From an uncultured Oscillospiraceae bacterium (lineage in GTDB: Bacteria > Bacillota > Clostridia > Oscillospirales > Oscillospiraceae), in assembly GCA_950075865.1 (NCBI GenBank), contig CATMVA010000006.1, positions 1 through 64,000 of the forward strand: a stretch of 64,000 bases of DNA, given 5' to 3'. A model generated the notes under the pieces. It was not told the origin of the DNA. It did no database searches and saw only the letters and a list, made by a program, of their open reading frames with translations. Position numbers and translations under genes: made by a program. Shown here piece after piece: positions 1 through 64,000 of this stretch; within the stretch, counting starts at the first letter, position 1; the number at the start of each line of letters is the position of its first letter.

Positions 1-2
1 AC

Positions 3-143
3 TACCGCAACGGGGAGTATTACAAGCTGATACCGCCGCCGCCGCATTTCCCGTTTCCCATCCTGGACCTGTCCGACTGCCAGACCGAGGAAGAGCGCCA
101 GAAAGCCCTACAGGACCCCTTTGAAGAGGACGGCGAACCGTAA
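3..143 (+). CDS. C-terminal fragment of unknown protein (5' end outside window)
   Basis: An open frame enters from the left edge and ends at TAA 141-143, giving 46 residues that are rich in Pro and acidic residues near the end (PPPPHFPFPILDL, then EEERQKALQDPF). No family is recognised. It is convergent with the leftward operon of the mobile element and is followed at once by a strong terminator hairpin, which supports it being a real gene end. It is probably part of the same mobile element. Confidence 0.5.
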   Translation, partial: YRNGEYYKLIPPPPHFPFPILDLSDCQTEEERQKALQDPFEEDGEP

Positions 144-159
144 CCCGCCGAAAACAAGA

Positions 160-206
160 AAAGCCCTCCAGGGGCCGCGCAAGCGGCTCCCGGAGGGATT
201 TTCTTC
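160..206. terminator. Bidirectional intrinsic terminator
   Basis: CCCTCC at 164-169 pairs with GGAGGG at 192-197, and GGGGCCGC at 171-178 pairs with GCGGCTCC at 183-190 around a GCAA tetraloop. The stem is flanked by AAAA on the left and TTTT on the right. It lies between convergent genes, so it can stop transcription from both sides. The 190 bases from 207 to 397 hold nothing convincing apart from a 12-base CG alternation at 403-414. Confidence 0.75.
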
Positions 207-397
207 TGCCTATTCGCAAATTGTTTTTCCAGCGCTGATTTTTGGCGCGGGGAAGTCGTCGCAGTATGCGCATATTGGCCCCGGACCAAAATTCAAAATC
301 AACGCCATTCTCCGGCGTCCGCTGGCCGTCCGACCTGTCCCCGGCGGAGGCCGGAAAATGGCCAGCCGCCGAATCCCAAAACCGGCCCTTGCCACCT

Positions 398-1678
398 CTA
401 ATCGCGCGCGCGCGAGGCGCGGCCTAAAAGCTCGTCCGCCATCGGCACTTCTTCCAGGGCTTCCCCCAGCCGGTCCAGCGCCTTGTCATGCTGCCAGCGG
501 GCGGTCCTGTCCGGTACGCCGTTTGAGGCGGCAATCCGCGCCCAACTGTACTTATCCCGGTACTTGGCAAAAATCAGTTTTTTGTACTCACCTTTCAGCA
601 CGTCCAAACAGCCCCGAATGTTCTCCCGGTCCACGATCAGCACATGGTCCCGGACGGCGATTTCCTCCAGCCTGTTCCAGACATTCCGGGCATCCACCCG
701 CGCGGCCAGCTCTTCCGTCGGCTTTCCCGGCGTGGAGCTATGCGGCGCGCCGTCGTAGGCTGTACCGCGCAGGCCGTCGTATTCGTCCTCCAGCTCCTCC
801 CGTTCGACGGCCAATTCCGCCCGCATTGCCGGAATCCCGAAATAGTACGCTATTACCCTTTTCACGTCCTTGCGCCGCATAGCTCCCGCCTCCATGTCAG
901 TTAGTTTTTCCCCTCTCCACGGCCCGCGCCATTCCCGCCGCCGCTGGCCGGTCCTTTTCTGTGCGGCCCATGTGCTTTCCCTGGCTCTGTACTGCCGGAA
1001 GCGGGCGGCGGTTGCCCGTTCCACGGCCTGCCGCTTTTCCCGCGCCTCTTTCCGGTCCCACGCCGTTGTGAAGTCCCAGCCGCGCCGCGCTCTCTTCGGA
1101 TTGATGTCCGCATTAAAGACTTTCGCCATTGCCTCAATAACCTCTTCCAGCGGATAAAAGGTTATTTCTGCAAATACACCGGCGGCTTCCGCAAGCTCTC
1201 GTGCTTCTTCCTCCGCCAGCTCCACCAATTCCGCAGATATAAAATCTTCGATGTACTTCTTTACGCGCGCCTGTATACCCTCCAGGACTTCTTTATCCAC
1301 CGTCTGCCAGTCTTGTTGACGCCTGTTGTGCTGTTCCTGCCCGACCATAACGATTTTTTCCCCGCTCGGCGCTGTCCCAGTCTTGCGCAGCATTGGAACT
1401 CCGCAATCTCTGTCCTCCAGATTTGCAAAGTATCCGTATCCGTCTGGCAACGTCACATACCCGCCGCCTGGCACCTTCTGAATCCCGGACACGTCCATAG
1501 CCAGCCCGCCGCAGTATGGGCAGGTGATTGTGAAGGGTGACGGCTTATGGTTCGCCCCAAACTCTTCAACGCCCTTTTCCAGATACATAGGCCAGCTCTT
1601 CCCGCATTGCTCACAGCGGTAGATCATTCTCCCGTGAATCAGCGGCTGGCGCGTGTGCCGCTCTGTTCTTTCTTCCAC
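398..1678 (-). CDS. Zinc-ribbon protein with C-terminal ArpU/sigma-like phage regulator domain
   Basis: 426 aa from a GTG start. The N-terminus has a two-CxxC zinc ribbon (YRCEQCGKSW near 20, then CPYCGG near 54). A charged middle region follows. The last ~150 residues look like the ArpU/phage sigma-like family: a long helix, then a C-terminal helix-turn-helix (YKKLIFAKYRDKYSWARIA, residues about 370-390) as in late-gene activators. That part alone matches the usual length of an ArpU-type protein and starts near MRRKDVKRV, so this may be a fusion of two normally separate genes. It is the last gene of the leftward operon, 10 bp after parB. Domain assignments rest on pattern only. Confidence 0.65.
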   Translation of the reverse strand: MEERTERHTRQPLIHGRMIYRCEQCGKSWPMYLEKGVEEFGANHKPSPFTITCPYCGGLAMDVSGIQKVPGGGYVTLPDGYGYFANLEDRDCGVPMLRKTGTAPSGEKIVMVGQEQHNRRQQDWQTVDKEVLEGIQARVKKYIEDFISAELVELAEEEARELAEAAGVFAEITFYPLEEVIEAMAKVFNADINPKRARRGWDFTTAWDRKEAREKRQAVERATAARFRQYRARESTWAAQKRTGQRRREWRGPWRGEKLTDMEAGAMRRKDVKRVIAYYFGIPAMRAELAVEREELEDEYDGLRGTAYDGAPHSSTPGKPTEELAARVDARNVWNRLEEIAVRDHVLIVDRENIRGCLDVLKGEYKKLIFAKYRDKYSWARIAASNGVPDRTARWQHDKALDRLGEALEEVPMADELLGRASRARD

Positions 1679-1688
1679 CGCCGCGCCC

Positions 1689-2855
1689 TCACTTCCGTAG
1701 GGCGGCGATTGCCACTGTCAGCGCGTCGGCGCGCTCCGCCCATGTGTCCGCCGGCCCGGCTTCAATGCCAAGCATTTCCTCGCAGTACATTTGCAGGTCC
1801 TCCAGGATGTACGCGGCCCGGCGCTGGTGCATCGGCTCTTTTTCCGGCTCCGCCGAATCAAGCTCAGGAGCGGGCGGCGCGGGGAAGTCCACGATTTTCC
1901 CAGCGTTTTCCGCTGAAAACAGCTCCTTCCACTCTACCTTTGGCGCGCCCTCTTCATCCTCCAGCTTTTCCGGCAGCACAGCCGCGCCGCTGTCCGGGCG
2001 GTCCTTTGCCCGCTCCAAAATCTCCTGCATCTGCTCCGGCGTTGGTGCTGGCCCCGTCTCTTCCGCCGTGACCATCGTTACCGGCGGTCCCGGCTGAACC
2101 GGCGGGCGCTCCCGCTCCACAGGCTTCCACTTGCGCACGTCCTCCAGCGTGACCGGCCCACGCTTTCCCCAGCACTCCGCCGCCGCCTTTTCCTGCACAT
2201 CCGCCGAAAGGGTAGACAGTTCATAGGCCACGGAAATACCGATCTTCCCTTCCTCCAGCCAAGTTTTGAACGCGGGAATCAGGTGCTTTTCGATGCTGTC
2301 ATACCGGCCCACCTGTGCGGGCGTGGTCCCCAACTGCTCGGCAATGAGCTTGCGCGTCTCTCCTGGGATTTTCTCAAACTGCCGCTTCCGCTCCAGGAGC
2401 GCCCGCAGGCGCGTTGCCTCCTGCACCTTGTCCCAGTCGGTTTTCTCCCGCTGGCCGTTGGTGGTGATAAGCAAGATTGCCTCGTCAATAGCCCGCAGCT
2501 CGTCCGCCTCCGGCCCCTGCTCCCGTCCGGCATCCTCCACCATGCACGGCATCTTCCGGTAGGTTTCCTTGCCCTGCTTCACAAGCTGGAGAGAGGCCAG
2601 CCGCCGACGGTGGCCGGAAAGAAGTTTGTACTTCCCGCCGCCCAGCGGCACCACAAGCCCCGGCTGCTTCACACCGCCGGACAGCTCGATCAGCCCGGCC
2701 AGCTCTTCGATGTTCGACATGGAGTAAAAATTATCCTCTGACGGAACAAGGTCCTCCACGTCTATGTATTTCAGCACGGCGCGGCCCTCGTCCGCCTTGC
2801 TCCGCGCCTGGACCGTCCCCCGCCCCTTCTGCAAGCTCATAATGTCAAATCCCAC
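1689..2855 (-). CDS. parB: ParB/Spo0J-type partition protein
   Basis: 388 aa, GTG start with AGGAGGGG six bases upstream. The N-terminal ParB/RepB/Spo0J domain has the hallmark SGHRRRLAS (about residues 79-87, the box II GxRR-type motif). A helix-turn-helix region follows (LIAEQLGTTPAQVGRY, near 168-183). The C-terminal third is Pro/Glu-rich linker ending in a short helical segment. It should bind centromere-like sites and work with the ParA encoded two genes upstream, spreading on DNA to segregate an extrachromosomal form of the element. A ParAB pair in this operon is why a plasmid-like stage is suspected. Confidence 0.88.
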   Translation of the reverse strand: MGFDIMSLQKGRGTVQARSKADEGRAVLKYIDVEDLVPSEDNFYSMSNIEELAGLIELSGGVKQPGLVVPLGGGKYKLLSGHRRRLASLQLVKQGKETYRKMPCMVEDAGREQGPEADELRAIDEAILLITTNGQREKTDWDKVQEATRLRALLERKRQFEKIPGETRKLIAEQLGTTPAQVGRYDSIEKHLIPAFKTWLEEGKIGISVAYELSTLSADVQEKAAAECWGKRGPVTLEDVRKWKPVERERPPVQPGPPVTMVTAEETGPAPTPEQMQEILERAKDRPDSGAAVLPEKLEDEEGAPKVEWKELFSAENAGKIVDFPAPPAPELDSAEPEKEPMHQRRAAYILEDLQMYCEEMLGIEAGPADTWAERADALTVAIAALRK

Positions 2856-2858
2856 GGT

Positions 2859-3344
2859 TTACCCCTCCTGTTCTTTCAGCGCCGCTTCTGCCGCTTCCCT
2901 TGTGGTAAATATGGTTTTGCCGACTTCGCAAAATTTTACCGGGAACACTCTTCCGTTCTTAAACTGGATATGCAGGAACGGCTCTTTGCTTAAACCGATG
3001 AAAACGACTTCGCACGGATACGGTTTGTCTTTCTCCCGCAGATAGTCGCCACGCAGGGCGAAATTAGCGTACACTGTTCCGCCCAGCCTACACGGCAGCT
3101 CTGCCAGCCTGCCTTGAACCTTCGCCTGCAAAATGGGCAACGTCTCTTTTTTGAGTTCCTGGTTGCTTGCCTGCAACGCTGTGACTTCCTCCGGCGTCAG
3201 TCCTGTTTCTCTGTAGTCTTTTAGTTCATCCGTCCATGCGCACAGTTCATTTATGGCTTCTTCCTGCTGTCTCGCAATCCTGCACGCTTCGTCGAATTTT
3301 TCCGCTTCGTCGCAGGCGCGGTTAATAGCTTCCGCAACAGTCAA
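2859..3344 (-). CDS. Conserved phage/element protein inserted between parA and parB
   Basis: 161 aa. The best start is TTG at 3344: GGAGGGG lies five bases upstream and the parA stop is two bases away, while the upstream in-frame codon is GTA. The N-terminus is a helical region with ETGLTPEEV (about 49-57), a motif seen in many short clostridial phage proteins. The C-terminus holds a beta-rich part (CEVVFIGLSKEPFLHIQF). Function unknown. Its place inside the parAB pair suggests an accessory role in partition or merely co-expression. Confidence 0.7.
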   Translation of the reverse strand: MTVAEAINRACDEAEKFDEACRIARQQEEAINELCAWTDELKDYRETGLTPEEVTALQASNQELKKETLPILQAKVQGRLAELPCRLGGTVYANFALRGDYLREKDKPYPCEVVFIGLSKEPFLHIQFKNGRVFPVKFCEVGKTIFTTREAAEAALKEQEG

Positions 3345-3346
3345 CT

Positions 3347-4141
3347 TTACCCCTCCTTCCCCTTGCCCGAATCGGTCAAGGCCAGATACTCCGCCGTCAG
3401 CTTCTTGTACTGGATAGCGGCCCATGAGCGGGGCGCGAACACGCACAGCGGCATTTCCTCCAGCGTGCTTTCCGGCACCTTCGGATTGTAGCCGATAGCC
3501 GTCTGGAACACGGGGCAAATCCCGCTGTCCTCCAGCGACCGGCGGGCCTGCCAGAAGGTTTCCCGGTTCTGCCAGTGGGTAAAGAACGCGCCCCGCATGG
3601 TCAGCCCCGCATTGACGGCCTCCCGCACCCCGTCCACCTGCTCCACCAGGTCCAGCAGACCGGAAAATGAAAACTCGTCCGGGCGGATAGGGATAAGCAC
3701 GTCGTCCGCCGCCGCCAGCACGTTCAGCGTCACGGTATCCACCGACGGCCCATTGTCGATGATGCAGAAGTCGTAATCATTGCGCGCATGGTCCAGGGCG
3801 GAGAACAGCATCCGCGCCGTGTCGGTGTCCTTCCGGTCATACAGCGCCCGGTCCGCCGCGTACAGCTCCAGGTTAGACGTGATGATGTCAAGCCCCTTGC
3901 ATCCGGTCCGGCAAATGACCCGCTCCACGGCATCGGCGTCCAGCCCATCGGCCAGCAGAAGCGCCGCCGTCCCGTCCTGCTCCCCGTACACCCCGAAATA
4001 CCGGGACGCGCTGCCCTGCTTGTCCCCATCCACCAGCAGCACCTTCTTGTGGTGGTACACAGCCAGGATGTGGGCCATATTCGCCGCCGAAACGGTCTTG
4101 CCTACCCCGCCTTTCAGGTTGATAAAGGCCAGCGTTTTCAC
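3347..4141 (-). CDS. parA: ParA-family partition ATPase
   Basis: 264 aa. Start is GTG at 4141, sharing GTGA with the stop of the ASCH gene and preceded by GGGGGAG. Deviant Walker A KGGVGKT (residues 10-16), the A' region VDGDKQGSASRYFG (the usual DxDPQG has K for P), and Walker B DFCIIDNGPS are all present. This is the short ParA type without an N-terminal DNA-binding domain, so promoter control may fall to another protein. It pairs with the downstream ParB for segregation of the replicated element. Confidence 0.92.
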   Translation of the reverse strand: MKTLAFINLKGGVGKTVSAANMAHILAVYHHKKVLLVDGDKQGSASRYFGVYGEQDGTAALLLADGLDADAVERVICRTGCKGLDIITSNLELYAADRALYDRKDTDTARMLFSALDHARNDYDFCIIDNGPSVDTVTLNVLAAADDVLIPIRPDEFSFSGLLDLVEQVDGVREAVNAGLTMRGAFFTHWQNRETFWQARRSLEDSGICPVFQTAIGYNPKVPESTLEEMPLCVFAPRSWAAIQYKKLTAEYLALTDSGKGKEG

Positions 4142-4557
4142 GTTTTGTCTCCCCCTTCCCAGTTCCACCAGCCCTGTTTTCCCTTCGCCGGAATCGGCGT
4201 ATCGAACATGACCGGATTTTTCAGGACCCACGCCCAGCGCCCCGGCGAGTAGTCCCCCAGCGCCTTTTCTTGGGGCGTGAGGCTGTCCGCAACGTCCTCC
4301 ACGGGGACACAATCGACGATTTCCACGGTTCCGACGACTGCACCCAGCGGCAAGTCCACCGTTTTCCCTCCGACCGCTCCCAGCAGCTCCCAAAACGCCC
4401 TGTCGGAAAGTGCTCTTGTCGCCCTGTTCAGGCTCGCTTTCCCGGCATGGACGGCGACGCGGCCCCGAATGTTGGTCCTCCTGGGGCGCGTCTCATAGCA
4501 TTTCAGGCCCGCTACAATCGCGTATGCGTATGGCTGATGCACAGTAAATGCCCTCAT
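4138..4557 (-). CDS. ASCH domain (PUA-like) protein
   Basis: 139 aa. The N-terminus AFTVHQPYAYAIVAGLKCYETR is the typical ASCH opening, with the conserved (W/H)QPYA and K-x-x-E-x-R positions, followed by GRVAVHAGKA and LPLGAVVGTVEIVDC strands. ASCH folds bind RNA or modified nucleosides; some members hydrolyse N4-acetylcytidine. Here it overlaps its neighbours by 4 bp on both sides, inside a replication/partition operon. Substrate not known. Confidence 0.8.
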   Translation of the reverse strand: MRAFTVHQPYAYAIVAGLKCYETRPRRTNIRGRVAVHAGKASLNRATRALSDRAFWELLGAVGGKTVDLPLGAVVGTVEIVDCVPVEDVADSLTPQEKALGDYSPGRWAWVLKNPVMFDTPIPAKGKQGWWNWEGGDKT

Positions 4558-5213
4558 TCTCCCGCTCCTTCCCCGACTACTCCCCCGGTGCTTTCATCCA
4601 CCTGGAACAGCGGCCCCGTCTCCCGCTCCGGCACGCTTTCCTGTTTCGGAATGAGCGCCTTTTTCCGCATGGCGTCGCGGCACTGGCTTGTCAGGTCGTT
4701 CAGCGCCTCCATGAAGTCCTTGTCCGGCAAATCCATAGGCATAATGACCGCCTGAATCATCATCCCGATTTTTGCCACGATGTACCGCAGGTCCCCGTTC
4801 CTGCCCCGGCGCTCGTAAAGCCGCATATACTCCAGGCCGTCCAGCGGCAAAAGGTACTTTTCCTGAATGAACGTGACGCCCGCCGTCGTTTCCAGCGGCA
4901 GAAGGTCCCTCCCGTCATAGCGCACACACAGCTTCGGGTCGTCAAGCTGGCGCTCCAGCGGTGCCGTGTCCTCCCAGTTCATCGAATCTGGCACGTCGGC
5001 CCGGCGCATCACCAGCTTTTCGCGCTTCTTCTCGGTAATGTCGAACATGGCGCAGATGTTTTCCAGGTCCATGACCGGCAGACCCACCAGTGGATAGGCC
5101 GATTTCCCGTCGCCCAGCCATTGGCCCACGATTTCCCCGGCGGCGTCCCGCTCGTCCATCAGGTAGTAGCACCCGCCCGCATTGCAGATCGCGCCGACTT
5201 TCTTTATCCTCAC
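4554..5213 (-). CDS. Conserved hypothetical element protein
   Basis: 219 aa. GTG start at 5213 with AGGAGG eight bases upstream. It begins RIKKVGAICNAGGCYYLMDE and is a soluble alpha/beta protein without obvious catalytic motif; the last 30 residues are acidic and low-complexity. A competing ATG at 5217 in another frame reads a shadow. The family is known to me only as a conserved protein of clostridial mobile elements; no function can be given. Confidence 0.6.
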   Translation of the reverse strand: MRIKKVGAICNAGGCYYLMDERDAAGEIVGQWLGDGKSAYPLVGLPVMDLENICAMFDITEKKREKLVMRRADVPDSMNWEDTAPLERQLDDPKLCVRYDGRDLLPLETTAGVTFIQEKYLLPLDGLEYMRLYERRGRNGDLRYIVAKIGMMIQAVIMPMDLPDKDFMEALNDLTSQCRDAMRKKALIPKQESVPERETGPLFQVDESTGGVVGEGAGE

Positions 5214-5216
5214 GCA

Positions 5217-5750
5217 TTACACCTCCTGAATGTCGATATTGAAACGCTCCTTCATCAGCTTACGCTTCATGGCATACGTCTTTGTCTTGGTGGCACGGCT
5301 TTTCACGTCCTCCACCACCAGCGGCCAGTCCCATTCCATCTTGTCCGCAAATTCTCCTGGGTCCATTGGCTGCGTTGGCCAGCGCGGTTTTCTCCTGTAT
5401 GTAAAATCCGCCCTGTACCGGATAGCCCGCACCCGTCGGCCCTCGCCGTCGGTGTAGGCTTCCTGCAAGGTAAAGTCAACCTGCATCCGCAGGTCACGGA
5501 TTTGCCCGGCCCGCTCCAGCGTGGCCAGTTCGTCATACCGGCGAGCCTCCTTCTGGCTGTCAAACCGCAGGACGGCCCCGGATGGTGTCACCCGCTCGGT
5601 TGGCTTGTTGTGATACTTGGCAGGCTTCCCCGGTCCGGCGTCGGCAGGGCAGGGGAGAGGCAGGCGCTTCTTTTTCCGCTCCTGCTCCGCCCACTTCCGC
5701 AAAGCCTGGGCCTGATATGCGGGCGGCAGGTCCTTCACATCCACACCCAT
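5217..5750 (-). CDS. DUF1064 family, nuclease-like phage protein
   Basis: 177 aa, ATG 5750 with GGGAG eight bases upstream. It has the DUF1064 signature: KYHNKPTE (about 48-55), then FDSQKEARRYDEL, LRMQVDFTL, a YRADFTY strand, and VVEDVKSRATKTKTYAMKRKLM near the end. The E-x-K of VVEDVKS after a D in YRADF fits a PD-(D/E)xK nuclease core, as proposed for this family. Possible roles are resolving replication intermediates or recombination. Its first 190 bases overlap the preceding gene in another frame. Confidence 0.82.
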   Translation of the reverse strand: MGVDVKDLPPAYQAQALRKWAEQERKKKRLPLPCPADAGPGKPAKYHNKPTERVTPSGAVLRFDSQKEARRYDELATLERAGQIRDLRMQVDFTLQEAYTDGEGRRVRAIRYRADFTYRRKPRWPTQPMDPGEFADKMEWDWPLVVEDVKSRATKTKTYAMKRKLMKERFNIDIQEV

Positions 5751-5898
5751 TTGTTTTCTCCCTTCTCTCCAGCGCGCCAAAGCAGTCTACAATTACCCCT
5801 TTCGGCCTCCTACATCCGCTATGGATTCCGTCAAGGTCCGCATAGAGATAGTGAAACTCACATTCGTCGCACTTGCTTATCTGTGTTGGTATGTTCAC
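5560..5898 (-). CDS. Small Cys-rich element protein overlapping the DUF1064 gene
   Basis: 112 aa as read. GTG at 5898 shares GTGA with the previous stop and has GGAGG five bases upstream, so initiation is well supported. The convincing part is the first ~50 residues: CDECEFHYLYADLDGIHSGC then VIVDCFGALERREK, a four-cysteine, probably zinc-binding module common in clostridial phages. From about residue 50 it runs through the start of the DUF1064 gene in another frame and the sequence loses protein-like character. The native stop was therefore probably lost by a small indel near 5750. Confidence 0.55.
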   Translation of the reverse strand: MNIPTQISKCDECEFHYLYADLDGIHSGCRRPKGVIVDCFGALERREKTNGCGCEGPAARISGPGFAEVGGAGAEKEAPASPLPCRRRTGEACQVSQQANRAGDTIRGRPAV

Positions 5899-6089
5899 TT
5901 TTTCCTCCTGTTCCTCCGCTTCGACGCGCAGTAGTCCCGGATGATTTCGGCCTGCTCCCACTCGGTGGTATCGGCTACCAGTTTCCCATAGCTGACGCCC
6001 CGCCGCTTGGCTTCCGCTGCCAGTGCTGTCAGCGCCTCGCTCTCCGTGGCGCACCCGCCGCCGGGCAGCTCTACCATGCTCTTGCTCAT
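5895..6089 (-). CDS. Small helical protein downstream of Rep
   Basis: 64 aa. ATG 6089 shares ATGA with the rep stop. The sequence runs from a Gly-rich loop into ESEALTALAAEAKRRGVSYGKLVADTTEWE and a basic tail SKRRNRRKK. It resembles short HTH-like or DNA-associated element proteins. Function unknown; translational coupling to rep suggests co-regulation. Confidence 0.6.
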   Translation of the reverse strand: MSKSMVELPGGGCATESEALTALAAEAKRRGVSYGKLVADTTEWEQAEIIRDYCASKRRNRRKK

Positions 6090-6889
6090 TTCTTTGACCT
6101 CCGTTTCTGTTTCTGCTTTGGCTTGATAAACTTCCCATCTGCCCGGTAGAGGCGAACGAACAGATAGCACCCGCCGTTCACGTCATTGTGCCACGCCTCC
6201 GCCTTGGCGCACAGGTAGCCAGGGTAGAGCTTTTCAAACTGCGTGCTGTCCTGGATATTCTCGGCCATTTCCCGCGCTTTTTTCCCGGAAACGCGCCCGT
6301 CCCTTTCCTTTGGCCCTGGGTCAATAAGATTGCGCGACGCAAACCACGACTTTTTCCCAGCGGGAGACTTCACGACGTACCGGGCCAGCCCCTCCAGCCC
6401 CTCTTCGTTGAATTGCAAGCGGCGGGAGTTGGCGTACCCGTGGCCCTCCGTGTCTGTCCAGAGCTGTTCCAGCACGTCCCGGTCAATTCCCTTTTCGACT
6501 TCGATTGTGACATGGTGGTGGTATCGGCCTCCACGCTTCCCCCGCTCGGTGATAGCTATGTATTTCAGCACTCCCAGGCCGTGCTTCGCTATGTACCGCT
6601 TCAATCGGCGGATGAAGTTCTGCAAGTGCCGCTTTGCTTCCTCGTCGTTCTCCGGCTGCACTCGATAGGTCAGGTGGATTTCCAGTCCTTCCGGCGTGAA
6701 GTTTGCGTGAAGCAGGCGGGCCAGTTTCTCTTCCCGGTGCCGCTGGTTGAGCTTCTTTTGTGCATCGGTGGACGGCTTTCTTTTCTTGCGCTTCCTGCCG
6801 CTGTGCTTCCCCACTTCAAAGACGGGATAGAAAAACACGTCCAGGTATTCCCCACAGATGTACTTCTTTTCCCGGTACACTGTACGCAT
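6086..6889 (-). CDS. rep: Rolling-circle replication initiator (Rep_ORF2/G2P-like)
   Basis: 267 aa from ATG 6889, with GGAGGGGGG about ten bases upstream. The basic N-terminal half has KRKKRKPSTDAQKKLNQRHRE and the helical LARLLHANF typical of this family. The middle carries a HUH-like metal-binding motif, RYHHHVTIEVE (about residues 150-160), after ITERGKRGG. The candidate catalytic tyrosine is in LARYVVKSP (about 200-208), followed by a basic C-terminus. Such proteins nick one strand at an origin and start rolling-circle replication. No double-strand origin could be identified. It has its own candidate promoter, and a divergent small RNA starts just beside it. Confidence 0.8.
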   Translation of the reverse strand: MRTVYREKKYICGEYLDVFFYPVFEVGKHSGRKRKKRKPSTDAQKKLNQRHREEKLARLLHANFTPEGLEIHLTYRVQPENDEEAKRHLQNFIRRLKRYIAKHGLGVLKYIAITERGKRGGRYHHHVTIEVEKGIDRDVLEQLWTDTEGHGYANSRRLQFNEEGLEGLARYVVKSPAGKKSWFASRNLIDPGPKERDGRVSGKKAREMAENIQDSTQFEKLYPGYLCAKAEAWHNDVNGGCYLFVRLYRADGKFIKPKQKQKRRSKK

Positions 6890-6968
6890 ACCGATAGCGC
6901 CCCCCTCCGTGGTCGTTAAGTTACTATTCCATACAAGCCCGAAATGCGCCGCAGCGCATGGTTTCCCT

Positions 6969-6997
6969 CTTGTATGTGACCCCGGATTGTGGTACAA
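6969..6997 (-). promoter_or_regulatory. Candidate leftward promoter of rep
   Basis: Read on the minus strand: TTGTAC (6997-6992), 17 bases, TACAAG (6974-6969). It is weaker than, and occupies the same DNA as, the rightward promoter at 6970-6998. The two cannot be occupied together. Confidence 0.4.
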
Positions 6998-6998
6998 T
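6970..6998 (+). promoter_or_regulatory. Extended -10 promoter of a short rightward RNA
   Basis: TTGTAT at 6970-6975, 17-bp spacer, TACAAT at 6993-6998 preceded by TGG (extended -10). It points away from rep, against the direction of the operon, and no protein gene follows it before a terminator. Confidence 0.6.
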
Positions 6999-7004
6999 AT
7001 GTTG

Positions 7005-7076
7005 TGTCCAATCTATGCACCCTCCGGGGTGTGCCCTGCGCAAGCTGTCGGAAGCTCGCGCAGGGCATTTTCTTTT
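7005..7076 (+). ncRNA. Candidate small RNA divergent from rep
   Basis: Predicted start near 7005 from the promoter at 6970-6998. The ~70-nt transcript has a small hairpin (CACCC 7018-7022, UCCG loop, GGGTG 7027-7031) and then a strong intrinsic terminator: a ten-pair stem 7032-7041/7058-7067, extended by AGCT/AGCT, followed by TTTTCTTTT. No open frame with an RBS fits inside. It lies antisense to the leader that read-through operon mRNA would carry upstream of rep, a position like copy-control RNAs of rolling-circle plasmids. Existence is inferred from promoter plus terminator only. Confidence 0.5.
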
Positions 7077-7656
7077 ATCCGAACCGGCCATGCGGCCCCA
7101 TTCCCGTCGGCCAGCCCATCGGCATTTCAACGGACTTGAACAGCGGCGGCGGAAACGCTCCGCCCATCATCAGCAGCCCGGTCAGCCCTCCCATCGACGG
7201 CACCGGCCCCAGCGCCATTTTCAGCGTCATGCAGGCAACGGCATAGCTGGCGGGCGGAAGCTCCTTCAAAATATCCAGGATTTTGTGTACGGCTTCCTTT
7301 GTCATTTCCGCCTGCTCTTCCAAGGACGGCTCCTTCTTCTCGCCCTCCGTGTTCTCGGTGGTGGCCTCGCCGCCCTCCGTCTTGTCCCGGATGGAATCGA
7401 CGGCCCGCTGGGCGGCACCCGCGCCGCAGTCCCGGTCATACAGGCGCTCGTCGAGCTCGTCCCCGGACAGGTCCACTTTCAGTACCCGCCCGTGCAGGTA
7501 GTCAAACTGCGTGTACTTCTCCAGCAGTTCAGCGCAGCTCTCCACCGTCACGGTCCCTTCCTCGGCAGCGTGCATAAATCCAAGCCCCTGGACGTGGCTG
7601 TGGTCATACAGCGCTTTCAGGACCTTTGCCTTGTCTAACCCTTTGATGTCTACCAT
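7075..7656 (-). CDS. Conserved element protein upstream of rep
   Basis: 193 aa. The N-terminal ~85 residues (KALYDHSHVQGLGFMHA, FDYLHGRVLKVDLSGDELDERLYDRD) are a recognisable conserved module in Gram-positive phages and integrative elements. A charged linker and a Gly/Met/Pro-rich tail without obvious fold follow. Function unknown. The stop codon sits on the terminator of the rightward small RNA, so the two transcripts meet here. Confidence 0.65.
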   Translation of the reverse strand: MVDIKGLDKAKVLKALYDHSHVQGLGFMHAAEEGTVTVESCAELLEKYTQFDYLHGRVLKVDLSGDELDERLYDRDCGAGAAQRAVDSIRDKTEGGEATTENTEGEKKEPSLEEQAEMTKEAVHKILDILKELPPASYAVACMTLKMALGPVPSMGGLTGLLMMGGAFPPPLFKSVEMPMGWPTGMGPHGRFG

Positions 7657-7677
7657 TTTCTTTGCCTCACTTTTCGT

Positions 7678-7860
7678 TTATTTGGACCCGTTTACCGGGT
7701 ATCCATCATGTTTCCGGCCCTCGCCGTTCAGCCAGTGTAAATGCTTGCACCGCCGCATCACGCACCCCCGCCGCCGTATGTAAACATCGTTCATCAGCCG
7801 TTCATGCAGGGCGCACCAGGCCGTGGCATTGGCGGGCGGCTTGCTCCTTTTCTTCTTCAT
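7678..7860 (-). CDS. Small basic Cys/His protein
   Basis: 60 aa, ATG 7860 shares ATGA with the previous stop. It is basic, with two cysteines near the middle and several histidines (CVMRRCKHLHW), possibly metal-binding. Translational coupling is the main support for reality. Function unknown. Confidence 0.55.
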   Translation of the reverse strand: MKKKRSKPPANATAWCALHERLMNDVYIRRRGCVMRRCKHLHWLNGEGRKHDGYPVNGSK

Positions 7861-8426
7861 AGCAACAGCGATACCCCGTGCGCATTGTCAAGGCCCATCC
7901 TTTGAAGCTCTACCAACTGGGCATCCGTCAGCTTTTTCCCTTCTCCCATGCCGACGCTGTATCGCTCTCTTGCCTCCAGACCTTTGAATACCTTTGCCCA
8001 CCCAAGATTTTCAAGGTGGCGCTCCGGGTCGCGTATGTCCCGAATCTCTCCGACAATCCGCCTGGCCTCGCTGGTATGGCCTCCGTATCCGCACCCAAAG
8101 AATCGCCCATCTGGCGCAATCCATCCGAATTTTGTTTCCGGCTTCTGCTCTACCGGAACATCGACGGGCTTGTGTGCGTTCTCCGGCGCTGGCTCGGTCC
8201 CGTATATTTCCTCATTGATTTTTTGAAAATACACGTCAGAAAGCCCCTTGTGGAATTTTTTCCACACCCAACGGAAGAGTATCGGGGCGTAAGCTACCAT
8301 GACCGTTGCCGGGTGTACGCCTCTGTTCAAAAGCTGCTCCAGGAATCCGGCATACTGCTTTTCCGTGACGGCCTCCCAGCGTCGTTCTCCGGTCGGCTCT
8401 TCCCACATAAAGACATAGCTCGTCAT
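7857..8426 (-). CDS. Hypothetical element protein following the methyltransferase
   Basis: 189 aa from ATG 8426, which shares ATGA with the methyltransferase stop; a longer reading to 8540 is only the methyltransferase gene in another frame. It begins TSYVFMWEEPTGERRW. The C-terminal part has GWIAPDGRFFGCGYGGHTSEARRI and KLTDAQLVELQRMG, the kind of small module seen in phage-encoded proteins. No catalytic motif recognised. Confidence 0.6.
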   Translation of the reverse strand: MTSYVFMWEEPTGERRWEAVTEKQYAGFLEQLLNRGVHPATVMVAYAPILFRWVWKKFHKGLSDVYFQKINEEIYGTEPAPENAHKPVDVPVEQKPETKFGWIAPDGRFFGCGYGGHTSEARRIVGEIRDIRDPERHLENLGWAKVFKGLEARERYSVGMGEGKKLTDAQLVELQRMGLDNAHGVSLLL

Positions 8427-10018
8427 GCCGACACCGCTCTTTCCAGCTCTTCCATCGTCCGCAGTTTCTTCCCGCACCACTCCGGCAGGTTTGCCCGCAC
8501 GACGGCCTCTGCCATAGGCGGACACACCGCGTTCCCGCAACGGGCCACCTGTTTGCTCTTGCCATATGCGCGGCCTGTGTAGTCCCGGTCGATGATGTAG
8601 TCAGGCGGAAAGCCCATAGCGTTGTAAAGCTCCCTCGGCGTCAGCATCCGCAGGCCGATGTCCGCAACGAAATAGTCGGTCCCTCCCACGTCCAGCGTCA
8701 GCGCTTCGTTGTCTTTCAGGTCATACCCGCAGAAGCGATTCAACAGCGCCCGTATTTCCGGCCAGTGTCCCATATCCGTGCCCGGCTCGTAGGTCCGTAC
8801 TTCCGTGCGGATTTCTGCAAACTCCCCGGCGCTGGCCGTGATGGTTTGCAGCGGTTCCCGCTGGTCCTGGCCGATGTTCTGCCCCTTGAATTTGCAGATA
8901 TGTGTCAGCGTCATGGCTTCCCGGTCGTGGGAGGTCACGGTCCGCATCGGCTCCGCCACGTTCAGCGGATTCCCGTTCCCGTAATACTCCACCAGGTTTG
9001 CCGCAATCAATCCGTAGCGGTTGGAGGCGTCCACGGTCCGCAGCGTCTCCGCCACGCTCTGCCCCCGCACGTTCTCGCTCTGCTCCGTGTGGTATTGAAT
9101 CAGCGCCGGGGAAAGAAGGATCTGATTTCCCGCCGTGGTGACGGTATGGACCGGGGCCGTTACCTGACTTCCAACCGAATTGCAGGTGTTTGTCACAGTC
9201 CACGGCACGATGTATGGCGTCTTTGTTTTTATCACGAACTTATCCACTCCACGAATCACGCGGCGCATGGTGTTGTCCGCAAGCGGCCTTACTGCGTTGA
9301 CGCCATACCGGCTTTTGATGTCCTCCTTTGTGGCGAAAATGGAGTAGCACGGCTGGGTCCAGTCGATAACCTCCGCCGCCGCCCGCCACTTCGGCAGGCC
9401 GTCTGCACCGTCCTTGTCGTGCGTCCGCTCCGGCCATACGATAGGCCGTCCGTCACACCGCGCCACCAGGACAAAGCGCTTGCGGGTAGTCGGCGCTCCA
9501 TAGTCCGCCGCCACCAGCTCCCGGTGTTCGATGGTGTACCCCAGGTCTGATAACTGTTTCTTCCATCGCTGGAAGGTCTGGCCCGCCTTTTTCTTGACCG
9601 TCTTCCCCCGCCGGACCGGCCCCCAGGTCTGAAATTCCTCCACGTTTTCCAAGATAATCACGCGGGGGCGGACGGTCCCTGCCCAGCGCAGGACAATCCA
9701 CGCAAGGCCCCGGATATTCCGGTCCACCAGGGCCGCACCCTTCGCCTTGGAGAAGTGCTTGCAGTCCGGGGAGAACCAGGCCAGCCCCACCGGGCAGCCC
9801 TCGCACTCCTTCACCGGGTCCACATCCCACACGGAGGCTTGCAGGTGCTTTGTGTGCGGGTGATTGGTCTTGTGCATCAGAATAGCGTCCGGGTCGTGAT
9901 TGATTGCAATTTTGACAATCCGCCCGGTTGCCAGCTCCATCCCGGTTGACGCACCGCCGCCGCCCGCGAAATTGTCCACGATGATTTCTTCCATCGGACT
10001 AAGTTGAACCCCGCTCAA
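8423..10018 (-). CDS. dcm: DNA (cytosine-5-)-methyltransferase
   Basis: 531 aa. A TTG start at 10018 overlaps the previous TGA and has GGAGGG seven bases upstream; an ATG at 9994 has no comparable RBS. C5-MTase motifs in order: I (VDNFAGGGGASTG, about 14-26), IV with the catalytic Cys in SPDCKHFSKAKG (a phage-type variant of PPCQ), VI (ENVEEF), VIII (APTTRKRFVLVA) and X (CGNAVCPP). The target-recognition region contains repeated VHTVTT/MRTVTS-like units. No restriction gene is adjacent, so it is probably an orphan that protects the element or regulates it. Specificity cannot be read from the sequence. Confidence 0.92.
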   Translation of the reverse strand: MSGVQLSPMEEIIVDNFAGGGGASTGMELATGRIVKIAINHDPDAILMHKTNHPHTKHLQASVWDVDPVKECEGCPVGLAWFSPDCKHFSKAKGAALVDRNIRGLAWIVLRWAGTVRPRVIILENVEEFQTWGPVRRGKTVKKKAGQTFQRWKKQLSDLGYTIEHRELVAADYGAPTTRKRFVLVARCDGRPIVWPERTHDKDGADGLPKWRAAAEVIDWTQPCYSIFATKEDIKSRYGVNAVRPLADNTMRRVIRGVDKFVIKTKTPYIVPWTVTNTCNSVGSQVTAPVHTVTTAGNQILLSPALIQYHTEQSENVRGQSVAETLRTVDASNRYGLIAANLVEYYGNGNPLNVAEPMRTVTSHDREAMTLTHICKFKGQNIGQDQREPLQTITASAGEFAEIRTEVRTYEPGTDMGHWPEIRALLNRFCGYDLKDNEALTLDVGGTDYFVADIGLRMLTPRELYNAMGFPPDYIIDRDYTGRAYGKSKQVARCGNAVCPPMAEAVVRANLPEWCGKKLRTMEELERAVSA

Positions 10019-10302
10019 CGTCTCTCCCTCCAGTCCTTGATGATGTCCCGGACAGTTGTCGCCGCGCAGTAGTAGAACACGGGTAGAAGCAATGCCAGCG
10101 CCTCGCCGCCGACGGCGTAATACCCCCGCTCCCGCAGGGCGTAGGCTGCGCCCAGCTTATACAGCAGCACCCCGGCCACGGTCAGGAACGCATACCACGC
10201 CACGGTCCAGCCGTTCAGCCTGGCAAGCCACGTCCGCAGGCATACGCGCCGACGCTTCTGGGCTTGTCCCGCTCGGATTTTGATGTACTTGACCTTTTCC
10301 AC
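10015..10302 (-). CDS. Small two-helix membrane protein
   Basis: 95 aa. GTG at 10302 is chosen because GGGAG lies nine bases upstream; the frame extends to 10575 but that part is another gene's shadow. After a basic N-terminus come two hydrophobic segments (WYAFLTVAGVLLYKLGAAYA, about 36-55; LALLLPVFYYCAATTV, about 68-84) and a basic end. Holin-like size and topology are suggestive only, as the position among replication genes is unusual for a holin. Confidence 0.6.
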   Translation of the reverse strand: MEKVKYIKIRAGQAQKRRRVCLRTWLARLNGWTVAWYAFLTVAGVLLYKLGAAYALRERGYYAVGGEALALLLPVFYYCAATTVRDIIKDWRERR

Positions 10303-10306
10303 GGTT

Positions 10307-10579
10307 TCACTCTCCCTTCCGCCGCCGAAAGCCTCCCCTGCATGGGCAGGTCCGCCAATGCGGCACAAACCCCAGCGGCGTGTTGATTTTGGCCTCCCTG
10401 GTCTGCACTTCCGACCGCCTCGCCAGCCGCCCGGAAAGCACACCCTCTTCCTCGGTGTAGAAATGCTCGTCCCCGTCGCCCTCAATGACAAATTCCGGCT
10501 CCGGGTCCACCGGGATATACCGCCCTTTTTCTGTCTGCATCCAGTCGATTTCCCGGCCACAGTCTTTGCACGCACTCAC
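10307..10579 (-). CDS. Small zinc-finger-like protein
   Basis: 90 aa, GTG start with GGGAG nine bases upstream. It opens with CKDCGREIDWMQTEKGRYIP and closes with HWRTCPCRGG, giving C-x2-C and H-x3-C-x-C ligands separated by ~70 residues. This layout recurs in clostridial phage proteins as a treble-clef-like zinc module. Function unknown. Confidence 0.65.
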   Translation of the reverse strand: MSACKDCGREIDWMQTEKGRYIPVDPEPEFVIEGDGDEHFYTEEEGVLSGRLARRSEVQTREAKINTPLGFVPHWRTCPCRGGFRRRKGE

Positions 10580-10581
10580 GC

Positions 10582-10806
10582 TTAAAATCTCCCATCTCTT
10601 TTTGCCTTTATGGCCTCACGCAAAAACGATTTCAGGTGTTCCCCGTGCAGCGCCGTGTCGCTGCTGAACTCTGCGTAAATTTCCACATCGTCTACCGTTA
10701 GCGGCCAGCGTTCTACGATGTTCAATACTTGTGCAGCTTCCGGCGCAATCTTGACAAACTCCGTGTTCAGGCGTTTGATTAGCTCCTGGTTTTTAATTTC
10801 CTTCAC
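10582..10806 (-). CDS. Small hypothetical element protein
   Basis: 74 aa, mostly helical (LIKRLNTEFVKIAPEAAQVL), acidic centre, basic end. ATG at 10806 shares ATGA with the radical SAM gene. No family recognised. Confidence 0.55.
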   Translation of the reverse strand: MKEIKNQELIKRLNTEFVKIAPEAAQVLNIVERWPLTVDDVEIYAEFSSDTALHGEHLKSFLREAIKAKRDGRF

Positions 10807-11705
10807 CCCCTCTTCGGGTTATAATCCTTAAAATCGGGCACAGATTTGAAAATCAGGCGGTTGTTGCACCACCTCTGGAGCATCCGGATTTCCCTTGGCG
10901 CGTTTGGCTTATCGTAGATCATCACATACGGGTCAAACCCCATATCGCGCAGGGTATAAATCCGAAACAGATTTTCTTTCATCGTCGTGCCGTAATTGAC
11001 CAGACAATACACGGTTGCATATGCTCCATGAACTTTTCTGGAGGCGTAGGCCGCATATCGCCGCAGGCCGCGCATAACAACGCCGCTTTCCTCCATGTGG
11101 TCCCAGGCAAAATGAATATCCTTCACCCGTACCGCATTGATCGCCCGAATGTTTTCCGTCGTCAGCAGTCGGCAATCCAATCCCTGATTGAAATTTACAA
11201 ACGCGCCGCTGTCCGCAAGCTGTCCCAGCAGGTCCAGGTGTTCCTTGCAGGCCAGCAGGTTAGGGTCCAGCAGTTCAATGTGTTTCTGTCCACGCCACCA
11301 CTCGTTAAGGTCTGCCGCCTTTCGGGCAGCGCGGCCCTCCTTCTCCGCCACGACACAAAACGAACATCCGCGTGGGCATCCCCTCGTCAGGAATCCGTAA
11401 GCGGTTGAGCGGGTCAGTTCCGGGTACAGGGAATAGTCTGGGTAAATATGCTCCACCTCGTCCGGCAGGCGGTTATCCAAGCCGTATCCCGTCCCGCCCT
11501 TGATGATCTCGCGGGCGTTCAGCGGCTCCGGCACGTCCGGGGAATACGTCTCGTCAAAGACCTTGCTCATATACACCCGGTCGTACTCCCCGAATCCCCA
11601 CCACCATTCCACCGTGTCGCCCCGCGCCTTGTGCCAGGCGGATATTTTCATAAGCGCCAGGTTTGGGTAGTTATGGCTGTCCACGTCAATCAAGCCGATT
11701 GTCAT
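10803..11705 (-). CDS. Radical SAM protein of a mobile element
   Basis: 300 aa. The [4Fe-4S]-binding motif is a C-x3-C-x2-C in TRGCPRGCSFCVVAEKEGR (about residues 108-126). Before it is a Rossmann-like segment (GLIDVDSHNYPNLALMKISA) as in B12-binding-type radical SAM enzymes (COG1032-like), but without the DxHxxG cobalamin-binding motif. After it come LLDPNLLACKEHLDLL and FNQGLDCRLLT, typical of the TIM-barrel core. The reaction is unknown. Its place one to three genes from a DNA methyltransferase makes nucleotide or DNA modification a reasonable guess, no more. Confidence 0.82.
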   Translation of the reverse strand: MTIGLIDVDSHNYPNLALMKISAWHKARGDTVEWWWGFGEYDRVYMSKVFDETYSPDVPEPLNAREIIKGGTGYGLDNRLPDEVEHIYPDYSLYPELTRSTAYGFLTRGCPRGCSFCVVAEKEGRAARKAADLNEWWRGQKHIELLDPNLLACKEHLDLLGQLADSGAFVNFNQGLDCRLLTTENIRAINAVRVKDIHFAWDHMEESGVVMRGLRRYAAYASRKVHGAYATVYCLVNYGTTMKENLFRIYTLRDMGFDPYVMIYDKPNAPREIRMLQRWCNNRLIFKSVPDFKDYNPKRG

Positions 11706-11711
11706 AGGCGC

Positions 11712-12032
11712 TCACCCCCAAAAGAAGTAGTCCCGCCACAGTTCCCTATATGGCACTCCCGCGATTCTCGCCACTTTTGCCACGCTCCCGGCTTGATTTC
11801 GACAGATTCCTTTTGACATAAGCAGCTTGATAAACCGTTTCCGGCTCCCGCAGCGCCAGCGCTTCGGCGTCTTAAAATGCGCGGTAAACTCCACCGGCTC
11901 ACACACAAGACCGCCCGCCAGCTCTGCGACACCTCCTTCTCTCACCGTGATTTCCGGCAGCGGTTCCTTCCACGCAATCGGCACGCCATTCATGCACAAT
12001 GTGTACTCTTCGTTCTTATTTTCCGGCCCCAT
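11712..12032 (-). CDS. Hypothetical element protein
   Basis: 106 aa from ATG 12032, preferred over ATG 12041 because GGGAAAGG then lies nine bases upstream. It has an N-terminal acidic part and a basic C-terminus (FKTPKRWRCGSRKRFIKLLMSKG). The last 30 residues look like a short HTH-type tail (GSVAKVARIAGVPYRELWRD). Function unknown. Confidence 0.55.
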   Translation of the reverse strand: MGPENKNEEYTLCMNGVPIAWKEPLPEITVREGGVAELAGGLVCEPVEFTAHFKTPKRWRCGSRKRFIKLLMSKGICRNQAGSVAKVARIAGVPYRELWRDYFFWG

Positions 12033-12237
12033 TGTCCGCATCCTTTCCCTGCATCATCGGACACCATGCGGGAACATACGGGAGAAAGCGTCCATTTCCC
12101 ACAACGTACCCCTGGCGCGTCCCCGGCGCAAAACACCGCGCCCACAGCACGTCCTTTGGTCCCGGCTCATTCACGATATGGGCGCATCCCTCGCACGTCC
12201 TGGACCAGTCCGCGCCCGCGCTCACCGCTTGTCCCAT
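12016..12237 (-). CDS. Small four-cysteine element protein
   Basis: 73 aa. CEGCAHIVNEPG followed by ARCFAPG and a terminal PAWCP gives the C-x2-C...C...C layout of a common short protein in clostridial phages and conjugative elements. It overlaps the preceding gene end by 16 bp. Probably zinc-binding; role unknown. Confidence 0.6.
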   Translation of the reverse strand: MGQAVSAGADWSRTCEGCAHIVNEPGPKDVLWARCFAPGTRQGYVVGNGRFLPYVPAWCPMMQGKDADNGAGK

Positions 12238-12608
12238 ATCTGGTCAATGAGCTTGTGGCACGGCTCCGGCCCGCCGCCGAACACCCATTGCTCCAGCGCC
12301 TCTCGCTTCTCCTGCCGCTCGTACTTGTCCATCGTGTCATAGTCCGGCTCCAGCGTCTCCCGGTTGAAGTAGCCGACGCAAGTATGGCTGGCCGTAGGCA
12401 GGCCCGCATAGACCACGATGCACCCGCTCATGCCGATGTCCGGCTGGATGGAGACACAGAGGTTTCCCATCTGCATCCTGAAATACCCTTCCAGGTCCGT
12501 CCCCCGGTCCGGCTCCAGACCCTTTGCCGTCCCGAACTCCTGGACGGCCAGCGCCCGCGCCGTTTTCAGCGTCAGCCGGAATCCGCCGGGGTAACTCTTT
12601 TTAGGCAT
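12222..12608 (-). CDS. Hypothetical element protein
   Basis: 128 aa from ATG 12608; AAGGAGG lies ten bases upstream, inside the end of the preceding gene, and a TTG two codons earlier is too close to it. Sequence includes RLTLKTARALAVQEFG and a beta-rich centre (CVSIQPDIGMSGCIVVYAG). No family recognised. Confidence 0.6.
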   Translation of the reverse strand: MPKKSYPGGFRLTLKTARALAVQEFGTAKGLEPDRGTDLEGYFRMQMGNLCVSIQPDIGMSGCIVVYAGLPTASHTCVGYFNRETLEPDYDTMDKYERQEKREALEQWVFGGGPEPCHKLIDQIWDKR

Positions 12609-12610
12609 CC

Positions 12611-13055
12611 TCAATCCGCCTCCTTTTCAAATCTGATTTTCATTTGTGCGGGGTATAAATCGACTTCGGGCCGTCGCCGTCCAGTCCACCGCAGCCCCCC
12701 CAGCTTGCCCCACGCACTTCCAGCCAGAGGCCCGCAGGCTTGCGCCATTCTCGCTATCTAATATGTAGGTCACTATCCGCTTATAGCCCATAGCGCGGGC
12801 CGCTCTCCAAGAGGCGGCATACAGCATGGAACAGGCGTTACGGGTTCCATCGGTGCAAAGCCGGTTGACCTCCAGCGTCCACCCGTCGTCCAGGTGCCGG
12901 GCAACCGGACGGCCCACAATGGCGACGCCCACAATTTTCTTGCCGTCCGAAAGGCCAATAGAAAACTTGTGGCCCACTACTTTCCCGTGGTGCCGGTGGT
13001 TCTGCTCCACAAATGCGTTTGCCTCTTTTAGTGTCATAGGTACAATTTCAAGCAT
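12611..13055 (-). pseudogene. XF1762-family (GNAT-like) protein, frameshifted near its C-terminus
   Basis: The N-terminal ~115 residues are typical of the XF1762 family: EIVPMTLKEANAFVEQNHRHH, then VGHKFSIGLSDG, a GNAT-like fold of unknown substrate. At a run of seven G (plus-strand C 12695-12701) the frame slips. The uninterrupted reading ends at 12627 with an atypical tail. With six G the frame would continue as GGLRWTGRRPEVDLYP and QMKIRFEKEAD to a TGA at 12611-12613, which is the family's usual ending and lies two bases from the next gene's ATG. It is either a real single-base insertion or a homopolymer sequencing error. Confidence 0.75.
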
Positions 13056-13061
13056 GGTCTA

Positions 13062-13118
13062 TTCCTTTTCTCGTTTTCTTCTGCTATACTTGTCCCGGCG
13101 GCGTTGCCTCGCCGCCGG
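13062..13118 (+). promoter_or_regulatory. Promoter and 5' hairpin of the counter-oriented small gene
   Basis: Extended -10 TGCTATACT (TATACT 13085-13090) with a poor -35 TTCCTT at 13062-13067, 17 bp apart. Immediately downstream, a perfect nine-pair hairpin (CCGGCGGCG 13095-13103, six-base loop, CGCCGCCGG 13110-13118) would sit in the 5' UTR. It has no T tract and so is not a terminator. Confidence 0.45.
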
Positions 13119-13145
13119 AATCTACAGCAAAGGAGATTATTTTTT

Positions 13146-13361
13146 ATGGGTAGTCTTGTCCAATACACCGTTGATTTTGGCGATACTCCAAAAGCGGAGG
13201 TCCAACGCATTTGTGAACGGCTTGAAACCATTTCCTGGAATGGTGTTTTTCCCAATCTGGAGCGTCCGATTGTCCGCTTCTACCTCGAACAAGGGCAAGA
13301 GCTTGACGGCCTCATTACGTTCCCGCTGGGATGTCGTGTGCAGGTAGTCGGGAAAAAGTAA
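13146..13361 (+). CDS. Small protein encoded against the operon
   Basis: 71 aa. ATG 13146 with AAAGGAG ten bases upstream, and a candidate promoter at 13062-13090. The product (starting GSLVQYTVDFGDTPKAEV) reads like a compact alpha/beta protein. Its 3' end overlaps the end of the facing gene by 47 bp. The reverse frame here (81 codons) has no RBS and is less protein-like. It is the only rightward gene inside the ~14 kb leftward block. No family recognised. Confidence 0.55.
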   Translation: MGSLVQYTVDFGDTPKAEVQRICERLETISWNGVFPNLERPIVRFYLEQGQELDGLITFPLGCRVQVVGKK

Positions 13362-13785
13362 CGTTCTCGGCGTCCGGGTCATAGTCCATCACAACCCGGC
13401 ATTTCTTGTCCGGCAAAAGGACTTCAACCAATTCAGTCAGCAAGGCTTCAAGGTGGGTAAACGCTTTATCCCCTGTTGCCTTTACCCGCTCGTTCCTGGC
13501 TTCTTTGACCTTTCTGGCAAACTCTTCCATTGTCTTTCTGTAGCCGTCACTTTTCACCCACAGCACAATCCGATTCTGCCCCTCGCCCGTCTCCACCTGG
13601 TTCAGCCACCACAGCGGATTGTTCCGCTCCTTCTCATGCGGGCAGGCCCCGCAATCGCTCTTGCCGCAGCCCTCGCAGAACGCCTTGTAGAAATCCTTGT
13701 CCCACGGCCCGGTTGCAACTGAAAGCGCGGCCAAAAATTCGCCCAGCGCCTCCGGCGACACCGTGACCTTTTCAAAATTGGTCAT
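13315..13785 (-). CDS. Cys-rich hypothetical element protein
   Basis: 156 aa from ATG 13785 (AAAGGAG nine bases upstream; a GTG two codons earlier is too close to that site). Contains FCEGCGKSDCGACPHEKERNN near residue 35-55, a four-cysteine plus histidine cluster that should bind zinc, then a helical segment and a beta-rich acidic end. It starts translationally coupled to the first gene of the operon. Function unknown. Confidence 0.6.
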   Translation of the reverse strand: MTNFEKVTVSPEALGEFLAALSVATGPWDKDFYKAFCEGCGKSDCGACPHEKERNNPLWWLNQVETGEGQNRIVLWVKSDGYRKTMEEFARKVKEARNERVKATGDKAFTHLEALLTELVEVLLPDKKCRVVMDYDPDAENVTFSRLPAHDIPAGT

Positions 13786-13787
13786 GC

Positions 13788-14063
13788 TCACTCGCTCCTT
13801 TCAACGGTTTGCCTCTTCGGGCGGCGTCCCCGGTTTCGGAGGTTTCGGTTATAGGTAGACTGCCCCCGCTCGGCGCTGTACGCAGGGCGGAAGTTCTTAT
13901 CGAGGACCACTTCACCTTCGCCGTCGGTCGTCTGTCCCCGCTTCAATTCTGCGTACACCGTACACAGGCTAATTTCCAGTGCAGCGGCCACCTTGACCGG
14001 CGCGGCGTTCTCGCTCCACATCCGTTCAAGCTCTTTTCTGTCCTCCAGCGTCAGCATTTTCAT
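13788..14063 (-). CDS. HTH protein, first gene of the leftward element operon
   Basis: 91 aa. The N-terminal 40 residues (LTLEDRKELERMW, then VKVAAALEISLCTVYAELKRG) form a helix-turn-helix like the start of IS30-type transposases and small phage regulators. A basic tail (NRGRRPKRQTV) follows. With no catalytic domain it is a DNA-binding regulator rather than a transposase. ATG preceded by GGGGTGA. As the promoter-proximal gene it may control the operon. Confidence 0.65.
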   Translation of the reverse strand: MKMLTLEDRKELERMWSENAAPVKVAAALEISLCTVYAELKRGQTTDGEGEVVLDKNFRPAYSAERGQSTYNRNLRNRGRRPKRQTVERSE

Positions 14064-14112
14064 TTTGAATCACCCCTTTTTACCGTTTCCTTGCCCGATT
14101 GGGTAAAAAAAT

Positions 14113-14147
14113 AATGCAGAAAAAGGACGAAAATCCTTTTCTGCATT
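14113..14147 (-). terminator. Leftward terminator-like hairpin before the element's first gene
   Basis: AATGCAGAAAAAGGA (14113-14127) pairs with TCCTTTTCTGCATT (14134-14147) with one bulged A. On the minus strand it is followed by ATTATTTTTT, so it would stop leftward transcription 50 bp before the first element gene. It may insulate the element from outside transcription or act as an attenuator. No good promoter is visible between it and the gene. Confidence 0.6.
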
Positions 14148-14189
14148 TAATCTACTACTTCAGCCAGCGGCCATCGGCGAGAAATTTCC

Positions 14190-14218
14190 TTTACCCCGCT
14201 TTCTTTCCGTGGTAAACT
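14190..14218 (+). promoter_or_regulatory. Promoter of rlmD
   Basis: TTTACC (14190-14195), 17 bp, TAAACT (14213-14218) preceded by TGG (extended -10). TTTACC and GGTAAA also form an inverted repeat across the promoter. Confidence 0.55.
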
Positions 14219-14267
14219 ACTTGTATCCATGATCCATTTTGTTGTTTTCCCGAAAGGAGGACCCGTC

Positions 14268-15620
14268 TTGTCAAAGCAGAAAAAGCTCCCCTCCCTTCCC
14301 CTCGTCATTCGGGGCTATAATACCGAGGGTCAGGGGGTGGCCTCCCTCCCCGAAGGCATGACCTGCTTTGTGTCGGGGGCCCTCAAAGGGGAGACCTGCC
14401 TCGTTCAATTGGACAAAATCGGCAGGACCTGCGCCTGGGGTCACACGGTCAAGGTGGAGGTCCTCTCTCCCGCCCGGTTAGAACCGGATTGTCCACATTA
14501 TGTAAACTGCGGCGGCTGTGCTACCCGGCATATGACCTATGCCGAAGAGCTGGAATTCAAACGTCAGAAGGTGGAAGACTGCCTGAAGCGGATCGGGGAC
14601 TGTGATACCCCCGTCTCTGTTATATATGGCGCTGATAATACCCAACGTTATCGAAACAAGGCGCAATTCCCCATCTCCGGGTCGGCAATTGGTTTTTATG
14701 TAAACCGAACTCATCAGGTTACTGACGTGGAGGACTGTCTCCTTCAGCCCCTCCCCGCCGCCCGGCTCCGGGGGGCTCTCATAAGATTTATGTCAACCTA
14801 CCGTGTCCCCGCCTACGACGAGCAAACCGGCGGTGGGCTGCTCCGGCACCTCTACGTCCGTACCAATCGGAAGGAGGAAAGCCTGTGCTGCATTCTGGTC
14901 AACGGCAAGGCCCTCCCCCATGAGGAGGATCTGGTTGCCGCCCTCCGTGCCGCCGAACCTGACCTGAAAGGGGTCGTCCTGGGCATCAACGAAAAGCGGA
15001 ACAATGTGATTTTGGGGGACTCCTACCGCAAGCTCTGGGGGGAGGACTTCCTCATGGACACCATGTGTGGCCTCTCCTTCAAGCTGTCGGTCCCCTCCTT
15101 CTATCAGGTGAACACCCCTCAGGCCGAAAAGCTCTACAGCCTGGCCTTGGACTTCGCCGGCCTCACCGGGGAGGAGACCGCCCTGGACCTCTACTGCGGC
15201 ATCGGCACCATCACCCTGTGCCTGGCCCGGCAGGTCAGGAAGGTCATCGGGGCCGAGATCGTGCCCCAGGCCATTGAGGACGCCAAGGCAAACGCAGCCC
15301 GAAACGGTTTACATAATGCAGAATTCTTCTGTGGGGACGCCTCCGATGTGGCCGCCCGGTTGGCCGCCGAGGGCACCCGCCCTAACCTCATCACGGTGGA
15401 TCCTCCCCGGAAGGGCCTGGCCGAGGATGTGGTCCGCTCCATCGCCGGGATGGGCCCCGCCCGGGTGGTCTATGTCTCCTGCGATCCGGCCACCCTGGCC
15501 CGGGACGTGAAGCGGTTTTCTGAGCTGGGCTACACCGTCCAAAAGGCCGCCGCCGTGGACCTCTTCCCCCGGACCCACCATGTGGAAAGCGTTGTCCTAA
15601 TGACCAGGAAGGAGTTGTAG
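14268..15620 (+). CDS. rlmD: 23S rRNA (uracil-5-)-methyltransferase, RlmD/RumA family
   Basis: 450 aa. TTG 14268 is taken as start because AAAGGAGG lies seven bases upstream; the longer reading from 14229 lacks an RBS. Order: N-terminal TRAM-like domain, four-cysteine Fe-S region with CPHYVNCGGC (about 68-77), a central RNA-binding part, then the SAM domain with DLYCGIGTITLCLA, VDPPRKGLAED and the catalytic YVSCDPATLARD. Firmicute members may methylate both U747 and U1939 (RlmCD), which sequence alone does not settle. It is the first chromosomal gene after the mobile element and appears to head a short operon. Confidence 0.9.
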   Translation: MSKQKKLPSLPLVIRGYNTEGQGVASLPEGMTCFVSGALKGETCLVQLDKIGRTCAWGHTVKVEVLSPARLEPDCPHYVNCGGCATRHMTYAEELEFKRQKVEDCLKRIGDCDTPVSVIYGADNTQRYRNKAQFPISGSAIGFYVNRTHQVTDVEDCLLQPLPAARLRGALIRFMSTYRVPAYDEQTGGGLLRHLYVRTNRKEESLCCILVNGKALPHEEDLVAALRAAEPDLKGVVLGINEKRNNVILGDSYRKLWGEDFLMDTMCGLSFKLSVPSFYQVNTPQAEKLYSLALDFAGLTGEETALDLYCGIGTITLCLARQVRKVIGAEIVPQAIEDAKANAARNGLHNAEFFCGDASDVAARLAAEGTRPNLITVDPPRKGLAEDVVRSIAGMGPARVVYVSCDPATLARDVKRFSELGYTVQKAAAVDLFPRTHHVESVVLMTRKEL

Positions 15621-15623
15621 CGT

Positions 15624-16067
15624 ATGGAGTACCGAATCATGACCGAGGCAGACATTCCTCTGGTAACTCCTCTGTATATGGCTTACTATAACGAAAAAGA
15701 GGAGGGGGAATGGACGGCGCAGACCGTATATAAGCGGATCCACCAAGTGTTGAGTCGGGAGGATCCCTATTGTCTGGTGCTGGGATCCGGCCAAACGATC
15801 ATTGCCTTTGCCATCGGGTATTTTGAGCAGTACGATGACGGTTTTGCCTACGATCTGGTCGAGATCGTCGTGGCGTCGGACTATCAAAACCAGGGCATCG
15901 GCACCCAATTCATGGAGGAGCTGGAGCGCCGGGTCAAAGAGAAGGGCGCCATGCTGATCCAGCTCCAGTCCGTCAACGATGCCTTTCATGAGCATTTTTA
16001 CAAAAAGCTGGGCTTCCGCACCGCTTCCAACCTTGTGCTGAAGACAAAAATGATCGGCTCCCCGTGA
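15624..16067 (+). CDS. GNAT family N-acetyltransferase
   Basis: 147 aa, three bases after rlmD with AAGGAG inside its end. GNAT motif A is VEIVVASDYQNQGIGTQFMEEL (acetyl-CoA loop Q-x-x-G-I-G), and motif B is FYKKLGFRTAS near the C-terminus. Substrate unknown. Confidence 0.85.
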   Translation: MEYRIMTEADIPLVTPLYMAYYNEKEEGEWTAQTVYKRIHQVLSREDPYCLVLGSGQTIIAFAIGYFEQYDDGFAYDLVEIVVASDYQNQGIGTQFMEELERRVKEKGAMLIQLQSVNDAFHEHFYKKLGFRTASNLVLKTKMIGSP

Positions 16068-16079
16068 AAGGCGCAAGCC

Positions 16080-16865
16080 ATGAAGAAAATTTTGCTGCCC
16101 TGTCTCCCTGACGGGATGCCCCAAGAGTTCCTACCCTTTGCCGCCGATGCCCCCATCTACGACAGCTCCTCCTCCCCCGAGGCCAACGTGTATTTCATTG
16201 ACAAAGGGCACGGATACTATCTCAAACGCTCCGGCAAAGGCATGTTGGAGAAGGAATCAAAAATGACGGGATACTTCCACGCCAAGGCCCTTGGCCCGGA
16301 AGCGCTGCAATACATCACAGCGGAACAGGACTGGCTTCTGACCGCCGCCGCGGACGGGGAGGACTGCCTGCATGAGCGGTATCTGGCGGACCCCAGGCGC
16401 CTGTGTGATACCTTGGCCCTCGAATTGAGAAGGCTCCACGAAACCGACTTCACCGGATGCCCGGTCCAGGAGCGAACCGCAGAATACCTCGCTTTCGCCG
16501 AAAAAAATTACCGCGCGGGGACCTACGACAGCTCCCATTTCCCCGACAGTTTCGGCTATTCCTCGGCCCAGGAGGCCTATGATGTCCTGACCACCGGAAA
16601 AGCCGCCCTCCAAAGCCGGGTCCTTCTCCACGGCGACTATTGCCTGCCCAATGTAATCCTGAAGAACTGGGCCCTGTCCGGGTTCATCGACGTAGGCTGC
16701 GGCGGCGTGGGGGACCGGCACATCGACCTTTTTTGGGGTGTTTGGAGCCTGGAATTCAACCTGAAAACCGACCGGTACCGGGCACGTTTTCTGGACGCCT
16801 ACGGAAGGGATAAGGTGGACGAAGCCCTCTTGAAGGTCATTGCCGCGGCGGAGGTTTTCGGCTGA
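16080..16865 (+). CDS. Aminoglycoside phosphotransferase (APH(3')-like) kinase
   Basis: 261 aa. The C-terminal half has the APH catalytic loop LHGDYCLPN (about 181-189) and the metal-binding GFIDVGCGGVGDRHIDL, matching APH(3') enzymes in order and spacing. The N-terminal lobe has YYLKRS for the ATP-binding lysine. Length agrees with APH(3') (about 260 aa). Whether it confers resistance or phosphorylates another metabolite cannot be told; context (a GNAT and rlmD) is not that of a resistance island. Confidence 0.82.
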   Translation: MKKILLPCLPDGMPQEFLPFAADAPIYDSSSSPEANVYFIDKGHGYYLKRSGKGMLEKESKMTGYFHAKALGPEALQYITAEQDWLLTAAADGEDCLHERYLADPRRLCDTLALELRRLHETDFTGCPVQERTAEYLAFAEKNYRAGTYDSSHFPDSFGYSSAQEAYDVLTTGKAALQSRVLLHGDYCLPNVILKNWALSGFIDVGCGGVGDRHIDLFWGVWSLEFNLKTDRYRARFLDAYGRDKVDEALLKVIAAAEVFG

Positions 16866-16927
16866 CGGCTGTCAGAGCCGCCCTGTGCCTCTCTTTTTTG
16901 TACATAATTTTGAAAGGAGTTGCCTCC

Positions 16928-17305
16928 ATGCCCACGCCCGTCATTCTTTTTTACGACCCTATCCCCTCCCCCTGGGCAGGGAAACTGAAGGCCGTCTGTG
17001 CCATCCAGGGCCTCTGGCTCCACGCCGTGGAAAACGCCCAGCTAGACCGTCCTCTCCTCTCCCTGCCGGACGGCGGGATTGGGGAGACAGAAGCCCGGCC
17101 TGAGCCTCTGCCCGAGCCCGTGATGGTCCTCTGCGGCCTGACCGGACCCCAACTGGACCGACTCCTGCCCGCCCTCCGGAAGGAGCGGATCTTCTGTCTC
17201 AAGGCCCTTCTCACCCCCACCAACGTCGGCTGGACCCTCCGGCAGCTCTATACCGAGCTCTGCCGGGAGCGGGAAGAGCTGGAAGCCCACCGTCCTGAAG
17301 GATGA
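16928..17305 (+). CDS. DUF3783 family protein
   Basis: 125 aa from ATG 16928 (GAAAGGAG eight bases upstream; an earlier in-frame ATG at 16898 has none). The MVLCGLTGPQLDRLLPAL and KALLTPTNVGWTLRQLYTEL segments fit DUF3783, a small clostridial family of unknown role. A terminator follows directly. Confidence 0.7.
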   Translation: MPTPVILFYDPIPSPWAGKLKAVCAIQGLWLHAVENAQLDRPLLSLPDGGIGETEARPEPLPEPVMVLCGLTGPQLDRLLPALRKERIFCLKALLTPTNVGWTLRQLYTELCREREELEAHRPEG

Positions 17306-17310
17306 CCACC

Positions 17311-17336
17311 GCCCCGCCGCCCGGCGGGGCTTTTTC
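17311..17336 (+). terminator. Intrinsic terminator
   Basis: GCCCCGCC (17311-17318) pairs with GGCGGGGC (17323-17330), followed by TTTTT. Ends the rlmD-DUF3783 transcription unit. Confidence 0.8.
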
Positions 17337-17383
17337 CGCATGAAAATTTTCTTGATTTTTCCCCTTTTTCCGTCCCTTCCCCC

Positions 17384-17412
17384 TTGTCACTGGGGCGAAA
17401 ATGCGGTAAACT
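17384..17412 (+). promoter_or_regulatory. Promoter of the exporter operon
   Basis: TTGTCA (17384-17389), 17 bp, TAAACT (17407-17412), 37 bp upstream of the start codon. Confidence 0.6.
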
Positions 17413-17448
17413 AAATTACTTGATTTTTAAAGGAAAGGGGTCTGCGGA

Positions 17449-18216
17449 ATGGATTACGACGCGCTCATGTCTCTTGCGGCCGATTTAGGCTACGGTCTTC
17501 TGGCCAGCGGCGCCGAGATCTATCGGGTGGAGGAATCCATCCAGCGGCTTCTCCACGCCTACGGCGTGGCCGAGGCCGACCCCTTTGTGATCCCCAACTG
17601 CATTATCGTCTCTTTCACCACCCCGGAGGGGCAGGCCATGACCCAGGTCCGCCGCATGCCCTCCCACGGCACCGACGTGGACCTGCTGGAACGTTACAAC
17701 GACCTGTGCCGTCACCTGTGCGCCGAGCAGCCTCCTCTCCCCGTGGCCCGGGAGCGGCTGGACCGGATCGCCGCCACCCCCCGGACCTACTCCCTGCCCG
17801 TCCTTTTAGGGGCCTATGTGGTGGGCACCGCCGCCTTCGCCTTCTTTTTCGGCGGCACCCTCCGGGACGCCCTGTGCGCCGGCGTGTGCGGGCTGGCCAT
17901 TGGTCTGTCCCTCACCGCCATGACCTGGCTCCACACCAACCTGTTTTTTAAATCCATGCTGGGCGCCGCCCTGTCAGCCTTTATGGCTCTCTGCTTTGTC
18001 CATACGGGTCTGGGCGATCACAGCGAGCTCATTATCATCGCCGCCTTCATGGCCCTGGTCCCCGGCATCATCTTCACCAACGCCATCCGGGACGTCATGG
18101 CCGGGGACATGGTGGCCGGCATCACCAAGATCGCCGATGCCCTGCTCACCGGCCTCGCCATCGCCCTGGGTACCGCCTTCTCCATCGGCCTTACCCGTCT
18201 GATGTGGGGGGTGTGA
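17449..18216 (+). CDS. Threonine/serine exporter-type membrane protein (ThrE N-part, DUF1212)
   Basis: 255 aa. The soluble N-terminal ~110 residues have the DUF1212 signature (LLASGAEIYRVEESIQRLL, FVIPNCIIVSFTTPEG). About five hydrophobic helices follow. The conserved ALVPGIIFTNAIRD-x-MAGD motif is near 205-225. In many Firmicutes ThrE is split; this half pairs with the next gene, two bases downstream. Amino-acid export is inferred from the family. Confidence 0.85.
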   Translation: MDYDALMSLAADLGYGLLASGAEIYRVEESIQRLLHAYGVAEADPFVIPNCIIVSFTTPEGQAMTQVRRMPSHGTDVDLLERYNDLCRHLCAEQPPLPVARERLDRIAATPRTYSLPVLLGAYVVGTAAFAFFFGGTLRDALCAGVCGLAIGLSLTAMTWLHTNLFFKSMLGAALSAFMALCFVHTGLGDHSELIIIAAFMALVPGIIFTNAIRDVMAGDMVAGITKIADALLTGLAIALGTAFSIGLTRLMWGV

Positions 18217-18218
18217 GC

Positions 18219-18677
18219 ATGGAAACTATATTGATTCCCGTTCTGGCCGCTTTCGCGGCCTGCGCCGGCTTTGCCGTCATCTACAACATCCACGGTCCCG
18301 GCATCCTGATCTGCGCTCTGGGGGGCTCTTTGGGCTGGTTGGCCTACCTTCTGGCCGGCGCCCTGTGGGAGGACATCATGCAGACCCTCTGCGCCTCCAT
18401 CGTCATCGCCGCTTACTCGGAAATCATGGCCCGGGTCCGCCGCTGCCCAGTCACAGGCTACCTGTTGGTGGCCATCTTCCCCCTGGTCCCCGGCAGCGGG
18501 GTCTATCACACCATGGAGCACGCCGTCAACGGAGACAACGAGGCCTTTTTGGACACCTTTCTCCACACCCTGGGCCTGGCCGGTGCCATCGCCGTGGGCG
18601 TTTTGTTGGTCTCCTCCCTGGTGCGGATGTGGGGGATCTTCCGCCATCATACCACCCCGAAGGAGGGCCGGACATGA
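18219..18677 (+). CDS. ThrE_2 (DUF3815) partner of the split exporter
   Basis: 152 aa, ATG 18219 two bases after the previous stop. Four hydrophobic helices and the conserved VAIFPLVPGSGVYHTM motif (about 90-105) mirror the PG motif of the larger half. The two halves together equal one full-length ThrE. Confidence 0.83.
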   Translation: METILIPVLAAFAACAGFAVIYNIHGPGILICALGGSLGWLAYLLAGALWEDIMQTLCASIVIAAYSEIMARVRRCPVTGYLLVAIFPLVPGSGVYHTMEHAVNGDNEAFLDTFLHTLGLAGAIAVGVLLVSSLVRMWGIFRHHTTPKEGRT

Positions 18678-19390
18678 CCACCTATCAATGGCTCCTGTTT
18701 GACGCCGACAACACCCTCTTCGACTTTGACGCCGCCGAGGAATACGCCCTGTGTCGGACCCTGTCCCATTTCGGCGTACAGGCCACCGACCGAATCAAGA
18801 ACATCTACAAGAAGGGCAACCGGGCCCTCTGGGATGCCTTTGAGCAGGGCAAGATCTCCCAGGATCGCATCCTGGCCCAGCGTTTCACTCTCTTTTTGGA
18901 AGCTGCCGGCCTGGAGGGGGACGGCAAGGCCTGGAACCAGTTCTACATGGAGTCCCTGGCCGGCTGCTCGGTCCTGCTCCCCGGCGCCGAGGACCTGTGC
19001 CGCCGGGCCTCCCAGCACTACACCCTCTGCCTTGCCACCAACGGGGTGCCCTTTATCCAGCGCTCCCGACTGGAGCACTCCCCCATCGCCCGCTTCTTCG
19101 GGGACCGGGTCTTCATTTCCGGGGAAATGGGCTGCCGTAAGCCGGACAAGCAGTTTTTTGAGACCATTCTGACCACCCTGGGGGCTAAAAACCACCGTGC
19201 CCGGGTCCTGGTCATCGGTGACTCCCTCTCCAGCGATATCCGGGGTGCCTTCAACTCCCAGCTGGACAGCGTGTGGCTCCGCTGGCCCTCCTCCCAAACG
19301 GGAGCGGTCAAGCCCACCTACGAGGTGGAAAGCCTGGCCCAGCTGGGCCAGCTCCTCAACGCCCACCGTCTGGTCCCCATCCGCCTTTAG
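18674..19390 (+). CDS. YjjG-like HAD phosphatase (pyrimidine 5'-nucleotidase)
   Basis: 238 aa. ATG 18674 shares ATGA with the previous stop and has AGGAGG seven bases upstream; the same frame is open upstream but that is the exporter gene. HAD motif I LLFDADNTLFDFD (the first D nucleophile, the second acid/base), motif II CLATNG, motif III/IV KPDKQFF and VLVIGDSLSSDI. YjjG enzymes remove phosphate from non-canonical pyrimidine nucleotides; specificity inferred. Confidence 0.85.
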   Translation: MTTYQWLLFDADNTLFDFDAAEEYALCRTLSHFGVQATDRIKNIYKKGNRALWDAFEQGKISQDRILAQRFTLFLEAAGLEGDGKAWNQFYMESLAGCSVLLPGAEDLCRRASQHYTLCLATNGVPFIQRSRLEHSPIARFFGDRVFISGEMGCRKPDKQFFETILTTLGAKNHRARVLVIGDSLSSDIRGAFNSQLDSVWLRWPSSQTGAVKPTYEVESLAQLGQLLNAHRLVPIRL

Positions 19391-19402
19391 GAGGTAATTT
19401 CT

Positions 19403-20305
19403 GTGCCCTTACCATTCCGTCCCACCCCGTCCCCGGACGGTGAAAAGCCCCAGGGCACACCCCGGCGGCCCGGGGAGGCCCCTCCAGACTGGCTCATGGT
19501 CACTCTAGTGGTCTGCGTGGTCCTGGTCCTGGCTGGTCTCTCCCTGCTCTCGGGCCGGAAAAATGCCGCGGCCAGCGAGCTGCCCGAACCTACACCGACC
19601 ACCGCCGTCACCCCTACGCCGGATCCCACGCCCACACCGGAGCCTACCCCTACCCCCAAAGCCGCCTACGACTGGTCTCAACCGGTCCCCGAGGGGGAGT
19701 GCGCCGACCCAGAGACCTGGTTCCGGGACGCCGTCTTCATTGGCGATTCCCGTGTGGACGGCTTCCACTCCTTCAGCGGCGTAAAGGGTGGAGAGTTCCT
19801 CACCTACACCGGCCTGACCATCTACGAGGTGGACGAGGACAAGGAGGTCATCCGCCAGGGAGACAAAAAGCTCCCCCTGCTGGAGGCCCTGGCCCAAAAG
19901 ACCTGCGGCAAGATCTACATCGCTCTGGGAGTCAACGAGCTGGGCTATTTCGACGCCCAGGGCTTCAGGGAGACCTACGGCCGGGTCATTGACAAGCTCC
20001 GGGAATGTCAGCCCGGCGCCGATATCTATGTCCAGGCCATCATCCCGGTCAACACAGCCAAATGCGAAGCCCACGATCAGCCCTACTACATCACCAACGC
20101 AACCATCCAAGACTATAACAAAGCCCTGGCCGCCTTGGCCGGGGAGAAGGAGGTCTTCCTCCTGGACGTGCCCCAGGCCCTGGTGGACGAAAATGGTGAG
20201 GTCCTGGACAACTACTCTTCCGACGGGGTCCATTTCAAAAAGGAGGGCTACAAGCTCTGGCTGGAGGACCTGCTACGGCACGCCGTAGACCCGGGCAGCC
20301 TATAA
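19403..20305 (+). CDS. Membrane-anchored SGNH/GDSL-type hydrolase
   Basis: 300 aa, GTG start with AGGAGG eight bases upstream. A Pro-rich cytoplasmic head, one TM helix (VTLVVCVVLVLAGLSLL, about 33-49) and a Thr-Pro repeat linker lead to an extracellular SGNH domain: block I FIGDSRVDG (Ser nucleophile), block III ALGVNELG, and the catalytic pair DGVHF. Such proteins deacylate cell-envelope polymers. It sits between a cytosolic phosphatase and a lipoprotein, probably one operon. Confidence 0.82.
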   Translation: MPLPFRPTPSPDGEKPQGTPRRPGEAPPDWLMVTLVVCVVLVLAGLSLLSGRKNAAASELPEPTPTTAVTPTPDPTPTPEPTPTPKAAYDWSQPVPEGECADPETWFRDAVFIGDSRVDGFHSFSGVKGGEFLTYTGLTIYEVDEDKEVIRQGDKKLPLLEALAQKTCGKIYIALGVNELGYFDAQGFRETYGRVIDKLRECQPGADIYVQAIIPVNTAKCEAHDQPYYITNATIQDYNKALAALAGEKEVFLLDVPQALVDENGEVLDNYSSDGVHFKKEGYKLWLEDLLRHAVDPGSL

Positions 20306-20321
20306 CAAGGAGGATCATCTG

Positions 20322-20777
20322 ATGAAAAAATTCCTTTCTGTATTCATCTCCATCCTGTTTCTTTCTTCTCTTGCCGCCTGCGGCGGGGAGACGAACACGG
20401 TCAAGGACTTCGCTGTCGAAGATGCCGGGACCCTGCTGGAGTCCGGCGCCTTCACCGAATCCCTCACCGGGATCGACACCGAGGTGGCCTGCACCCGGTA
20501 CGGTGTGGATTCCGCCACGGTCACCAGCGGGGCGGTCTACGGCTCCACCGGAGCCACCGCCGAGGAGCTGGCCGTCCTCACCTTCGACTCAGCCGCCCAC
20601 GCCGAGGACGCCAAAAAAGCCGTGGGCTACTGGCTGGAGGATCAGATCGAGGCTATGGCCTCCTACCTCCCCCTGGAGGTCTCCAAACTGGAAAAAACCA
20701 TCCTGGAAGTTCGCGGTGCCTCCCTCCTTCTGGTGGTGGCCAACGACTACAGCCCAGTGGATGATTTTTTGAAATAA
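20322..20777 (+). CDS. DUF4358 lipoprotein
   Basis: 151 aa. Signal peptide with lipobox LSSLAAC (Cys about residue 20). The mature part fits DUF4358 (TFDSAAHAEDAKKAVGYWLEDQ, LLLVVANDY). Surface-attached, function unknown. Seventeen bases after the SGNH gene and followed by a strong terminator. Confidence 0.78.
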   Translation: MKKFLSVFISILFLSSLAACGGETNTVKDFAVEDAGTLLESGAFTESLTGIDTEVACTRYGVDSATVTSGAVYGSTGATAEELAVLTFDSAAHAEDAKKAVGYWLEDQIEAMASYLPLEVSKLEKTILEVRGASLLLVVANDYSPVDDFLK

Positions 20778-20790
20778 GCACATCGGATAC

Positions 20791-20831
20791 AAAAGCAGGA
20801 CCCCTCGTCAAACGAAGGGTCCTGCTTTTTG
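20791..20831 (+). terminator. Intrinsic terminator after the DUF4358 gene
   Basis: A long stem, AAAAGCAGGACCC paired with GGGTCCTGCTTTT, with CGTCAAACGAA at its tip, then more T. It lies between convergent transcription units. Confidence 0.85.
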
Positions 20832-20861
20832 TTTTTGCTGTGGGCCGCGTACCCGCCGGTC

Positions 20862-21053
20862 TTATTCCTCCTCTTCGTCCAGAGGCCCCTCCCAGACCAG
20901 GGGCCGCCCGCCTTGATCCAGCAAGGGCGTCAATCCGCCGCCGTAGCCACCCCCAATATAGAGGTACTGCACCCCCGTCGCTCGGTCCATCCAGATTTCG
21001 ATGCCGCCGCCGATCCCCTGGCTGTATATCTTTTCAAACCGTTTTCCTGCCAT
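20862..21053 (-). CDS. DUF6440 family small protein
   Basis: 63 aa, AAAGGAGG upstream. The KRFEKIYSQ, EIWMDRATGVQYLY and GGLTPLLDQGGRP segments match DUF6440, a short soluble family of unknown role. Fourteen bases downstream of obg, so probably co-transcribed. Confidence 0.75.
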   Translation of the reverse strand: MAGKRFEKIYSQGIGGGIEIWMDRATGVQYLYIGGGYGGGLTPLLDQGGRPLVWEGPLDEEEE

Positions 21054-21067
21054 GATCTCTTCCTCCT

Positions 21068-22351
21068 TTACTTTTGATATTCAAACTCCAGATTATAGAG
21101 GCAGATGGTATCCCCATCCTGGATGCCCATATCCTCCAGCCGCTGGTAGAGCCCCGATTCCCGGAGCTTCCGCTCGAACCAGCTGCGGGACTCGAAATCA
21201 GAAAAGTTCACGTTGGCCATGAGCTGGCGCAGCCAGGGCCCGTCCACAAACCACTCGCCGTCCTCCACCTCGATTTCCAGGTCCTCCGACGTATCGATCT
21301 CGGGGGGCCGCTCCACATAGGTGGACTCGTAGACCGTGATGGGAGGCAGATCCTGAAGCCGACGGGCAGCCTCCCACATGAGTTCGGTGGTACCCTGGTG
21401 GGCGGCGGCCGACAGCTCAAAGAAGGGCAGCCCCAGCTTCTCCACATGGGCCTTCAGGGTCTCCAGACCCTCCCTGTTTTCTGCGATGTCCACCTTGTTC
21501 CCCGCCACAATCATGGGCCGGTCGGCCAGCTCGGGGCTGTACTGCCGGAGCTCGGCGTTGATGGCCTCGAAGTCCTCCACCGGGTCCCGACCCTCCGAGC
21601 CCGACACGTCCACAATGTGGATGAGCAGCCGGCACCGGTCGATGTGCCGCAGGAAGTCATGGCCCAGGCCAGCCCCTTCCGAGGCTCCCTCGATGATGCC
21701 GGGGATATCGGCCAGCACGAAGGAGGTGCCCTCCTCCAGAGCCACCACCCCCAGGTTGGGGGACAGGGTGGTGAAGTGGTAGTTGGCAATCTTGGGGTTG
21801 GCCCGGGTAACCACGCTCAAAAGAGTGGACTTGCCCACGTTGGGAAAGCCCACCAGCCCCACGTCGGCCAGCAGCTTGAGCTCCAGGACCACGTCCCGCA
21901 CCTGGCCGGGGAGCCCCGCCTTGGCGAAGTGGGGCACCTGCCGGGTGGGGGTGGCGAAATGCTGGTTGCCCCAGCCGCCCCGGCCTCCCTTGCAGAGGAC
22001 GAAGGTATCCTGCCCCGCCATGTCACAGATGATCTCCCCGGTCTCGGTGTCCCGGACCAGGGTCCCCCGTGGCACCCGGATGGTGAGGGTCTCCCCGTCC
22101 TTTCCCGAGCAACGCTTGCCTTGACCGGGAAAGCCATTCTGGGCCACGTATTTCCGCTTGTAGCGGAAGTCCATCAGGGTGGACATGTGCTCGTCCACCT
22201 TCAGAACGATGTCTCCCCCTCTGCCGCCGTCCCCGCCGTCGGGGCCGCCGGCGGCCACATATTTCTCCCGGTGGAAGGCCACGGCTCCGCCGCCGCCGTC
22301 CCCCGCCCGAACCGTGATCCGGGCCTTGTCAATAAAGCCGTTGGCCGCCAT
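21068..22351 (-). CDS. obg: GTPase Obg/CgtA
   Basis: 427 aa. Gly-rich OBG domain at the N-terminus (RAGDGGGGAVAFHREKYVAAG, GGDGGRGGDI), then the G domain: G1 GFPNVGKSTL, G3 DIPGIIEGASEGAGLG, G4 NKVD, and a C-terminal OCT domain (from about 350). Essential 50S-assembly and stress GTPase. Located near rplU-rpmA as in most Firmicutes, here separated by a GNAT gene and a terminator. Confidence 0.96.
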   Translation of the reverse strand: MAANGFIDKARITVRAGDGGGGAVAFHREKYVAAGGPDGGDGGRGGDIVLKVDEHMSTLMDFRYKRKYVAQNGFPGQGKRCSGKDGETLTIRVPRGTLVRDTETGEIICDMAGQDTFVLCKGGRGGWGNQHFATPTRQVPHFAKAGLPGQVRDVVLELKLLADVGLVGFPNVGKSTLLSVVTRANPKIANYHFTTLSPNLGVVALEEGTSFVLADIPGIIEGASEGAGLGHDFLRHIDRCRLLIHIVDVSGSEGRDPVEDFEAINAELRQYSPELADRPMIVAGNKVDIAENREGLETLKAHVEKLGLPFFELSAAAHQGTTELMWEAARRLQDLPPITVYESTYVERPPEIDTSEDLEIEVEDGEWFVDGPWLRQLMANVNFSDFESRSWFERKLRESGLYQRLEDMGIQDGDTICLYNLEFEYQK

Positions 22352-22371
22352 AAGGCCACCTCCTTGTCTTG

Positions 22372-22818
22372 TTACAGCGCCAGTCGGTAGATCCGGTGCC
22401 GTGGAATCCCCTCGTACCAGGCGAAATACTCCCTGGGCACCTGGCAGATCTCCGCCAGCTCAGCCCCCAGGCCCTCGATGGTCCGGGCCGAGGCCAGGTT
22501 ATCCTCTGCGCAGGTGATATAGATGGACTTCATCCCATGATGCCGGGCCACCTCCAGCACCATGCGGGCGGCCCGCCCGGCATAGCCGTGGCCCCGGTAG
22601 GGCTCGTCCACCTCATAGCCAATGTGTCCGTTATAGTATGTGTGGAAATTGTCCCCGATGCGGACGCTGATTTTTCCAACTGCGGTGCCGCGGACACAGA
22701 TGTCGTAATAGTAGAAGGGAAGCTCCACCCTGCCCGCTTCCTTCTTCTCAATGACCCGCAGAGTCATATTTCCATCGGTCAGGGTCTCAAAACGGGTGTC
22801 AAACGGAAATATATCCAT
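22372..22818 (-). CDS. GNAT family N-acetyltransferase
   Basis: 148 aa from ATG 22818 (a GTG one codon upstream is possible). The acetyl-CoA motif is YEVDEPYRGHGYAGRAARMVLEVA, followed by CAEDNLASARTIEGLGAEL. Same family as YjdJ/RimJ-like enzymes with a conserved R-G-x-G-Y-A loop. Substrate unknown. Confidence 0.82.
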   Translation of the reverse strand: MDIFPFDTRFETLTDGNMTLRVIEKKEAGRVELPFYYYDICVRGTAVGKISVRIGDNFHTYYNGHIGYEVDEPYRGHGYAGRAARMVLEVARHHGMKSIYITCAEDNLASARTIEGLGAELAEICQVPREYFAWYEGIPRHRIYRLAL

Positions 22819-22837
22819 CACCTGCCTTCAAAGAGAA

Positions 22838-22867
22838 CGCCCCGGACATAGCAGTATGTCCGGGGCG
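22838..22867 (-). terminator. Hairpin after rpmA
   Basis: CGCCCCGGACATA (22838-22850) pairs with TATGTCCGGGGCG (22855-22867). The leftward T tract is interrupted (TTCTCTTT), so termination may be partial and some transcripts may continue into the GNAT-obg genes. Confidence 0.65.
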
Positions 22868-22879
22868 CCTATGGGTTTC

Positions 22880-23164
22880 TTATTCCGCGATCTCCTCGAT
22901 GGAAACCTGCTTGCGGTCCTTGCCCAGACGGGAGAACTTCACCTTGCCGCTGCGCAGAGCGAACAGAGTGTCGTCCTTGCCCTTGCCCACGCCCTCACCG
23001 GGGTGGAAATGGGTACCGCGCTGCCGGACCAGAATGTTGCCGGCCAGCACGAACTGACCGTCGCCCCGCTTCACGCCCAGACGCTGGGCGTTGGAATCAC
23101 GGCCGTTCTTGGTGGAGCCGCCGCCCTTCTTGTGGGCGAAGAACTGAAGACCAATATTCAGCAT
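22880..23164 (-). CDS. rpmA: 50S ribosomal protein L27
   Basis: 94 aa. Core begins [15 protein letters not shown]. It is preceded by the nine-residue extension MLNIGLQFF, the cleavage signal known from Firmicutes in which the protease Prp removes the extension before A10. The prp gene is directly upstream in this operon, so processing is expected. Confidence 0.97.
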
Positions 23165-23167
23165 TGG

Positions 23168-23497
23168 TTACACCTCCATGACGATAATGTTGTCGGGATA
23201 CTCCTCGTGGAGCTGGGAGAGATAGAGCATCAAAGCGGTCAAAAGGCTCTGACAGGTGCTCTCGTTCTGCTGGCTCAGTCCGCCGGGGAGCTTCAGGGAA
23301 ATGAGGGCCTTGTCCTCCTTCACCTTCACGCTGGCCTCCAGCCCAAGCACGTCGTTGACGGTGCATTCAGTCAAACGGACGGCGCTGGTGACAGCGGCGC
23401 AGAGGATATCCTCTCCCTGTGACGCCAGACCGCTGTGTCCCTCCACCTGGAAGGAGACGATCCGGGCGCCCTCTAAATGAAATGCAGCAGTGATCAT
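23168..23497 (-). CDS. prp: Ribosomal-processing cysteine protease Prp
   Basis: 109 aa between rplU and rpmA, the standard location. Catalytic His in VEGHSG (about 18-23) and catalytic Cys in GEDILCAAVTSA (about 28-39). It cleaves the N-terminal extension of L27 (residues LQFF/A). Start overlaps the rplU stop by one base (TGATG). Confidence 0.95.
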   Translation of the reverse strand: MITAAFHLEGARIVSFQVEGHSGLASQGEDILCAAVTSAVRLTECTVNDVLGLEASVKVKEDKALISLKLPGGLSQQNESTCQSLLTALMLYLSQLHEEYPDNIIVMEV

Positions 23498-23808
23498 CAG
23501 GCGTGGATCTTGCCAATGGTGACCTTGGTATAGGGCTGACGATGGCCCTGCTTGCGGCGGTAGTTCTTCTTGGGCTTGTACTTGAAGACGATGATCTTCT
23601 TGCCCTTGCCGTTCTTGACGACCTCGGCCTCCACCTTGGCGCCCTCCACAACAGGGGTACCGAAGGTAGCCTTGTCGCCGTCCAGGATGGCCAGGACCTT
23701 GTCGAAGGTCACCTTGTCGCCCGCCTCAGAAGGCAGCTTCTCGATGTAGAGGGTATCACCCTCGGCCACCTTGTACTGCTTCCCGCCGGTTACAATGATT
23801 GCGTTCAC
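23497..23808 (-). CDS. rplU: 50S ribosomal protein L21
   Basis: 103 aa, GTG start with AAGGAG nine bases upstream. [17 protein letters not shown] at the N-terminus and the [15 protein letters not shown]-terminus are diagnostic. First gene of the rplU-prp-rpmA operon; the leader of about 75 nt may fold (GGGC/GCCC around CTTGG) and could host the L21 autoregulatory element known from Firmicutes, which I cannot confirm. Confidence 0.97.
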
Positions 23809-23891
23809 TCTTTTTCACTCCTTCATTACGGGCTCGCTGTCGGGGGCGGGGCCAAGGCCCACTTTTCATGCCCATTCAATGCGGCTCTGAT

Positions 23892-23920
23892 AGTATACCA
23901 GCCAAAAAGGGGAAAGTCAA
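23892..23920 (-). promoter_or_regulatory. Promoter of rplU-prp-rpmA
   Basis: On the minus strand TTGACT (23920-23915), 17 bp, TATACT (23897-23892) preceded by TGG (extended -10). The -35 box is part of the terminator hairpin of the upstream gene. Confidence 0.75.
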
Positions 23921-23938
23921 GCATTTTCCCTTGACTTT
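23903..23938 (-). terminator. Terminator of the L,D-transpeptidase gene, overlapping the rplU promoter
   Basis: AAAGTCAAG (23913-23921) pairs with CTTGACTTT (23930-23938). On the minus strand the stem is followed by CCCC then T5. The descending arm contains the TTGACT -35 box of rplU. Confidence 0.6.
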
Positions 23939-23959
23939 CTCACATTTTTCATCCTATCC

Positions 23960-25027
23960 CTATCTTTTTTCGGTTTTCATATGATAGGCCCGAAAAAACA
24001 CCGCCGCCTGGCCCCGGGTCAGGATCTCCTCCCCAGTCCCCAGGATGGGCACGCTTCCCTCCAAGGGGGAACCGCCCCGGCGCAAGGTCTCATACCGCCC
24101 CACCAGCTCGTCCAGAGTCTGCCCTGTAACCAGGGCGTTGGGCTCGGGCTCCTCCCGTTCCCAAGTAAGCCACAGCAGGTCGGCGAACCGCCAGAGCACA
24201 GGCCTCCGTGCCTCCTCCAGTCCTGAAAGCTGCCGGACCACAGTCTCGGCCTCCCCCCAGGTCAGGGGCTCCTCCGGCCGGAATGTCTCCTCCCCGGCCC
24301 CCATCAGCCCCTTTTCATAAACGTAGCGGATCGTATCGTAACCCTTGGCTCCGAAACGAACATCAGAGAAGGGCAGGGCGTTCTCCTCCATCCAGGCCCT
24401 CCAGGGGTTCTCCTCCCGGGGGTCGGTGGGGTCCCAGCCCGCCTTGGGGTCGGCGGGGTCAATGTACGCCACCGCCGTGGGGATGGGCTCCAAAGGTCCC
24501 GGCTCGGTACCGTCAAAGATGGTAACGATGGTGCCCACAGCGCAGTTCTCATAGACCCACTTGGCGTCCCCCACCTGGAGCCGGATACAGCCCCGGGACA
24601 CCGAGGTCCCCAAGTCGTTGTACTCGTATGTCATCAGGGTGGATGGGTCGTTCCGGCGGTAGCAAACTGAATGGAACATGATGCCCCGGTAGATCCGGGT
24701 GGCGTACTGGCCGTAGGAGCCATCCACCATGTAGCACCAGGGGAACCGCTCCCCTGCCGACCAGGTGCCCACCGGAGTCTCGTCCCCCGGCTTGCCCACC
24801 GAACAGGCCATGGCACGAACAGGCACAGTGTAGTAGCCCTCCTCGTCCAGGCCGTAGACCGTCACCACATGCTGGGCCCGGTCCACCATGATATAGTAAG
24901 GCAGCCCGTTGCTCTGGGTGGTCAATGCGGCGATCTCGTCCGCTCCCCGGGCCGTCCCCCCTAGCCGGGGCAGCAGAGCCACAGCCAGACAAAGTGCCAG
25001 GGCGGCAGCGCAGTATCTTCTCTTCAT
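23960..25027 (-). CDS. Secreted L,D-transpeptidase (YkuD) with SLH-like C-terminus
   Basis: 355 aa from ATG 25027 (AGGAGAG upstream). Signal peptide with hydrophobic core AAALALCLAVALLP. YkuD domain: the conserved His in IMFHSV and the catalytic Cys in SVSRGCIRLQVGDA (about 155-168). From about 225 an SLH-type repeat follows (FSDVRFGAKGYDTIRYVYEKG, then FRPEEPLTWGEAETVVRQL) and a second degenerate one ends the protein. It would form 3-3 or protein cross-links in peptidoglycan; the SLH part suggests wall anchoring. Weak T-run terminator follows. Confidence 0.85.
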   Translation of the reverse strand: MKRRYCAAALALCLAVALLPRLGGTARGADEIAALTTQSNGLPYYIMVDRAQHVVTVYGLDEEGYYTVPVRAMACSVGKPGDETPVGTWSAGERFPWCYMVDGSYGQYATRIYRGIMFHSVCYRRNDPSTLMTYEYNDLGTSVSRGCIRLQVGDAKWVYENCAVGTIVTIFDGTEPGPLEPIPTAVAYIDPADPKAGWDPTDPREENPWRAWMEENALPFSDVRFGAKGYDTIRYVYEKGLMGAGEETFRPEEPLTWGEAETVVRQLSGLEEARRPVLWRFADLLWLTWEREEPEPNALVTGQTLDELVGRYETLRRGGSPLEGSVPILGTGEEILTRGQAAVFFRAYHMKTEKR

Positions 25028-25059
25028 TCCACTCTCTCCTGTTGTGTTTTCAGTCCTTC

Positions 25060-26241
25060 TTACCGGGCTCTGCGGTAGATCTCGGCCATATCCTCCCTCG
25101 TCAGGTGCTTGGCCGCCCCCAAGTTGCCCCGGGTGGCGATGTCGCACTTTTCGGCCAGCTCCAGCACCTGCGTCTCGGTGAGCTCCAAACCCAGCTCCCG
25201 GAGGCTGGTGGGCATTTTGATCTCCCGGTAGAACTCCTCCATGGCCTCCACGCCCTTCAGAGCCGTGGCAGTGTTGTCCCCCTGGGGCTCCACCCCCAGC
25301 ACGTTGACGGCAAACCGGGCAAAGCGGCCGGGGCACGCAGGTAAAACATACCGGGCCCAAGTGCCCCAGATAGCAGCCAGGCCGGCCCCGTGGGCCACAT
25401 CGAACATGCCCCCCAGCTCATGCTCCAGCCGGTGACAGGCCCAGTCCCCCTTGCCCCCGCCGCAGGCGGTGAGTCCGTTGTGGGAAAGGCTGCTGGCCCA
25501 CATCACATCGGCCCGGGCAGCGTAATTCCCCGGCTCCTTCACCAACGCCCGGGAGGCGTCAATGACGGTCCGCATCAGGGCCTCGGCCATGGCGTCGGTG
25601 AGGGCCATTGACTCAGGCTGTCCGTTGAAGTACCGCTCCATGGTGTGCATCAGGATGTCGGCACAGCCGCAGGCAGTCTGGTAGTCGGGCAGGGTCATGG
25701 TCAACTCAGGGTCCATAATGGCAAACTTACAGCGGCACAGGTCGTTGTTGCATCCCCGCTTGATGCCCCCGTTCTCGTTGGTAATGACCGAGGAGTCACT
25801 CATCTCGCTGCCTGCGGCAGCAATGGTGAGCACCGCCCCAATGGGGAGACATCCGGTGGGGGTACGCTTGAAGTCATAGAAATCCCAGACATCCCCGCCG
25901 CAGGCCACCCCGTAACCGATAGCCTTGGCCGAGTCGATGACGCTGCCGCCCCCCACGGGCAGGAGGAAGTCCACTCCCTCCTTCTCACAGAGGGCGATCC
26001 CCTCCCGCACAAGACCCACACGAGGGTTGGGCACCACGCCCCCCAGTTCGGTGTAACCAATGCCAGCCGCCTCCAAAGAGGCCTTCACCCGGTCCAGCAC
26101 GCCGGTGCGCTTCACGCTGCCGCCGCCGTAGTGGATCAGGACCTTGGTGCCGCCGAAGGCCCTGACCTGCTCCCCCACCTGGTCCAGGGTCCCCTTGCCG
26201 AAAACCACTCTGGTGGGCGTGTAGTATTGAAAATTCAACAT
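25060..26241 (-). CDS. Iron-containing alcohol dehydrogenase (butanol dehydrogenase-like)
   Basis: 393 aa. NAD(P)-binding LLPVGGGSVIDSAKAIGYG (about 92-110). Metal site: CGCADILMHTMERYF (Asp, His), with later HRLEHELGGMFDVAHGAGLA giving two more histidines. This is the BdhA/YqhD branch of Fe-ADHs, reducing aldehydes in fermentation. Cofactor preference and substrate are not determinable here. Confidence 0.9.
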   Translation of the reverse strand: MLNFQYYTPTRVVFGKGTLDQVGEQVRAFGGTKVLIHYGGGSVKRTGVLDRVKASLEAAGIGYTELGGVVPNPRVGLVREGIALCEKEGVDFLLPVGGGSVIDSAKAIGYGVACGGDVWDFYDFKRTPTGCLPIGAVLTIAAAGSEMSDSSVITNENGGIKRGCNNDLCRCKFAIMDPELTMTLPDYQTACGCADILMHTMERYFNGQPESMALTDAMAEALMRTVIDASRALVKEPGNYAARADVMWASSLSHNGLTACGGGKGDWACHRLEHELGGMFDVAHGAGLAAIWGTWARYVLPACPGRFARFAVNVLGVEPQGDNTATALKGVEAMEEFYREIKMPTSLRELGLELTETQVLELAEKCDIATRGNLGAAKHLTREDMAEIYRRAR

Positions 26242-26316
26242 ACTTCTACTCCTCCTCGCATTATGTTAACTTATTTCTCCCCTTTTATTTCACTTTAGCA
26301 AACTTTATTTTTGATT

Positions 26317-27411
26317 TTATGTCAACCTACCGAAGTACCACCCTGTGGCTCCCTCCTTCTTGCTCAGGACCCGGTCGGAGAGCCGCCGGACAATGGCCAG
26401 CCGGTCCCCCGGCTCCACCGGAAGCAGATAGTCGGTGGAATCCTCACAGTAGATCTCCCCCTCCTTCTCCCAGAGATATTCGGTCAGAATATCCACCACC
26501 CGGCCGGATTCCACATGGCGGCAGCGGCAGAGCTCCTCCCCCCGCTCCAGCACCTCCACCCGGCTGTGGCCGAAGCGGATATTGACGGGGTCCGGGCTGG
26601 CCTCCTGGGAATCCTGGGCGGTCATCTCGGGAAAACCGTCGTAGGACACATAGGAGAACTCCCCACCCGGCTCCTCCGGCAAAATGAGGGCGTTGAGCTG
26701 TCCGTCCCACTTGAGGACGCAGCCCCCGTCGATGGAGACAATGTGCCTTTCCTTGTCAATAATGGGCGCGGCTGATGGAATGTCCTCCCGGTAAAGGGTC
26801 ACGGGCCAGTGGCCCACGACCACCCACCGGCGGAAAGCATGGCCCTGATTCAGAAAGTCGTCGTTCTTCATGCAGGAGAAGGCCTCCAGCTCCTCCAGAT
26901 GATTCTCCCGGGGCACCCCCCCATGGACAAACAGATAATTGTGGTTTACATAAATATGAGGCAGCCCCCGCAAAAAGTCCAGCTCAGGCTTGAAATTTTC
27001 GGCTATGGCCGCCCGGGCGGCGGCATAGTCAAAGGGAGTATCCACTGTGACCCCCGCCAGATGGGCCATCTTCACCAGGATGGACCGCTCCCCCATTTTG
27101 AACCACCGGTCCCGGTAAAATTCCTCATGCTCAGTCCCGTTCTGGTCCACAAAATCCAGCACCACGTTATCGCAGTTGCCCAGGATAGTGTAGACCGTGT
27201 GGGTTTGGGACAGCTCCATCACATAACGCAAGGTATCCAAGCTGTCCTCGTGGCGCTCCAGCAGATCCCCCAGAAGGATCAGAATATCCTCCTTGGAAAA
27301 CCCCGCCTTGGACAGCACCCCCTTCAGGAAGGTCAGGTTGCCGTGGATGTCACTGACCACCAACACCCGCCGCCCGGGAGGCAGCTCAATGGGCCGTACA
27401 ACCGCTTTCAT
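26317..27411 (-). CDS. Calcineurin-like metallophosphoesterase
   Basis: 364 aa. Motifs SDIHGN (about 20-25), LLGDLLERH, ILGNCDN, and later VNHNYLFVHGG plus VVGHWPVT supply the usual D-x-H, GD, GNxD/H and H ligands. The C-terminal ~100 residues are an extra beta-rich domain. Substrate unknown. Last gene of a leftward unit with prmA. Confidence 0.85.
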   Translation of the reverse strand: MKAVVRPIELPPGRRVLVVSDIHGNLTFLKGVLSKAGFSKEDILILLGDLLERHEDSLDTLRYVMELSQTHTVYTILGNCDNVVLDFVDQNGTEHEEFYRDRWFKMGERSILVKMAHLAGVTVDTPFDYAAARAAIAENFKPELDFLRGLPHIYVNHNYLFVHGGVPRENHLEELEAFSCMKNDDFLNQGHAFRRWVVVGHWPVTLYREDIPSAAPIIDKERHIVSIDGGCVLKWDGQLNALILPEEPGGEFSYVSYDGFPEMTAQDSQEASPDPVNIRFGHSRVEVLERGEELCRCRHVESGRVVDILTEYLWEKEGEIYCEDSTDYLLPVEPGDRLAIVRRLSDRVLSKKEGATGWYFGRLT

Positions 27412-27438
27412 AGGCGCCTCCTTTCCGGGAATGGAGTC

Positions 27439-28386
27439 TCACAGGGCGGCCATGGCACACCAGCCATCCCGTTCCAGCCGCTCAAATACACAAAGTCCGT
27501 TCTTCTCCAACGCGGCCTGGACCTCGTCGGCCCGGGTGTCAATGATCCCTGAGCAAATAAACACCCCCAGATCGCTCCCGTCCTGCTCCATGAGCCGCCC
27601 CACCTGGGCCGAGAGGGGAATAATCACGTCGGCCACGATGTTGGCCAGCACAATGCCGTAAGGCCCGCTCCGGGCCAGTTCCTCGGCCAGACCCTTGTCC
27701 GAGAGCACATCCCCCGCCCGGACGGTGTAGTTCTTCCTGTCGATGCCGTTGAGGGCAGCGTTCTCATAGGCCACGTCCACCGCCTTGGGGTCGATGTCCA
27801 CCCCAACGGCCTCCCAGGCCCCCAGCTTCAGAGCGGCGATGGACAAAATGCCGCTGCCGCAGCCCAGGTCCAGCACCTTGTCTCCGCTTTGCACCTGTCC
27901 CTCCAGAAGCTCCAGGCACAGCTGGGTGGAGGCGTGAGACCCGGTGCCGAAGGTAAGGCCCGGGTTGAGGTACACCGCCGTCCGCCCCTCGGGCACCGGC
28001 TTGCCCCGCTCCCACTCAGGGACGATGTAAACCTTCTCCCCCACCGTCATGGGCTGGTAATACTTCTGCCAGCTAAAAGCCCAGTCCTCCTCCTTGAGGG
28101 GGACGATGGACACAGGGTTGCCGATCCCCTCCAGGGCCCGGGTCATCTGACTCCGCCCCACTTCATCATTGGTGACATAGAACTTCACCCGGGCCACGCC
28201 GCGCATCCGCTCCAAAAGGGCGTCGTCCACATAGTCCCAGTACTGCCGGTTCTGCTCCAAAAAGGTCTTGAAGTCCTCCTCGCTCTCCAGCACCAGCCCC
28301 TCTGCCCCGTTCATGGTGAGCCGCGCCGCCAGGTCATCCATCTCCGCGTCGGTAGTCTCCACCGTCACTTCCAGCCATTCATTCAT
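27439..28386 (-). CDS. prmA: Ribosomal protein L11 methyltransferase
   Basis: 315 aa from ATG 28386. The N-terminal substrate-recognition domain begins NEWLEVTVETTDAEMDDLAARL. The PrmA catalytic domain has NPGLTFGTGSHASTQLCLELLE, SAM motif VLDLGCGSGILSIAAL, and LANIVADVIIPL. All match the PrmA family. It trimethylates L11. Confidence 0.95.
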   Translation of the reverse strand: MNEWLEVTVETTDAEMDDLAARLTMNGAEGLVLESEEDFKTFLEQNRQYWDYVDDALLERMRGVARVKFYVTNDEVGRSQMTRALEGIGNPVSIVPLKEEDWAFSWQKYYQPMTVGEKVYIVPEWERGKPVPEGRTAVYLNPGLTFGTGSHASTQLCLELLEGQVQSGDKVLDLGCGSGILSIAALKLGAWEAVGVDIDPKAVDVAYENAALNGIDRKNYTVRAGDVLSDKGLAEELARSGPYGIVLANIVADVIIPLSAQVGRLMEQDGSDLGVFICSGIIDTRADEVQAALEKNGLCVFERLERDGWCAMAAL

Positions 28387-28406
28387 CCCAACAACCTCTT
28401 TCCGGT

Positions 28407-29159
28407 TCAGTAATCCAACAAAATGGGCACCCGGTTCTCCTGGGCAAAGTTCAGCGCCTGCCAGAAGATAGAGAAGGCGAACTTGGCCAGGGACTGGGTG
28501 TTGTAGACCTGATGGGTCTCCCCCATGGCCAGCCTTCCCGCCCCGTCGATCTGCCCGTCCATGGGATAGCCCTCGGTGCGGCTCCACTCCAAAATGGCGG
28601 CCTCATCCGCCTGCCAGGCCAATTTATTCAGCTTTTCCAGCTCCCACCGGAGAAGGCCAGCAGTGGCCATGATGATCTGGGCCCCGTTGAGGCAGGGGGC
28701 TTGGAACAGGAATGTGTCTTCTATGGGCAGCCACCATTCCGCCCCCCGCAGCAAGGACCACCCCTGGGCGGGATCCTCCCCCATTCGCCGGATCAGAGGA
28801 TGGGCTATGTAGTCCCAGCCCTTTTCTACCGTCTCAGGCACCGGCTCTCCATAGACATGGCAGGCCGCTACCAGCAGCATAGCCCCAAAGGCGTCCCAGT
28901 CGGGCTTATCGGTGTAGTAGGGCTTCTCGTTGTCCTCAGGCCAGATGGCGCCCGATTGGGAGATGGCCGCCAGGATCCGGTCCCGCCAACCCTCCACCCC
29001 GCTTTGAATTGCGGTGGGATCCGTCTCTCCCCGCTCCGTTCCATCGGGAACGATCCTCTGGAATCCATAACCGTTTGCCTCGGCCCACTGCTGGGTGGCC
29101 GTCCTCCAGTTGTGGGCATAGTACCGGGTCAGCGTCCCGGCATAAATATCAAGTCCCAT
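28407..29159 (-). CDS. Conserved hypothetical protein
   Basis: 250 aa from ATG 29159, with GGGAGG nearby. It begins GLDIYAGTLTRYYAHNWRT and is Trp-rich (about 12 Trp), soluble, no signal peptide. I recall this start from other Clostridia proteins but no function. It lies between degV and prmA, with 20-25 bp gaps, in one operon. Confidence 0.7.
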   Translation of the reverse strand: MGLDIYAGTLTRYYAHNWRTATQQWAEANGYGFQRIVPDGTERGETDPTAIQSGVEGWRDRILAAISQSGAIWPEDNEKPYYTDKPDWDAFGAMLLVAACHVYGEPVPETVEKGWDYIAHPLIRRMGEDPAQGWSLLRGAEWWLPIEDTFLFQAPCLNGAQIIMATAGLLRWELEKLNKLAWQADEAAILEWSRTEGYPMDGQIDGAGRLAMGETHQVYNTQSLAKFAFSIFWQALNFAQENRVPILLDY

Positions 29160-29182
29160 AACGACCTCCCGTGAAACCCCTT

Positions 29183-30055
29183 TTATCTCTCCCGGCCCAT
29201 AAAGAAAAGGGCCACACAGCCGCATCCGGTGTGAGATCCGATGACTGGTCCGATAAAGTTATAGCAGACCTGCTCCACGCCGTATTTCTCGGTCATCTGC
29301 TCCCCCACGTACCGGGCGTCGTCCTCACAGTCGGCGTGACTGATAAAGACGGTCTGTCCGGCCAGGCCGGTTCCCAGCTCTCCCGCCTTGGCCACCAGGG
29401 CGTCCAGGGATGCCTTCCGCCCCCGGGCCTTGGCCATGTTGATGAGGTGTCCCTCGTCGTCCATGTGCATCACAGGCTTGATCTGGAGCATGGTCCCCGC
29501 CAGAGCGGTGGCCGCCGACACCCGGCCGCCCCGCTTCAGGTGCATCAGGTCATCCACCGTGAACCAGTGGCAGAGGTGGAGCCTGTTCTCCTCGCACCAG
29601 TCCCGGACGGTCTCCATGCTCTCCCCCGCCAAACGCTTCCGGGCAGCGTACCATACCAGAAGCCCCTGTCCCAGGGAAGCACACAGGGTATCCACCACCA
29701 GGATCTTCCGCTTGGGGTACTTCTCTCCCAGCTCAGCGGCCGCGATCCGGGCCGACTGAAAGGTAGTGGACAGTCCCGAGGAGAAAGCCAGGATCAACAC
29801 GTCCTTCCCCTCCTCCAGAATGGGGGTCAGATGCTCCACATACTGCTCCGGGTTCACCGCCGCGGTGGTGCCCAGCTCCCCGTCCCGGAGGAGCTGATAA
29901 AACTCCTTGGAGGCCATATCCCGATGGTCCGGGGTATCCCGGCAGGTCCTCCCCTGAATGGTAAAGCTCAGGGGCAGAACACTGATCTTCAGCTCCTCCA
30001 CCATCTCCTGGCTCAGGTCGCAGGAGGAATCGGTGACGATCACATACTCATTCAT
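29183..30055 (-). CDS. DegV family fatty-acid-binding protein
   Basis: 290 aa from ATG 30055. DegV signature: VIVTDSSCDLSQE at the N-terminus, TTAAVNPEQY, LAFSSGLSTTFQSARIA, FTVDDLMHLKRGGRVSA and a C-terminal GPVIGSHTGCGCVALFF. Family members (FakB) bind acyl chains for the kinase FakA; no fakA is nearby. Its start overlaps the DUF1836 gene by eight bases. Confidence 0.9.
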   Translation of the reverse strand: MNEYVIVTDSSCDLSQEMVEELKISVLPLSFTIQGRTCRDTPDHRDMASKEFYQLLRDGELGTTAAVNPEQYVEHLTPILEEGKDVLILAFSSGLSTTFQSARIAAAELGEKYPKRKILVVDTLCASLGQGLLVWYAARKRLAGESMETVRDWCEENRLHLCHWFTVDDLMHLKRGGRVSAATALAGTMLQIKPVMHMDDEGHLINMAKARGRKASLDALVAKAGELGTGLAGQTVFISHADCEDDARYVGEQMTEKYGVEQVCYNFIGPVIGSHTGCGCVALFFMGRER

Positions 30056-30602
30056 GGTGTTTGACTTCCTTTCGTTCCTTTTTGGATTTCTTGCCCTCCC
30101 GGGGCTCCTCCCCCTGGAGCAGTTGTATGATCCGCTGGCAGGCCAGCTTGTGGGCATAGCTCCGCAGGGCCAGATCCAGAGCCAGGGCAGACAACTCCTC
30201 CTCCCCGCAGTCGGCGGGCAGCCGCTGGGCGGTGGCGTTGAGAGCGGCATCCAAGCCCTCCAGAAACTCTCCATACCGTGCCTCGACGTCCGTCCCCTCT
30301 CCCCGGTTCACCAGGAAGCCGGCGTCCCGCACAGGCAGAACGGCCTTCAGGGCACACATCTGGGTCAGGTAGGCCAGGTGGGTCTTGGAGTACCGCTTCC
30401 CTTCAGCCCGGGGCAGATGCCCATCCTTGATATAGTTATTCACCATGGCCGAGGTCAGCTTGTCCTCAGCCGAGCAGCCGATGAGCTGGCGGGCCATATA
30501 GCCCACCACCTGATCCATGTAGAGGTTCAGATCGGGCAAACTGTCCCAATCCGCGGGACGCTCGCTGCCCAGCCGCTCCTTCAATTCCCGGATCTCTTCC
30601 AT
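30048..30602 (-). CDS. DUF1836 family putative transcriptional regulator
   Basis: 184 aa from ATG 30602. The N-terminal MerR-like winged-helix region (LPDLNLYMDQVVGYM, LTSAMVNNYIKDGHLP, KRYSKTHLAYLTQMCALK) defines DUF1836. A helical C-terminus follows. Frequently next to degV in Clostridia, so it may regulate that gene. Confidence 0.82.
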   Translation of the reverse strand: MEEIRELKERLGSERPADWDSLPDLNLYMDQVVGYMARQLIGCSAEDKLTSAMVNNYIKDGHLPRAEGKRYSKTHLAYLTQMCALKAVLPVRDAGFLVNRGEGTDVEARYGEFLEGLDAALNATAQRLPADCGEEELSALALDLALRSYAHKLACQRIIQLLQGEEPREGKKSKKERKEVKHHE

Positions 30603-30651
30603 AGTTTCCCTTCCTGTCATTTTCAATATCAGCATACAGAATACAGATATG

Positions 30652-30680
30652 ATTATACCATGCTCCCCTACTCCTGTAAA
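30652..30680 (-). promoter_or_regulatory. Promoter of the DUF1836-degV-prmA operon
   Basis: Minus strand TTTACA (30680-30675), 17 bp, TATAAT (30657-30652) preceded by TGG. Confidence 0.75.
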
Positions 30681-30705
30681 GGGGATGGAACCCGTGGAAT
30701 AGAAA

Positions 30706-30737
30706 GGGACAGTCGCCCAAAATCGGGCGGCTGTCCC
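30706..30737 (-). terminator. Terminator after the methyltransferase gene
   Basis: GGGACAGTCGCCC (30706-30718) pairs with GGGCGGCTGTCCC (30725-30737), one mismatch; leftward tail TTTCTATT. Confidence 0.6.
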
Positions 30738-30762
30738 AAAATCACTTTCTTTTCCGGTGGGC

Positions 30763-31554
30763 TCACTGGGCCGCGAACATCCCGTATTCCTTGGGGAGGC
30801 GCAGGACCCCGTCCACACTGTGCTTGGCCAGAACAGCCAGCACGGTCTCCCGGGGCAGCCTGCCCAACCCGGACATCCCCTCCAGGGTAGTGATGTAATC
30901 GGCCATATCTCCCAGGTCGGTGACCTCCAGAGCGTCTTCGTAGAGAAACCGTTCCACCTTATCAAAGAACGGGGAAAGTTGTGTCTCCCCGTTCTGGAGG
31001 GTAAACAGATAGTTTCCCACGGCCTCGGCCCCGTACTCCCGGAACAGACCGCAGAGATACTCCATCATACCCTTTTCCCCGTAGGTGGCGGCGTAAAACC
31101 GCCCGCCCTCCTTCAATACACGTCTAACCTCCCCCAGTCCCTTCGGAATATCGGGGACATGGTAGAGCATCATATTGGCGATGACCACATCGAAGGTGTT
31201 GTCCTCAAAAGGGATCCGCTGGATGTCGATCTGCTGAAACCCGACCCTTCCCCGTTCCCCCAGGGTCTCCCTCGCCTTTTGAAGCATCCCCTCCGAAAAG
31301 TCGGAAAGGATCAGCCGGCCGCAGGTGTCCATCAGTCTCTCCTGCCCCACCCACATCTGTCCGGTGCCGCAGCCCAACTCCAGCACGGACATGCCGGGCT
31401 CGATCCGGTAGTGGGAAAAGATCCAGTTCCCAAACCCCTGACGGTTGGTGGAATACCTGCTGTGAATGGCAGTGCGGATATCCAGCTTCTCGGCCGTGCG
31501 GTACTGCTCCTTCACGGCGGCCCCGTCGTTCAACTTCATGGCCCCTTTCCTCAT
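30763..31554 (-). CDS. Class I SAM-dependent methyltransferase
   Basis: 263 aa. ATG 31554 shares ATGA with the ABC exporter stop; an ATG four residues later also has a possible RBS. SAM motif I VLELGCGTGQMWVGQ (about 55-69), then LILSDFSEGMLQKAR and the post-motif FDVVIANMMLYHVPD. UbiE-like class. Translational coupling to the ABC exporter suggests it modifies the exported compound or is simply co-expressed. Confidence 0.82.
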   Translation of the reverse strand: MRKGAMKLNDGAAVKEQYRTAEKLDIRTAIHSRYSTNRQGFGNWIFSHYRIEPGMSVLELGCGTGQMWVGQERLMDTCGRLILSDFSEGMLQKARETLGERGRVGFQQIDIQRIPFEDNTFDVVIANMMLYHVPDIPKGLGEVRRVLKEGGRFYAATYGEKGMMEYLCGLFREYGAEAVGNYLFTLQNGETQLSPFFDKVERFLYEDALEVTDLGDMADYITTLEGMSGLGRLPRETVLAVLAKHSVDGVLRLPKEYGMFAAQ

Positions 31555-33449
31555 GCCGTCGGCCCCTGGGCTTGCAGCTGCTGCTTGCTGAACTGGAGAG
31601 TATAGAGCTGGTAATACCGGCCCTTATTATGAAGCAGCTCCTGGTGGGTACCCTGCTCCAGAATCTCGCCGTGGGAGAGCACAATGATGTTATCCGAGTG
31701 CTGGATGGTAGACAGCCGGTGGGCCACGATGAGCATGGTGCCGATGTTCTTCATCTTCTCCAAGGAGTCCTGAATGAGGATCTCGGTCTCGGTGTCGATG
31801 TTGGCGGTGGCCTCGTCCAAAATCATGACCTCAGGCCGGTGGATAATGGTCCGGGCGAAGGAGAGCAGCTGCCGCTGTCCCGCCGAGAAGTTGTTGCCCC
31901 GCTCCCGGACCACCTCGTCCAGGCCCCCTTCCAGCTTATTGATGAAGGAGTCGGCATTGACGTACTTACAGGCCTGCCAAATCTGCTCGTCGGTGAAGGA
32001 CTCTTCCCGCAGGGCGATGTTAGAGCGGATGGTGCCCGAGAAGAGGAACACGTCCTGGAGCATCTGGCCGAAATGGCGGCGGAGGGAGGCGATCCTGATC
32101 TTCTTGATGTCAATGCCGTCGATCAGGATCTGGCCCTTCTGGATATCGTAATTTCGGCAGATCAGGGACAAAATGGTGCTCTTGCCCGAGCCGGTAGCCC
32201 CCACAAAGGCCACGGTCTGCTTGGGCTGTACGTGGAAGGAGACCCCCTTGAGCACCCACTCGTCGGGGATGTAGGCAAACCACACGTCCCTGAACTCGAT
32301 CTCCCCCCGGATCTCGTCCAGTTCAATGGCGTCGGGCTCGTCCACCACCTGGGGCTCCATGTCAAAGACGGTAAATATCTTCTCAGCCGAGGCCATAGCC
32401 GACTGGAGCATATTGAACTGCTCGGTCAGGTTCTGGATGGGCCCGAAGAACCGGGAGATATACATATAGAAGGCCACCACCGTGCCACTGTCAATAACCT
32501 GGCCCAGGAAGGTGGTTCCCCCAATGTACCCCCGGGCCGACAGGTAGAAAAGGCACATGACGGCAAAGGTGTTCAGCAGGTGGATCAACGGTCGGAAGGT
32601 ACCGAAGACGATCATCTGCCTCTGCCTGGCCTTGGCCAGGGCGGCGCTCTTCTCCAGAAACTCGTGATTCTTCCGGTCCTCCTGGTTGAAGATCTGGGTG
32701 ATCTTGATGCCCGACAGGTTCTCCGACAGATAGGTATTGATATCGGTGGTGCAGTCCTTCACCTTCCGGTAGGCCCTCCGGCTCAGCAGCCGGAAGATCA
32801 CAGTAAAGAAGATGATAAAAGGCACAAAGCACAAAATCATCAGGGTCAGGGCATAGTTGAGCACCAGCATGGCGCACAGGATGCCCACCACCGAAAAGGC
32901 GTTCTTCACCATGTTCACCAGAATGTTGGTAAAGAGCATGGAGATAGCGTTGGTATCGTTGGTCTCCCGGGTGACCAGCTTACCCACGGGAATGTTGTTG
33001 AGCTGCTCATGGGAGAGGCCCTCGATGTGAACAAACAGGTCCTCCCGCAGCTTGGAGAGGATCTTCTGTCCCACCCGCTGGAGGATGATGGACTGGAGAT
33101 AGACACAGACCATGGACACCACCAGCAGCCCGGCATACAGGGCCACCATGGTGTAGAGCTGGGGCAGTTCAAACTCCTCCTGGACCATATTGGTCACGCT
33201 TCCCAGGATCCGGGGGGAAATAAGGTCGTAGGCAATGGAGAAGACCATGATAAAGAGGACCAGCACAAAGCTCTTCCAGTGGGGCTTGGCGTAGACAATG
33301 AGACGGCGGAACAGTTCTCCGTCGGGCATGGTCCGGTCAAAACCGATCTCCTCGGTCTTTCCCTTGATGCTGCACCAGATGATCAGGAATGCGGTGGAGA
33401 ACAGCCCCACCACACCGCCGACCATTAAAAGGGGTAGATAATCATGCAT
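31551..33449 (-). CDS. ABC exporter half-transporter (TM-NBD), second gene
   Basis: 632 aa from ATG 33449, overlapping its partner by eight bases. An extra N-terminal TM (LLMVGGVVGLFSTAFLIIW) precedes the six-helix exporter domain. NBD: Walker A GATGSGKST, signature FSAGQRQLLSFAR, Walker B VMILDEATANID, H-loop VAHRLST. The signature is FSAGQ rather than LSGGQ. With the preceding gene it forms a heterodimeric multidrug/lipid-type exporter. Confidence 0.9.
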   Translation of the reverse strand: MHDYLPLLMVGGVVGLFSTAFLIIWCSIKGKTEEIGFDRTMPDGELFRRLIVYAKPHWKSFVLVLFIMVFSIAYDLISPRILGSVTNMVQEEFELPQLYTMVALYAGLLVVSMVCVYLQSIILQRVGQKILSKLREDLFVHIEGLSHEQLNNIPVGKLVTRETNDTNAISMLFTNILVNMVKNAFSVVGILCAMLVLNYALTLMILCFVPFIIFFTVIFRLLSRRAYRKVKDCTTDINTYLSENLSGIKITQIFNQEDRKNHEFLEKSAALAKARQRQMIVFGTFRPLIHLLNTFAVMCLFYLSARGYIGGTTFLGQVIDSGTVVAFYMYISRFFGPIQNLTEQFNMLQSAMASAEKIFTVFDMEPQVVDEPDAIELDEIRGEIEFRDVWFAYIPDEWVLKGVSFHVQPKQTVAFVGATGSGKSTILSLICRNYDIQKGQILIDGIDIKKIRIASLRRHFGQMLQDVFLFSGTIRSNIALREESFTDEQIWQACKYVNADSFINKLEGGLDEVVRERGNNFSAGQRQLLSFARTIIHRPEVMILDEATANIDTETEILIQDSLEKMKNIGTMLIVAHRLSTIQHSDNIIVLSHGEILEQGTHQELLHNKGRYYQLYTLQFSKQQLQAQGPTA

Positions 33450-35223
33450 TGTAGCCCGCCCCCTCTTCCTCCAGTTTCTGCAGGTCCACCATGTGGCGGT
33501 AGGCCGGGCAGTTCTCGTAAAGCTCCTCATGGGTGCCAGCAGCCACCAGAGCGCCGTCGTCGATAAAAATGACCCGGTCCATCTGCTCGATGGTGGAGAT
33601 CCGGTGGGCGATGAGAATGGTGGTTTTGCCCGCCCGGGTCTGGCGCAGATTGCCCAGAATGGCCCGCTCGGTGCTGGTGTCCACGGCGGACACCGAATCG
33701 TCCAAAATCAGAATGGGCGCGTCCTTTATGAGGGCCCGGGCAATGGAGATCCGCTGCTTCTGGCCGCCCGAGACCGTGACCCCCCGCTCGCCCAGAACGG
33801 TGTCATAGCCCTCGGCAAACTCCCGGATGTTGCCGTCCACGTCGGCCAGCTGGGCAGCCACCTGGACCGCTTTGGGGTCGGGCTCCCTGGTGGTAAAGCC
33901 GATGTTCCGGGTGATGGTGTCGCTGAACAGGAAGTTATCCTGGGGCACATAGGCTGCCGCCTGACGCACGTCCCAGATGGGCACCGTGTTCACGTCATGG
34001 CCGTCCACGAAGATGGTCCCGTCAGGCACGTTGTAGGTCCGCAGGATCAGGTCCACCACCGTGGTCTTGCCCGAGCCGGTCCGCCCCACCAGGCCGATGT
34101 TCTCCCCAGCCTCGATTCGGAAGGACACGTTCTTCAAGGTGTCGTACTCCCCGTCAGGGTAGCGGAAGGTCAAATTCCTGAACTCGATCTCCCCCTTCAC
34201 GTCCTTCAGGGGCTGAACGTCGGGGCGGTCCGCAATGTCCAGGGGCGCGTCCAGCAAAGCCGAGATCCGCTTGAGGGAGGCCATGCCCCGGGAGGTCATG
34301 TCAATGAGGTCGGACACCGCCATGATGGGCCAGACAATGGCGCTGAAATAGCCGATAAACTCCACCAGCTGTCCGGCGTTGAAGGTCCCCTGGTACACCA
34401 GGAAGCCGCCGAATCCAATAATGACGCAGATCACCGACTCCACCAGCAGTGTTACCGTGATGCGCAGCAGCACCGAGGAGCGGGTGTAGGCCACGTTGGC
34501 CTTCTCGTTCTCCTTGTTCAGTTCCTGAAAGGCCAGCAGCTCCTTGGCCTCCTTGACAAAGGCCTTAATGACCGCGATTCCGGTAAAGCTTTCCTGGGAG
34601 AAATCGGACAGCTTGGAGAAGGCCGCCTGCCGGGCGTCCCACTTCTCCATCATGTGCCTCCCCACGATGGTGCTGGCGCAGAAGAGCAGCACCATCGGGA
34701 TCAGGGAGAGCAGGGTCATGGTGTGGTTCATCCCCCACATCTTGAAAAAGGCCAGCCCGCCCTGGATGATAGCGTCAAAGAAGCTGAGCATGCCCCAGCT
34801 GAAGCACTCCTGAATGGTGTCCAGGTCATTGGTGAAGAGGCTCATCAGGTCTCCCACCTTGTTGACGTGGTAGTACTGCTGGGAAAGGTCCTTGGCGTGG
34901 TCGAACATGGCGTTGCGCAGGTCGGCCTCCACCTTGATGGCCGAGCCCGCAAAGCAGAACCTCCACAGGAACTGACCCACCAACACCACCAAAATGACCG
35001 CGGCCATGGGCATACAGACCCGGTCCAGCAGGAAGTCCAAGTCGAAGGGCAGTCTCACCCCATCCACCACCACAAACCCGCTGCCCAGCCCGTTGATGAC
35101 CATCTGATAGAGGTTGGGGATGACCAGCCCGGCGTAGTCAATGGCGGCCAGGGTCACCACACCCAGCAGGATCCAGCCTCCATACTTAATATAATACTTG
35201 TTCATGTGCTTGCCGAAAATCAT
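33442..35223 (-). CDS. ABC exporter half-transporter (TM-NBD), first gene
   Basis: 593 aa from ATG 35223. Six-helix TMD then NBD with Walker A GRTGSGKTT, signature VSGGQKQRISIARA, Walker B ILILDDSVSAVD and IAHRIST. The Walker B carboxylate neighbour is D rather than E (LDDS), so this half probably carries the degenerate ATP site and its partner (LDEA) the active one, as in TM287/288- or BmrCD-type exporters. Confidence 0.9.
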   Translation of the reverse strand: MIFGKHMNKYYIKYGGWILLGVVTLAAIDYAGLVIPNLYQMVINGLGSGFVVVDGVRLPFDLDFLLDRVCMPMAAVILVVLVGQFLWRFCFAGSAIKVEADLRNAMFDHAKDLSQQYYHVNKVGDLMSLFTNDLDTIQECFSWGMLSFFDAIIQGGLAFFKMWGMNHTMTLLSLIPMVLLFCASTIVGRHMMEKWDARQAAFSKLSDFSQESFTGIAVIKAFVKEAKELLAFQELNKENEKANVAYTRSSVLLRITVTLLVESVICVIIGFGGFLVYQGTFNAGQLVEFIGYFSAIVWPIMAVSDLIDMTSRGMASLKRISALLDAPLDIADRPDVQPLKDVKGEIEFRNLTFRYPDGEYDTLKNVSFRIEAGENIGLVGRTGSGKTTVVDLILRTYNVPDGTIFVDGHDVNTVPIWDVRQAAAYVPQDNFLFSDTITRNIGFTTREPDPKAVQVAAQLADVDGNIREFAEGYDTVLGERGVTVSGGQKQRISIARALIKDAPILILDDSVSAVDTSTERAILGNLRQTRAGKTTILIAHRISTIEQMDRVIFIDDGALVAAGTHEELYENCPAYRHMVDLQKLEEEGAGYNA

Positions 35224-35287
35224 ACTATTCTCCTTCTTCTCTCGTCCCGCCGCGATACCCTTTTGTATAAATATCCACCAGTTTCCC

Positions 35288-35317
35288 ATTATATATCGGC
35301 CGTCCTTGGAAAGTCAA
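35288..35317 (-). promoter_or_regulatory. Promoter of the ABC exporter operon
   Basis: Minus strand TTGACT (35317-35312), 18 bp, TATAAT (35293-35288); 65 bp before the first gene. Confidence 0.75.
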
Positions 35318-35379
35318 TGATTTCCAGGATTTTATCCTGAAATTTTCCGCCCGTTCCGGAGCCCCTTTCTTGGTAAAAA

Positions 35380-35427
35380 CACCGGCAGTGCCCCGGCGGG
35401 AATCTTCCCGCCGGGGCACTGCCGGTG
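35380..35427 (-). terminator. Terminator with a perfect 23-bp stem
   Basis: Arms 35380-35402 and 35405-35427 are exact reverse complements, centred on a TC. On the minus strand the stem is followed by TTTTT. Ends the sigma/anti-sigma operon. Confidence 0.9.
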
Positions 35428-35455
35428 CCTTTCTCCATTCGCAAAGGATCTGTCT

Positions 35456-36475
35456 TTATTTTTCCAGTCCGGTCCAGCTCAGCTTCCAGCCCTCGGGCGT
35501 ATTGACCAGGACCATGGTCAGATAGGCGTATTCCCCCTCGTTCTCGCCGCCGTGTCTGACCAAAACGGTGGCCTTGCTGGGCGCCGTTCCGTTGTCCACC
35601 TCCCAGGTCACCCCGGCCACGCTGACCCAGCCCGACACATCCTCTCCGTAGTCGTTCCCCGAATAGGTCGCCGCCTCCCCGGTGAGCAGGCCCGCCACCT
35701 GGTAGAGCCGGTTGGCGAAGTAAGCGTCCATCAGCCGCCCCGTGGTCTCCCGGAGCTGGTCCATCCATGCCGGCGCCTCCTGCCGGTCAGCACCCAGCAC
35801 CACCTGGAAGGTCTCCACCATATCCCGGAACCGGGCGCCGTGGCCCTCCTCGGCCTCCAGGAAATACCGGGCCGTGATCAGGAAGGTCCCCCCCTCCCCG
35901 TCGTCGATTCCATAGACCTCAGCTTGGGGGGAATCCCACTCTGTCCCGCCGGACGCCCGGAAAAAAACCCCCTTTTCGGTCTCCTGGGCCTGTCCCACCT
36001 CGGCGTACTCCCCCTCCAGGGCTTTCTGTCTTGCCTGAAGGGCCGTCTTGGGGGCCACCCCCGGCAGACGGGCGATGGTCATGTCGATGGTGGGGAAGTC
36101 CTCCCCCAGGCCCTCTCTGGGCCGGATCACCCAACTCTCCTCCTCCCGGGTGATGCCGTATACGCTCTGGTTGACAAAGATCACAAATCCGGGCTCGGCC
36201 ACTTCCTTCTGATAGGCCTGGCACAGGTAGAGCTCCCCCACCTCACCATTGTTCAGGACCAGGGCGGGCCCCTGGGTGACCTGGCTCGTCTGGACCGGAG
36301 GCGGCGTGACCTGGGGTCCGCCGCGGGAAACCGACACCACCCCCAACACCACCGCCAGGCAAGCCGCCAGAGAGACCAGGGGCTTCCAGTACTGTACCAT
36401 TGCCTTTTTCTCGCTTCTCGCCAGCAGAGCCGGGTCCACTTCCCCCAGCGCCGCAAAGATCCGTTCTTCCTTCAT
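35456..36475 (-). CDS. Putative membrane anti-sigma factor
   Basis: 339 aa. A short cytoplasmic N-terminus, one TM helix (VSLAACLAVVLGVVSV, about 33-48) and a ~280-residue extracytoplasmic part whose end (LMDAYFANRLYQVAG to WKLSWTGLEK) looks NTF2-like. ATG 36475 overlaps the stop of the ECF sigma gene by 4 bp; this pairing is the basis for the anti-sigma call. No zinc-binding HxxxCxxC motif is present. Confidence 0.65.
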   Translation of the reverse strand: MKEERIFAALGEVDPALLARSEKKAMVQYWKPLVSLAACLAVVLGVVSVSRGGPQVTPPPVQTSQVTQGPALVLNNGEVGELYLCQAYQKEVAEPGFVIFVNQSVYGITREEESWVIRPREGLGEDFPTIDMTIARLPGVAPKTALQARQKALEGEYAEVGQAQETEKGVFFRASGGTEWDSPQAEVYGIDDGEGGTFLITARYFLEAEEGHGARFRDMVETFQVVLGADRQEAPAWMDQLRETTGRLMDAYFANRLYQVAGLLTGEAATYSGNDYGEDVSGWVSVAGVTWEVDNGTAPSKATVLVRHGGENEGEYAYLTMVLVNTPEGWKLSWTGLEK

Positions 36476-37035
36476 AACACGATCCCCTCCCGCTCAAAAT
36501 ATTGCTTCAGCTTTTCCCGGCTGCGGAAGAGGCTGCTCTTGACCGCCCCCGTCCCCATGCCGTACCGCCGGGCGATCTCCTCCAGGCTCTCCCCGTACCA
36601 GTACCGCCGCAGAAAGATGTCGCCGGCCCGCCGGGGCAAAGTGTGAAGAAACCGGTCCACTGCCTCCTCCACCTCGGTGTCCTCGGCCGCCTGCTCCGGA
36701 CCGGGCAGGTCGGAGGGCACGCACTCAGCCAGCTCCTCCAGAACCAGGGGCAGCTCTCCGCCGCCCCGCTTCCCCCGTCCCTGCGCCTTCCACCGGTTGA
36801 AGGCCAGACAGCGGGTGATCTTCCCCAAAAAGGGGGCCAACAGGGCCGGCCGGTTGTCCGGCATGGTGTTCCACGCCCCCAGCCAGGTGTCGTTGACACA
36901 CTCCTCCGCGTCCCGCTGATCGGGCAGCAGCCGGGCCGCGATGGCCCGGCAGTATCCGCCGTACCGGGCGGCTGTCACGTCAATGGCCGCCTGGTCCCTC
37001 CTCCAGTACAGCTCCACAATGGCACGATCCTCCAT
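36472..37035 (-). CDS. ECF-type RNA polymerase sigma factor
   Basis: 187 aa from ATG 37035 with AAAGGAGAG upstream. Region 2: LPDQRDAEECVNDTWLGAWN, then ITRCLAFNRWK. Region 4: LPRRAGDIFLRRYWYGESLEEIA and the HTH MGTGAVKSSLFRSREKLK. No region 3. Together with the downstream membrane protein it forms a signal-responsive pair; the target genes are not visible. Confidence 0.88.
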   Translation of the reverse strand: MEDRAIVELYWRRDQAAIDVTAARYGGYCRAIAARLLPDQRDAEECVNDTWLGAWNTMPDNRPALLAPFLGKITRCLAFNRWKAQGRGKRGGGELPLVLEELAECVPSDLPGPEQAAEDTEVEEAVDRFLHTLPRRAGDIFLRRYWYGESLEEIARRYGMGTGAVKSSLFRSREKLKQYFEREGIVL

Positions 37036-37128
37036 TTCCGTATCTCTCCTTTCTTGAAAGGGCCCTTCCCCTATCAAGTCAACAAAACGGAGCCAAGGTT
37101 TCTCTCCCCGCCCCATTTTTACAAAAAA

Positions 37129-37157
37129 CCGCCCCGGTGAGAATCTCACCGGGGCGG
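37129..37157 (-). terminator. Terminator of ppdK
   Basis: Perfect 14-bp arms (37129-37142 / 37144-37157), then TTTTTT leftward. Confidence 0.88.
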
Positions 37158-37175
37158 AGTCGCTCTCAACTTGCC

Positions 37176-39815
37176 TTACCGAGGGTTCTTAATGGCAGCC
37201 TGGGCGGCGGCCAGCCGGGCGATGGGCACCCGGAAGGGGGAGCAGGACACATAGTCCAGACCCACGCTGTGGCAGAACTCCACGCTGGAGGGATCGCCTC
37301 CGTGCTCGCCGCAGATGCCCAGATGAATGTCGGGGCGGGTCTGACGGCCCAGCTTGGCGGCCATGGCCACCAGCTTGCCCACACCGTTCTGATCCAGGCG
37401 GGCGAAGGGGTCGCTCTCGTAGATCTTCCTGTCGTAGTAGTAGCCCAGGAACTTGCCGGCGTCGTCGCGGGAGAAGCCGAAGGTCATCTGGGTCAGGTCG
37501 TTGGTACCGAAGGAGAAGAACTCCGCCTCCCTGGCGATCTCGTCGGCGGTCAGAGCCGCGCGGGGGATCTCGATCATGGTGCCCACCTTGTACTTCATCG
37601 TAGAGCCGGCAGCCTTGATGGTCTCGTCGGCGGTCTCTACCACCACGCTCTTAACGTACTTCAGCTCCTTGACCTCGCCCACAAGGGGGATCATGATCTC
37701 GGGGACCACGTTCCAGTCAGGATGCTTGGCGTTGACGCTGAGGGCGGCCTTAATGACGGCCCGGGTCTGCATGGCGGCGATCTCGGGATAGGTGACGGCC
37801 AGACGGCAGCCACGGTGACCCATCATGGGGTTGAACTCGTGGAGGGAGTCGATGATGGCCTTGATGTCGGCAACGCTCTTACCCAGATCCTTGGCCAGAA
37901 GCTCAATGTCCTTCTCCTCGGTGGGCACGAACTCGTGGAGGGGGGGATCCAGGAAGCGGATAGTGACAGGATAGCCCTCCATGGCCTCGTAGAGGCCCTC
38001 GAAATCGCCCTGCTGCATGGGCTCCAGCACGGCCAAAGCGGCCTCCCGCTGCTCCACAGTATCAGAGCAGATCATCCGGCGGATCGCGGGGATCCGGTCG
38101 GCATCAAAGAACATGTGCTCGGTGCGGCACAGACCAATGCCCTGGGCGCCCAGCTCCTTGGCCTTCTTAGCATCGGCGGGGGTGTCGGCGTTGGTCCGAA
38201 CCTCCAGCTGGCGGTACTTGTCAGCCCAGCCCATGATCCGGCCAAACTCACCGGCGATGGTGGCGTCCACGGTGGGGATGGCCCCGGCGTAAATATTGCC
38301 GGTGGAGCCGTCCAGAGAGATGTAATCCCCCTCGCGGTAGGTCTTGCCGGCCACCTCAAACTTCTTACCCGGCTCGTCCATCTTGATCTCGCCGCAGCCC
38401 GAGACGCAGCACTTGCCCATTCCACGGGCCACAACGGCGGCGTGAGAGGTCATACCGCCCCGAACGGTCAGGATGCCCTGAGCGGCCTTCATGCCCTCGA
38501 TATCCTCAGGGGAGGTCTCCAGCCGGACCAGCACTACCTTCTCGCCCCGCTCGTGCCACTCCTTGGCTTCCTCGGCCGAGAACACGATCTTACCGCAGGC
38601 GGCGCCGGGAGAGGCGGGCAGAGCCTTGGCGATGGGGGTGGCGGCCTTCAGGGCCTTGGTGTCAAACTGGGGATGGAGCAGGGTATCCAGGTTCCGGGGG
38701 TCGATCATGGAGACAGCCTTCTTCTCGTCGATCATGCCCTCGTCCACCAGGTCGCAGGCGATCTTCAGCGCGGCCTGGGCCGTCCGCTTGCCGCTGCGGC
38801 ACTGGAGCATATAGAGCTTGCCGTTCTCCACAGTGAACTCCATGTCCTGCATATCCCGGTAGTGGTCTTCCAGGGTGTTGCACACCTTGACGAACTCGGC
38901 GTAAGCCTGGGGGAACTTGCTCTCCATCTCAGAGATGGGCATGGGGGTCCGCACGCCGGCCACCACGTCCTCGCCCTGGGCGTTGGTCAGGAACTCACCC
39001 ATCAGCTTCTTTTCGCCGGTGGCGGGGTCACGGGTGAAAGCCACGCCGGTGCCCGAGTTTTCGTTCAGGTTGCCGAAAACCATGGGCATGACGTTGACGG
39101 CGGTGCCCCAGGAGTAGGGAATATCGTTGTCCCGGCGGTACACATTGGCCCGGGGGTTGTCCCAGGAGCGGAACACGGCCCGGATGGCCTCATAGAGCTG
39201 GACCTTGGGGTCGGCAGGGAAGTCCTGGCCCAACTGCTTCTTGTACTCGGCCTTAAACTGGGTGGCCAGCTCCTTCAGATCGGCGGCGGTCAGGTCGATG
39301 TCCAGCTCCACCCCCCGCTTCTCCTTCATCTCGTCAATGAGCTTCTCAAAGTACTTCTTGCCCACCTCCATCACAACGTCGGAGAACATCTGGATGAACC
39401 GGCGGTAGGAGTCGTACACGAACCGCTCGAACTTGGGATCGGGGTTTCCGGCGATCATGGCGGCGACCACGTCGTCGTTCAGACCCAGGTTCAAAATGGT
39501 GTCCATCATGCCGGGCATAGAGGCCCGGGCGCCCGAGCGGACCGACACCAGCAGGGGGTTCTTGAGATCGCCGAACTTCTTGCCGTTGATCTCCTCCATC
39601 TTGGCCACATACTCCCAGATCTGGCCCATGATCTCATCGTTGATCTTCTGGCCGTCCTCGTAGTACTGGGTGCAGGCCTCGGTGGTGATGGTAAAACCCT
39701 GGGGCACGGGCATGCCGATGTTGGTCATTTCGGCCAGATTAGCCCCCTTGCCGCCCAGCAGCTCCCGCATGGTGGCATTGCCTTCGGAAAACTGATAGAC
39801 ATACTTTTTTGCCAT
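37176..39815 (-). CDS. ppdK: Pyruvate, phosphate dikinase
   Basis: 879 aa, standard length. N-terminal ATP-grasp domain (LLGGKGANLAEM at the start), the phosphohistidine domain with the catalytic His in GGMTSHAAVVARGMGK (about 455), and a PEP-binding TIM barrel ending LGICGEHGGDPSSVEFCH. It interconverts pyruvate + ATP + Pi and PEP + AMP + PPi, serving PPi-linked glycolysis or gluconeogenesis. Single gene with own promoter and terminator; no regulatory-protein gene adjacent. Confidence 0.97.
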   Translation of the reverse strand: MAKKYVYQFSEGNATMRELLGGKGANLAEMTNIGMPVPQGFTITTEACTQYYEDGQKINDEIMGQIWEYVAKMEEINGKKFGDLKNPLLVSVRSGARASMPGMMDTILNLGLNDDVVAAMIAGNPDPKFERFVYDSYRRFIQMFSDVVMEVGKKYFEKLIDEMKEKRGVELDIDLTAADLKELATQFKAEYKKQLGQDFPADPKVQLYEAIRAVFRSWDNPRANVYRRDNDIPYSWGTAVNVMPMVFGNLNENSGTGVAFTRDPATGEKKLMGEFLTNAQGEDVVAGVRTPMPISEMESKFPQAYAEFVKVCNTLEDHYRDMQDMEFTVENGKLYMLQCRSGKRTAQAALKIACDLVDEGMIDEKKAVSMIDPRNLDTLLHPQFDTKALKAATPIAKALPASPGAACGKIVFSAEEAKEWHERGEKVVLVRLETSPEDIEGMKAAQGILTVRGGMTSHAAVVARGMGKCCVSGCGEIKMDEPGKKFEVAGKTYREGDYISLDGSTGNIYAGAIPTVDATIAGEFGRIMGWADKYRQLEVRTNADTPADAKKAKELGAQGIGLCRTEHMFFDADRIPAIRRMICSDTVEQREAALAVLEPMQQGDFEGLYEAMEGYPVTIRFLDPPLHEFVPTEEKDIELLAKDLGKSVADIKAIIDSLHEFNPMMGHRGCRLAVTYPEIAAMQTRAVIKAALSVNAKHPDWNVVPEIMIPLVGEVKELKYVKSVVVETADETIKAAGSTMKYKVGTMIEIPRAALTADEIAREAEFFSFGTNDLTQMTFGFSRDDAGKFLGYYYDRKIYESDPFARLDQNGVGKLVAMAAKLGRQTRPDIHLGICGEHGGDPSSVEFCHSVGLDYVSCSPFRVPIARLAAAQAAIKNPR

Positions 39816-39866
39816 AAATGCTCCTCCTTATAATCCTTCTTTTGTGCTGTACGCTGATGATGTTTT

Positions 39867-39894
39867 ATTATACCATGTCCCCCCGGAAAAGCAA
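39867..39894 (-). promoter_or_regulatory. Promoter of ppdK
   Basis: Minus strand TTGCTT (39894-39889), 16 bp, TATAAT (39872-39867) with an upstream TGG. Confidence 0.7.
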
Positions 39895-39922
39895 GGGAAC
39901 TTTTTACTTTTTCTCCAAAAAG

Positions 39923-39947
39923 GCGGCCTCCGTGAAACGGAGGCCGC
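39923..39947 (-). terminator. Terminator of the hydrogenase operon
   Basis: GCGGCCTCCGT (39923-39933), GAA loop, ACGGAGGCCGC; leftward TTTTT. Confidence 0.85.
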
Positions 39948-39979
39948 TTTCGGTCACTTTGCGTCAAAAAACGGGCCTT

Positions 39980-41686
39980 TTATAGCTCCCACATCCCCTG
40001 GTCGGTGTGAAGCAGCTCATGGGCCTTGTGGGACAGGGGCGCGCCCAGATAGCTCTTGTAGAGCTCCAGCACCGCCGGATTCTCGTGGGAGAACCGCAGC
40101 TTATAGGATCGGTCCAGGGCATAGAGCCGCTCTCCCCGCTCGCCGGCCAGCTCCTGGTCCTCCCGGATAGGCTGACCGCCGCCGCCGGCGCAGCCGCCGG
40201 GACAGGCCATGACCTCCACGAAGTCATAGTCCACCGCGCCCGCCGCCAGGGCCTCCATCAGGCTCCGTGCGTTTCCAAGGCCGCTGACCACCGCCACCCG
40301 GAGTTTAATGTCTCCGATGGGGAAGACGGCCTCCTTCCAGCCCTTCAATCCCCGGACCTCCGAGAAGGCCTCCACCTCCGGGTTCTGCCCGGTGACCAGG
40401 TAGTAGGCGCTGCGCAGGGCGGCCTCCATCACGCCGCCGGTGGCGCCGAAAATGACCCCCGCGCCGGTGGCCATCCCCAGAGGCTGGTCAAACTCCTCCT
40501 CCCCCAGGGCAGACACGTCCACGTGCCGCAGCAGCCGTCCCAGCTCCCGGGTGGTGAGGGCCACGTCCACATCCCGCCGGGCGGCGTCGTTCACCGCCTC
40601 CACGCCGCACTCGTACTTTTTGGCCGTGCAGGGCATGATGGACACGCAGAAGATCTTCTCCGGGTCCACCCCCAGCAGCTTGGCGTAGTAGCTCTTGGCC
40701 ACCGCGCCGAACATCTGCTGGGGACTCTTGGCGGTGGAGAGGGAGGCCACCATATCGGGATACTCCAGCTTGAGGAACCGGACCCAGCCAGGACAGCAGG
40801 AGGTGAACATGGGCCCCTTCTTCCCCTCCTTGATGCGCTCCACCAACTCACTGCCTTCCTCCATGATGGTGAGGTCGGCCGAAAAGTCCGTATCAAACAC
40901 ATAGTCCACGCCCAAAGACCGGATGGCGGCCACCATCCGCTTCTCGGTGGCCTGCTCGGGGGCGAGCCCCACCGCGTCCCCCCATGCGGAACGCACCGCA
41001 GGGGCCACCTGGACCACCACGATCCTGTCCGGGTCGGCGATGGCCTCCCGCACCCGCTGGGTGTCGTCCCGGGCGGTGAGAGCCCCCACCGGGCAATGGG
41101 TGATACACTGGCCGCACAGGGCGCAGTTGATGTCCCGGATGCTCTTTCCCCCGGTGACCTCCACCCGGGCGTGCTTGCCGGTGCCCGTCAGGGACCACAC
41201 CCCCATGGACTGCACCTTCTCGCACACATTGACGCACCGCAGGCACTGGATACACCGGGAGCCGTCCCGGATCAGGGGGAAGGTCCTGTCCCAGCGGCTG
41301 GAGAAGGGCTTCTTCTCAAAGGGCTCTTCCTGCAGGTTCAGGTCCAGAGCCACCTTCTGGAGCTTGCAGCTCCCGTTCCGCATACAGGTGGTGCAGGATA
41401 CGTTGTGCTGGCTGAGGATAAGCTGCACGTTGGTCCTTCTCGCGTCCAGTACCCGTGGTGTGGCGGTGTGGACCACCATACCCTCCTCACACACGGTGGC
41501 ACAGGCGGCGCTGAGCCGCTCCTGCCCCTCGATCTCCACCACGCAGACCCGGCAGGCGCCCACCTCATTGAGCTCCTTCAGGTAACAGAGGGTGGGGATG
41601 TCGATGCCCGCCTGTCTGGCGGCCTCCAGAATGGTGGTGCCGTGTTCTACCGTCACCATCCGTCCGTCGATGGTCAGTTTTACCAT
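39980..41686 (-). CDS. [FeFe]-hydrogenase catalytic subunit (HndD/HydA type)
   Basis: 568 aa. N-terminal 2Fe-2S domain (CYLKELNEVGACRVCVVE), His/Cys cluster region HNVSCTTCMRNGSC, two 4Fe-4S motifs (CIQCLRCVNVC, CALCGQCITHCPVG), then the H-cluster domain: L1 FTSCCPGW, L2 MPCTAKKYEC, L3 MACPGGCAGGGGQP, and a small-subunit-like C-terminus. All H-cluster cysteines are present. It overlaps its flavoprotein partner by seven bases. H2 production or uptake with NAD(P)H is expected. Confidence 0.95.
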   Translation of the reverse strand: MVKLTIDGRMVTVEHGTTILEAARQAGIDIPTLCYLKELNEVGACRVCVVEIEGQERLSAACATVCEEGMVVHTATPRVLDARRTNVQLILSQHNVSCTTCMRNGSCKLQKVALDLNLQEEPFEKKPFSSRWDRTFPLIRDGSRCIQCLRCVNVCEKVQSMGVWSLTGTGKHARVEVTGGKSIRDINCALCGQCITHCPVGALTARDDTQRVREAIADPDRIVVVQVAPAVRSAWGDAVGLAPEQATEKRMVAAIRSLGVDYVFDTDFSADLTIMEEGSELVERIKEGKKGPMFTSCCPGWVRFLKLEYPDMVASLSTAKSPQQMFGAVAKSYYAKLLGVDPEKIFCVSIMPCTAKKYECGVEAVNDAARRDVDVALTTRELGRLLRHVDVSALGEEEFDQPLGMATGAGVIFGATGGVMEAALRSAYYLVTGQNPEVEAFSEVRGLKGWKEAVFPIGDIKLRVAVVSGLGNARSLMEALAAGAVDYDFVEVMACPGGCAGGGGQPIREDQELAGERGERLYALDRSYKLRFSHENPAVLELYKSYLGAPLSHKAHELLHTDQGMWEL

Positions 41687-43506
41687 TTTCTGTCCCTCCC
41701 TCCCCGGAACGCGCCCATTCCGTGGTGATCACAGCGCAGGCACCGGGAGCACTCCTGATAGGCCTCCTGCTCGGTCATACAGACCTCCATCAGCTCGAAG
41801 TCGTCCTTTCTCTCTCCCGCGGAGCGCTCGGACATATTGATCCGTCCACAGGGTCCCACCGAGGTCCGGGGAGCGTCCGGAATGGCCACCGGCCGCTCCA
41901 GCACATGGTGGAAGCCCAAATAAGCATCGATGTTGGCGGCGGCGGTTTTGCCCGCCTCCACCGCCCGGATCACGGTGGAGGGTCCGCTGACGGCGTCGCC
42001 GCCGGCAAAGACGGCCTCGGTCCCAAAGACCGCGCAGCCCGCGTCGCTCTTCAAATTCCGGCGGCTGAGGGGCACTCCCTTCTCGGCGAAGGCAGCGCTG
42101 TCCACCACCTGGCCGATGGCGGCCACGATGATATCGCACTCCAGCCGGACCTCCGACCGGTCGGCCTTCACTGGCTTGGGCCGGCCCCGGTCATACTCCC
42201 CGGGGATCTGGGGCTGCACGATAAGGGCGGCCACATTCCCCTTTTCGTCCTTCTCCACCCGGACGGGGGCCATCATGGTCACCATCTCGCAGCTTTCGGC
42301 AATGGCGCCCTCCACCTCCTCGGCCAGAGCGGTCATATCCTTCTGGCGGCGGCGGTAGACGCATTTGACCTCCTTGGCGCCCAGCCGCATGGCGGTCCGG
42401 GTGCAGTCCATGGCCACGTTGCCGCCCCCCACCACGATCACCCGCTTGCCGGTGAAGTCCAGCTTATCCTCGTCTCCCATGGCCCGCAGCAGCTCCACCG
42501 CCGAGAGCACGTTGCCCGCATCCTCCCCGGGGACCCCCAGACTGTTGGCCGCGTGGGCTCCGATGGCCAGATAGACCGCGTCAAACTGGCTCCGGATCGT
42601 CTCGTACATATCCCCCGTGATGGGGGTGTCAGTCTTGGCCACCACCCCGGTGCTCAGAATGGTGTCGATATCCTTGGCCAGATAGGAGTCGGGCAAACGG
42701 TAGCGGGGGATGCCATAGCGCATCATACCGCCCAGCTGCCTGCGCTGCTCAAACACAGTGACCTGATGGCCCATGAGCTGGAGGAAATAAGCCGCCGTCA
42801 GGCCGGAGGGCCCGCCTCCCACCACCGCCACCTTCTTACCCGTGGCGGGCAGAGGCTCGGGCGGGGGCACTACCCCGGCGTGGTCAATGGCCATCCGCTT
42901 GATGCCCCGGATGTTCACCGCGTCGTCCACCATGTTCCGCCGGCAGGCGTTCTCGCAGGGATGCTCGCACACCAGCGCGCAGGCGGCGGGGAATGGGTTG
43001 TCGTACCGGATGACCCGGACGGCGTCGGCATACCGCTTCTCCTTCACCAGCGCGATGTACTCAGGAATGTCCACATGGGCGGGACACCCCAGCTTGCAGG
43101 GCACCGGCACAAAGGTGGCGGTGCAGTGGTTGGACTGGATGTGGGCCAAAAAGTCCTCGTGGAAGGACTCCAGACTCTGGAGCATGGTCCCGGCGGCCTC
43201 GAAGCCGATGGCGCAGTCCGCGCTGTCCTTGATGGTCCGGGCCAGCCGCTCCAGCGTGTCCAGATCCTCCAGCTTCCCCTCCCCCTCCAGGATCCGGTTC
43301 AGGATCAGGGACATCTGGTTCAGCCCTACCCGGCAGGGCACGCACTTTCCACAGCTCTGTGACACACACAGGCTCAGGAAGGCCGCGCTCTGCTCCACCG
43401 GGCAGTTGCCCGCCGGAGCCACCGCTCCCCGACGGGCCAGGTCGGCATACATACTGCTGACCTTCTGTTCCGCGCCGCTGGGACGAATGATCTCGATTCT
43501 ATTCAT
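41680..43506 (-). CDS. NuoF C-terminal / GltD-type flavin oxidoreductase fusion (hydrogenase partner)
   Basis: 608 aa from ATG 43506 (GGGGAG upstream, inside the longer frame). The N-terminal ~130 residues contain the NuoF iron-sulfur end (SQSCGKCVPCRVGLNQM) but lack the FMN/NADH part of NuoF. Then a GltD-like region: CPAHVDIPEYI, CEHPCENACRRN Fe-S motifs, FAD-binding VAVVGGGPSGLTAAYFLQ, NAD(P)-binding VIVVGGGNVAMDCTRTA, and a final CSRCLRCD. It resembles the NfnB/sulfide-dehydrogenase fold and should couple NAD(P)H to the hydrogenase. Confidence 0.85.
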   Translation of the reverse strand: MNRIEIIRPSGAEQKVSSMYADLARRGAVAPAGNCPVEQSAAFLSLCVSQSCGKCVPCRVGLNQMSLILNRILEGEGKLEDLDTLERLARTIKDSADCAIGFEAAGTMLQSLESFHEDFLAHIQSNHCTATFVPVPCKLGCPAHVDIPEYIALVKEKRYADAVRVIRYDNPFPAACALVCEHPCENACRRNMVDDAVNIRGIKRMAIDHAGVVPPPEPLPATGKKVAVVGGGPSGLTAAYFLQLMGHQVTVFEQRRQLGGMMRYGIPRYRLPDSYLAKDIDTILSTGVVAKTDTPITGDMYETIRSQFDAVYLAIGAHAANSLGVPGEDAGNVLSAVELLRAMGDEDKLDFTGKRVIVVGGGNVAMDCTRTAMRLGAKEVKCVYRRRQKDMTALAEEVEGAIAESCEMVTMMAPVRVEKDEKGNVAALIVQPQIPGEYDRGRPKPVKADRSEVRLECDIIVAAIGQVVDSAAFAEKGVPLSRRNLKSDAGCAVFGTEAVFAGGDAVSGPSTVIRAVEAGKTAAANIDAYLGFHHVLERPVAIPDAPRTSVGPCGRINMSERSAGERKDDFELMEVCMTEQEAYQECSRCLRCDHHGMGAFRGGRDRKW

Positions 43507-43548
43507 ACAAGCTTCACTCCCCATCTTTTAATTTTGACCTCTATGAAA

Positions 43549-43577
43549 AGCATACCATGGCCGCAAGGCAAATACAA
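43549..43577 (-). promoter_or_regulatory. Promoter of the hydrogenase operon
   Basis: Minus strand TTGTAT (43577-43572), 17 bp, TATGCT (43554-43549) preceded by TGG. The rest of 43578-43763 shows no gene I can support. Confidence 0.6.
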
Positions 43578-43763
43578 GATAAAATTGCGGAAACATCTGT
43601 GATTATTTATTAACAGTTCCATTTCGCGTTAAAATGTTGTCAGTTCTGCATCTTTTCCCCTCTTTTCTCACAGGGGGACCAGCTCGGCCAGAAGCGCCGC
43701 CAGACAGCACGCCCCCGTCCCGGAGTGGCTTTACAGTCTCGGTCACCGTTTCTTCGTCTCCTT

Positions 43764-44535
43764 CTATTCCACCACCGGCACGCACTCCAGCCATGGGGCA
43801 CCCAAGGCGCCGGGGTGGAGGATGATCCGGACCTCATCCCCCGGCTCCAGTCTGTCATAGTCCGTTTTGTTTACCGGGAATTTTCTCGCCTCGGTCAGGT
43901 CATTTTCCCCCACCACGGCAAAATATGCGGTGTAGTCACGCGTCACCCTTCCGTAGATGGTCCGGCTTTCCCTTTCCACCCGGATCACCGGGACGGTGGT
44001 CTGCCGGGCTTCTCTTACATCGGTCAGAACATTGACTCCCAGCAGCACACTATGGCAAATGCCAAAGCAAAAGATCCCGAGGATCACCGCAAGGGATACC
44101 GATGCCCTGCCCATGTCACGGTATTTTTTCTCCCTGCGAAAATGTTTGACCGCCGCCCAAATGCCCAGACCGGCGCTGATCGCTTTCAAATGCCATGTGT
44201 TCCGGAAAACCACCCGTTCCGTCACAGAAAGCCGCAAAAAGATGCTCCAAAACGGGAGCATAGTCCAAAAATACCTCAAAAAAGAGTAAAAAGGACCAGC
44301 CCGATCGCTTGCCCACCCAGCACATACCAGCCCCTGTGAGAAGGGCGGCCGTCATGACAGCCATGGCCCATCGGCCCGGCCATCCCAAAACGAGGGGCCC
44401 CAGAGCCAGAAAGCACGCCAGCCCAATTCCCAGCAGAACGGAGAGTACAAAGCCCACATTCCCCACTCTGGATGCCCCGGTATCTCTCATATTCCTCACA
44501 TACTGGCCCCACTTGTAGTCGTACCGCTTTCTCAT
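43764..44535 (-). pseudogene. Membrane protein of unknown function, apparently frameshifted
   Basis: Two frames overlap by 164 bases. The first (ATG 44535, sharing ATGA with trmO) gives RKRYDYKWGQYVRNM, two TM helices and ends at 44116 with an unstructured tail. The second ends at 43764 and holds two more hydrophobic segments (SLAVILGIFCFGICH) and an extracellular beta domain (TIYGRVTRDYTAYFAVVG). Removing one T from the T6 run (plus-strand A 44278-44283) joins them into one ~250-residue protein. The second frame has no RBS. Either a disrupted gene or a homopolymer error. Confidence 0.6.
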
Positions 44536-45215
44536 GCCCCGTCCTCCACGTCCACCACGGTCAGCACTTCCCCCGCCACGGTGAACCTGACCTCCAGCCC
44601 GGCGAAGGCCATACCGTAGACCCGCCCCGGGTCGTCCTGATAGTGGGGCCGGGGATCGCAGGCGAGCACCCCCCGCAGGGCCTCCCGCTTTTCCCCGGGC
44701 ACCCTCTCCTCCAGCTCGGGCGGGATCGCCACCCGCAGCCCCTCCCCCGGCGCCGGGGCAAAGCCCTCGGTAGCCTCGGGACGGCAGTCAGCGTAGGGCA
44801 CATAGGGCTTGATGTCATAAATGGGGGTGCCATCCACCAGGTCGGCCCCTGAGACATGGAGCACCGGTCCTTCCGGGCCGTCCCACTCCACCGACTCCAG
44901 CTTCACGCAGGAAAGCCCCAGCCCATTGGGCCGGAAGGGGGACCGGGTGGCAAAGACCCCCATCCGCTGATTCCCCCCCAGCCGGGGCGGCCGGACGGTG
45001 GCCGACCAGTTCTCCTTTTGCGCCTTGTGGAACCCCCAGATGAGCCACAGATGGGAGAACCCTTCGATGCCCCGGAGGGCGTCGGGCGTCCGGAACGGGG
45101 GCTCCAACAGGAGCTCCCCCTTCAGCGCCTCTACCAGCCCACTCTGCCGGGGCACGCCGAACTTTTCCGGGAACTCACTTCTCATATGGGCCACCGGCTG
45201 GATCCCCCGCTCCAT
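44532..45215 (-). CDS. trmO: tRNA (N6-threonylcarbamoyladenosine37-N6)-methyltransferase, TrmO/TsaA
   Basis: 227 aa. Conserved beta-barrel features: PVAHMRSEFPEKFGVPRQ, GIEGFSHLWLIWGFHKA, MGVFATRSPFRPNGLGLS, and DGTPIYDIKPYVPYAD. These are the standard TrmO motifs. It uses SAM to methylate t6A37 in tRNA-Thr. Confidence 0.93.
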   Translation of the reverse strand: MERGIQPVAHMRSEFPEKFGVPRQSGLVEALKGELLLEPPFRTPDALRGIEGFSHLWLIWGFHKAQKENWSATVRPPRLGGNQRMGVFATRSPFRPNGLGLSCVKLESVEWDGPEGPVLHVSGADLVDGTPIYDIKPYVPYADCRPEATEGFAPAPGEGLRVAIPPELEERVPGEKREALRGVLACDPRPHYQDDPGRVYGMAFAGLEVRFTVAGEVLTVVDVEDGA

Positions 45216-45286
45216 CTCCTCACCCCGCTGTTTGGTTTGTCCCTAAAATCATACCACATTTCCCGGGAAAAGAAAAGAAAAAAACA

Positions 45287-45315
45287 GCCCTTTGGGACAG
45301 CGTCCCAAAGGGCTT
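45287..45315 (-). terminator. Terminator of the transketolase genes
   Basis: AGCCCTTTGGGAC (45287-45299), AGC loop, GTCCCAAAGGGCT; leftward TTTTTTTC. Confidence 0.88.
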
Positions 45316-45336
45316 GATTTTACTCTCTCAAACGAG

Positions 45337-46287
45337 TCAGCCGTTCTTCCGGCGGACGGCCTCCCGGACCTTTTCGGCGATGCCCTCGGCGGTGAGCCCG
45401 TAGTGGGTCAGCACCTCCTCGGCCTTGCCCGAGCGTCCGAAGGTGTCCTCCACCCCGTGACGGACCACCGGCACCGGGCAGTTCTCGCTGACGCAGGCGC
45501 ACACCGCCTCCCCCAGCCCGCCGATAACATTGTGTTCCTCGGTGGTGACGATGCACCCGGTCTCCCGGGCGGCCTTGATGACCAGCTCGGTGTCCAGGGG
45601 CTTGACGGTATGCATGTCGATGACCCGCACGTCGATCCCCTCGCCCGCCAGCATCTCGGCGGCCTGCATGGCCCGCCCCACCATCAGCCCCACGGCGATG
45701 ACGGTCACTTCCTTGCCCTCCCGGAGGGTGACGCCCTTCCCCAGCTCGAACTTGTAGCCGGGCACGGTGTCGGTAAAGACCTCGGTGGCCAGCCGACACA
45801 TCCGCAGGTAGGCCGGCCCCTCATAGTCCAGCAGAGCCTTGACGGCGGCGGCCATCTCATTTCCGTCGCAGGGGCAGCATACCACCATCCCCGGGATGCT
45901 CCGCATGGTGGCGAAGTCCTCGCAGCACTGGTGGGTGGCTCCGTCCTCTCCCACACTCAGTCCTCCGTGGGAGCCCACGATCTTCACATTCAGATGGGGG
46001 TAAGCCACGCTGTTCCGGACCTGCTCAAAGGCCCGGCCGGCGGCGAACATGGCAAAGGTGTTCACAAAGGGCTTCTTGCCGCAGGTGGCCAGACCGGCAG
46101 CCACGCCCACCATGTTGCACTCGGCGATGCCCATGTCAAAGAACCGGTCGGGATAGGCCTTCATAAATCCGTTTGTCATGGTGGCGGAGGCCAGGTCGGC
46201 GTCCAGCACCACCAGCTCGGGATACTCCTCGGCCAGCGCCACGATGGCCTTGCCGTAAGCGGCTCTCGTTGCGATCTTCTCTCCCAT
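45337..46287 (-). CDS. Transketolase, C-terminal subunit
   Basis: 316 aa. Pyrimidine-binding domain of a split transketolase: DADLASATMTNGF, FFDMGIAECNMVGVAAGLA (catalytic Glu in IAE), GSHGGLSVGEDGATHQ, then the C-terminal transketolase domain (VIDMHTVKPLD, VTTEEHNVIGGLG). One base after the N-terminal subunit. Pentose phosphate interconversion. Confidence 0.94.
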   Translation of the reverse strand: MGEKIATRAAYGKAIVALAEEYPELVVLDADLASATMTNGFMKAYPDRFFDMGIAECNMVGVAAGLATCGKKPFVNTFAMFAAGRAFEQVRNSVAYPHLNVKIVGSHGGLSVGEDGATHQCCEDFATMRSIPGMVVCCPCDGNEMAAAVKALLDYEGPAYLRMCRLATEVFTDTVPGYKFELGKGVTLREGKEVTVIAVGLMVGRAMQAAEMLAGEGIDVRVIDMHTVKPLDTELVIKAARETGCIVTTEEHNVIGGLGEAVCACVSENCPVPVVRHGVEDTFGRSGKAEEVLTHYGLTAEGIAEKVREAVRRKNG

Positions 46288-46288
46288 G

Positions 46289-47140
46289 TTACTTCCCCTC
46301 CTTTTCCAGCGCCTCGATGACGGCGGTCAGCTCGGCGTGGGCCTGAGCGTACTGCTCGTCGTTGGGGGCCTTGCCGTGCCAGCCGGCGTTGTTCTCCATG
46401 AAGGAGACCCCCTTGCCCTTCACCGTCTTGGCCAGGATGACGGTGGGCTTCCCCTTCACGGCCTTGGCCTGCTCCAGCGCCCCGGCGATGGCGGCCAGGT
46501 CGTGGCCGTCCGCCTTGATGACATTCCAGTTAAAGGCCTCGAACTTCTTGTCCAGGGGCTCGGAGGGCATCACGTCGGCGGTGGCCCCGTCGATCTGGAG
46601 CCCGTTCACATCCACAAAGGCGGTCAGATTGTCCAGCTTGTACTTGGCCGCCGCCATGGCGGCCTCCCAGACCTGTCCCTCGGCGATCTCGCCGTCACCC
46701 AGCACGGCGTAGACCCGGTAGTCCTTCTTGTCCAGCTTGCCGGCCAGGGCCATGCCCACGGCGGCCGAGATCCCCTGTCCCAAAGAACCGGTGGACATAT
46801 CCACCCCCGGCACATTCACCATATCCGGATGCCCCGAGAAATGCCCCTTGATGGACCGGAACAGCCCCAGCTCCTCAGCGGGGAAGAACCCCCGCAGGGC
46901 CAGCGCAGCGTACAGTGCCGGGGTGGTGTGCCCTTTGGAGAGCACCAGCCGGTCCCGGTTCGGGTCCTTGAGGTTCTTGGGATCCACCCGCATGGCGTGG
47001 AAGTAGAGCACGGTCAGAATGTCGGCCACCGACAGGGACCCTCCGATGTGTCCCGAGGCGGCGGTATACACCTCGTCCATGGCCATGGAGCGCAGCCGGG
47101 CCGCCGTCAGGGCCAGGTCATGCAGTTCTTTCTGTTCCAT
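46289..47140 (-). CDS. Transketolase, N-terminal (ThDP-binding) subunit
   Basis: 283 aa. GHIGGSLSVADILTVLY, VLSKGHTTPALYAAL, and the ThDP motif LGDGEIAEGQVWEAAM ... VDVNGLQ (GDG-x26-N type). Split transketolases of two genes are common in Firmicutes. Own promoter upstream. Confidence 0.94.
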   Translation of the reverse strand: MEQKELHDLALTAARLRSMAMDEVYTAASGHIGGSLSVADILTVLYFHAMRVDPKNLKDPNRDRLVLSKGHTTPALYAALALRGFFPAEELGLFRSIKGHFSGHPDMVNVPGVDMSTGSLGQGISAAVGMALAGKLDKKDYRVYAVLGDGEIAEGQVWEAAMAAAKYKLDNLTAFVDVNGLQIDGATADVMPSEPLDKKFEAFNWNVIKADGHDLAAIAGALEQAKAVKGKPTVILAKTVKGKGVSFMENNAGWHGKAPNDEQYAQAHAELTAVIEALEKEGK

Positions 47141-47187
47141 TTGTCACCGTTCCCTTCACAAAAATTTGAGCCGTTTTCCTACTGTGT

Positions 47188-47216
47188 ATTTTACCACACT
47201 TTTCCCCCAGGTACAA
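47188..47216 (-). promoter_or_regulatory. Promoter of the transketolase operon
   Basis: Minus strand TTGTAC (47216-47211), 17 bp, TAAAAT (47193-47188) preceded by TGG. Confidence 0.65.
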
Positions 47217-47242
47217 GGGGAACTCGTCCTCCCAGCGAAAAA

Positions 47243-47271
47243 ACGGACCGCCCGGTTTCCGGGCGGTCCGT
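47243..47271 (-). terminator. Terminator of the HAD gene
   Basis: ACGGACCGCCCGG / CCGGGCGGTCCGT around TTT; leftward T6. Confidence 0.88.
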
Positions 47272-47275
47272 CCTT

Positions 47276-48109
47276 TTATCCCTCAATAAGCCCCAGCAGG
47301 TGAAACATCTGATAGATCCCGTCCTCCTCCACCGGGGAACAGACCAGATCGCTGATCTTTTTCAGCGCCTCCTCCCCGTCCTCCATGCAGACCCCGACGC
47401 CCACGGTCTCCAGCATGGCCAAGTCATTCATGCTGTCCCCGAAACCCACCGTGTCAGCCACCGGAACATTCAAATACTCACAGATCCGTCTCACCCCGGC
47501 CCCTTTGTCGAAGGCCCGGTTGATCAGCTCCCCGTGGATGTGGTCACCCTTGGCAAAAATGCTCTGGAGACAGACGAAGAACTCCCCACCCAGTTCCCTC
47601 TCCAGTCCGGCCAGATCGGCGCCGCTCCGGCCGATGAACATGATCTTGTACACCGGCGCGCCATCGTACTCGTCAATGGAACAAAACTTCAGGTCGGACT
47701 TGACCGCCTCCCGCCACCACCGGGCCTCGCTGCCCTTGTCCCGGGACTCGGCCATAAGGGCGAAGTTCTCTTCCGTCCCATAGACCCCATTCAAACACTC
47801 AATGGCCCAGGCAAAGCCTGCCTTCTCCAAAGCCTGAACAGCCCGGTCCCGTGTCCCGTCGGGCATCGGCATGTCGTAAAGGGTCTTTCCGCCGCACCGC
47901 ACATATCCCCCCGCGCTGGCCACCACGCCATCAAAGCCATAGACCAGCAAAGGCTCCAGCATGGCATAGTTCCGCCCCGTGCAGAGGAACACCCGGTGCC
48001 CATTCTCCCGGGCCTTCCGGATGGCCCGCACTGCACTCTCGGGAGGCTCCTTCCTTCCGGGCGCGACCAGAGTGCCGTCAATATCCAAAAAAATCAGTTT
48101 TTTCTCCAT
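47276..48109 (-). CDS. Cof-type HAD-IIB phosphatase
   Basis: 277 aa from ATG 48109 (ATG 48124 also possible). Motif I LIFLDIDGTLVAPG, motif II FLCTGRN, the type IIB cap, and C-terminal motif IV VGFGDSMNDLAMLETVG. Probably dephosphorylates sugar phosphates; stands next to phospho-glucosidase and transketolase genes. Confidence 0.88.
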   Translation of the reverse strand: MEKKLIFLDIDGTLVAPGRKEPPESAVRAIRKARENGHRVFLCTGRNYAMLEPLLVYGFDGVVASAGGYVRCGGKTLYDMPMPDGTRDRAVQALEKAGFAWAIECLNGVYGTEENFALMAESRDKGSEARWWREAVKSDLKFCSIDEYDGAPVYKIMFIGRSGADLAGLERELGGEFFVCLQSIFAKGDHIHGELINRAFDKGAGVRRICEYLNVPVADTVGFGDSMNDLAMLETVGVGVCMEDGEEALKKISDLVCSPVEEDGIYQMFHLLGLIEG

Positions 48110-48137
48110 AGGCTCATTCTCCATCCGAGGGGTAAAT

Positions 48138-48161
48138 GGGGCCGCCCTGATGGGCGGCCCC
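48138..48161 (-). terminator. Hairpin after the GH1 gene
   Basis: GGGGCCGCCC (48138-48147), TGAT loop, GGGCGGCCCC; only a weak T tract leftward, so some read-through into the HAD gene is likely. Confidence 0.6.
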
Positions 48162-48171
48162 GCCTTGTTTC

Positions 48172-51850
<3,679 letters not shown>

Positions 51851-51998
51851 CATTTTTTCCTTTTTTGGTAATAAATATGGGGATTTTCACAAAATTCAAC
51901 TTTTTTCTCTCCCGCTGTGACAAATCCCCTTTCTCAGGTGTATTTATACTGCAAGTCACTAAAAAGCGTATTTTTCGCGCAAATCGGAGGTATTTTTT

Positions 51999-52853
51999 AT
52001 GAAAAAGTGCTCTATTTTTCTATCCACCCTTCTGTTCCTGACCCTTGCTGCCTGCGCCTCCCCCAGCCCCGCTCCGACCCTTTCGATCCCTACTGACGCA
52101 ACGGTTTCAGCCTCTCTGCCCCCAGAGGAAACACAGAACGCCACCCCCGCCCCCTCGGCTCCCGAACCCGCTTCTTCCCCTACGGCCGCAGGCTCTACAG
52201 CCTCTCCCCTCATGCTGGAAGCCTACCGCTCCGCCTTGGAGACCATCTATAACGACCACCTCTACCCCAACGGCGATCCCGTGGACGTACCCCCTGCGGC
52301 TCTAATGGAAAACAACCATTTCGCCATCTTCGACGTGGACGGCGACGGCCAGGATGAGCTGATCTACGAAAACGGCGATTCCACTACGGCCGGCATGATC
52401 ACCACGGTTTTTGGCTCCATGCCCGCCGCCGACGGCGTGAAGCTGTATACCGAGCTCTCCGGCTTCCCCGGCATGGCCTTCTATGACAACGGCGCCGTGA
52501 TTGTCTACGCCTCCCACAACCACGGTCTGGCCGGAAACGCCGAGTTCTGGCCCCATGCCATTTACACCTATGATCCGGGTCAGGCCGGCTATGTGATGGC
52601 GGGCTACGCCGACGCTTGGGACGGGGAGACCTTCCCCCAGGATTTTGACGGCAACCCCTTCCCCGCTGACCTGGACTTGGACGGGGACCAGGTAATCTAT
52701 TCCCTCACCTTCTCCGGCTCCGAGCTCTCTGAGACCTGGATGGACGGTGCCGGCTACCAACAGTGGCAGAATTCCTACCTGGATGGTGCCTCCAGGCTAG
52801 AGCTCCCCTGGCAGCACATGACCCTCGATAACATCCGTGCCGTGGCCCCCTGA
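51999..52853 (+). CDS. Lipoprotein with a calcium-binding-like loop
   Basis: 284 aa. Signal peptide with lipobox LTLAAC (Cys about 19), a Pro/Ser/Thr-rich linker to about residue 65, then a globular domain. FDVDGDGQDELIYENGD (about 107-123) and DLDLDGDQ fit EF-hand/FG-GAP-like Asp loops. It resembles secreted clostridial proteins that report on or bind substrates; function unknown. GGAGG eight bases upstream. Convergent with the two-component genes. Confidence 0.72.
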   Translation: MKKCSIFLSTLLFLTLAACASPSPAPTLSIPTDATVSASLPPEETQNATPAPSAPEPASSPTAAGSTASPLMLEAYRSALETIYNDHLYPNGDPVDVPPAALMENNHFAIFDVDGDGQDELIYENGDSTTAGMITTVFGSMPAADGVKLYTELSGFPGMAFYDNGAVIVYASHNHGLAGNAEFWPHAIYTYDPGQAGYVMAGYADAWDGETFPQDFDGNPFPADLDLDGDQVIYSLTFSGSELSETWMDGAGYQQWQNSYLDGASRLELPWQHMTLDNIRAVAP

Positions 52854-52863
52854 CCCTATCCAA

Positions 52864-52899
52864 AAACGTCCCCGGAACATTCCTGTTCCGGGGACGTTT
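52864..52899. terminator. Bidirectional terminator
   Basis: AAACGTCCCCGGAACA (52864-52879), TTCC loop, TGTTCCGGGGACGTTT; A-rich and T-rich flanks. Between convergent lipoprotein and response-regulator genes. Confidence 0.88.
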
Positions 52900-52912
52900 T
52901 GCTTGTTTGCGA

Positions 52913-53665
52913 TCAGTTCACAATCTTATTGGGCGGGTAGCCCACATATTTTTTATAGACCTTGTTGAAGTATTTATAATCGGAAAAGCCCACTAACTCC
53001 GCGATCTCATAGAGCTTCAGCCCCCCTTGCTTCTGGAGCTCCACCGCCCGGGTGATACGGTAATAGTTCAGAAAATCATGGAAGGTATACCCCAACTCGG
53101 CCTTGAATTTGGCGTTCAGGTGAGTGCAGGAAATATTCAGCTTCTGGCTCAGGTCAGTGAGGGAGATCCGCTCGGCGTAATGCTCCTGGATATACCGTAG
53201 CATCTCAGCGGCGTAGCGGTTGGTCAGATTGACCGGATCCAGGTCCGGGGCCAGCGGCATATCAGATGTACGGGGTGTCAGGCTCTCCTGCTGCCGCCGG
53301 GAAACGATCTTTTGGATGGCAGCTTGCAGCACATTGAAGTCCACCGGCTTGAGCAGGTACTCGGCCACCCCCAGGCGGATGGCCTGCTGGGCATAATCGA
53401 ACTCGCCGTAGCCCGAGATGATAATGGCGTCAAAGGGACATAGCTCCAACCCCCGTTTCAGCATCTCCAGCCCGTCCATATCCTGCATCCGCACATCGGT
53501 GACCACGATGTCCGGGCGGAGCTGACCGATCTTCTCCAGTCCCTCCTCCCCGCTGGCGGCCTCTCCGGCCACCACGCAGCCCACCGAGGTCCAGTCCATC
53601 TGAAAGCGAAGCCCCCGGCGGATCAGGTCCTCGTCCTCCACCAATAAGACCTTGCGCATCGTCAC
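52913..53665 (-). CDS. YesN-type response regulator with AraC DNA-binding domain
   Basis: 250 aa. Receiver: acidic pocket VEDEDLIRR, phospho-acceptor Asp in PDIVVTDVRMQDMDG (about 55), Lys in YLLKPVD. The C-terminal AraC domain has two HTHs (LTDLSQKLNISCTHLNAKFK and LYEIAELVGFSDYKYFNKVYKK). ATGA overlap with the kinase gene. Probable targets are the adjacent ABC importer, and perhaps the PTS (see the shared TTTTGAG motif). Confidence 0.92.
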   Translation of the reverse strand: MTMRKVLLVEDEDLIRRGLRFQMDWTSVGCVVAGEAASGEEGLEKIGQLRPDIVVTDVRMQDMDGLEMLKRGLELCPFDAIIISGYGEFDYAQQAIRLGVAEYLLKPVDFNVLQAAIQKIVSRRQQESLTPRTSDMPLAPDLDPVNLTNRYAAEMLRYIQEHYAERISLTDLSQKLNISCTHLNAKFKAELGYTFHDFLNYYRITRAVELQKQGGLKLYEIAELVGFSDYKYFNKVYKKYVGYPPNKIVN

Positions 53666-55362
53666 TCCTCCATTTCACAGGGTATGGTCAGGATGACCCG
53701 GGTCTCCACGCCGGGATCGCTCTCGATCTCCAGGCCATAGCCGGGGCCGTAGAGCAGGGAGGTCACCTTCTGGATGTTGTATAGCCCGATGTGCTTGACA
53801 AAGCCGCTGTCCAGCTCCAGGGAAAAGCTCTCCCGGATGGCAGCGAGCCGCTCGGGGGTGATGCCGGCGCCGTTGTCCCGGACGGTGAAGCACAGGTCCT
53901 CCCCCACTTGCTCTACGGTCACCAAAATCTTCAGGTCCCTTCCCTGCCGGAAGCCATGCTTGATGCTGTTTTCGATGATGGGCTGGAGCAGCAGCTTGGG
54001 GACCTGACACTCCAACAGCTCGTCGGGGATATTCAGCTCGAACTGCAGGCAGTTGTTGTACCGGATCTTCTGGAGCAGAAGGTAGTCGTTGATGTACTCA
54101 ATATCGGTCTCCAGACTCACCTTGCTGTGGCCGTAATTGATGCTGTACCGCATCAGATTAGCGAAGGAGAGGAGCATTTCCGAGGCAGTCTCAGGATTTT
54201 CCCGGATCTGGTAGCGGACGGTCTCCATCACGTTGAACACAAAGTGGGGGTTGAACTGCTCCTCCAGCTGCCGGACCTCCATCTGACGCCGGCGCTCCTG
54301 AAGCTGGTTGTTGTTGCGCACCAACTGCCGGAACTGGGTGTAGAGCTGTTGGTACTCCTCCGAGCACTGGGGGGAGAGCTCGCCGGAGCCATCCTCCCGG
54401 TCTAGGGCCTTTACCACCCGGGTCAGCTCGTCCAGCTCCCGGGCGTTTTTCCGGGCGAAGGTCCGGGTCAGGATGGTGATGATGGCGATCAGCACCAAAA
54501 ACAGCGCGAAAAACAGGATCAGACTGTATCCAACCGCCTTCACCTGGCCCTCCAGGGATGTCAGGGTATAGACCCGGATGCCCTGGGCGGTCACAATCTG
54601 GGTGTACCCGTAATAATACTCCCCGTCCAGCTGAAAAATGCCCGCACTCTCCATGGGCAGAGAATATTTCCCGGAAGGCAGCTTATCCATGGGATCCTCC
54701 TCCGGATCCAGGGTGGTATAAATAATATTGTCATAGGCGTCGGTGATCAGCACATCCTGGGGAAGGCCCCGCAGGCAGCTGCGGAAGCGCTCCTCCCGCA
54801 GGTTGAGAAACAGGTAGCCCAGAGCCTCCCCGTCCTGCCCCGGAACCATCCGACAGAAGGAGTAGACGCAGTTCTGGTCCCCGGTCAAGGGGGCAGCACA
54901 GACAAAGCACAGCATCTGGGCCGGGGCCCGATCCAGCCGGGCGATGGCGCTTTTGACAAAGACCGAGCTCTCGAAAATACTCTGATTTCGCAGATTGAAG
55001 CTGGAACACACCGTCTGTCCAAAGCGGTCGATCAGGGAGAAATAGGGGCGAAAATCCTGCTCGTTGGCAAAGAGGTAGAGAGCCTGGCTCACAAAGGCCC
55101 GGTCGGCGGCGGCGGGCTCGGTGAGAAGGGTTGCCATTTCGGGGAGCTGGGCCAGGTAGCCCATCTCCCGCTCGCAGGCGTCGTACTGGTCCTGCAGGGT
55201 CCGGGAGAGGTTCCGGTTGCTCTCCTGATTGCTCCGCACCACCACCGTGAAGAAGTTCAGGGCAAAGCCCCCCAAGTAGAGAAGCATCACGATGACCAGG
55301 ATCAAAGATACATAGCCGATGAAGGAACGCTGCAGCTGCGCCTGGAATTTTGCCCGGACCAC
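53662..55362 (-). CDS. YesM-type sensor histidine kinase
   Basis: 566 aa, GTG start. TM1 (LILVIVMLLYLGGFALNFF, about 19-37), a ~220-residue extracytoplasmic sensor (dCache-like), TM2 (SLILFFALFLVLIAIITIL, about 280-298), HAMP-like linker, then the His_kinase domain with the phospho-His in EEQFNPHFVFNVMET, and HATPase (DNGAGITPERL). This family typically senses sugars or other nutrients together with an AraC-type regulator. Confidence 0.92.
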   Translation of the reverse strand: MVRAKFQAQLQRSFIGYVSLILVIVMLLYLGGFALNFFTVVVRSNQESNRNLSRTLQDQYDACEREMGYLAQLPEMATLLTEPAAADRAFVSQALYLFANEQDFRPYFSLIDRFGQTVCSSFNLRNQSIFESSVFVKSAIARLDRAPAQMLCFVCAAPLTGDQNCVYSFCRMVPGQDGEALGYLFLNLREERFRSCLRGLPQDVLITDAYDNIIYTTLDPEEDPMDKLPSGKYSLPMESAGIFQLDGEYYYGYTQIVTAQGIRVYTLTSLEGQVKAVGYSLILFFALFLVLIAIITILTRTFARKNARELDELTRVVKALDREDGSGELSPQCSEEYQQLYTQFRQLVRNNNQLQERRRQMEVRQLEEQFNPHFVFNVMETVRYQIRENPETASEMLLSFANLMRYSINYGHSKVSLETDIEYINDYLLLQKIRYNNCLQFELNIPDELLECQVPKLLLQPIIENSIKHGFRQGRDLKILVTVEQVGEDLCFTVRDNGAGITPERLAAIRESFSLELDSGFVKHIGLYNIQKVTSLLYGPGYGLEIESDPGVETRVILTIPCEMEE

Positions 55363-55387
55363 ATCCCCACCCCCAGTCTGATTCTTT

Positions 55388-55440
55388 CCTCAAAAAATTT
55401 CTATATTTGATATTTTATCACATTCCGGGACATTTGACAA
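55388..55440 (-). promoter_or_regulatory. Promoter of the two-component operon, with one TTTTGAGG site
   Basis: Minus strand TTGTCA (55440-55435), 17 bp, TAAAAT (55417-55412) preceded by TGA. A single TTTTGAGG lies in the leader at 55395-55388, the same motif as in the PTS and importer regions. Confidence 0.6.
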
Positions 55441-55456
55441 AGCTCTTTATGATAAG

Positions 55457-55488
55457 CCAAAGGGCGTACCCGTGGGTACGCCCTTTGG
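55457..55488 (-). other. Stem-loop after the permease gene
   Basis: CCAAAGGGCGTACC (55457-55470) pairs with GGTACGCCCTTTGG (55475-55488) around CGTG. No leftward T tract, so it may be an mRNA 3' processing or weak termination structure. Confidence 0.6.
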
Positions 55489-55507
55489 CGGAATATCTTT
55501 GGCTCTC

Positions 55508-57166
55508 TTACACGCTGATATCCTTGCCGCCCGAAACCTTGAAGAAGATGAGCAGGGATACAATGGAGGTCAGGGTCAGGATGGTGGAATAGGCAGCAGC
55601 GTTTCCGAAGTTGCTCCGGATGACCTCGGAATAGATGGCCACCGTCAGGGTGGTGGTCTTGCTGGTGTACAGGATCACCGAGGAGCTCAGCTCGCTGATC
55701 AGGGTGATCCAGCTCATGATGGCCCCCGACAACACGCCGGGAAGCATCATGGGCACCGTGACCCGCAGGAAAGTCTTGAGTTGAGTTGCGCCCAGGCTGA
55801 TGGAGGCCTCCTCGATGCTGGGGCTGATCTGTCCGATGATGGCCGTACTGGACCGGATGGTATAGGGCATACGGCGGATGGACAGGGAGATGATCATGAG
55901 GATGGCTGTGCCGCCCAGCAGGAAAGGCGGGCCGTTGAAGGCGTAAAGGAAAGAGATGCCCAGTACCGAGCCGGGGATGATGTACGGGAACATGGTCAGC
56001 ACGTCCAAGATCCCGGTCAGGGTGTTGCGCTTCCGCACGCTGAGGTAGGAGATCAGGATGCCGCATACCACCACGATAGCGATGGCCTCCAGGCCGAAGA
56101 GATAGGTGTTGCGGATGGCCACCGTGTTGCCCTTGCTGAGGATATTCCGGTAGTTGTCCAAGGTGAACTCCCCGGTAAAGAGGGAGCCGTTGATAGTGCC
56201 GATAAAGGAGGTGATGATGACCGTGATCTGGGGCAGGGCGGCGATCAGGGTCACCAGGTAGACGGTGAGGTAGCTGACCACCTTGCGCCATCCCTTGGCC
56301 TGGACCGCCTCCATGGGCTTTAGGGCCGTCATGGAATAGGTGAATTTCCGGCCCAGGAACTTCTGGATGAAGAAGAACATGAGGGCGATGATGATGACGA
56401 TGATACACATGGTGGCGGCAAAGCCGTCGTTGGTCCCCACCTCGCCCATGAACTGGGTATAGAGCATATTGGGGAAGGTCTTGTAGCCCTCGCCGATGAT
56501 CATGGGGGTGCCGAAGTCGGAGAACACCCGCATAAACACCAGCAGCATGCCGGCCAGAAGGGAGGGCATCACCAGGGGAAAGATGACCTTGGTCACCCGC
56601 TGGAAAGCGTTGCAGCCCAAGCTCTCGGCCGCCTCGTTCAGAGAGTTGTCCAGGTTCTTCATAGCACCCGACACATACATGTAGATCAGCGGGAAGGACT
56701 GGAGGGAGAAGACCAGCACAATGCCGGCGAAGCCGTAGACCCCCCGGAACTTGATCTGGAAGATGGCGTTGATGATCCGGGTGATGAAACCGTTCCGGCC
56801 CAGGAGCTGGATCCAGGCATAGGCCCCGATGAAGGGGGGGGACAGGTAGGAGATGACGATGAGGATATTCAGAAACTCCGAGCCGGGGATCTTAACGCTC
56901 CGGAGCAGGTAGGCCATGGGAACACCAATGAGGCAGGCCACCAGGGTGGAGACCACCGTCACCTTAAAGCTGTTGACCAGGGTGCTCCAGTAATATTTCT
57001 TGGTAAAAAACTTGACGAAGTAGCTCAGGTCGATAGAGCCGTCGGTGATCAGGCTCTTGGCAATGAGCATCCCGATGGGATAGATGACGAAAAGCAGAAA
57101 GGCCGCCAGAAGGAGCAGGGTCAGGACGGTCCACATATTCAGTTTTTTCTCGCCCGCGTACCTCAT
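55508..57166 (-). CDS. ABC importer permease (FbpB/AfuB type, fused halves)
   Basis: 552 aa with about twelve TM helices in two homologous halves, each carrying an EAA loop (LNEAAESLGCNAFQRVTKVIFPLV near 185; IEEASISLGATQLKTFLRVTVPMM near 465). This is the double-length permease of Fe(III)/phosphonate/sugar-phosphate importers. Its start overlaps the ATPase stop by 4 bp. Confidence 0.92.
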   Translation of the reverse strand: MRYAGEKKLNMWTVLTLLLLAAFLLFVIYPIGMLIAKSLITDGSIDLSYFVKFFTKKYYWSTLVNSFKVTVVSTLVACLIGVPMAYLLRSVKIPGSEFLNILIVISYLSPPFIGAYAWIQLLGRNGFITRIINAIFQIKFRGVYGFAGIVLVFSLQSFPLIYMYVSGAMKNLDNSLNEAAESLGCNAFQRVTKVIFPLVMPSLLAGMLLVFMRVFSDFGTPMIIGEGYKTFPNMLYTQFMGEVGTNDGFAATMCIIVIIIALMFFFIQKFLGRKFTYSMTALKPMEAVQAKGWRKVVSYLTVYLVTLIAALPQITVIITSFIGTINGSLFTGEFTLDNYRNILSKGNTVAIRNTYLFGLEAIAIVVVCGILISYLSVRKRNTLTGILDVLTMFPYIIPGSVLGISFLYAFNGPPFLLGGTAILMIISLSIRRMPYTIRSSTAIIGQISPSIEEASISLGATQLKTFLRVTVPMMLPGVLSGAIMSWITLISELSSSVILYTSKTTTLTVAIYSEVIRSNFGNAAAYSTILTLTSIVSLLIFFKVSGGKDISV

Positions 57167-58275
57167 CTTAATTCCTCCCGAATGATCAGGGGGGTCTCTC
57201 CGTCAGCGGAGAACACGTTGATCTTCTTCTCCTTTACGGTGAGCCAGACCTGACTGCCGTTGGGGATGATCTCCCAGATCTCGTCGGAGCTCTGAATCGC
57301 CTCCACCTCCTGACCGCTTTGCAGCTTCAGGAAATAGTGGGTGGCCGTACCCAGAAAGACGCTGCTCTGCACGGTGGCAGGGATCCCGCTGTTGGCGGCG
57401 GTGGACATAACGAACTCCTCAGGCCGAACTGCCGCCATCACCTTCTCTCCCGCCTGGACCGAAGACACCAGATAGGGAATGGGGGTGACATAGCCGCCGT
57501 CCTCCCCGAACTCCAGGCTGGCCTCCTCCCCATTCCGCCGGACAGTGGCGTTCAGGAAGTTGGACAGACCGATGAAGTTGGAGACAAATTGATTCTGGGG
57601 CCGCTGGTAGACTCGGGAGGGGGTGTCGATCTGCTGGATGATGCCGTTGTTCATGACGGCGATCCGGTCGGAGACCGCCAGGGCCTCCTCCTGATCGTGG
57701 GTCACATAGACCGTGGTGATGCCGATCTGCTGCTGAATCCGCTTGATGGCGTTGCGCATCTCCACCCGCAGCTTGGCGTCCAGGTTACTCAAAGGCTCAT
57801 CCATCAGCAGGACCTGGGGCTCAATGACGATGGCCCGGGCCAGGGCCACCCGCTGCTGCTGGCCGCCCGAGAGCTTGGCCGGCATCCGGTCCGCCAGGTG
57901 GTCGATCTTGACCACCTTTAAAATCTCGTCCACCCGGCGCTTGACCTCCTCCTTGGGGACCTTCCGGTTCTTCAGGCCGAAGGCCACGTTGTCAAAAACC
58001 GACATATGAGGGAACACGGCGTAGTTCTGGAACACCATGCCGATATTCCGCTTGTTGGTGGGGATATCGTTGATGACCTGATCGTCGATCTTGAAGGTAC
58101 CGCCTTCGATGGTATTGAAGCCAATGATCATCCGAAGGAGGGTGGTCTTTCCGCAGCCCGAAGGGCCCAGCAGCGTGAAAAACTCTCCCGGCCGAACCTC
58201 CAGAGACAGTCCGTTGATAATGGTATCTTTCCCATACCGTTTTACGGCATTTTCAATGGTGATCGTAGCACCCAT
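57163..58275 (-). CDS. ABC importer ATPase (FbpC/PotA-like)
   Basis: 370 aa from ATG 58275. Walker A LLGPSGCGKTT, Q-loop VFQNYAVFPHM, signature LSGGQQQRVALARA, Walker B VLLMDEPLSNLD, H-loop YVTHDQEEA, then a TOBE C-terminal domain. Encoded between binding protein and permease. Confidence 0.93.
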   Translation of the reverse strand: MGATITIENAVKRYGKDTIINGLSLEVRPGEFFTLLGPSGCGKTTLLRMIIGFNTIEGGTFKIDDQVINDIPTNKRNIGMVFQNYAVFPHMSVFDNVAFGLKNRKVPKEEVKRRVDEILKVVKIDHLADRMPAKLSGGQQQRVALARAIVIEPQVLLMDEPLSNLDAKLRVEMRNAIKRIQQQIGITTVYVTHDQEEALAVSDRIAVMNNGIIQQIDTPSRVYQRPQNQFVSNFIGLSNFLNATVRRNGEEASLEFGEDGGYVTPIPYLVSSVQAGEKVMAAVRPEEFVMSTAANSGIPATVQSSVFLGTATHYFLKLQSGQEVEAIQSSDEIWEIIPNGSQVWLTVKEKKINVFSADGETPLIIREELR

Positions 58276-58366
58276 ATGAGATCTCCCTTTCCATGCAAGA
58301 TTTTCCGCAAAGCCCCTATTCACAGGCGGGCCGTCCCGCCCATGAATACGGGTTTCCCTTGGGGAA

Positions 58367-58400
58367 GGGAGGGCCCGCGACCGGAGTCGCAGGCCCTCCC
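58367..58400 (-). other. Intercistronic stem-loop between binding protein and ATPase genes
   Basis: GGGAGGGCC-x-GCGAC pairs with GTCGC-x-GGCCCTCCC around CGGA. There is no leftward T tract worth the name. Such structures after a binding-protein gene usually raise its mRNA level over the downstream membrane genes. A second small hairpin (GGCGGG/CCCGCC) lies at 58325-58340. Confidence 0.6.
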
Positions 58401-58414
58401 CATCCGGTTCGTTT

Positions 58415-59458
58415 TTAGCCGGCGTTCTCCAGGTACTCGGTGTAACGCTCGGTGATCTGGGACTTGTTGTCGGCCACCCACTCGCCATCGTAGCTCTTCA
58501 GCTCGGTCACATCGGCCCAAGGGGTCAGCACGTCGCTGAGGGTCGCATTGGCACAGAGGGGACGCACTGTGGTGTTCTGGCCCACATAGCTCTGGCAGGC
58601 CTCGCCCAGCATGTAGTCCACGAACTTCTTGGCGTTCTCCATGTGGGGAGCACCCTTGATAATGGACACGCACTGGCCGGACATGAAGGTGCCCTCCTCG
58701 GGGAAGACGACCTTGACGGACACGCCGTCACGGACGTAAGCGGCGGCGGGATCTTCCCAGGTGAGGCCCACGATGTACTCGCCCTCGGCCACGCCCTTAT
58801 AAACCTGGGAGGAGCTGCTCAGGACCACGCCGTCCAGGTTGGCGATGAAGCCCTCGACCCAGTTCCAGGCCGCGTCGGACATGGGATCTCCGTTGCCCAT
58901 GGCGTACAGGCCGGCCACCAGGCAGTTGAAGGCCGAGCTGGAGTTCACGGGGTCGCCGGCGGCGATCTTGCCCTTCAGGGCGGGGTTCAGCAGGTCCGCA
59001 AAGCCGTTGATCTCAATGTCACCGGCCAGGTCGGTGTTCACGATGAACACGGGGGGATCGCAGAAGGCAGGGGCGGAGTATCCGGTGGTGTTCTTGTAGC
59101 CTTCCATCATGCCGGCATCCGAGGAGGAGACATAGTTCTCAAAGTAGTCTACATAGCCCCGAAGCTGCGGGCCGTCAGCCGCCCAGCAGATGTCGCCCTG
59201 GGGGTTGGAGGCCTCGGACTGGACCCGTTTCAGGATCTCGCCGGTGCCGCCGGTGACCACTTCCACCTTGATGCCGGTGTCCTTCTCAAAGTTCTCGATG
59301 ACCGCGTTGTTCAGGCTTTCGCTCCGGGCGGTATAGACCACAAGGGTGTCGCCGCCTTCGTTGCCGCCCTGGGGCTGATTGGGTTCCTTCGGGCCGCATC
59401 CAGCCAGAAGGCCAACGGTCAGGGCAAGGACCGCTGCAAGGGAAATGACCTTTTTCAT
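58415..59458 (-). CDS. ABC importer solute-binding lipoprotein (family 1, FbpA/AfuA-like)
   Basis: 347 aa from ATG 59458. Lipobox VGLLAGC (Cys about 21). Periplasmic-binding fold: TLVVYTARSESLNNAVIENFEKDTGIKVEV at the start of the mature part (split here in strands of ~20), AADGPQL, and VVFPEEGTFMSGQCVSII. The adjacent double tyrosine used by ferric-binding proteins (YY) is absent, so iron is not assured; phosphonate or sugar-phosphate ligands are alternatives. Confidence 0.88.
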   Translation of the reverse strand: MKKVISLAAVLALTVGLLAGCGPKEPNQPQGGNEGGDTLVVYTARSESLNNAVIENFEKDTGIKVEVVTGGTGEILKRVQSEASNPQGDICWAADGPQLRGYVDYFENYVSSSDAGMMEGYKNTTGYSAPAFCDPPVFIVNTDLAGDIEINGFADLLNPALKGKIAAGDPVNSSSAFNCLVAGLYAMGNGDPMSDAAWNWVEGFIANLDGVVLSSSSQVYKGVAEGEYIVGLTWEDPAAAYVRDGVSVKVVFPEEGTFMSGQCVSIIKGAPHMENAKKFVDYMLGEACQSYVGQNTTVRPLCANATLSDVLTPWADVTELKSYDGEWVADNKSQITERYTEYLENAG

Positions 59459-59498
59459 TGTAAAACCTCCTAAAAAATATTGTGGTGCTGACAAGTTT

Positions 59499-59538
59499 AT
59501 TGTACACTTTCAACTACGTTTTGAAAATCCGTCAAAAC
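59499..59538 (-). promoter_or_regulatory. Activator-type promoter and inverted repeat before the binding-protein gene
   Basis: Minus strand -10 TACAAT (59504-59499) with a poor -35 (TTTTCA). An inverted repeat GTTTTGA-7-TCAAAAC (59518-59538) covers the -35 region. The weak -35 and adjoining repeat suit control by an activator such as the neighbouring AraC-type regulator. Confidence 0.5.
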
Positions 59539-59600
59539 ACAACTTTAGTAGTAAAATATAAAACTCCCTTTTTTCCCGGAAAAAGCCGGAAAACGGCAGG

Positions 59601-59640
59601 GTTTTTGAGGGCGTTTTGAGGGCGTTTTCGGGGGTTTTGA
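59601..59640 (+). repeat. Helically phased TTTTGA(G) repeats between importer and psuG
   Basis: G(T)TTTTGA at 59601, 59613 and 59634, and a degenerate GTTTTCG at 59624, at 10-11 bp spacing. They sit about 100 bp upstream of the importer promoter and just upstream of the psuG promoter, so could serve either. Confidence 0.55.
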
Positions 59641-59662
59641 CAGTGAAAAAAGGCCTTTTGGC

Positions 59663-59691
59663 TTGACCGGTCGTATTTGCCATATTATAAT
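59663..59691 (+). promoter_or_regulatory. Promoter of psuG
   Basis: TTGACC (59663-59668), 17 bp, TATAAT (59686-59691). Confidence 0.85.
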
Positions 59692-59767
59692 GATGGAGCC
59701 CCATATCTTCTTTTTTATTTTTTGACTTTGGGACGGTGTCCCGTCCCATATCCGGAGGTAAATCATC

Positions 59768-60685
59768 ATGGAACTGAACAAGTATCTGGACCTGTCCCCA
59801 GAGGTGGCCCAGGCCCTGGCCGCCGGTAAACCTGTAGTGGCCCTGGAGTCCACCATCATCTCCCACGGCATGCCCTATCCCCAGAATGTGGAGACCGCTT
59901 TGGCCGTGGAGGACATCATCCGCCAGAACGGCGCCGTGCCCGCCACCATCTGCATCATCGGCGGGCGGCTGAAGGCGGGCTGCACCAAGGAGGAGATCGA
60001 GTACCTGGGCAAGGCCGGGCCCAAGGTGACCAAGGCCAGCCGCCGGGACCTAGCCATGCTGGTGGCCCGGAATATGGACGGTGCCACCACGGTCACCACC
60101 ACCATGATCATCGCCCACATGGCGGGCATCAAGGTCTTTGCCACCGGCGGTATCGGCGGCGTTCACCGGGGGGCCGAGACCACTATGGACATCTCGGCCG
60201 ACCTGGAGGAACTGGCCCACACCCCCGTGATGGTGGTCTGCGCCGGGGCCAAGTCCATTCTGGACCTGGGCCTCACCCTGGAGTATCTGGAGACCCACGG
60301 GGTGCCCGTCATCGGCTACGGCACCGAGGAGCTGCCCGCCTTCTACACCCGCAAGTCAGGCTTCGGGGTGGACTACCGGGTGGATTCTCCCGAGGAGCTG
60401 GCCAAGTTCTTCAACACCAGCCTGGACCTGGGCATGGGGGCCGGCATCCTGGTGACCAACCCCATCCCCGAGGAGTACTCCATGGATCCCCACGTCATCA
60501 ACAAGGCCATTGAGGAGGCCCTCCGTCAGGCCAAGGCCCAGGGCATCCACGGCAAGGAGACCACCCCCTTCCTGCTGGCCAAGGTGAAGGAGCTCACCGG
60601 CGGAGACAGCCTAGATTCCAATATTCAGCTGGTGTTCAACAACGCCCGGCTGGCCGCCCGCACGGCGGCGGCCATGGTGAGATGA
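59768..60685 (+). CDS. psuG: Pseudouridine-5'-phosphate glycosidase
   Basis: 305 aa. PVVALESTIISHGMPYPQN (catalytic Glu and conserved loop), ATICIIGGRLKAG, VTTTMIIAHMAGIKVFATGGIGG (conserved Lys), NPIPEEYSM. Cleaves pseudouridine 5'-phosphate to uracil and ribose 5-phosphate. The usual partner kinase psuK and a nucleoside permease are not adjacent. Confidence 0.95.
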   Translation: MELNKYLDLSPEVAQALAAGKPVVALESTIISHGMPYPQNVETALAVEDIIRQNGAVPATICIIGGRLKAGCTKEEIEYLGKAGPKVTKASRRDLAMLVARNMDGATTVTTTMIIAHMAGIKVFATGGIGGVHRGAETTMDISADLEELAHTPVMVVCAGAKSILDLGLTLEYLETHGVPVIGYGTEELPAFYTRKSGFGVDYRVDSPEELAKFFNTSLDLGMGAGILVTNPIPEEYSMDPHVINKAIEEALRQAKAQGIHGKETTPFLLAKVKELTGGDSLDSNIQLVFNNARLAARTAAAMVR

Positions 60686-60706
60686 GCTCACCTCTCCATT
60701 GTGAAG

Positions 60707-60741
60707 AACCGCCCCGTGACCGAAGTCACGGGGCGGTTTTG
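60707..60741 (+). terminator. Terminator of psuG
   Basis: AACCGCCCCGTGAC, CGAA loop, GTCACGGGGCGGTT, then TTGTT. Confidence 0.85.
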
Positions 60742-60801
60742 TTATCCCAGAAGGGCGTCGATGAAATCCTGCTTGGTGTGAATGGTGAAGTCAAATGTCA
60801 T
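60742..60801 (-). CDS. 19-codon micro-ORF or gene remnant
   Basis: ATG 60801 with GGGGGAGG upstream, stop TAA 60742-60744. The 19-residue product (MTFDFTIHTKQDFIDALLG) looks like the start of a larger globular protein, cut off by a stop next to the psuG terminator. Either the stump of a deleted gene or a small protein; nothing else is seen in 60802-60947. Confidence 0.35.
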   Translation of the reverse strand: MTFDFTIHTKQDFIDALLG

Positions 60802-60947
60802 GACGGTCCTCCCCCGCTTTCTTCATCGGGCCGCCATACATCTTGCGGTAATTTTTTCGGGTTGCCGGCTCCTCCCTCTGGTATTGCGGCGGGTTTTGTG
60901 CTATGATGCTGAGGTACGATCCAAACTATTGATAAGGGGAGATAAGT

Positions 60948-62405
60948 ATGCCGTGCACCACCATTTTGGTCGGCAAAAAAGCCAGCTATGACGGCTCCAC
61001 CATGATCGCCCGGAACGACGACGGATTTTTTGACGTGAAGAAGCTCATCGTGGTCCAGCCCAAGGACCAGCTCCGGAAATACAAAAGCAAGATCGGACAT
61101 CTGGAAATCCAGCTGCCCGATAACCCCATGCGCTACACCTCCACCCCCAGCGTCAACCCCGCCAACGGGGTGTGGGCGGCCAACGGCATCAACGCCGCGG
61201 GGGTAGCCATGACGGCCACCGAGACCATCACCACCAACCCCCGGGTCCTGGCTGCCGACCCCATGGTGCGGTATCAGGCCAAGACAGGCCGGCGGGGCAA
61301 GGAGACCCCCGGCGGGCTGGGGGAGGAGGATCTGGTCTATGTGGTCCTGCCCTACATTCACACTGCCCGCGAGGGCGTGGAGCGGCTTGGAATGCTGCTG
61401 GAGCAGTACGGCACCTATGAGTCCAACGGCATCGCCTTCTCCGACGGGGAGGAGATCTGGTGGATGGAGACCATCGGCGGCCACCATTGGATGGCCCTCC
61501 GGGTCCCCGATGACCGCTATGTCATCATGCCCAACCAGTTCGGCATCGACCATTTTGACTTTGAGGACGCCCTCGGCAAGAAGAAAAACTTTATGTGCTC
61601 CCACGACATGAAGGAGTTTATCGCCGAGAACCACCTGGCCCTGGACCTGGATGGTGGCTTCAACCCCCGGCTGGCCTTCGGCTCTCACAGCGATTCTGAC
61701 CATGTGTACAACACACCCCGGGCCTGGTACATGGGCCGGTATTTCAACCCCACCACCTACCGCTGGGACGGGCCCGACGCTGACTTCGGTCCCGAGAGCG
61801 ACAACATCCCCTGGTCCTTCGTTCCCGAGCATAAAATCACGGTGGAGGAAGTAAAATATATCCTCTCCTCCTACTACCAGGGTACGCCCTACAACCCCTA
61901 TGGCCATGAGGCTGTGAAGGGCAAGTACCGCCCCATCGGCATCGGCCGCACCGGCACCATGGCCATCCTACAGATCCGGGGGTATCTGCCGAAGGAGATC
62001 GCCGCGGTGGAGTGGATCTGCTTCGGCCCCAACTCCTTCAACGCGGCCCTGCCGGTCTATGCCAACGTGGAAAAGCTGCCCGACTACCTCACCAAGACCA
62101 CCCCGGAGGTGGACACCGGCACCTTCTACTGGGCCTCCCGGCTCATCGCCGCCATGGCGGACAACAACTACGGCGCCTGCATCCAGCTGGTGGAGCGGTA
62201 TCAGGGGGCCATCGCCAATGGGGGAAGCCGGCTCATCCACGAGTACGACCAAAAAATGCTGGAGGCCGGGAAATTCGATCTTCTGGACGAGGCCAACAGG
62301 AAGCTCTGCGAGCTGGCAAAAAAAGAGTCCACGGACGCCATCGGCAAGGTCCTGCATCAGGCCAGCCTGGCCATGAAGTGCAACTACAACCGGGCGGACA
62401 ACTGA
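60948..62405 (+). CDS. C69-family dipeptidase
   Basis: 485 aa, cytosolic. The N-terminal nucleophile Cys is at position 3 (MPCTTILVGKKAS), as in PepD enzymes that start directly with the Cys-x-x-hydrophobic motif. NDDGFF, NGINAAGVAMTATETI, and WWMETIGGHHW follow the family pattern. Cleaves broad-range dipeptides. RBS GGGGAG upstream. Confidence 0.93.
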   Translation: MPCTTILVGKKASYDGSTMIARNDDGFFDVKKLIVVQPKDQLRKYKSKIGHLEIQLPDNPMRYTSTPSVNPANGVWAANGINAAGVAMTATETITTNPRVLAADPMVRYQAKTGRRGKETPGGLGEEDLVYVVLPYIHTAREGVERLGMLLEQYGTYESNGIAFSDGEEIWWMETIGGHHWMALRVPDDRYVIMPNQFGIDHFDFEDALGKKKNFMCSHDMKEFIAENHLALDLDGGFNPRLAFGSHSDSDHVYNTPRAWYMGRYFNPTTYRWDGPDADFGPESDNIPWSFVPEHKITVEEVKYILSSYYQGTPYNPYGHEAVKGKYRPIGIGRTGTMAILQIRGYLPKEIAAVEWICFGPNSFNAALPVYANVEKLPDYLTKTTPEVDTGTFYWASRLIAAMADNNYGACIQLVERYQGAIANGGSRLIHEYDQKMLEAGKFDLLDEANRKLCELAKKESTDAIGKVLHQASLAMKCNYNRADN

Positions 62406-62454
62406 GCCCCATAAAAAAGTCCTCCGGCCCCTGCCGGCCGAAAAACAAGACGGT

Positions 62455-63015
62455 ATCATCCCGGATTTTTACAAACGGGCGCTGGAGCTGCGGGAGGAGA
62501 CCGTCGAACACCGCCGCTGGCTGCACAGCCACGCGGAGGTGGGCCTGGTGGATATGCCCAAGGCCCAGGCCCATGTCATGGAACAACTGAAGGCTGCCGG
62601 TCTGGACCCCCGGCCCTGCGGGCACGGCGTGACCGCCGAGGAGACCTTTGAGGGGGCCAGGGATATGATCGCGAACGGGATCCTGGAGGGTGTGGACGGG
62701 ACCATAGCCTATCATTTGGGCTCGGGCAGGATGCCGGTGGGGCTGTTTATGTACAACAGCGGCGGGACCATGATGTACTCGGTGGACGGCTTCCGTCTGA
62801 CGGTCCGCGGCATCTCGGCCATCGCCTCCGAGGATTTTGCCACCGTCGCCGAAAAGGAGCCCAGCGTGTTCATGTATCTCTCAGCAGGGTATCTGGATGA
62901 ACGGGGCGACGCCCCCGCCCACAATCCCAAGGTCCGGTTCAATGAGGAGGTCTGCCCCATTGGCTCGGCCTGCTTGGCCCACTGCGCGGTCCGGTGGCTG
63001 GAAGGGCGCTCATAG
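62455..63015 (+). pseudogene. M20 peptidase/amidohydrolase with two internal deletions
   Basis: One open frame, about 187 codons, against about 390 in the family. The start reads DFYKRALELREETVEHRRWLHSHAEVG (in pieces a normal M20 N-terminus). It jumps from CGHGVT straight to AEETFEGARDMIANGILEG, so the first metal-binding segment (H-x-D) is missing. It then jumps from FRLTVRG to ISAIASEDFATVAEK, losing the dimerisation/lid domain, and ends with AHNPKVRFNEEV. No start codon with RBS is visible. Both deletions keep the frame. It cannot be an active metallopeptidase. Confidence 0.75.
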
Positions 63016-63091
63016 GGCAAGGATTTGCCGGCGCCCTGGCACCAAATTGGCACCAGGGACGCGCCGCAAGGGAAAACCAAAGAAAAAGCAA

Positions 63092-63120
63092 AACCCCGTA
63101 ACCTTTGCGGTTACGGGGTT
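63092..63120 (-). terminator. Terminator behind the tRNA-Thr fragment
   Basis: AACCCCGTAACC (63092-63103), five-base loop, GGTTACGGGGTT (63109-63120); T-rich on both sides (leftward TTTTGCTTTTTC). Confidence 0.8.
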
Positions 63121-63125
63121 TTTGT

Positions 63126-63170
63126 TGGAGCTGCTACCCAGATTTGAACTGGGGACCTCATCCTTACCAA
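63126..63170 (-). tRNA. 3' half of tRNA-Thr(GGU), likely attachment site
   Basis: On the minus strand the segment runs from the anticodon loop (TTGGTAA), through the 3' anticodon strand GGATG, the variable loop and a T arm (CCCAG TTCAAAT CTGGG), to AGCAGC and an encoded TCCA end. The sequence to its right is not a tRNA 5' half. This is what an integrase leaves when it recombines at a tRNA 3' end, with rhuM and further DNA to the right being the inserted element. Not a functional tRNA by itself. Confidence 0.75.
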
Positions 63171-63354
63171 CTCACGCACCTGGAATTTTTGTTGTTTTTC
63201 TTATCGTATCTCAATGCCACCAATCCTTGCTTGCCCAATGATCGATGTGTTTTCTCTTCGGCCCTTACCGTATCTTTTGGTGGGCTGTTGTGGGCCCACT
63301 TTGTGTGTCGATGGCGGTTTTTTGGCGGGTTAAATTTGCCCTGAAATCTTCAGC

Positions 63355-64000
63355 TCACGGCTTCAGACGCTTTACGTTTTCGGTCAGCTCATCCACATCG
63401 TCTGTGGCTTCCAACGCCCGGCGGTGGGCATCGTACAACTCGTACTGCTCCAGGGCCAGCTTTTCGGCTTCCTCACGCTTCACCGTACCCAGATTCTCCA
63501 GAACCTCTCTACCGTTAAAGCGCAGAAACTCACCCAGCTTGACTTCCCAATCAGACATATGCATGGGATTGTGGCCCTTTGCTTGCAGTTCTGCATAGTC
63601 CAGATACATATTCACGATCAGATTCAGCGTGCTGATCTCCTCGTGGGACATATAGTTCTTGGCTATCGTCACATCGCCCCGGCGCACCTTGGCACCCTTG
63701 TATGCGGTCAGTCCCATGTTGTCTTTTGTGGCATCGGCACGACCTGCGATCAACTCCGGCGCCGTGTGGCCGGTGGCCGCATACTCCAGCTTGTTCTGCA
63801 CAGATTTGAAAAAGGTTTGGGCAGCCTCGCTGTTGCTGTCATAGTCCACCGAGAGGGCAAAAATGTCCTTCACCTTCTGATAGATCCGCTTCTCACTGGC
63901 CCGAATATCCCGAATACGCTCCAGGAGTTCGTCAAAGTAATCCGCCCCGAATTCCTTGGGTTCCCGCAGGCGCTCATCATTGAGGACAAAACCCTTTTTC
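63355..64000 (-). CDS. rhuM: RhuM family protein (5' end outside window)
   Basis: At least 214 residues, frame open to the window edge (KKGFVLNDERLREPKEFG ... DYFDELLERIRDIRASEKRIY). RhuM-type C-terminal signature: VKDIFALSVDYDSNSEAA, FFKSVQNKLEYAATGHTAPELI, and SWEVKL-like MSDWEVKLGEFLRFNGREVL. Common cargo of integrative elements and islands; function unresolved. Between 63171 and 63354 nothing convincing is seen. Confidence 0.88.
   Translation of the reverse strand, partial: KKGFVLNDERLREPKEFGADYFDELLERIRDIRASEKRIYQKVKDIFALSVDYDSNSEAAQTFFKSVQNKLEYAATGHTAPELIAGRADATKDNMGLTAYKGAKVRRGDVTIAKNYMSHEEISTLNLIVNMYLDYAELQAKGHNPMHMSDWEVKLGEFLRFNGREVLENLGTVKREEAEKLALEQYELYDAHRRALEATDDVDELTENVKRLKP

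Follow-up and report, generated by a model that had tools for sequence, protein, structure and literature searches.

A conserved antisense promoter-terminator unit and a probable origin upstream of a phage-type rolling-circle rep gene

Introduction

Antisense control of copy number is well described for plasmids, and in phage lambda, the replication of which starts in the theta mode, the OOP RNA overlaps the coding end of cII. In plasmid pMV158, RNAII is a 48-nt RNA that is antisense to the copG-repB intergenic region, consists of a 5' tail and a terminator hairpin, and acts on translation (PMC4485353). Lambda pO reduces transcription from pR, but replication suffers when pO is lost (PMC3985674). 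Promoters are also involved in priming: most rolling-circle plasmids place the single-strand origin (sso) upstream of the double-strand origin (dso), and in many of them, host RNA polymerase recognises folded single-stranded DNA as a promoter (PMC4595007). In searches of open-licence PubMed Central papers, we found no description of an antisense control RNA for the rolling-circle initiators of PHROG 3584 or PF23343. The RNA predicted here upstream of such an initiator gene is of an already known kind; what differs is its placement upstream of the probable origin and the block with which it appears to travel.

Gene context of rep

The window, i.e. the entire 64,000-nt stretch analysed here, is the start of contig 6 of the assembly of an uncultured Oscillospiraceae bacterium (2.3 Mb in 37 contigs). 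The leftward ORFs from ~14063 to 398 include matches to ParA-like and ParB-like proteins, a cytosine methylase, a Mom-like protein, a radical SAM protein and phage transcription regulators, a gene row suggestive of early genes from a tailed phage or a phage-plasmid, truncated where the contig ends. The ParA-like and ParB-like genes (1689-4393) belong to the same leftward row as the rolling-circle rep, a hint that the element may live as a phage-plasmid. The Mom-like DNA modification protein (PHROG 1384) is encoded at 12627-13055 and the radical SAM protein (PHROG 9298) at 10803-11705, both in this early region.

The rep gene (6086-6889, minus strand) encodes an HUH-type initiator of 267 amino acids that matches PF23343 (REP_ORF2-G2P, 2e-12) and PHROG 3584 (replication initiation protein, 4.2e-68); residues H124, H126, Y171 and K174 are invariant among 11 aligned sequences. 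The gene upstream of rep (7075-7656, minus strand, 193 amino acids) differs between relatives and has no Pfam match at 0.01. Its stop codon lies at 7075-7077, 185 nt from the rep start. The genome to which the window belongs contains a second rep relative (L030, G000:C3:119933-120424; 27% identical), the antisense promoter-terminator pair of which is weak (d=3.9).

A promoter and a terminator directed away from rep

Between the upstream gene and rep, the preliminary description had proposed a rightward promoter and an RNA of ~70 nt that ends in a strong hairpin with a T tract at the upstream stop codon, and this is borne out as a predicted unit. The sigma-A-type promoter consists of a TTGTAT -35 box (6970-6975, plus strand), a 17-nt spacer and an extended -10, TGG-TACAAT (6990-6998, plus strand; hexamer TACAAT at 6993-6998). 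With the start inferred from the -10, the predicted countertranscribed RNA (7004-7076, plus strand) would be ~67-73 nt long and would comprise a 5' tail, hairpin I (7017-7032, plus strand; core CACCC-UCCG-GGGUG), hairpin II and a T tract, the last two forming an intrinsic terminator (7033-7076, plus strand; d=29.7). For the strand 7005-7076, the predicted folding energy is -38.4 kcal/mol (z -5.8), which none of the 200 shuffles equalled. The T tract (7068-7076) runs into the positions opposite the upstream stop codon. By sequence, the terminator operates in the rightward direction only, and the transcripts that it stops would have to start in the short preceding stretch or run antisense through rep. 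The earlier proposal also held that leftward mRNA reading through into rep would contain the complement of this RNA before the gene, and this is supported.

A generic scan of positions 1-15000, with a promoter cut-off of 9 of 12, reported neither the promoter, which scores 8 of 12, nor the terminator, probably because its stem contains an A-C mismatch, and the scan as a whole found no more sites than in shuffles (4 promoters vs 4.7 and 17 terminators vs 17.0). A second scan, with a promoter score that credits the extended -10, the d'Aubenton-Carafa terminator score and cut-offs chosen after the site was known, detected 15 terminators with d above 10 on the two strands of the window and a sole promoter-terminator pair, the unit at 6970-7076; the relatives are the stronger test. 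The Rfam 15 covariance models gave no match in the window at gathering thresholds and none at E 10 for 6860-7120.

Conservation of the unit among rep relatives

Relatives of rep were drawn from viral contigs, reference genomes and the family and order of the window. The gene was present in 143 of the 144 fetched loci; 10 were too short, and 113 had non-redundant upstream DNA of at least 150 nt, a set that still includes some near-copies and in which the relatives are not independent of each other. The 500 nt upstream of rep in these 113 loci were searched, no origin motif being required, for a promoter with a score of 12 or higher and, 10-80 nt beyond it, a terminator with d>0. Such pairs are found antisense to rep in 36 of the 113 loci, compared with none on the sense strand and none in 378 shuffles; the units of L055 and L130, located beyond the 500 nt, fall outside this census. 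By Rep identity, the pair is present in 23 of the 27 loci at 58% or more, 2 of 23 at 44-58%, 3 of 32 at 35-44%, including the doubtful L067 (d=3.3), and 8 of 31 below 35%. Loss of the pair in close relatives that keep rep, named in the preliminary description as evidence that would count against its proposal, is therefore largely not seen at 58% identity or more. Among the misses in that band, L033 and L012 fail only the strict hairpin boundary, and L007 retains the homologous hairpin with a weaker T tract (tail CGTTCTTTTAC), the terminator that passes for this locus in the origin-anchored set below being a second hairpin further on. The viral contig L043 (rep 62% identical) has lost the promoter and the origin motif and kept the RNA body. 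The distance from the -10 to the hairpin is 31-44 nt in 35 of the 36 paired loci (35 in L131), the exception being L067 with 75. Pairs also occur in some relatives at 29-34% Rep identity, and distant promoters can be near consensus (TTGACA-17-TATAAT in L029, 29%; TTGACA-18-TATAAT in L096, 34%).

The origin motif described below is present within 600 nt of rep in 71 of the 143 loci; the removal of 2 short loci (L041, L069) and 19 near-copies left an origin-anchored set of 50. Terminators in this set are found antisense in 26 of the 50 loci, in none on the sense strand, and in 1 of 250 shuffles; in view of the absence of sense-strand terminators, the hairpin was rejected as the upstream gene's own terminator. 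Promoters scoring at least 12.5 are antisense in 27 loci and sense in 2, against 17 of 1000 shuffles, and at a score of at least 14, the respective numbers are 8, 0 and 0. Among loci whose Rep is at least 58% identical, the promoter is present in 22 of 22 (22 of 23 if the motif-less L043 is counted) and the terminator in 20 of 22, compared with 3 of 17 and 3 of 11 terminators in the two middle identity bands. On the tree, presence of the RNA, with L033 and L012 assigned by eye, L147 added and the doubtful L067 labelled by score, requires ~10 changes.

In sub-family 1, to which the window belongs, TTGTAT and TGTGGTACAATAT are found in all 12 rows. The -35 of sub-family 2 is TTGCA(A/T/C) in 10 of the 12 rows, the -10 is mostly TATAAT or TATTAT (TATCAT in L012, TATATT in L004), and AAGGTATRAGTAA is found at the start, save in L004. 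Several relatives have TGn-TATAAT at the -10, and L055 has TTGACA-17-TGA-TATAAT; L055, L129, L127, L130 and L075 share the plan in different sequence. When viral contigs were searched with the sub-family 1 promoter pattern, 12 stretches matched, 9 of these adjoining a sub-family 1 rep and 1 (L147) a 37%-identical rep, whereas L146 and L151, without rep, look like chance matches. The sub-family 2 pattern gave 17 matches, 3 beside rep and 14 without rep in the stretch examined, and the latter also look like chance. In L147 (~3870-4023), the sub-family 1 promoter core TGTGGTACAATATGTTGTGT is combined with a different hairpin and a nick-like motif, GGGCTTGTAATGGGTATTATC; the T run of this hairpin begins a few bases too far away for the terminator score, so that the match is by eye only.

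Among named phage, scaffold and plasmid records, 12 of the 27 matches were scored (MT835664 had too little upstream DNA). The pair is present in 4 of the 12, namely Latilactobacillus phages TMW 1.1381 P1 and TMW 1.1365 P1, Terrisporobacter phage TPDSL_ph2 and scaffold MT836660; the other 8, including Faecalibacterium phage Lelie, Butyrivibrio phages Arawn and Closwp03 and a Paraclostridium sordellii plasmid, lack it at these cut-offs. Two Latilactobacillus phages, TMW 1.46 P2 (L174) and TMW 1.1365 P2 (L179), are below the pair score; by eye, L174 has TTGACT-18-TATAAT plus a hairpin with a T run.

Upstream ORFs were surveyed in 31 loci, with the longest ORF ending near the RNA taken as the putative gene. 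The 29 loci with such an ORF yielded 14 protein clusters (BLASTP 1e-4). Because the upstream proteins differ between relatives, the RNA unit, the origin and rep appear to travel together. In most loci, the terminator lies at, inside or no more than ~20 nt from the end of the upstream ORF; that of L007 ends ~85 nt further from the terminator, and in L004, L037, L046 and L126, the called ORF extends into the terminator hairpin. The promoter, the terminator, the shape of the RNA, their conservation and their linkage to the origin-rep block are all read from the DNA itself.

Structure of the predicted RNA

In a set of 25 hand-picked loci, the predicted RNA is 62-77 nt long, with two hairpins in 24 of the 25. 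The 5' tail is unpaired at 0.74 vs 0.46 in shuffles, and accessibility of the target is barely higher than in shuffles (0.58 vs 0.49). The two hairpins of sub-family 1 have 93.9% paired cells and 8 double-changed cells, compared with a mean of 2.7 in shuffles, none of the 500 reaching this number; however, 6 of the 8 fall in one base pair, and the pair-type count is not raised (486 of 500 shuffles as high). Hairpin I has an A-U/G-C exchange, with 6 of the 12 rows in each state. Hairpin I alone is not significant by shuffles in sub-family 1 and, among 20 hand-picked loci, is better than shuffles only in some (mean z -1.44). Wobble pairs in the terminator hairpin of 31 hand-picked loci do not favour the RNA strand (30 vs 27) and are uninformative. 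In some members of sub-family 1, a possible pairing of a CCTCC in the hairpin loop with the ribosome site of rep was noticed by eye.

An inverted repeat frames the -10 and the start site, with one arm in the promoter spacer (6979-6991, plus strand) and the other in the transcribed region (7018-7030, plus strand), where it overlaps hairpin I. Given that one arm lies in the spacer and the other inside the RNA, this repeat can form only in the leftward mRNA, in single-stranded DNA or in a cruciform. Across 27 hand-picked loci, 14 of 540 shuffled spacers reach the native median. The first cross-family control was confounded by arms common to sub-families 1 and 2; in a regrouped control of 11 loci, 29 of 80 foreign pairings are at least as good as the weakest native one, a foreign partner suits L129 better than its own, and the native pairing of L127 is only slightly better. 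Clear support for the framing repeat is limited to sub-families 1 and 2, without L004, where it is absent, and to L055 and L130. The A-U to G-C change in hairpin I weakens the framing repeat; that hairpin I is kept while the repeat weakens suggests that the RNA's own fold matters.

A probable rolling-circle origin between the RNA and rep

The preliminary description had overlooked a probable rolling-circle nick site at 6920-6959 (minus strand), between the RNA unit and rep. The probable nick-site region of the dso, CTTGTATGGAATAGTAAC (6920-6937, minus strand; motif CTTGTATGG), is recognised from a motif upstream of rep in relatives, and a hairpin (6944-6959, minus strand; arms 6944-6949 and 6954-6959) lies 5' of it, with longer imperfect arms at 6930-6944 and 6962-6976. 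A hairpin followed by CT(T/C)GTA...ATnnTA(A/T)(C/G) is found no more than 450 nt upstream of rep in 67 of the 143 loci, for comparison with 1 of 143 on the opposite strand. The motif presumably resembles the sites at which pC194 and phiX174 are nicked. Where the promoter scores 12.5 or more (27 origin-anchored loci), ~21-37 nt separate the nick motif from the beginning of the -35, and the promoter is directed away from the motif. An 11-codon leader ORF within the origin hairpin (6924-6957, minus strand) was rejected as due to chance, its ATG being ACG in L006 and L007.

Comparison with known systems

As in pMV158 (PMC4485353), the predicted RNA is wholly complementary to the mRNA segment that separates a rolling-circle rep from the gene before it; an antisense promoter in this interval, an intrinsic terminator and a predicted length below 100 nt are all found. 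Unlike the 48-nt RNAII, the RNA here is ~62-77 nt and has an additional hairpin in most loci. It is placed far from the rep start, with the probable nick site in between; the gene upstream is variable and lacks a Pfam match, and Rep matches another family. The CopG repressor that stands upstream of repB in the pMV158 replicon family was not found by the Pfam search of the upstream gene. With its target far from rep, not immediately upstream of the rep translation signals, the RNA is likened to RNAII in its working and not filed as a member. As with lambda pO (PMC3985674), the promoter is convergent with the promoter of an initiator-feeding operon, next to an origin, in a temperate phage context. 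The RNA is short and terminated like OOP; unlike OOP, it stops in the window at the stop codon, which the T tract touches without overlap of the coding end, the upstream gene varies, and Rep is unrelated. The locus also resembles an sso read by RNA polymerase (PMC4595007) in its hairpins and its promoter upstream of the dso on the correct template strand, and differs from it in the near-consensus double-strand promoter, the intrinsic terminator and a -35 that is mostly not in a folded stem.

Alternative explanations

The origin between the RNA and rep gives rise to the main rival of a countertranscript, i.e. that the promoter serves the origin itself, through complementary-strand priming or origin activation. 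As an sso, the hairpins of the displaced strand would expose the promoter, RNA polymerase would make the complementary-strand primer, and the terminator would merely limit stray transcription. On the inferred dso and nicked strand, the promoter site is located as such an origin would be, upstream of the dso on the displaced strand; its position fits, since on the rep-sense strand it lies 5' of the probable nick, and so do its direction, transcribing that strand, and the plasmid arrangement cited above. Many relatives have the repeat framing the -10 and the start site, and the sense strand folds into several hairpins. In eight folded loci, the promoter spacer is mostly paired, and the -35 and the -10 are mostly unpaired. 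Against priming, the -35 in these folds, read by eye, mostly lies outside the framing stem (inside it in the RNA fold of L075), and of the -10, the loop contains the template strand alone (partly paired in L130). A near-consensus double-strand promoter with a terminator at a near-constant distance would be superfluous for a short primer, and the A-to-G change that keeps hairpin I converts a framing-repeat pair to T-G on the rightward strand and to A-C on the sense strand in 6 of the 12 rows. Priming appears unlikely, and origin activation somewhat less probable still. In the latter case, transcription away from the nick would leave negative supercoils, the origin hairpin would extrude, and Rep would nick, with the RNA as a by-product. 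The proximity of the outward-directed promoter to the nick motif agrees with this, and lambda pO acts on replication via transcription near the origin (PMC3985674), but the near-constant length of the RNA and hairpin I would be left unexplained.

The preliminary description had also placed a leftward rep promoter, TTGTAC-17-TACAAG (6969-6997, minus strand), in the same 30 bp and suggested that the two promoters exclude each other. TTGTA is indeed present in inverted orientation, but TTGTAC fits the consensus at 3 of 6 positions and TACAAG at 4 of 6, without the final T. This -10 is the mirror of the rightward -35, which in sub-family 1 is an arm of the longer origin hairpin, and it is not kept in sub-family 2, where 9 of the 12 rows have TGCAAG at the equivalent place. 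Leftward promoters reach the score of 12.5 in the same 2 of 50 relatives vs 27 rightward ones, under a score that requires the final T and therefore excludes TACAAG by construction. Since the leftward promoter is unsupported, so is exclusion of rep by overlapping promoters, which we consider highly improbable. A consensus scan revealed no leftward promoter site from rep to position 15000 either, so that transcription of rep most likely depends on read-through within the operon.

Proposed mechanism and implications

We consider it reasonably probable that a countertranscribed RNA restrains read-through expression of rep, in the manner of pMV158 RNAII or lambda OOP. The rightward promoter would give rise to a short, folded, intrinsically terminated RNA. 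As the interval from the RNA to rep shows no promoter for rep, the gene is most likely transcribed as part of the leftward operon, each mRNA of which would bear the full complement of the RNA between the upstream gene and rep. The RNA, if produced, would pair with this leader, and collision at the rightward promoter, which faces the oncoming polymerase, could assist it. Synthesis of Rep would be limited, increasingly as copies of the element rise, a lower Rep output being the least certain step. In the window, ~115 nt separate the complement from the rep start; the distance is 112-367 nt in the other paired loci (the doubtful L067, at 88 nt, set aside) and more than 500 nt in L055 and L130. 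This distance makes simple masking of the ribosome site unlikely and argues for RNase III cleavage, attenuation or polymerase collision as a better fit. The net effect on replication need not be restraint and could be positive, given that loss of lambda pO lowers replication.

More speculatively, and in our estimate improbably, the RNA, the origin and the initiator could constitute one mobile switch across a broad family of phage rolling-circle initiators, in which a single promoter would yield a Rep-limiting countertranscript and also couple polymerase occupancy to origin nicking or complementary-strand priming, via the start-site repeat and, in sub-family 1, the -35 box, which is at once part of the promoter and one arm of the hairpin at the nick site.

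If the RNA is made, it would offer a measurable handle on how these little-studied phages limit their own replication, and their origins would be easier to locate with the conserved RNA-origin-rep block as a guide.
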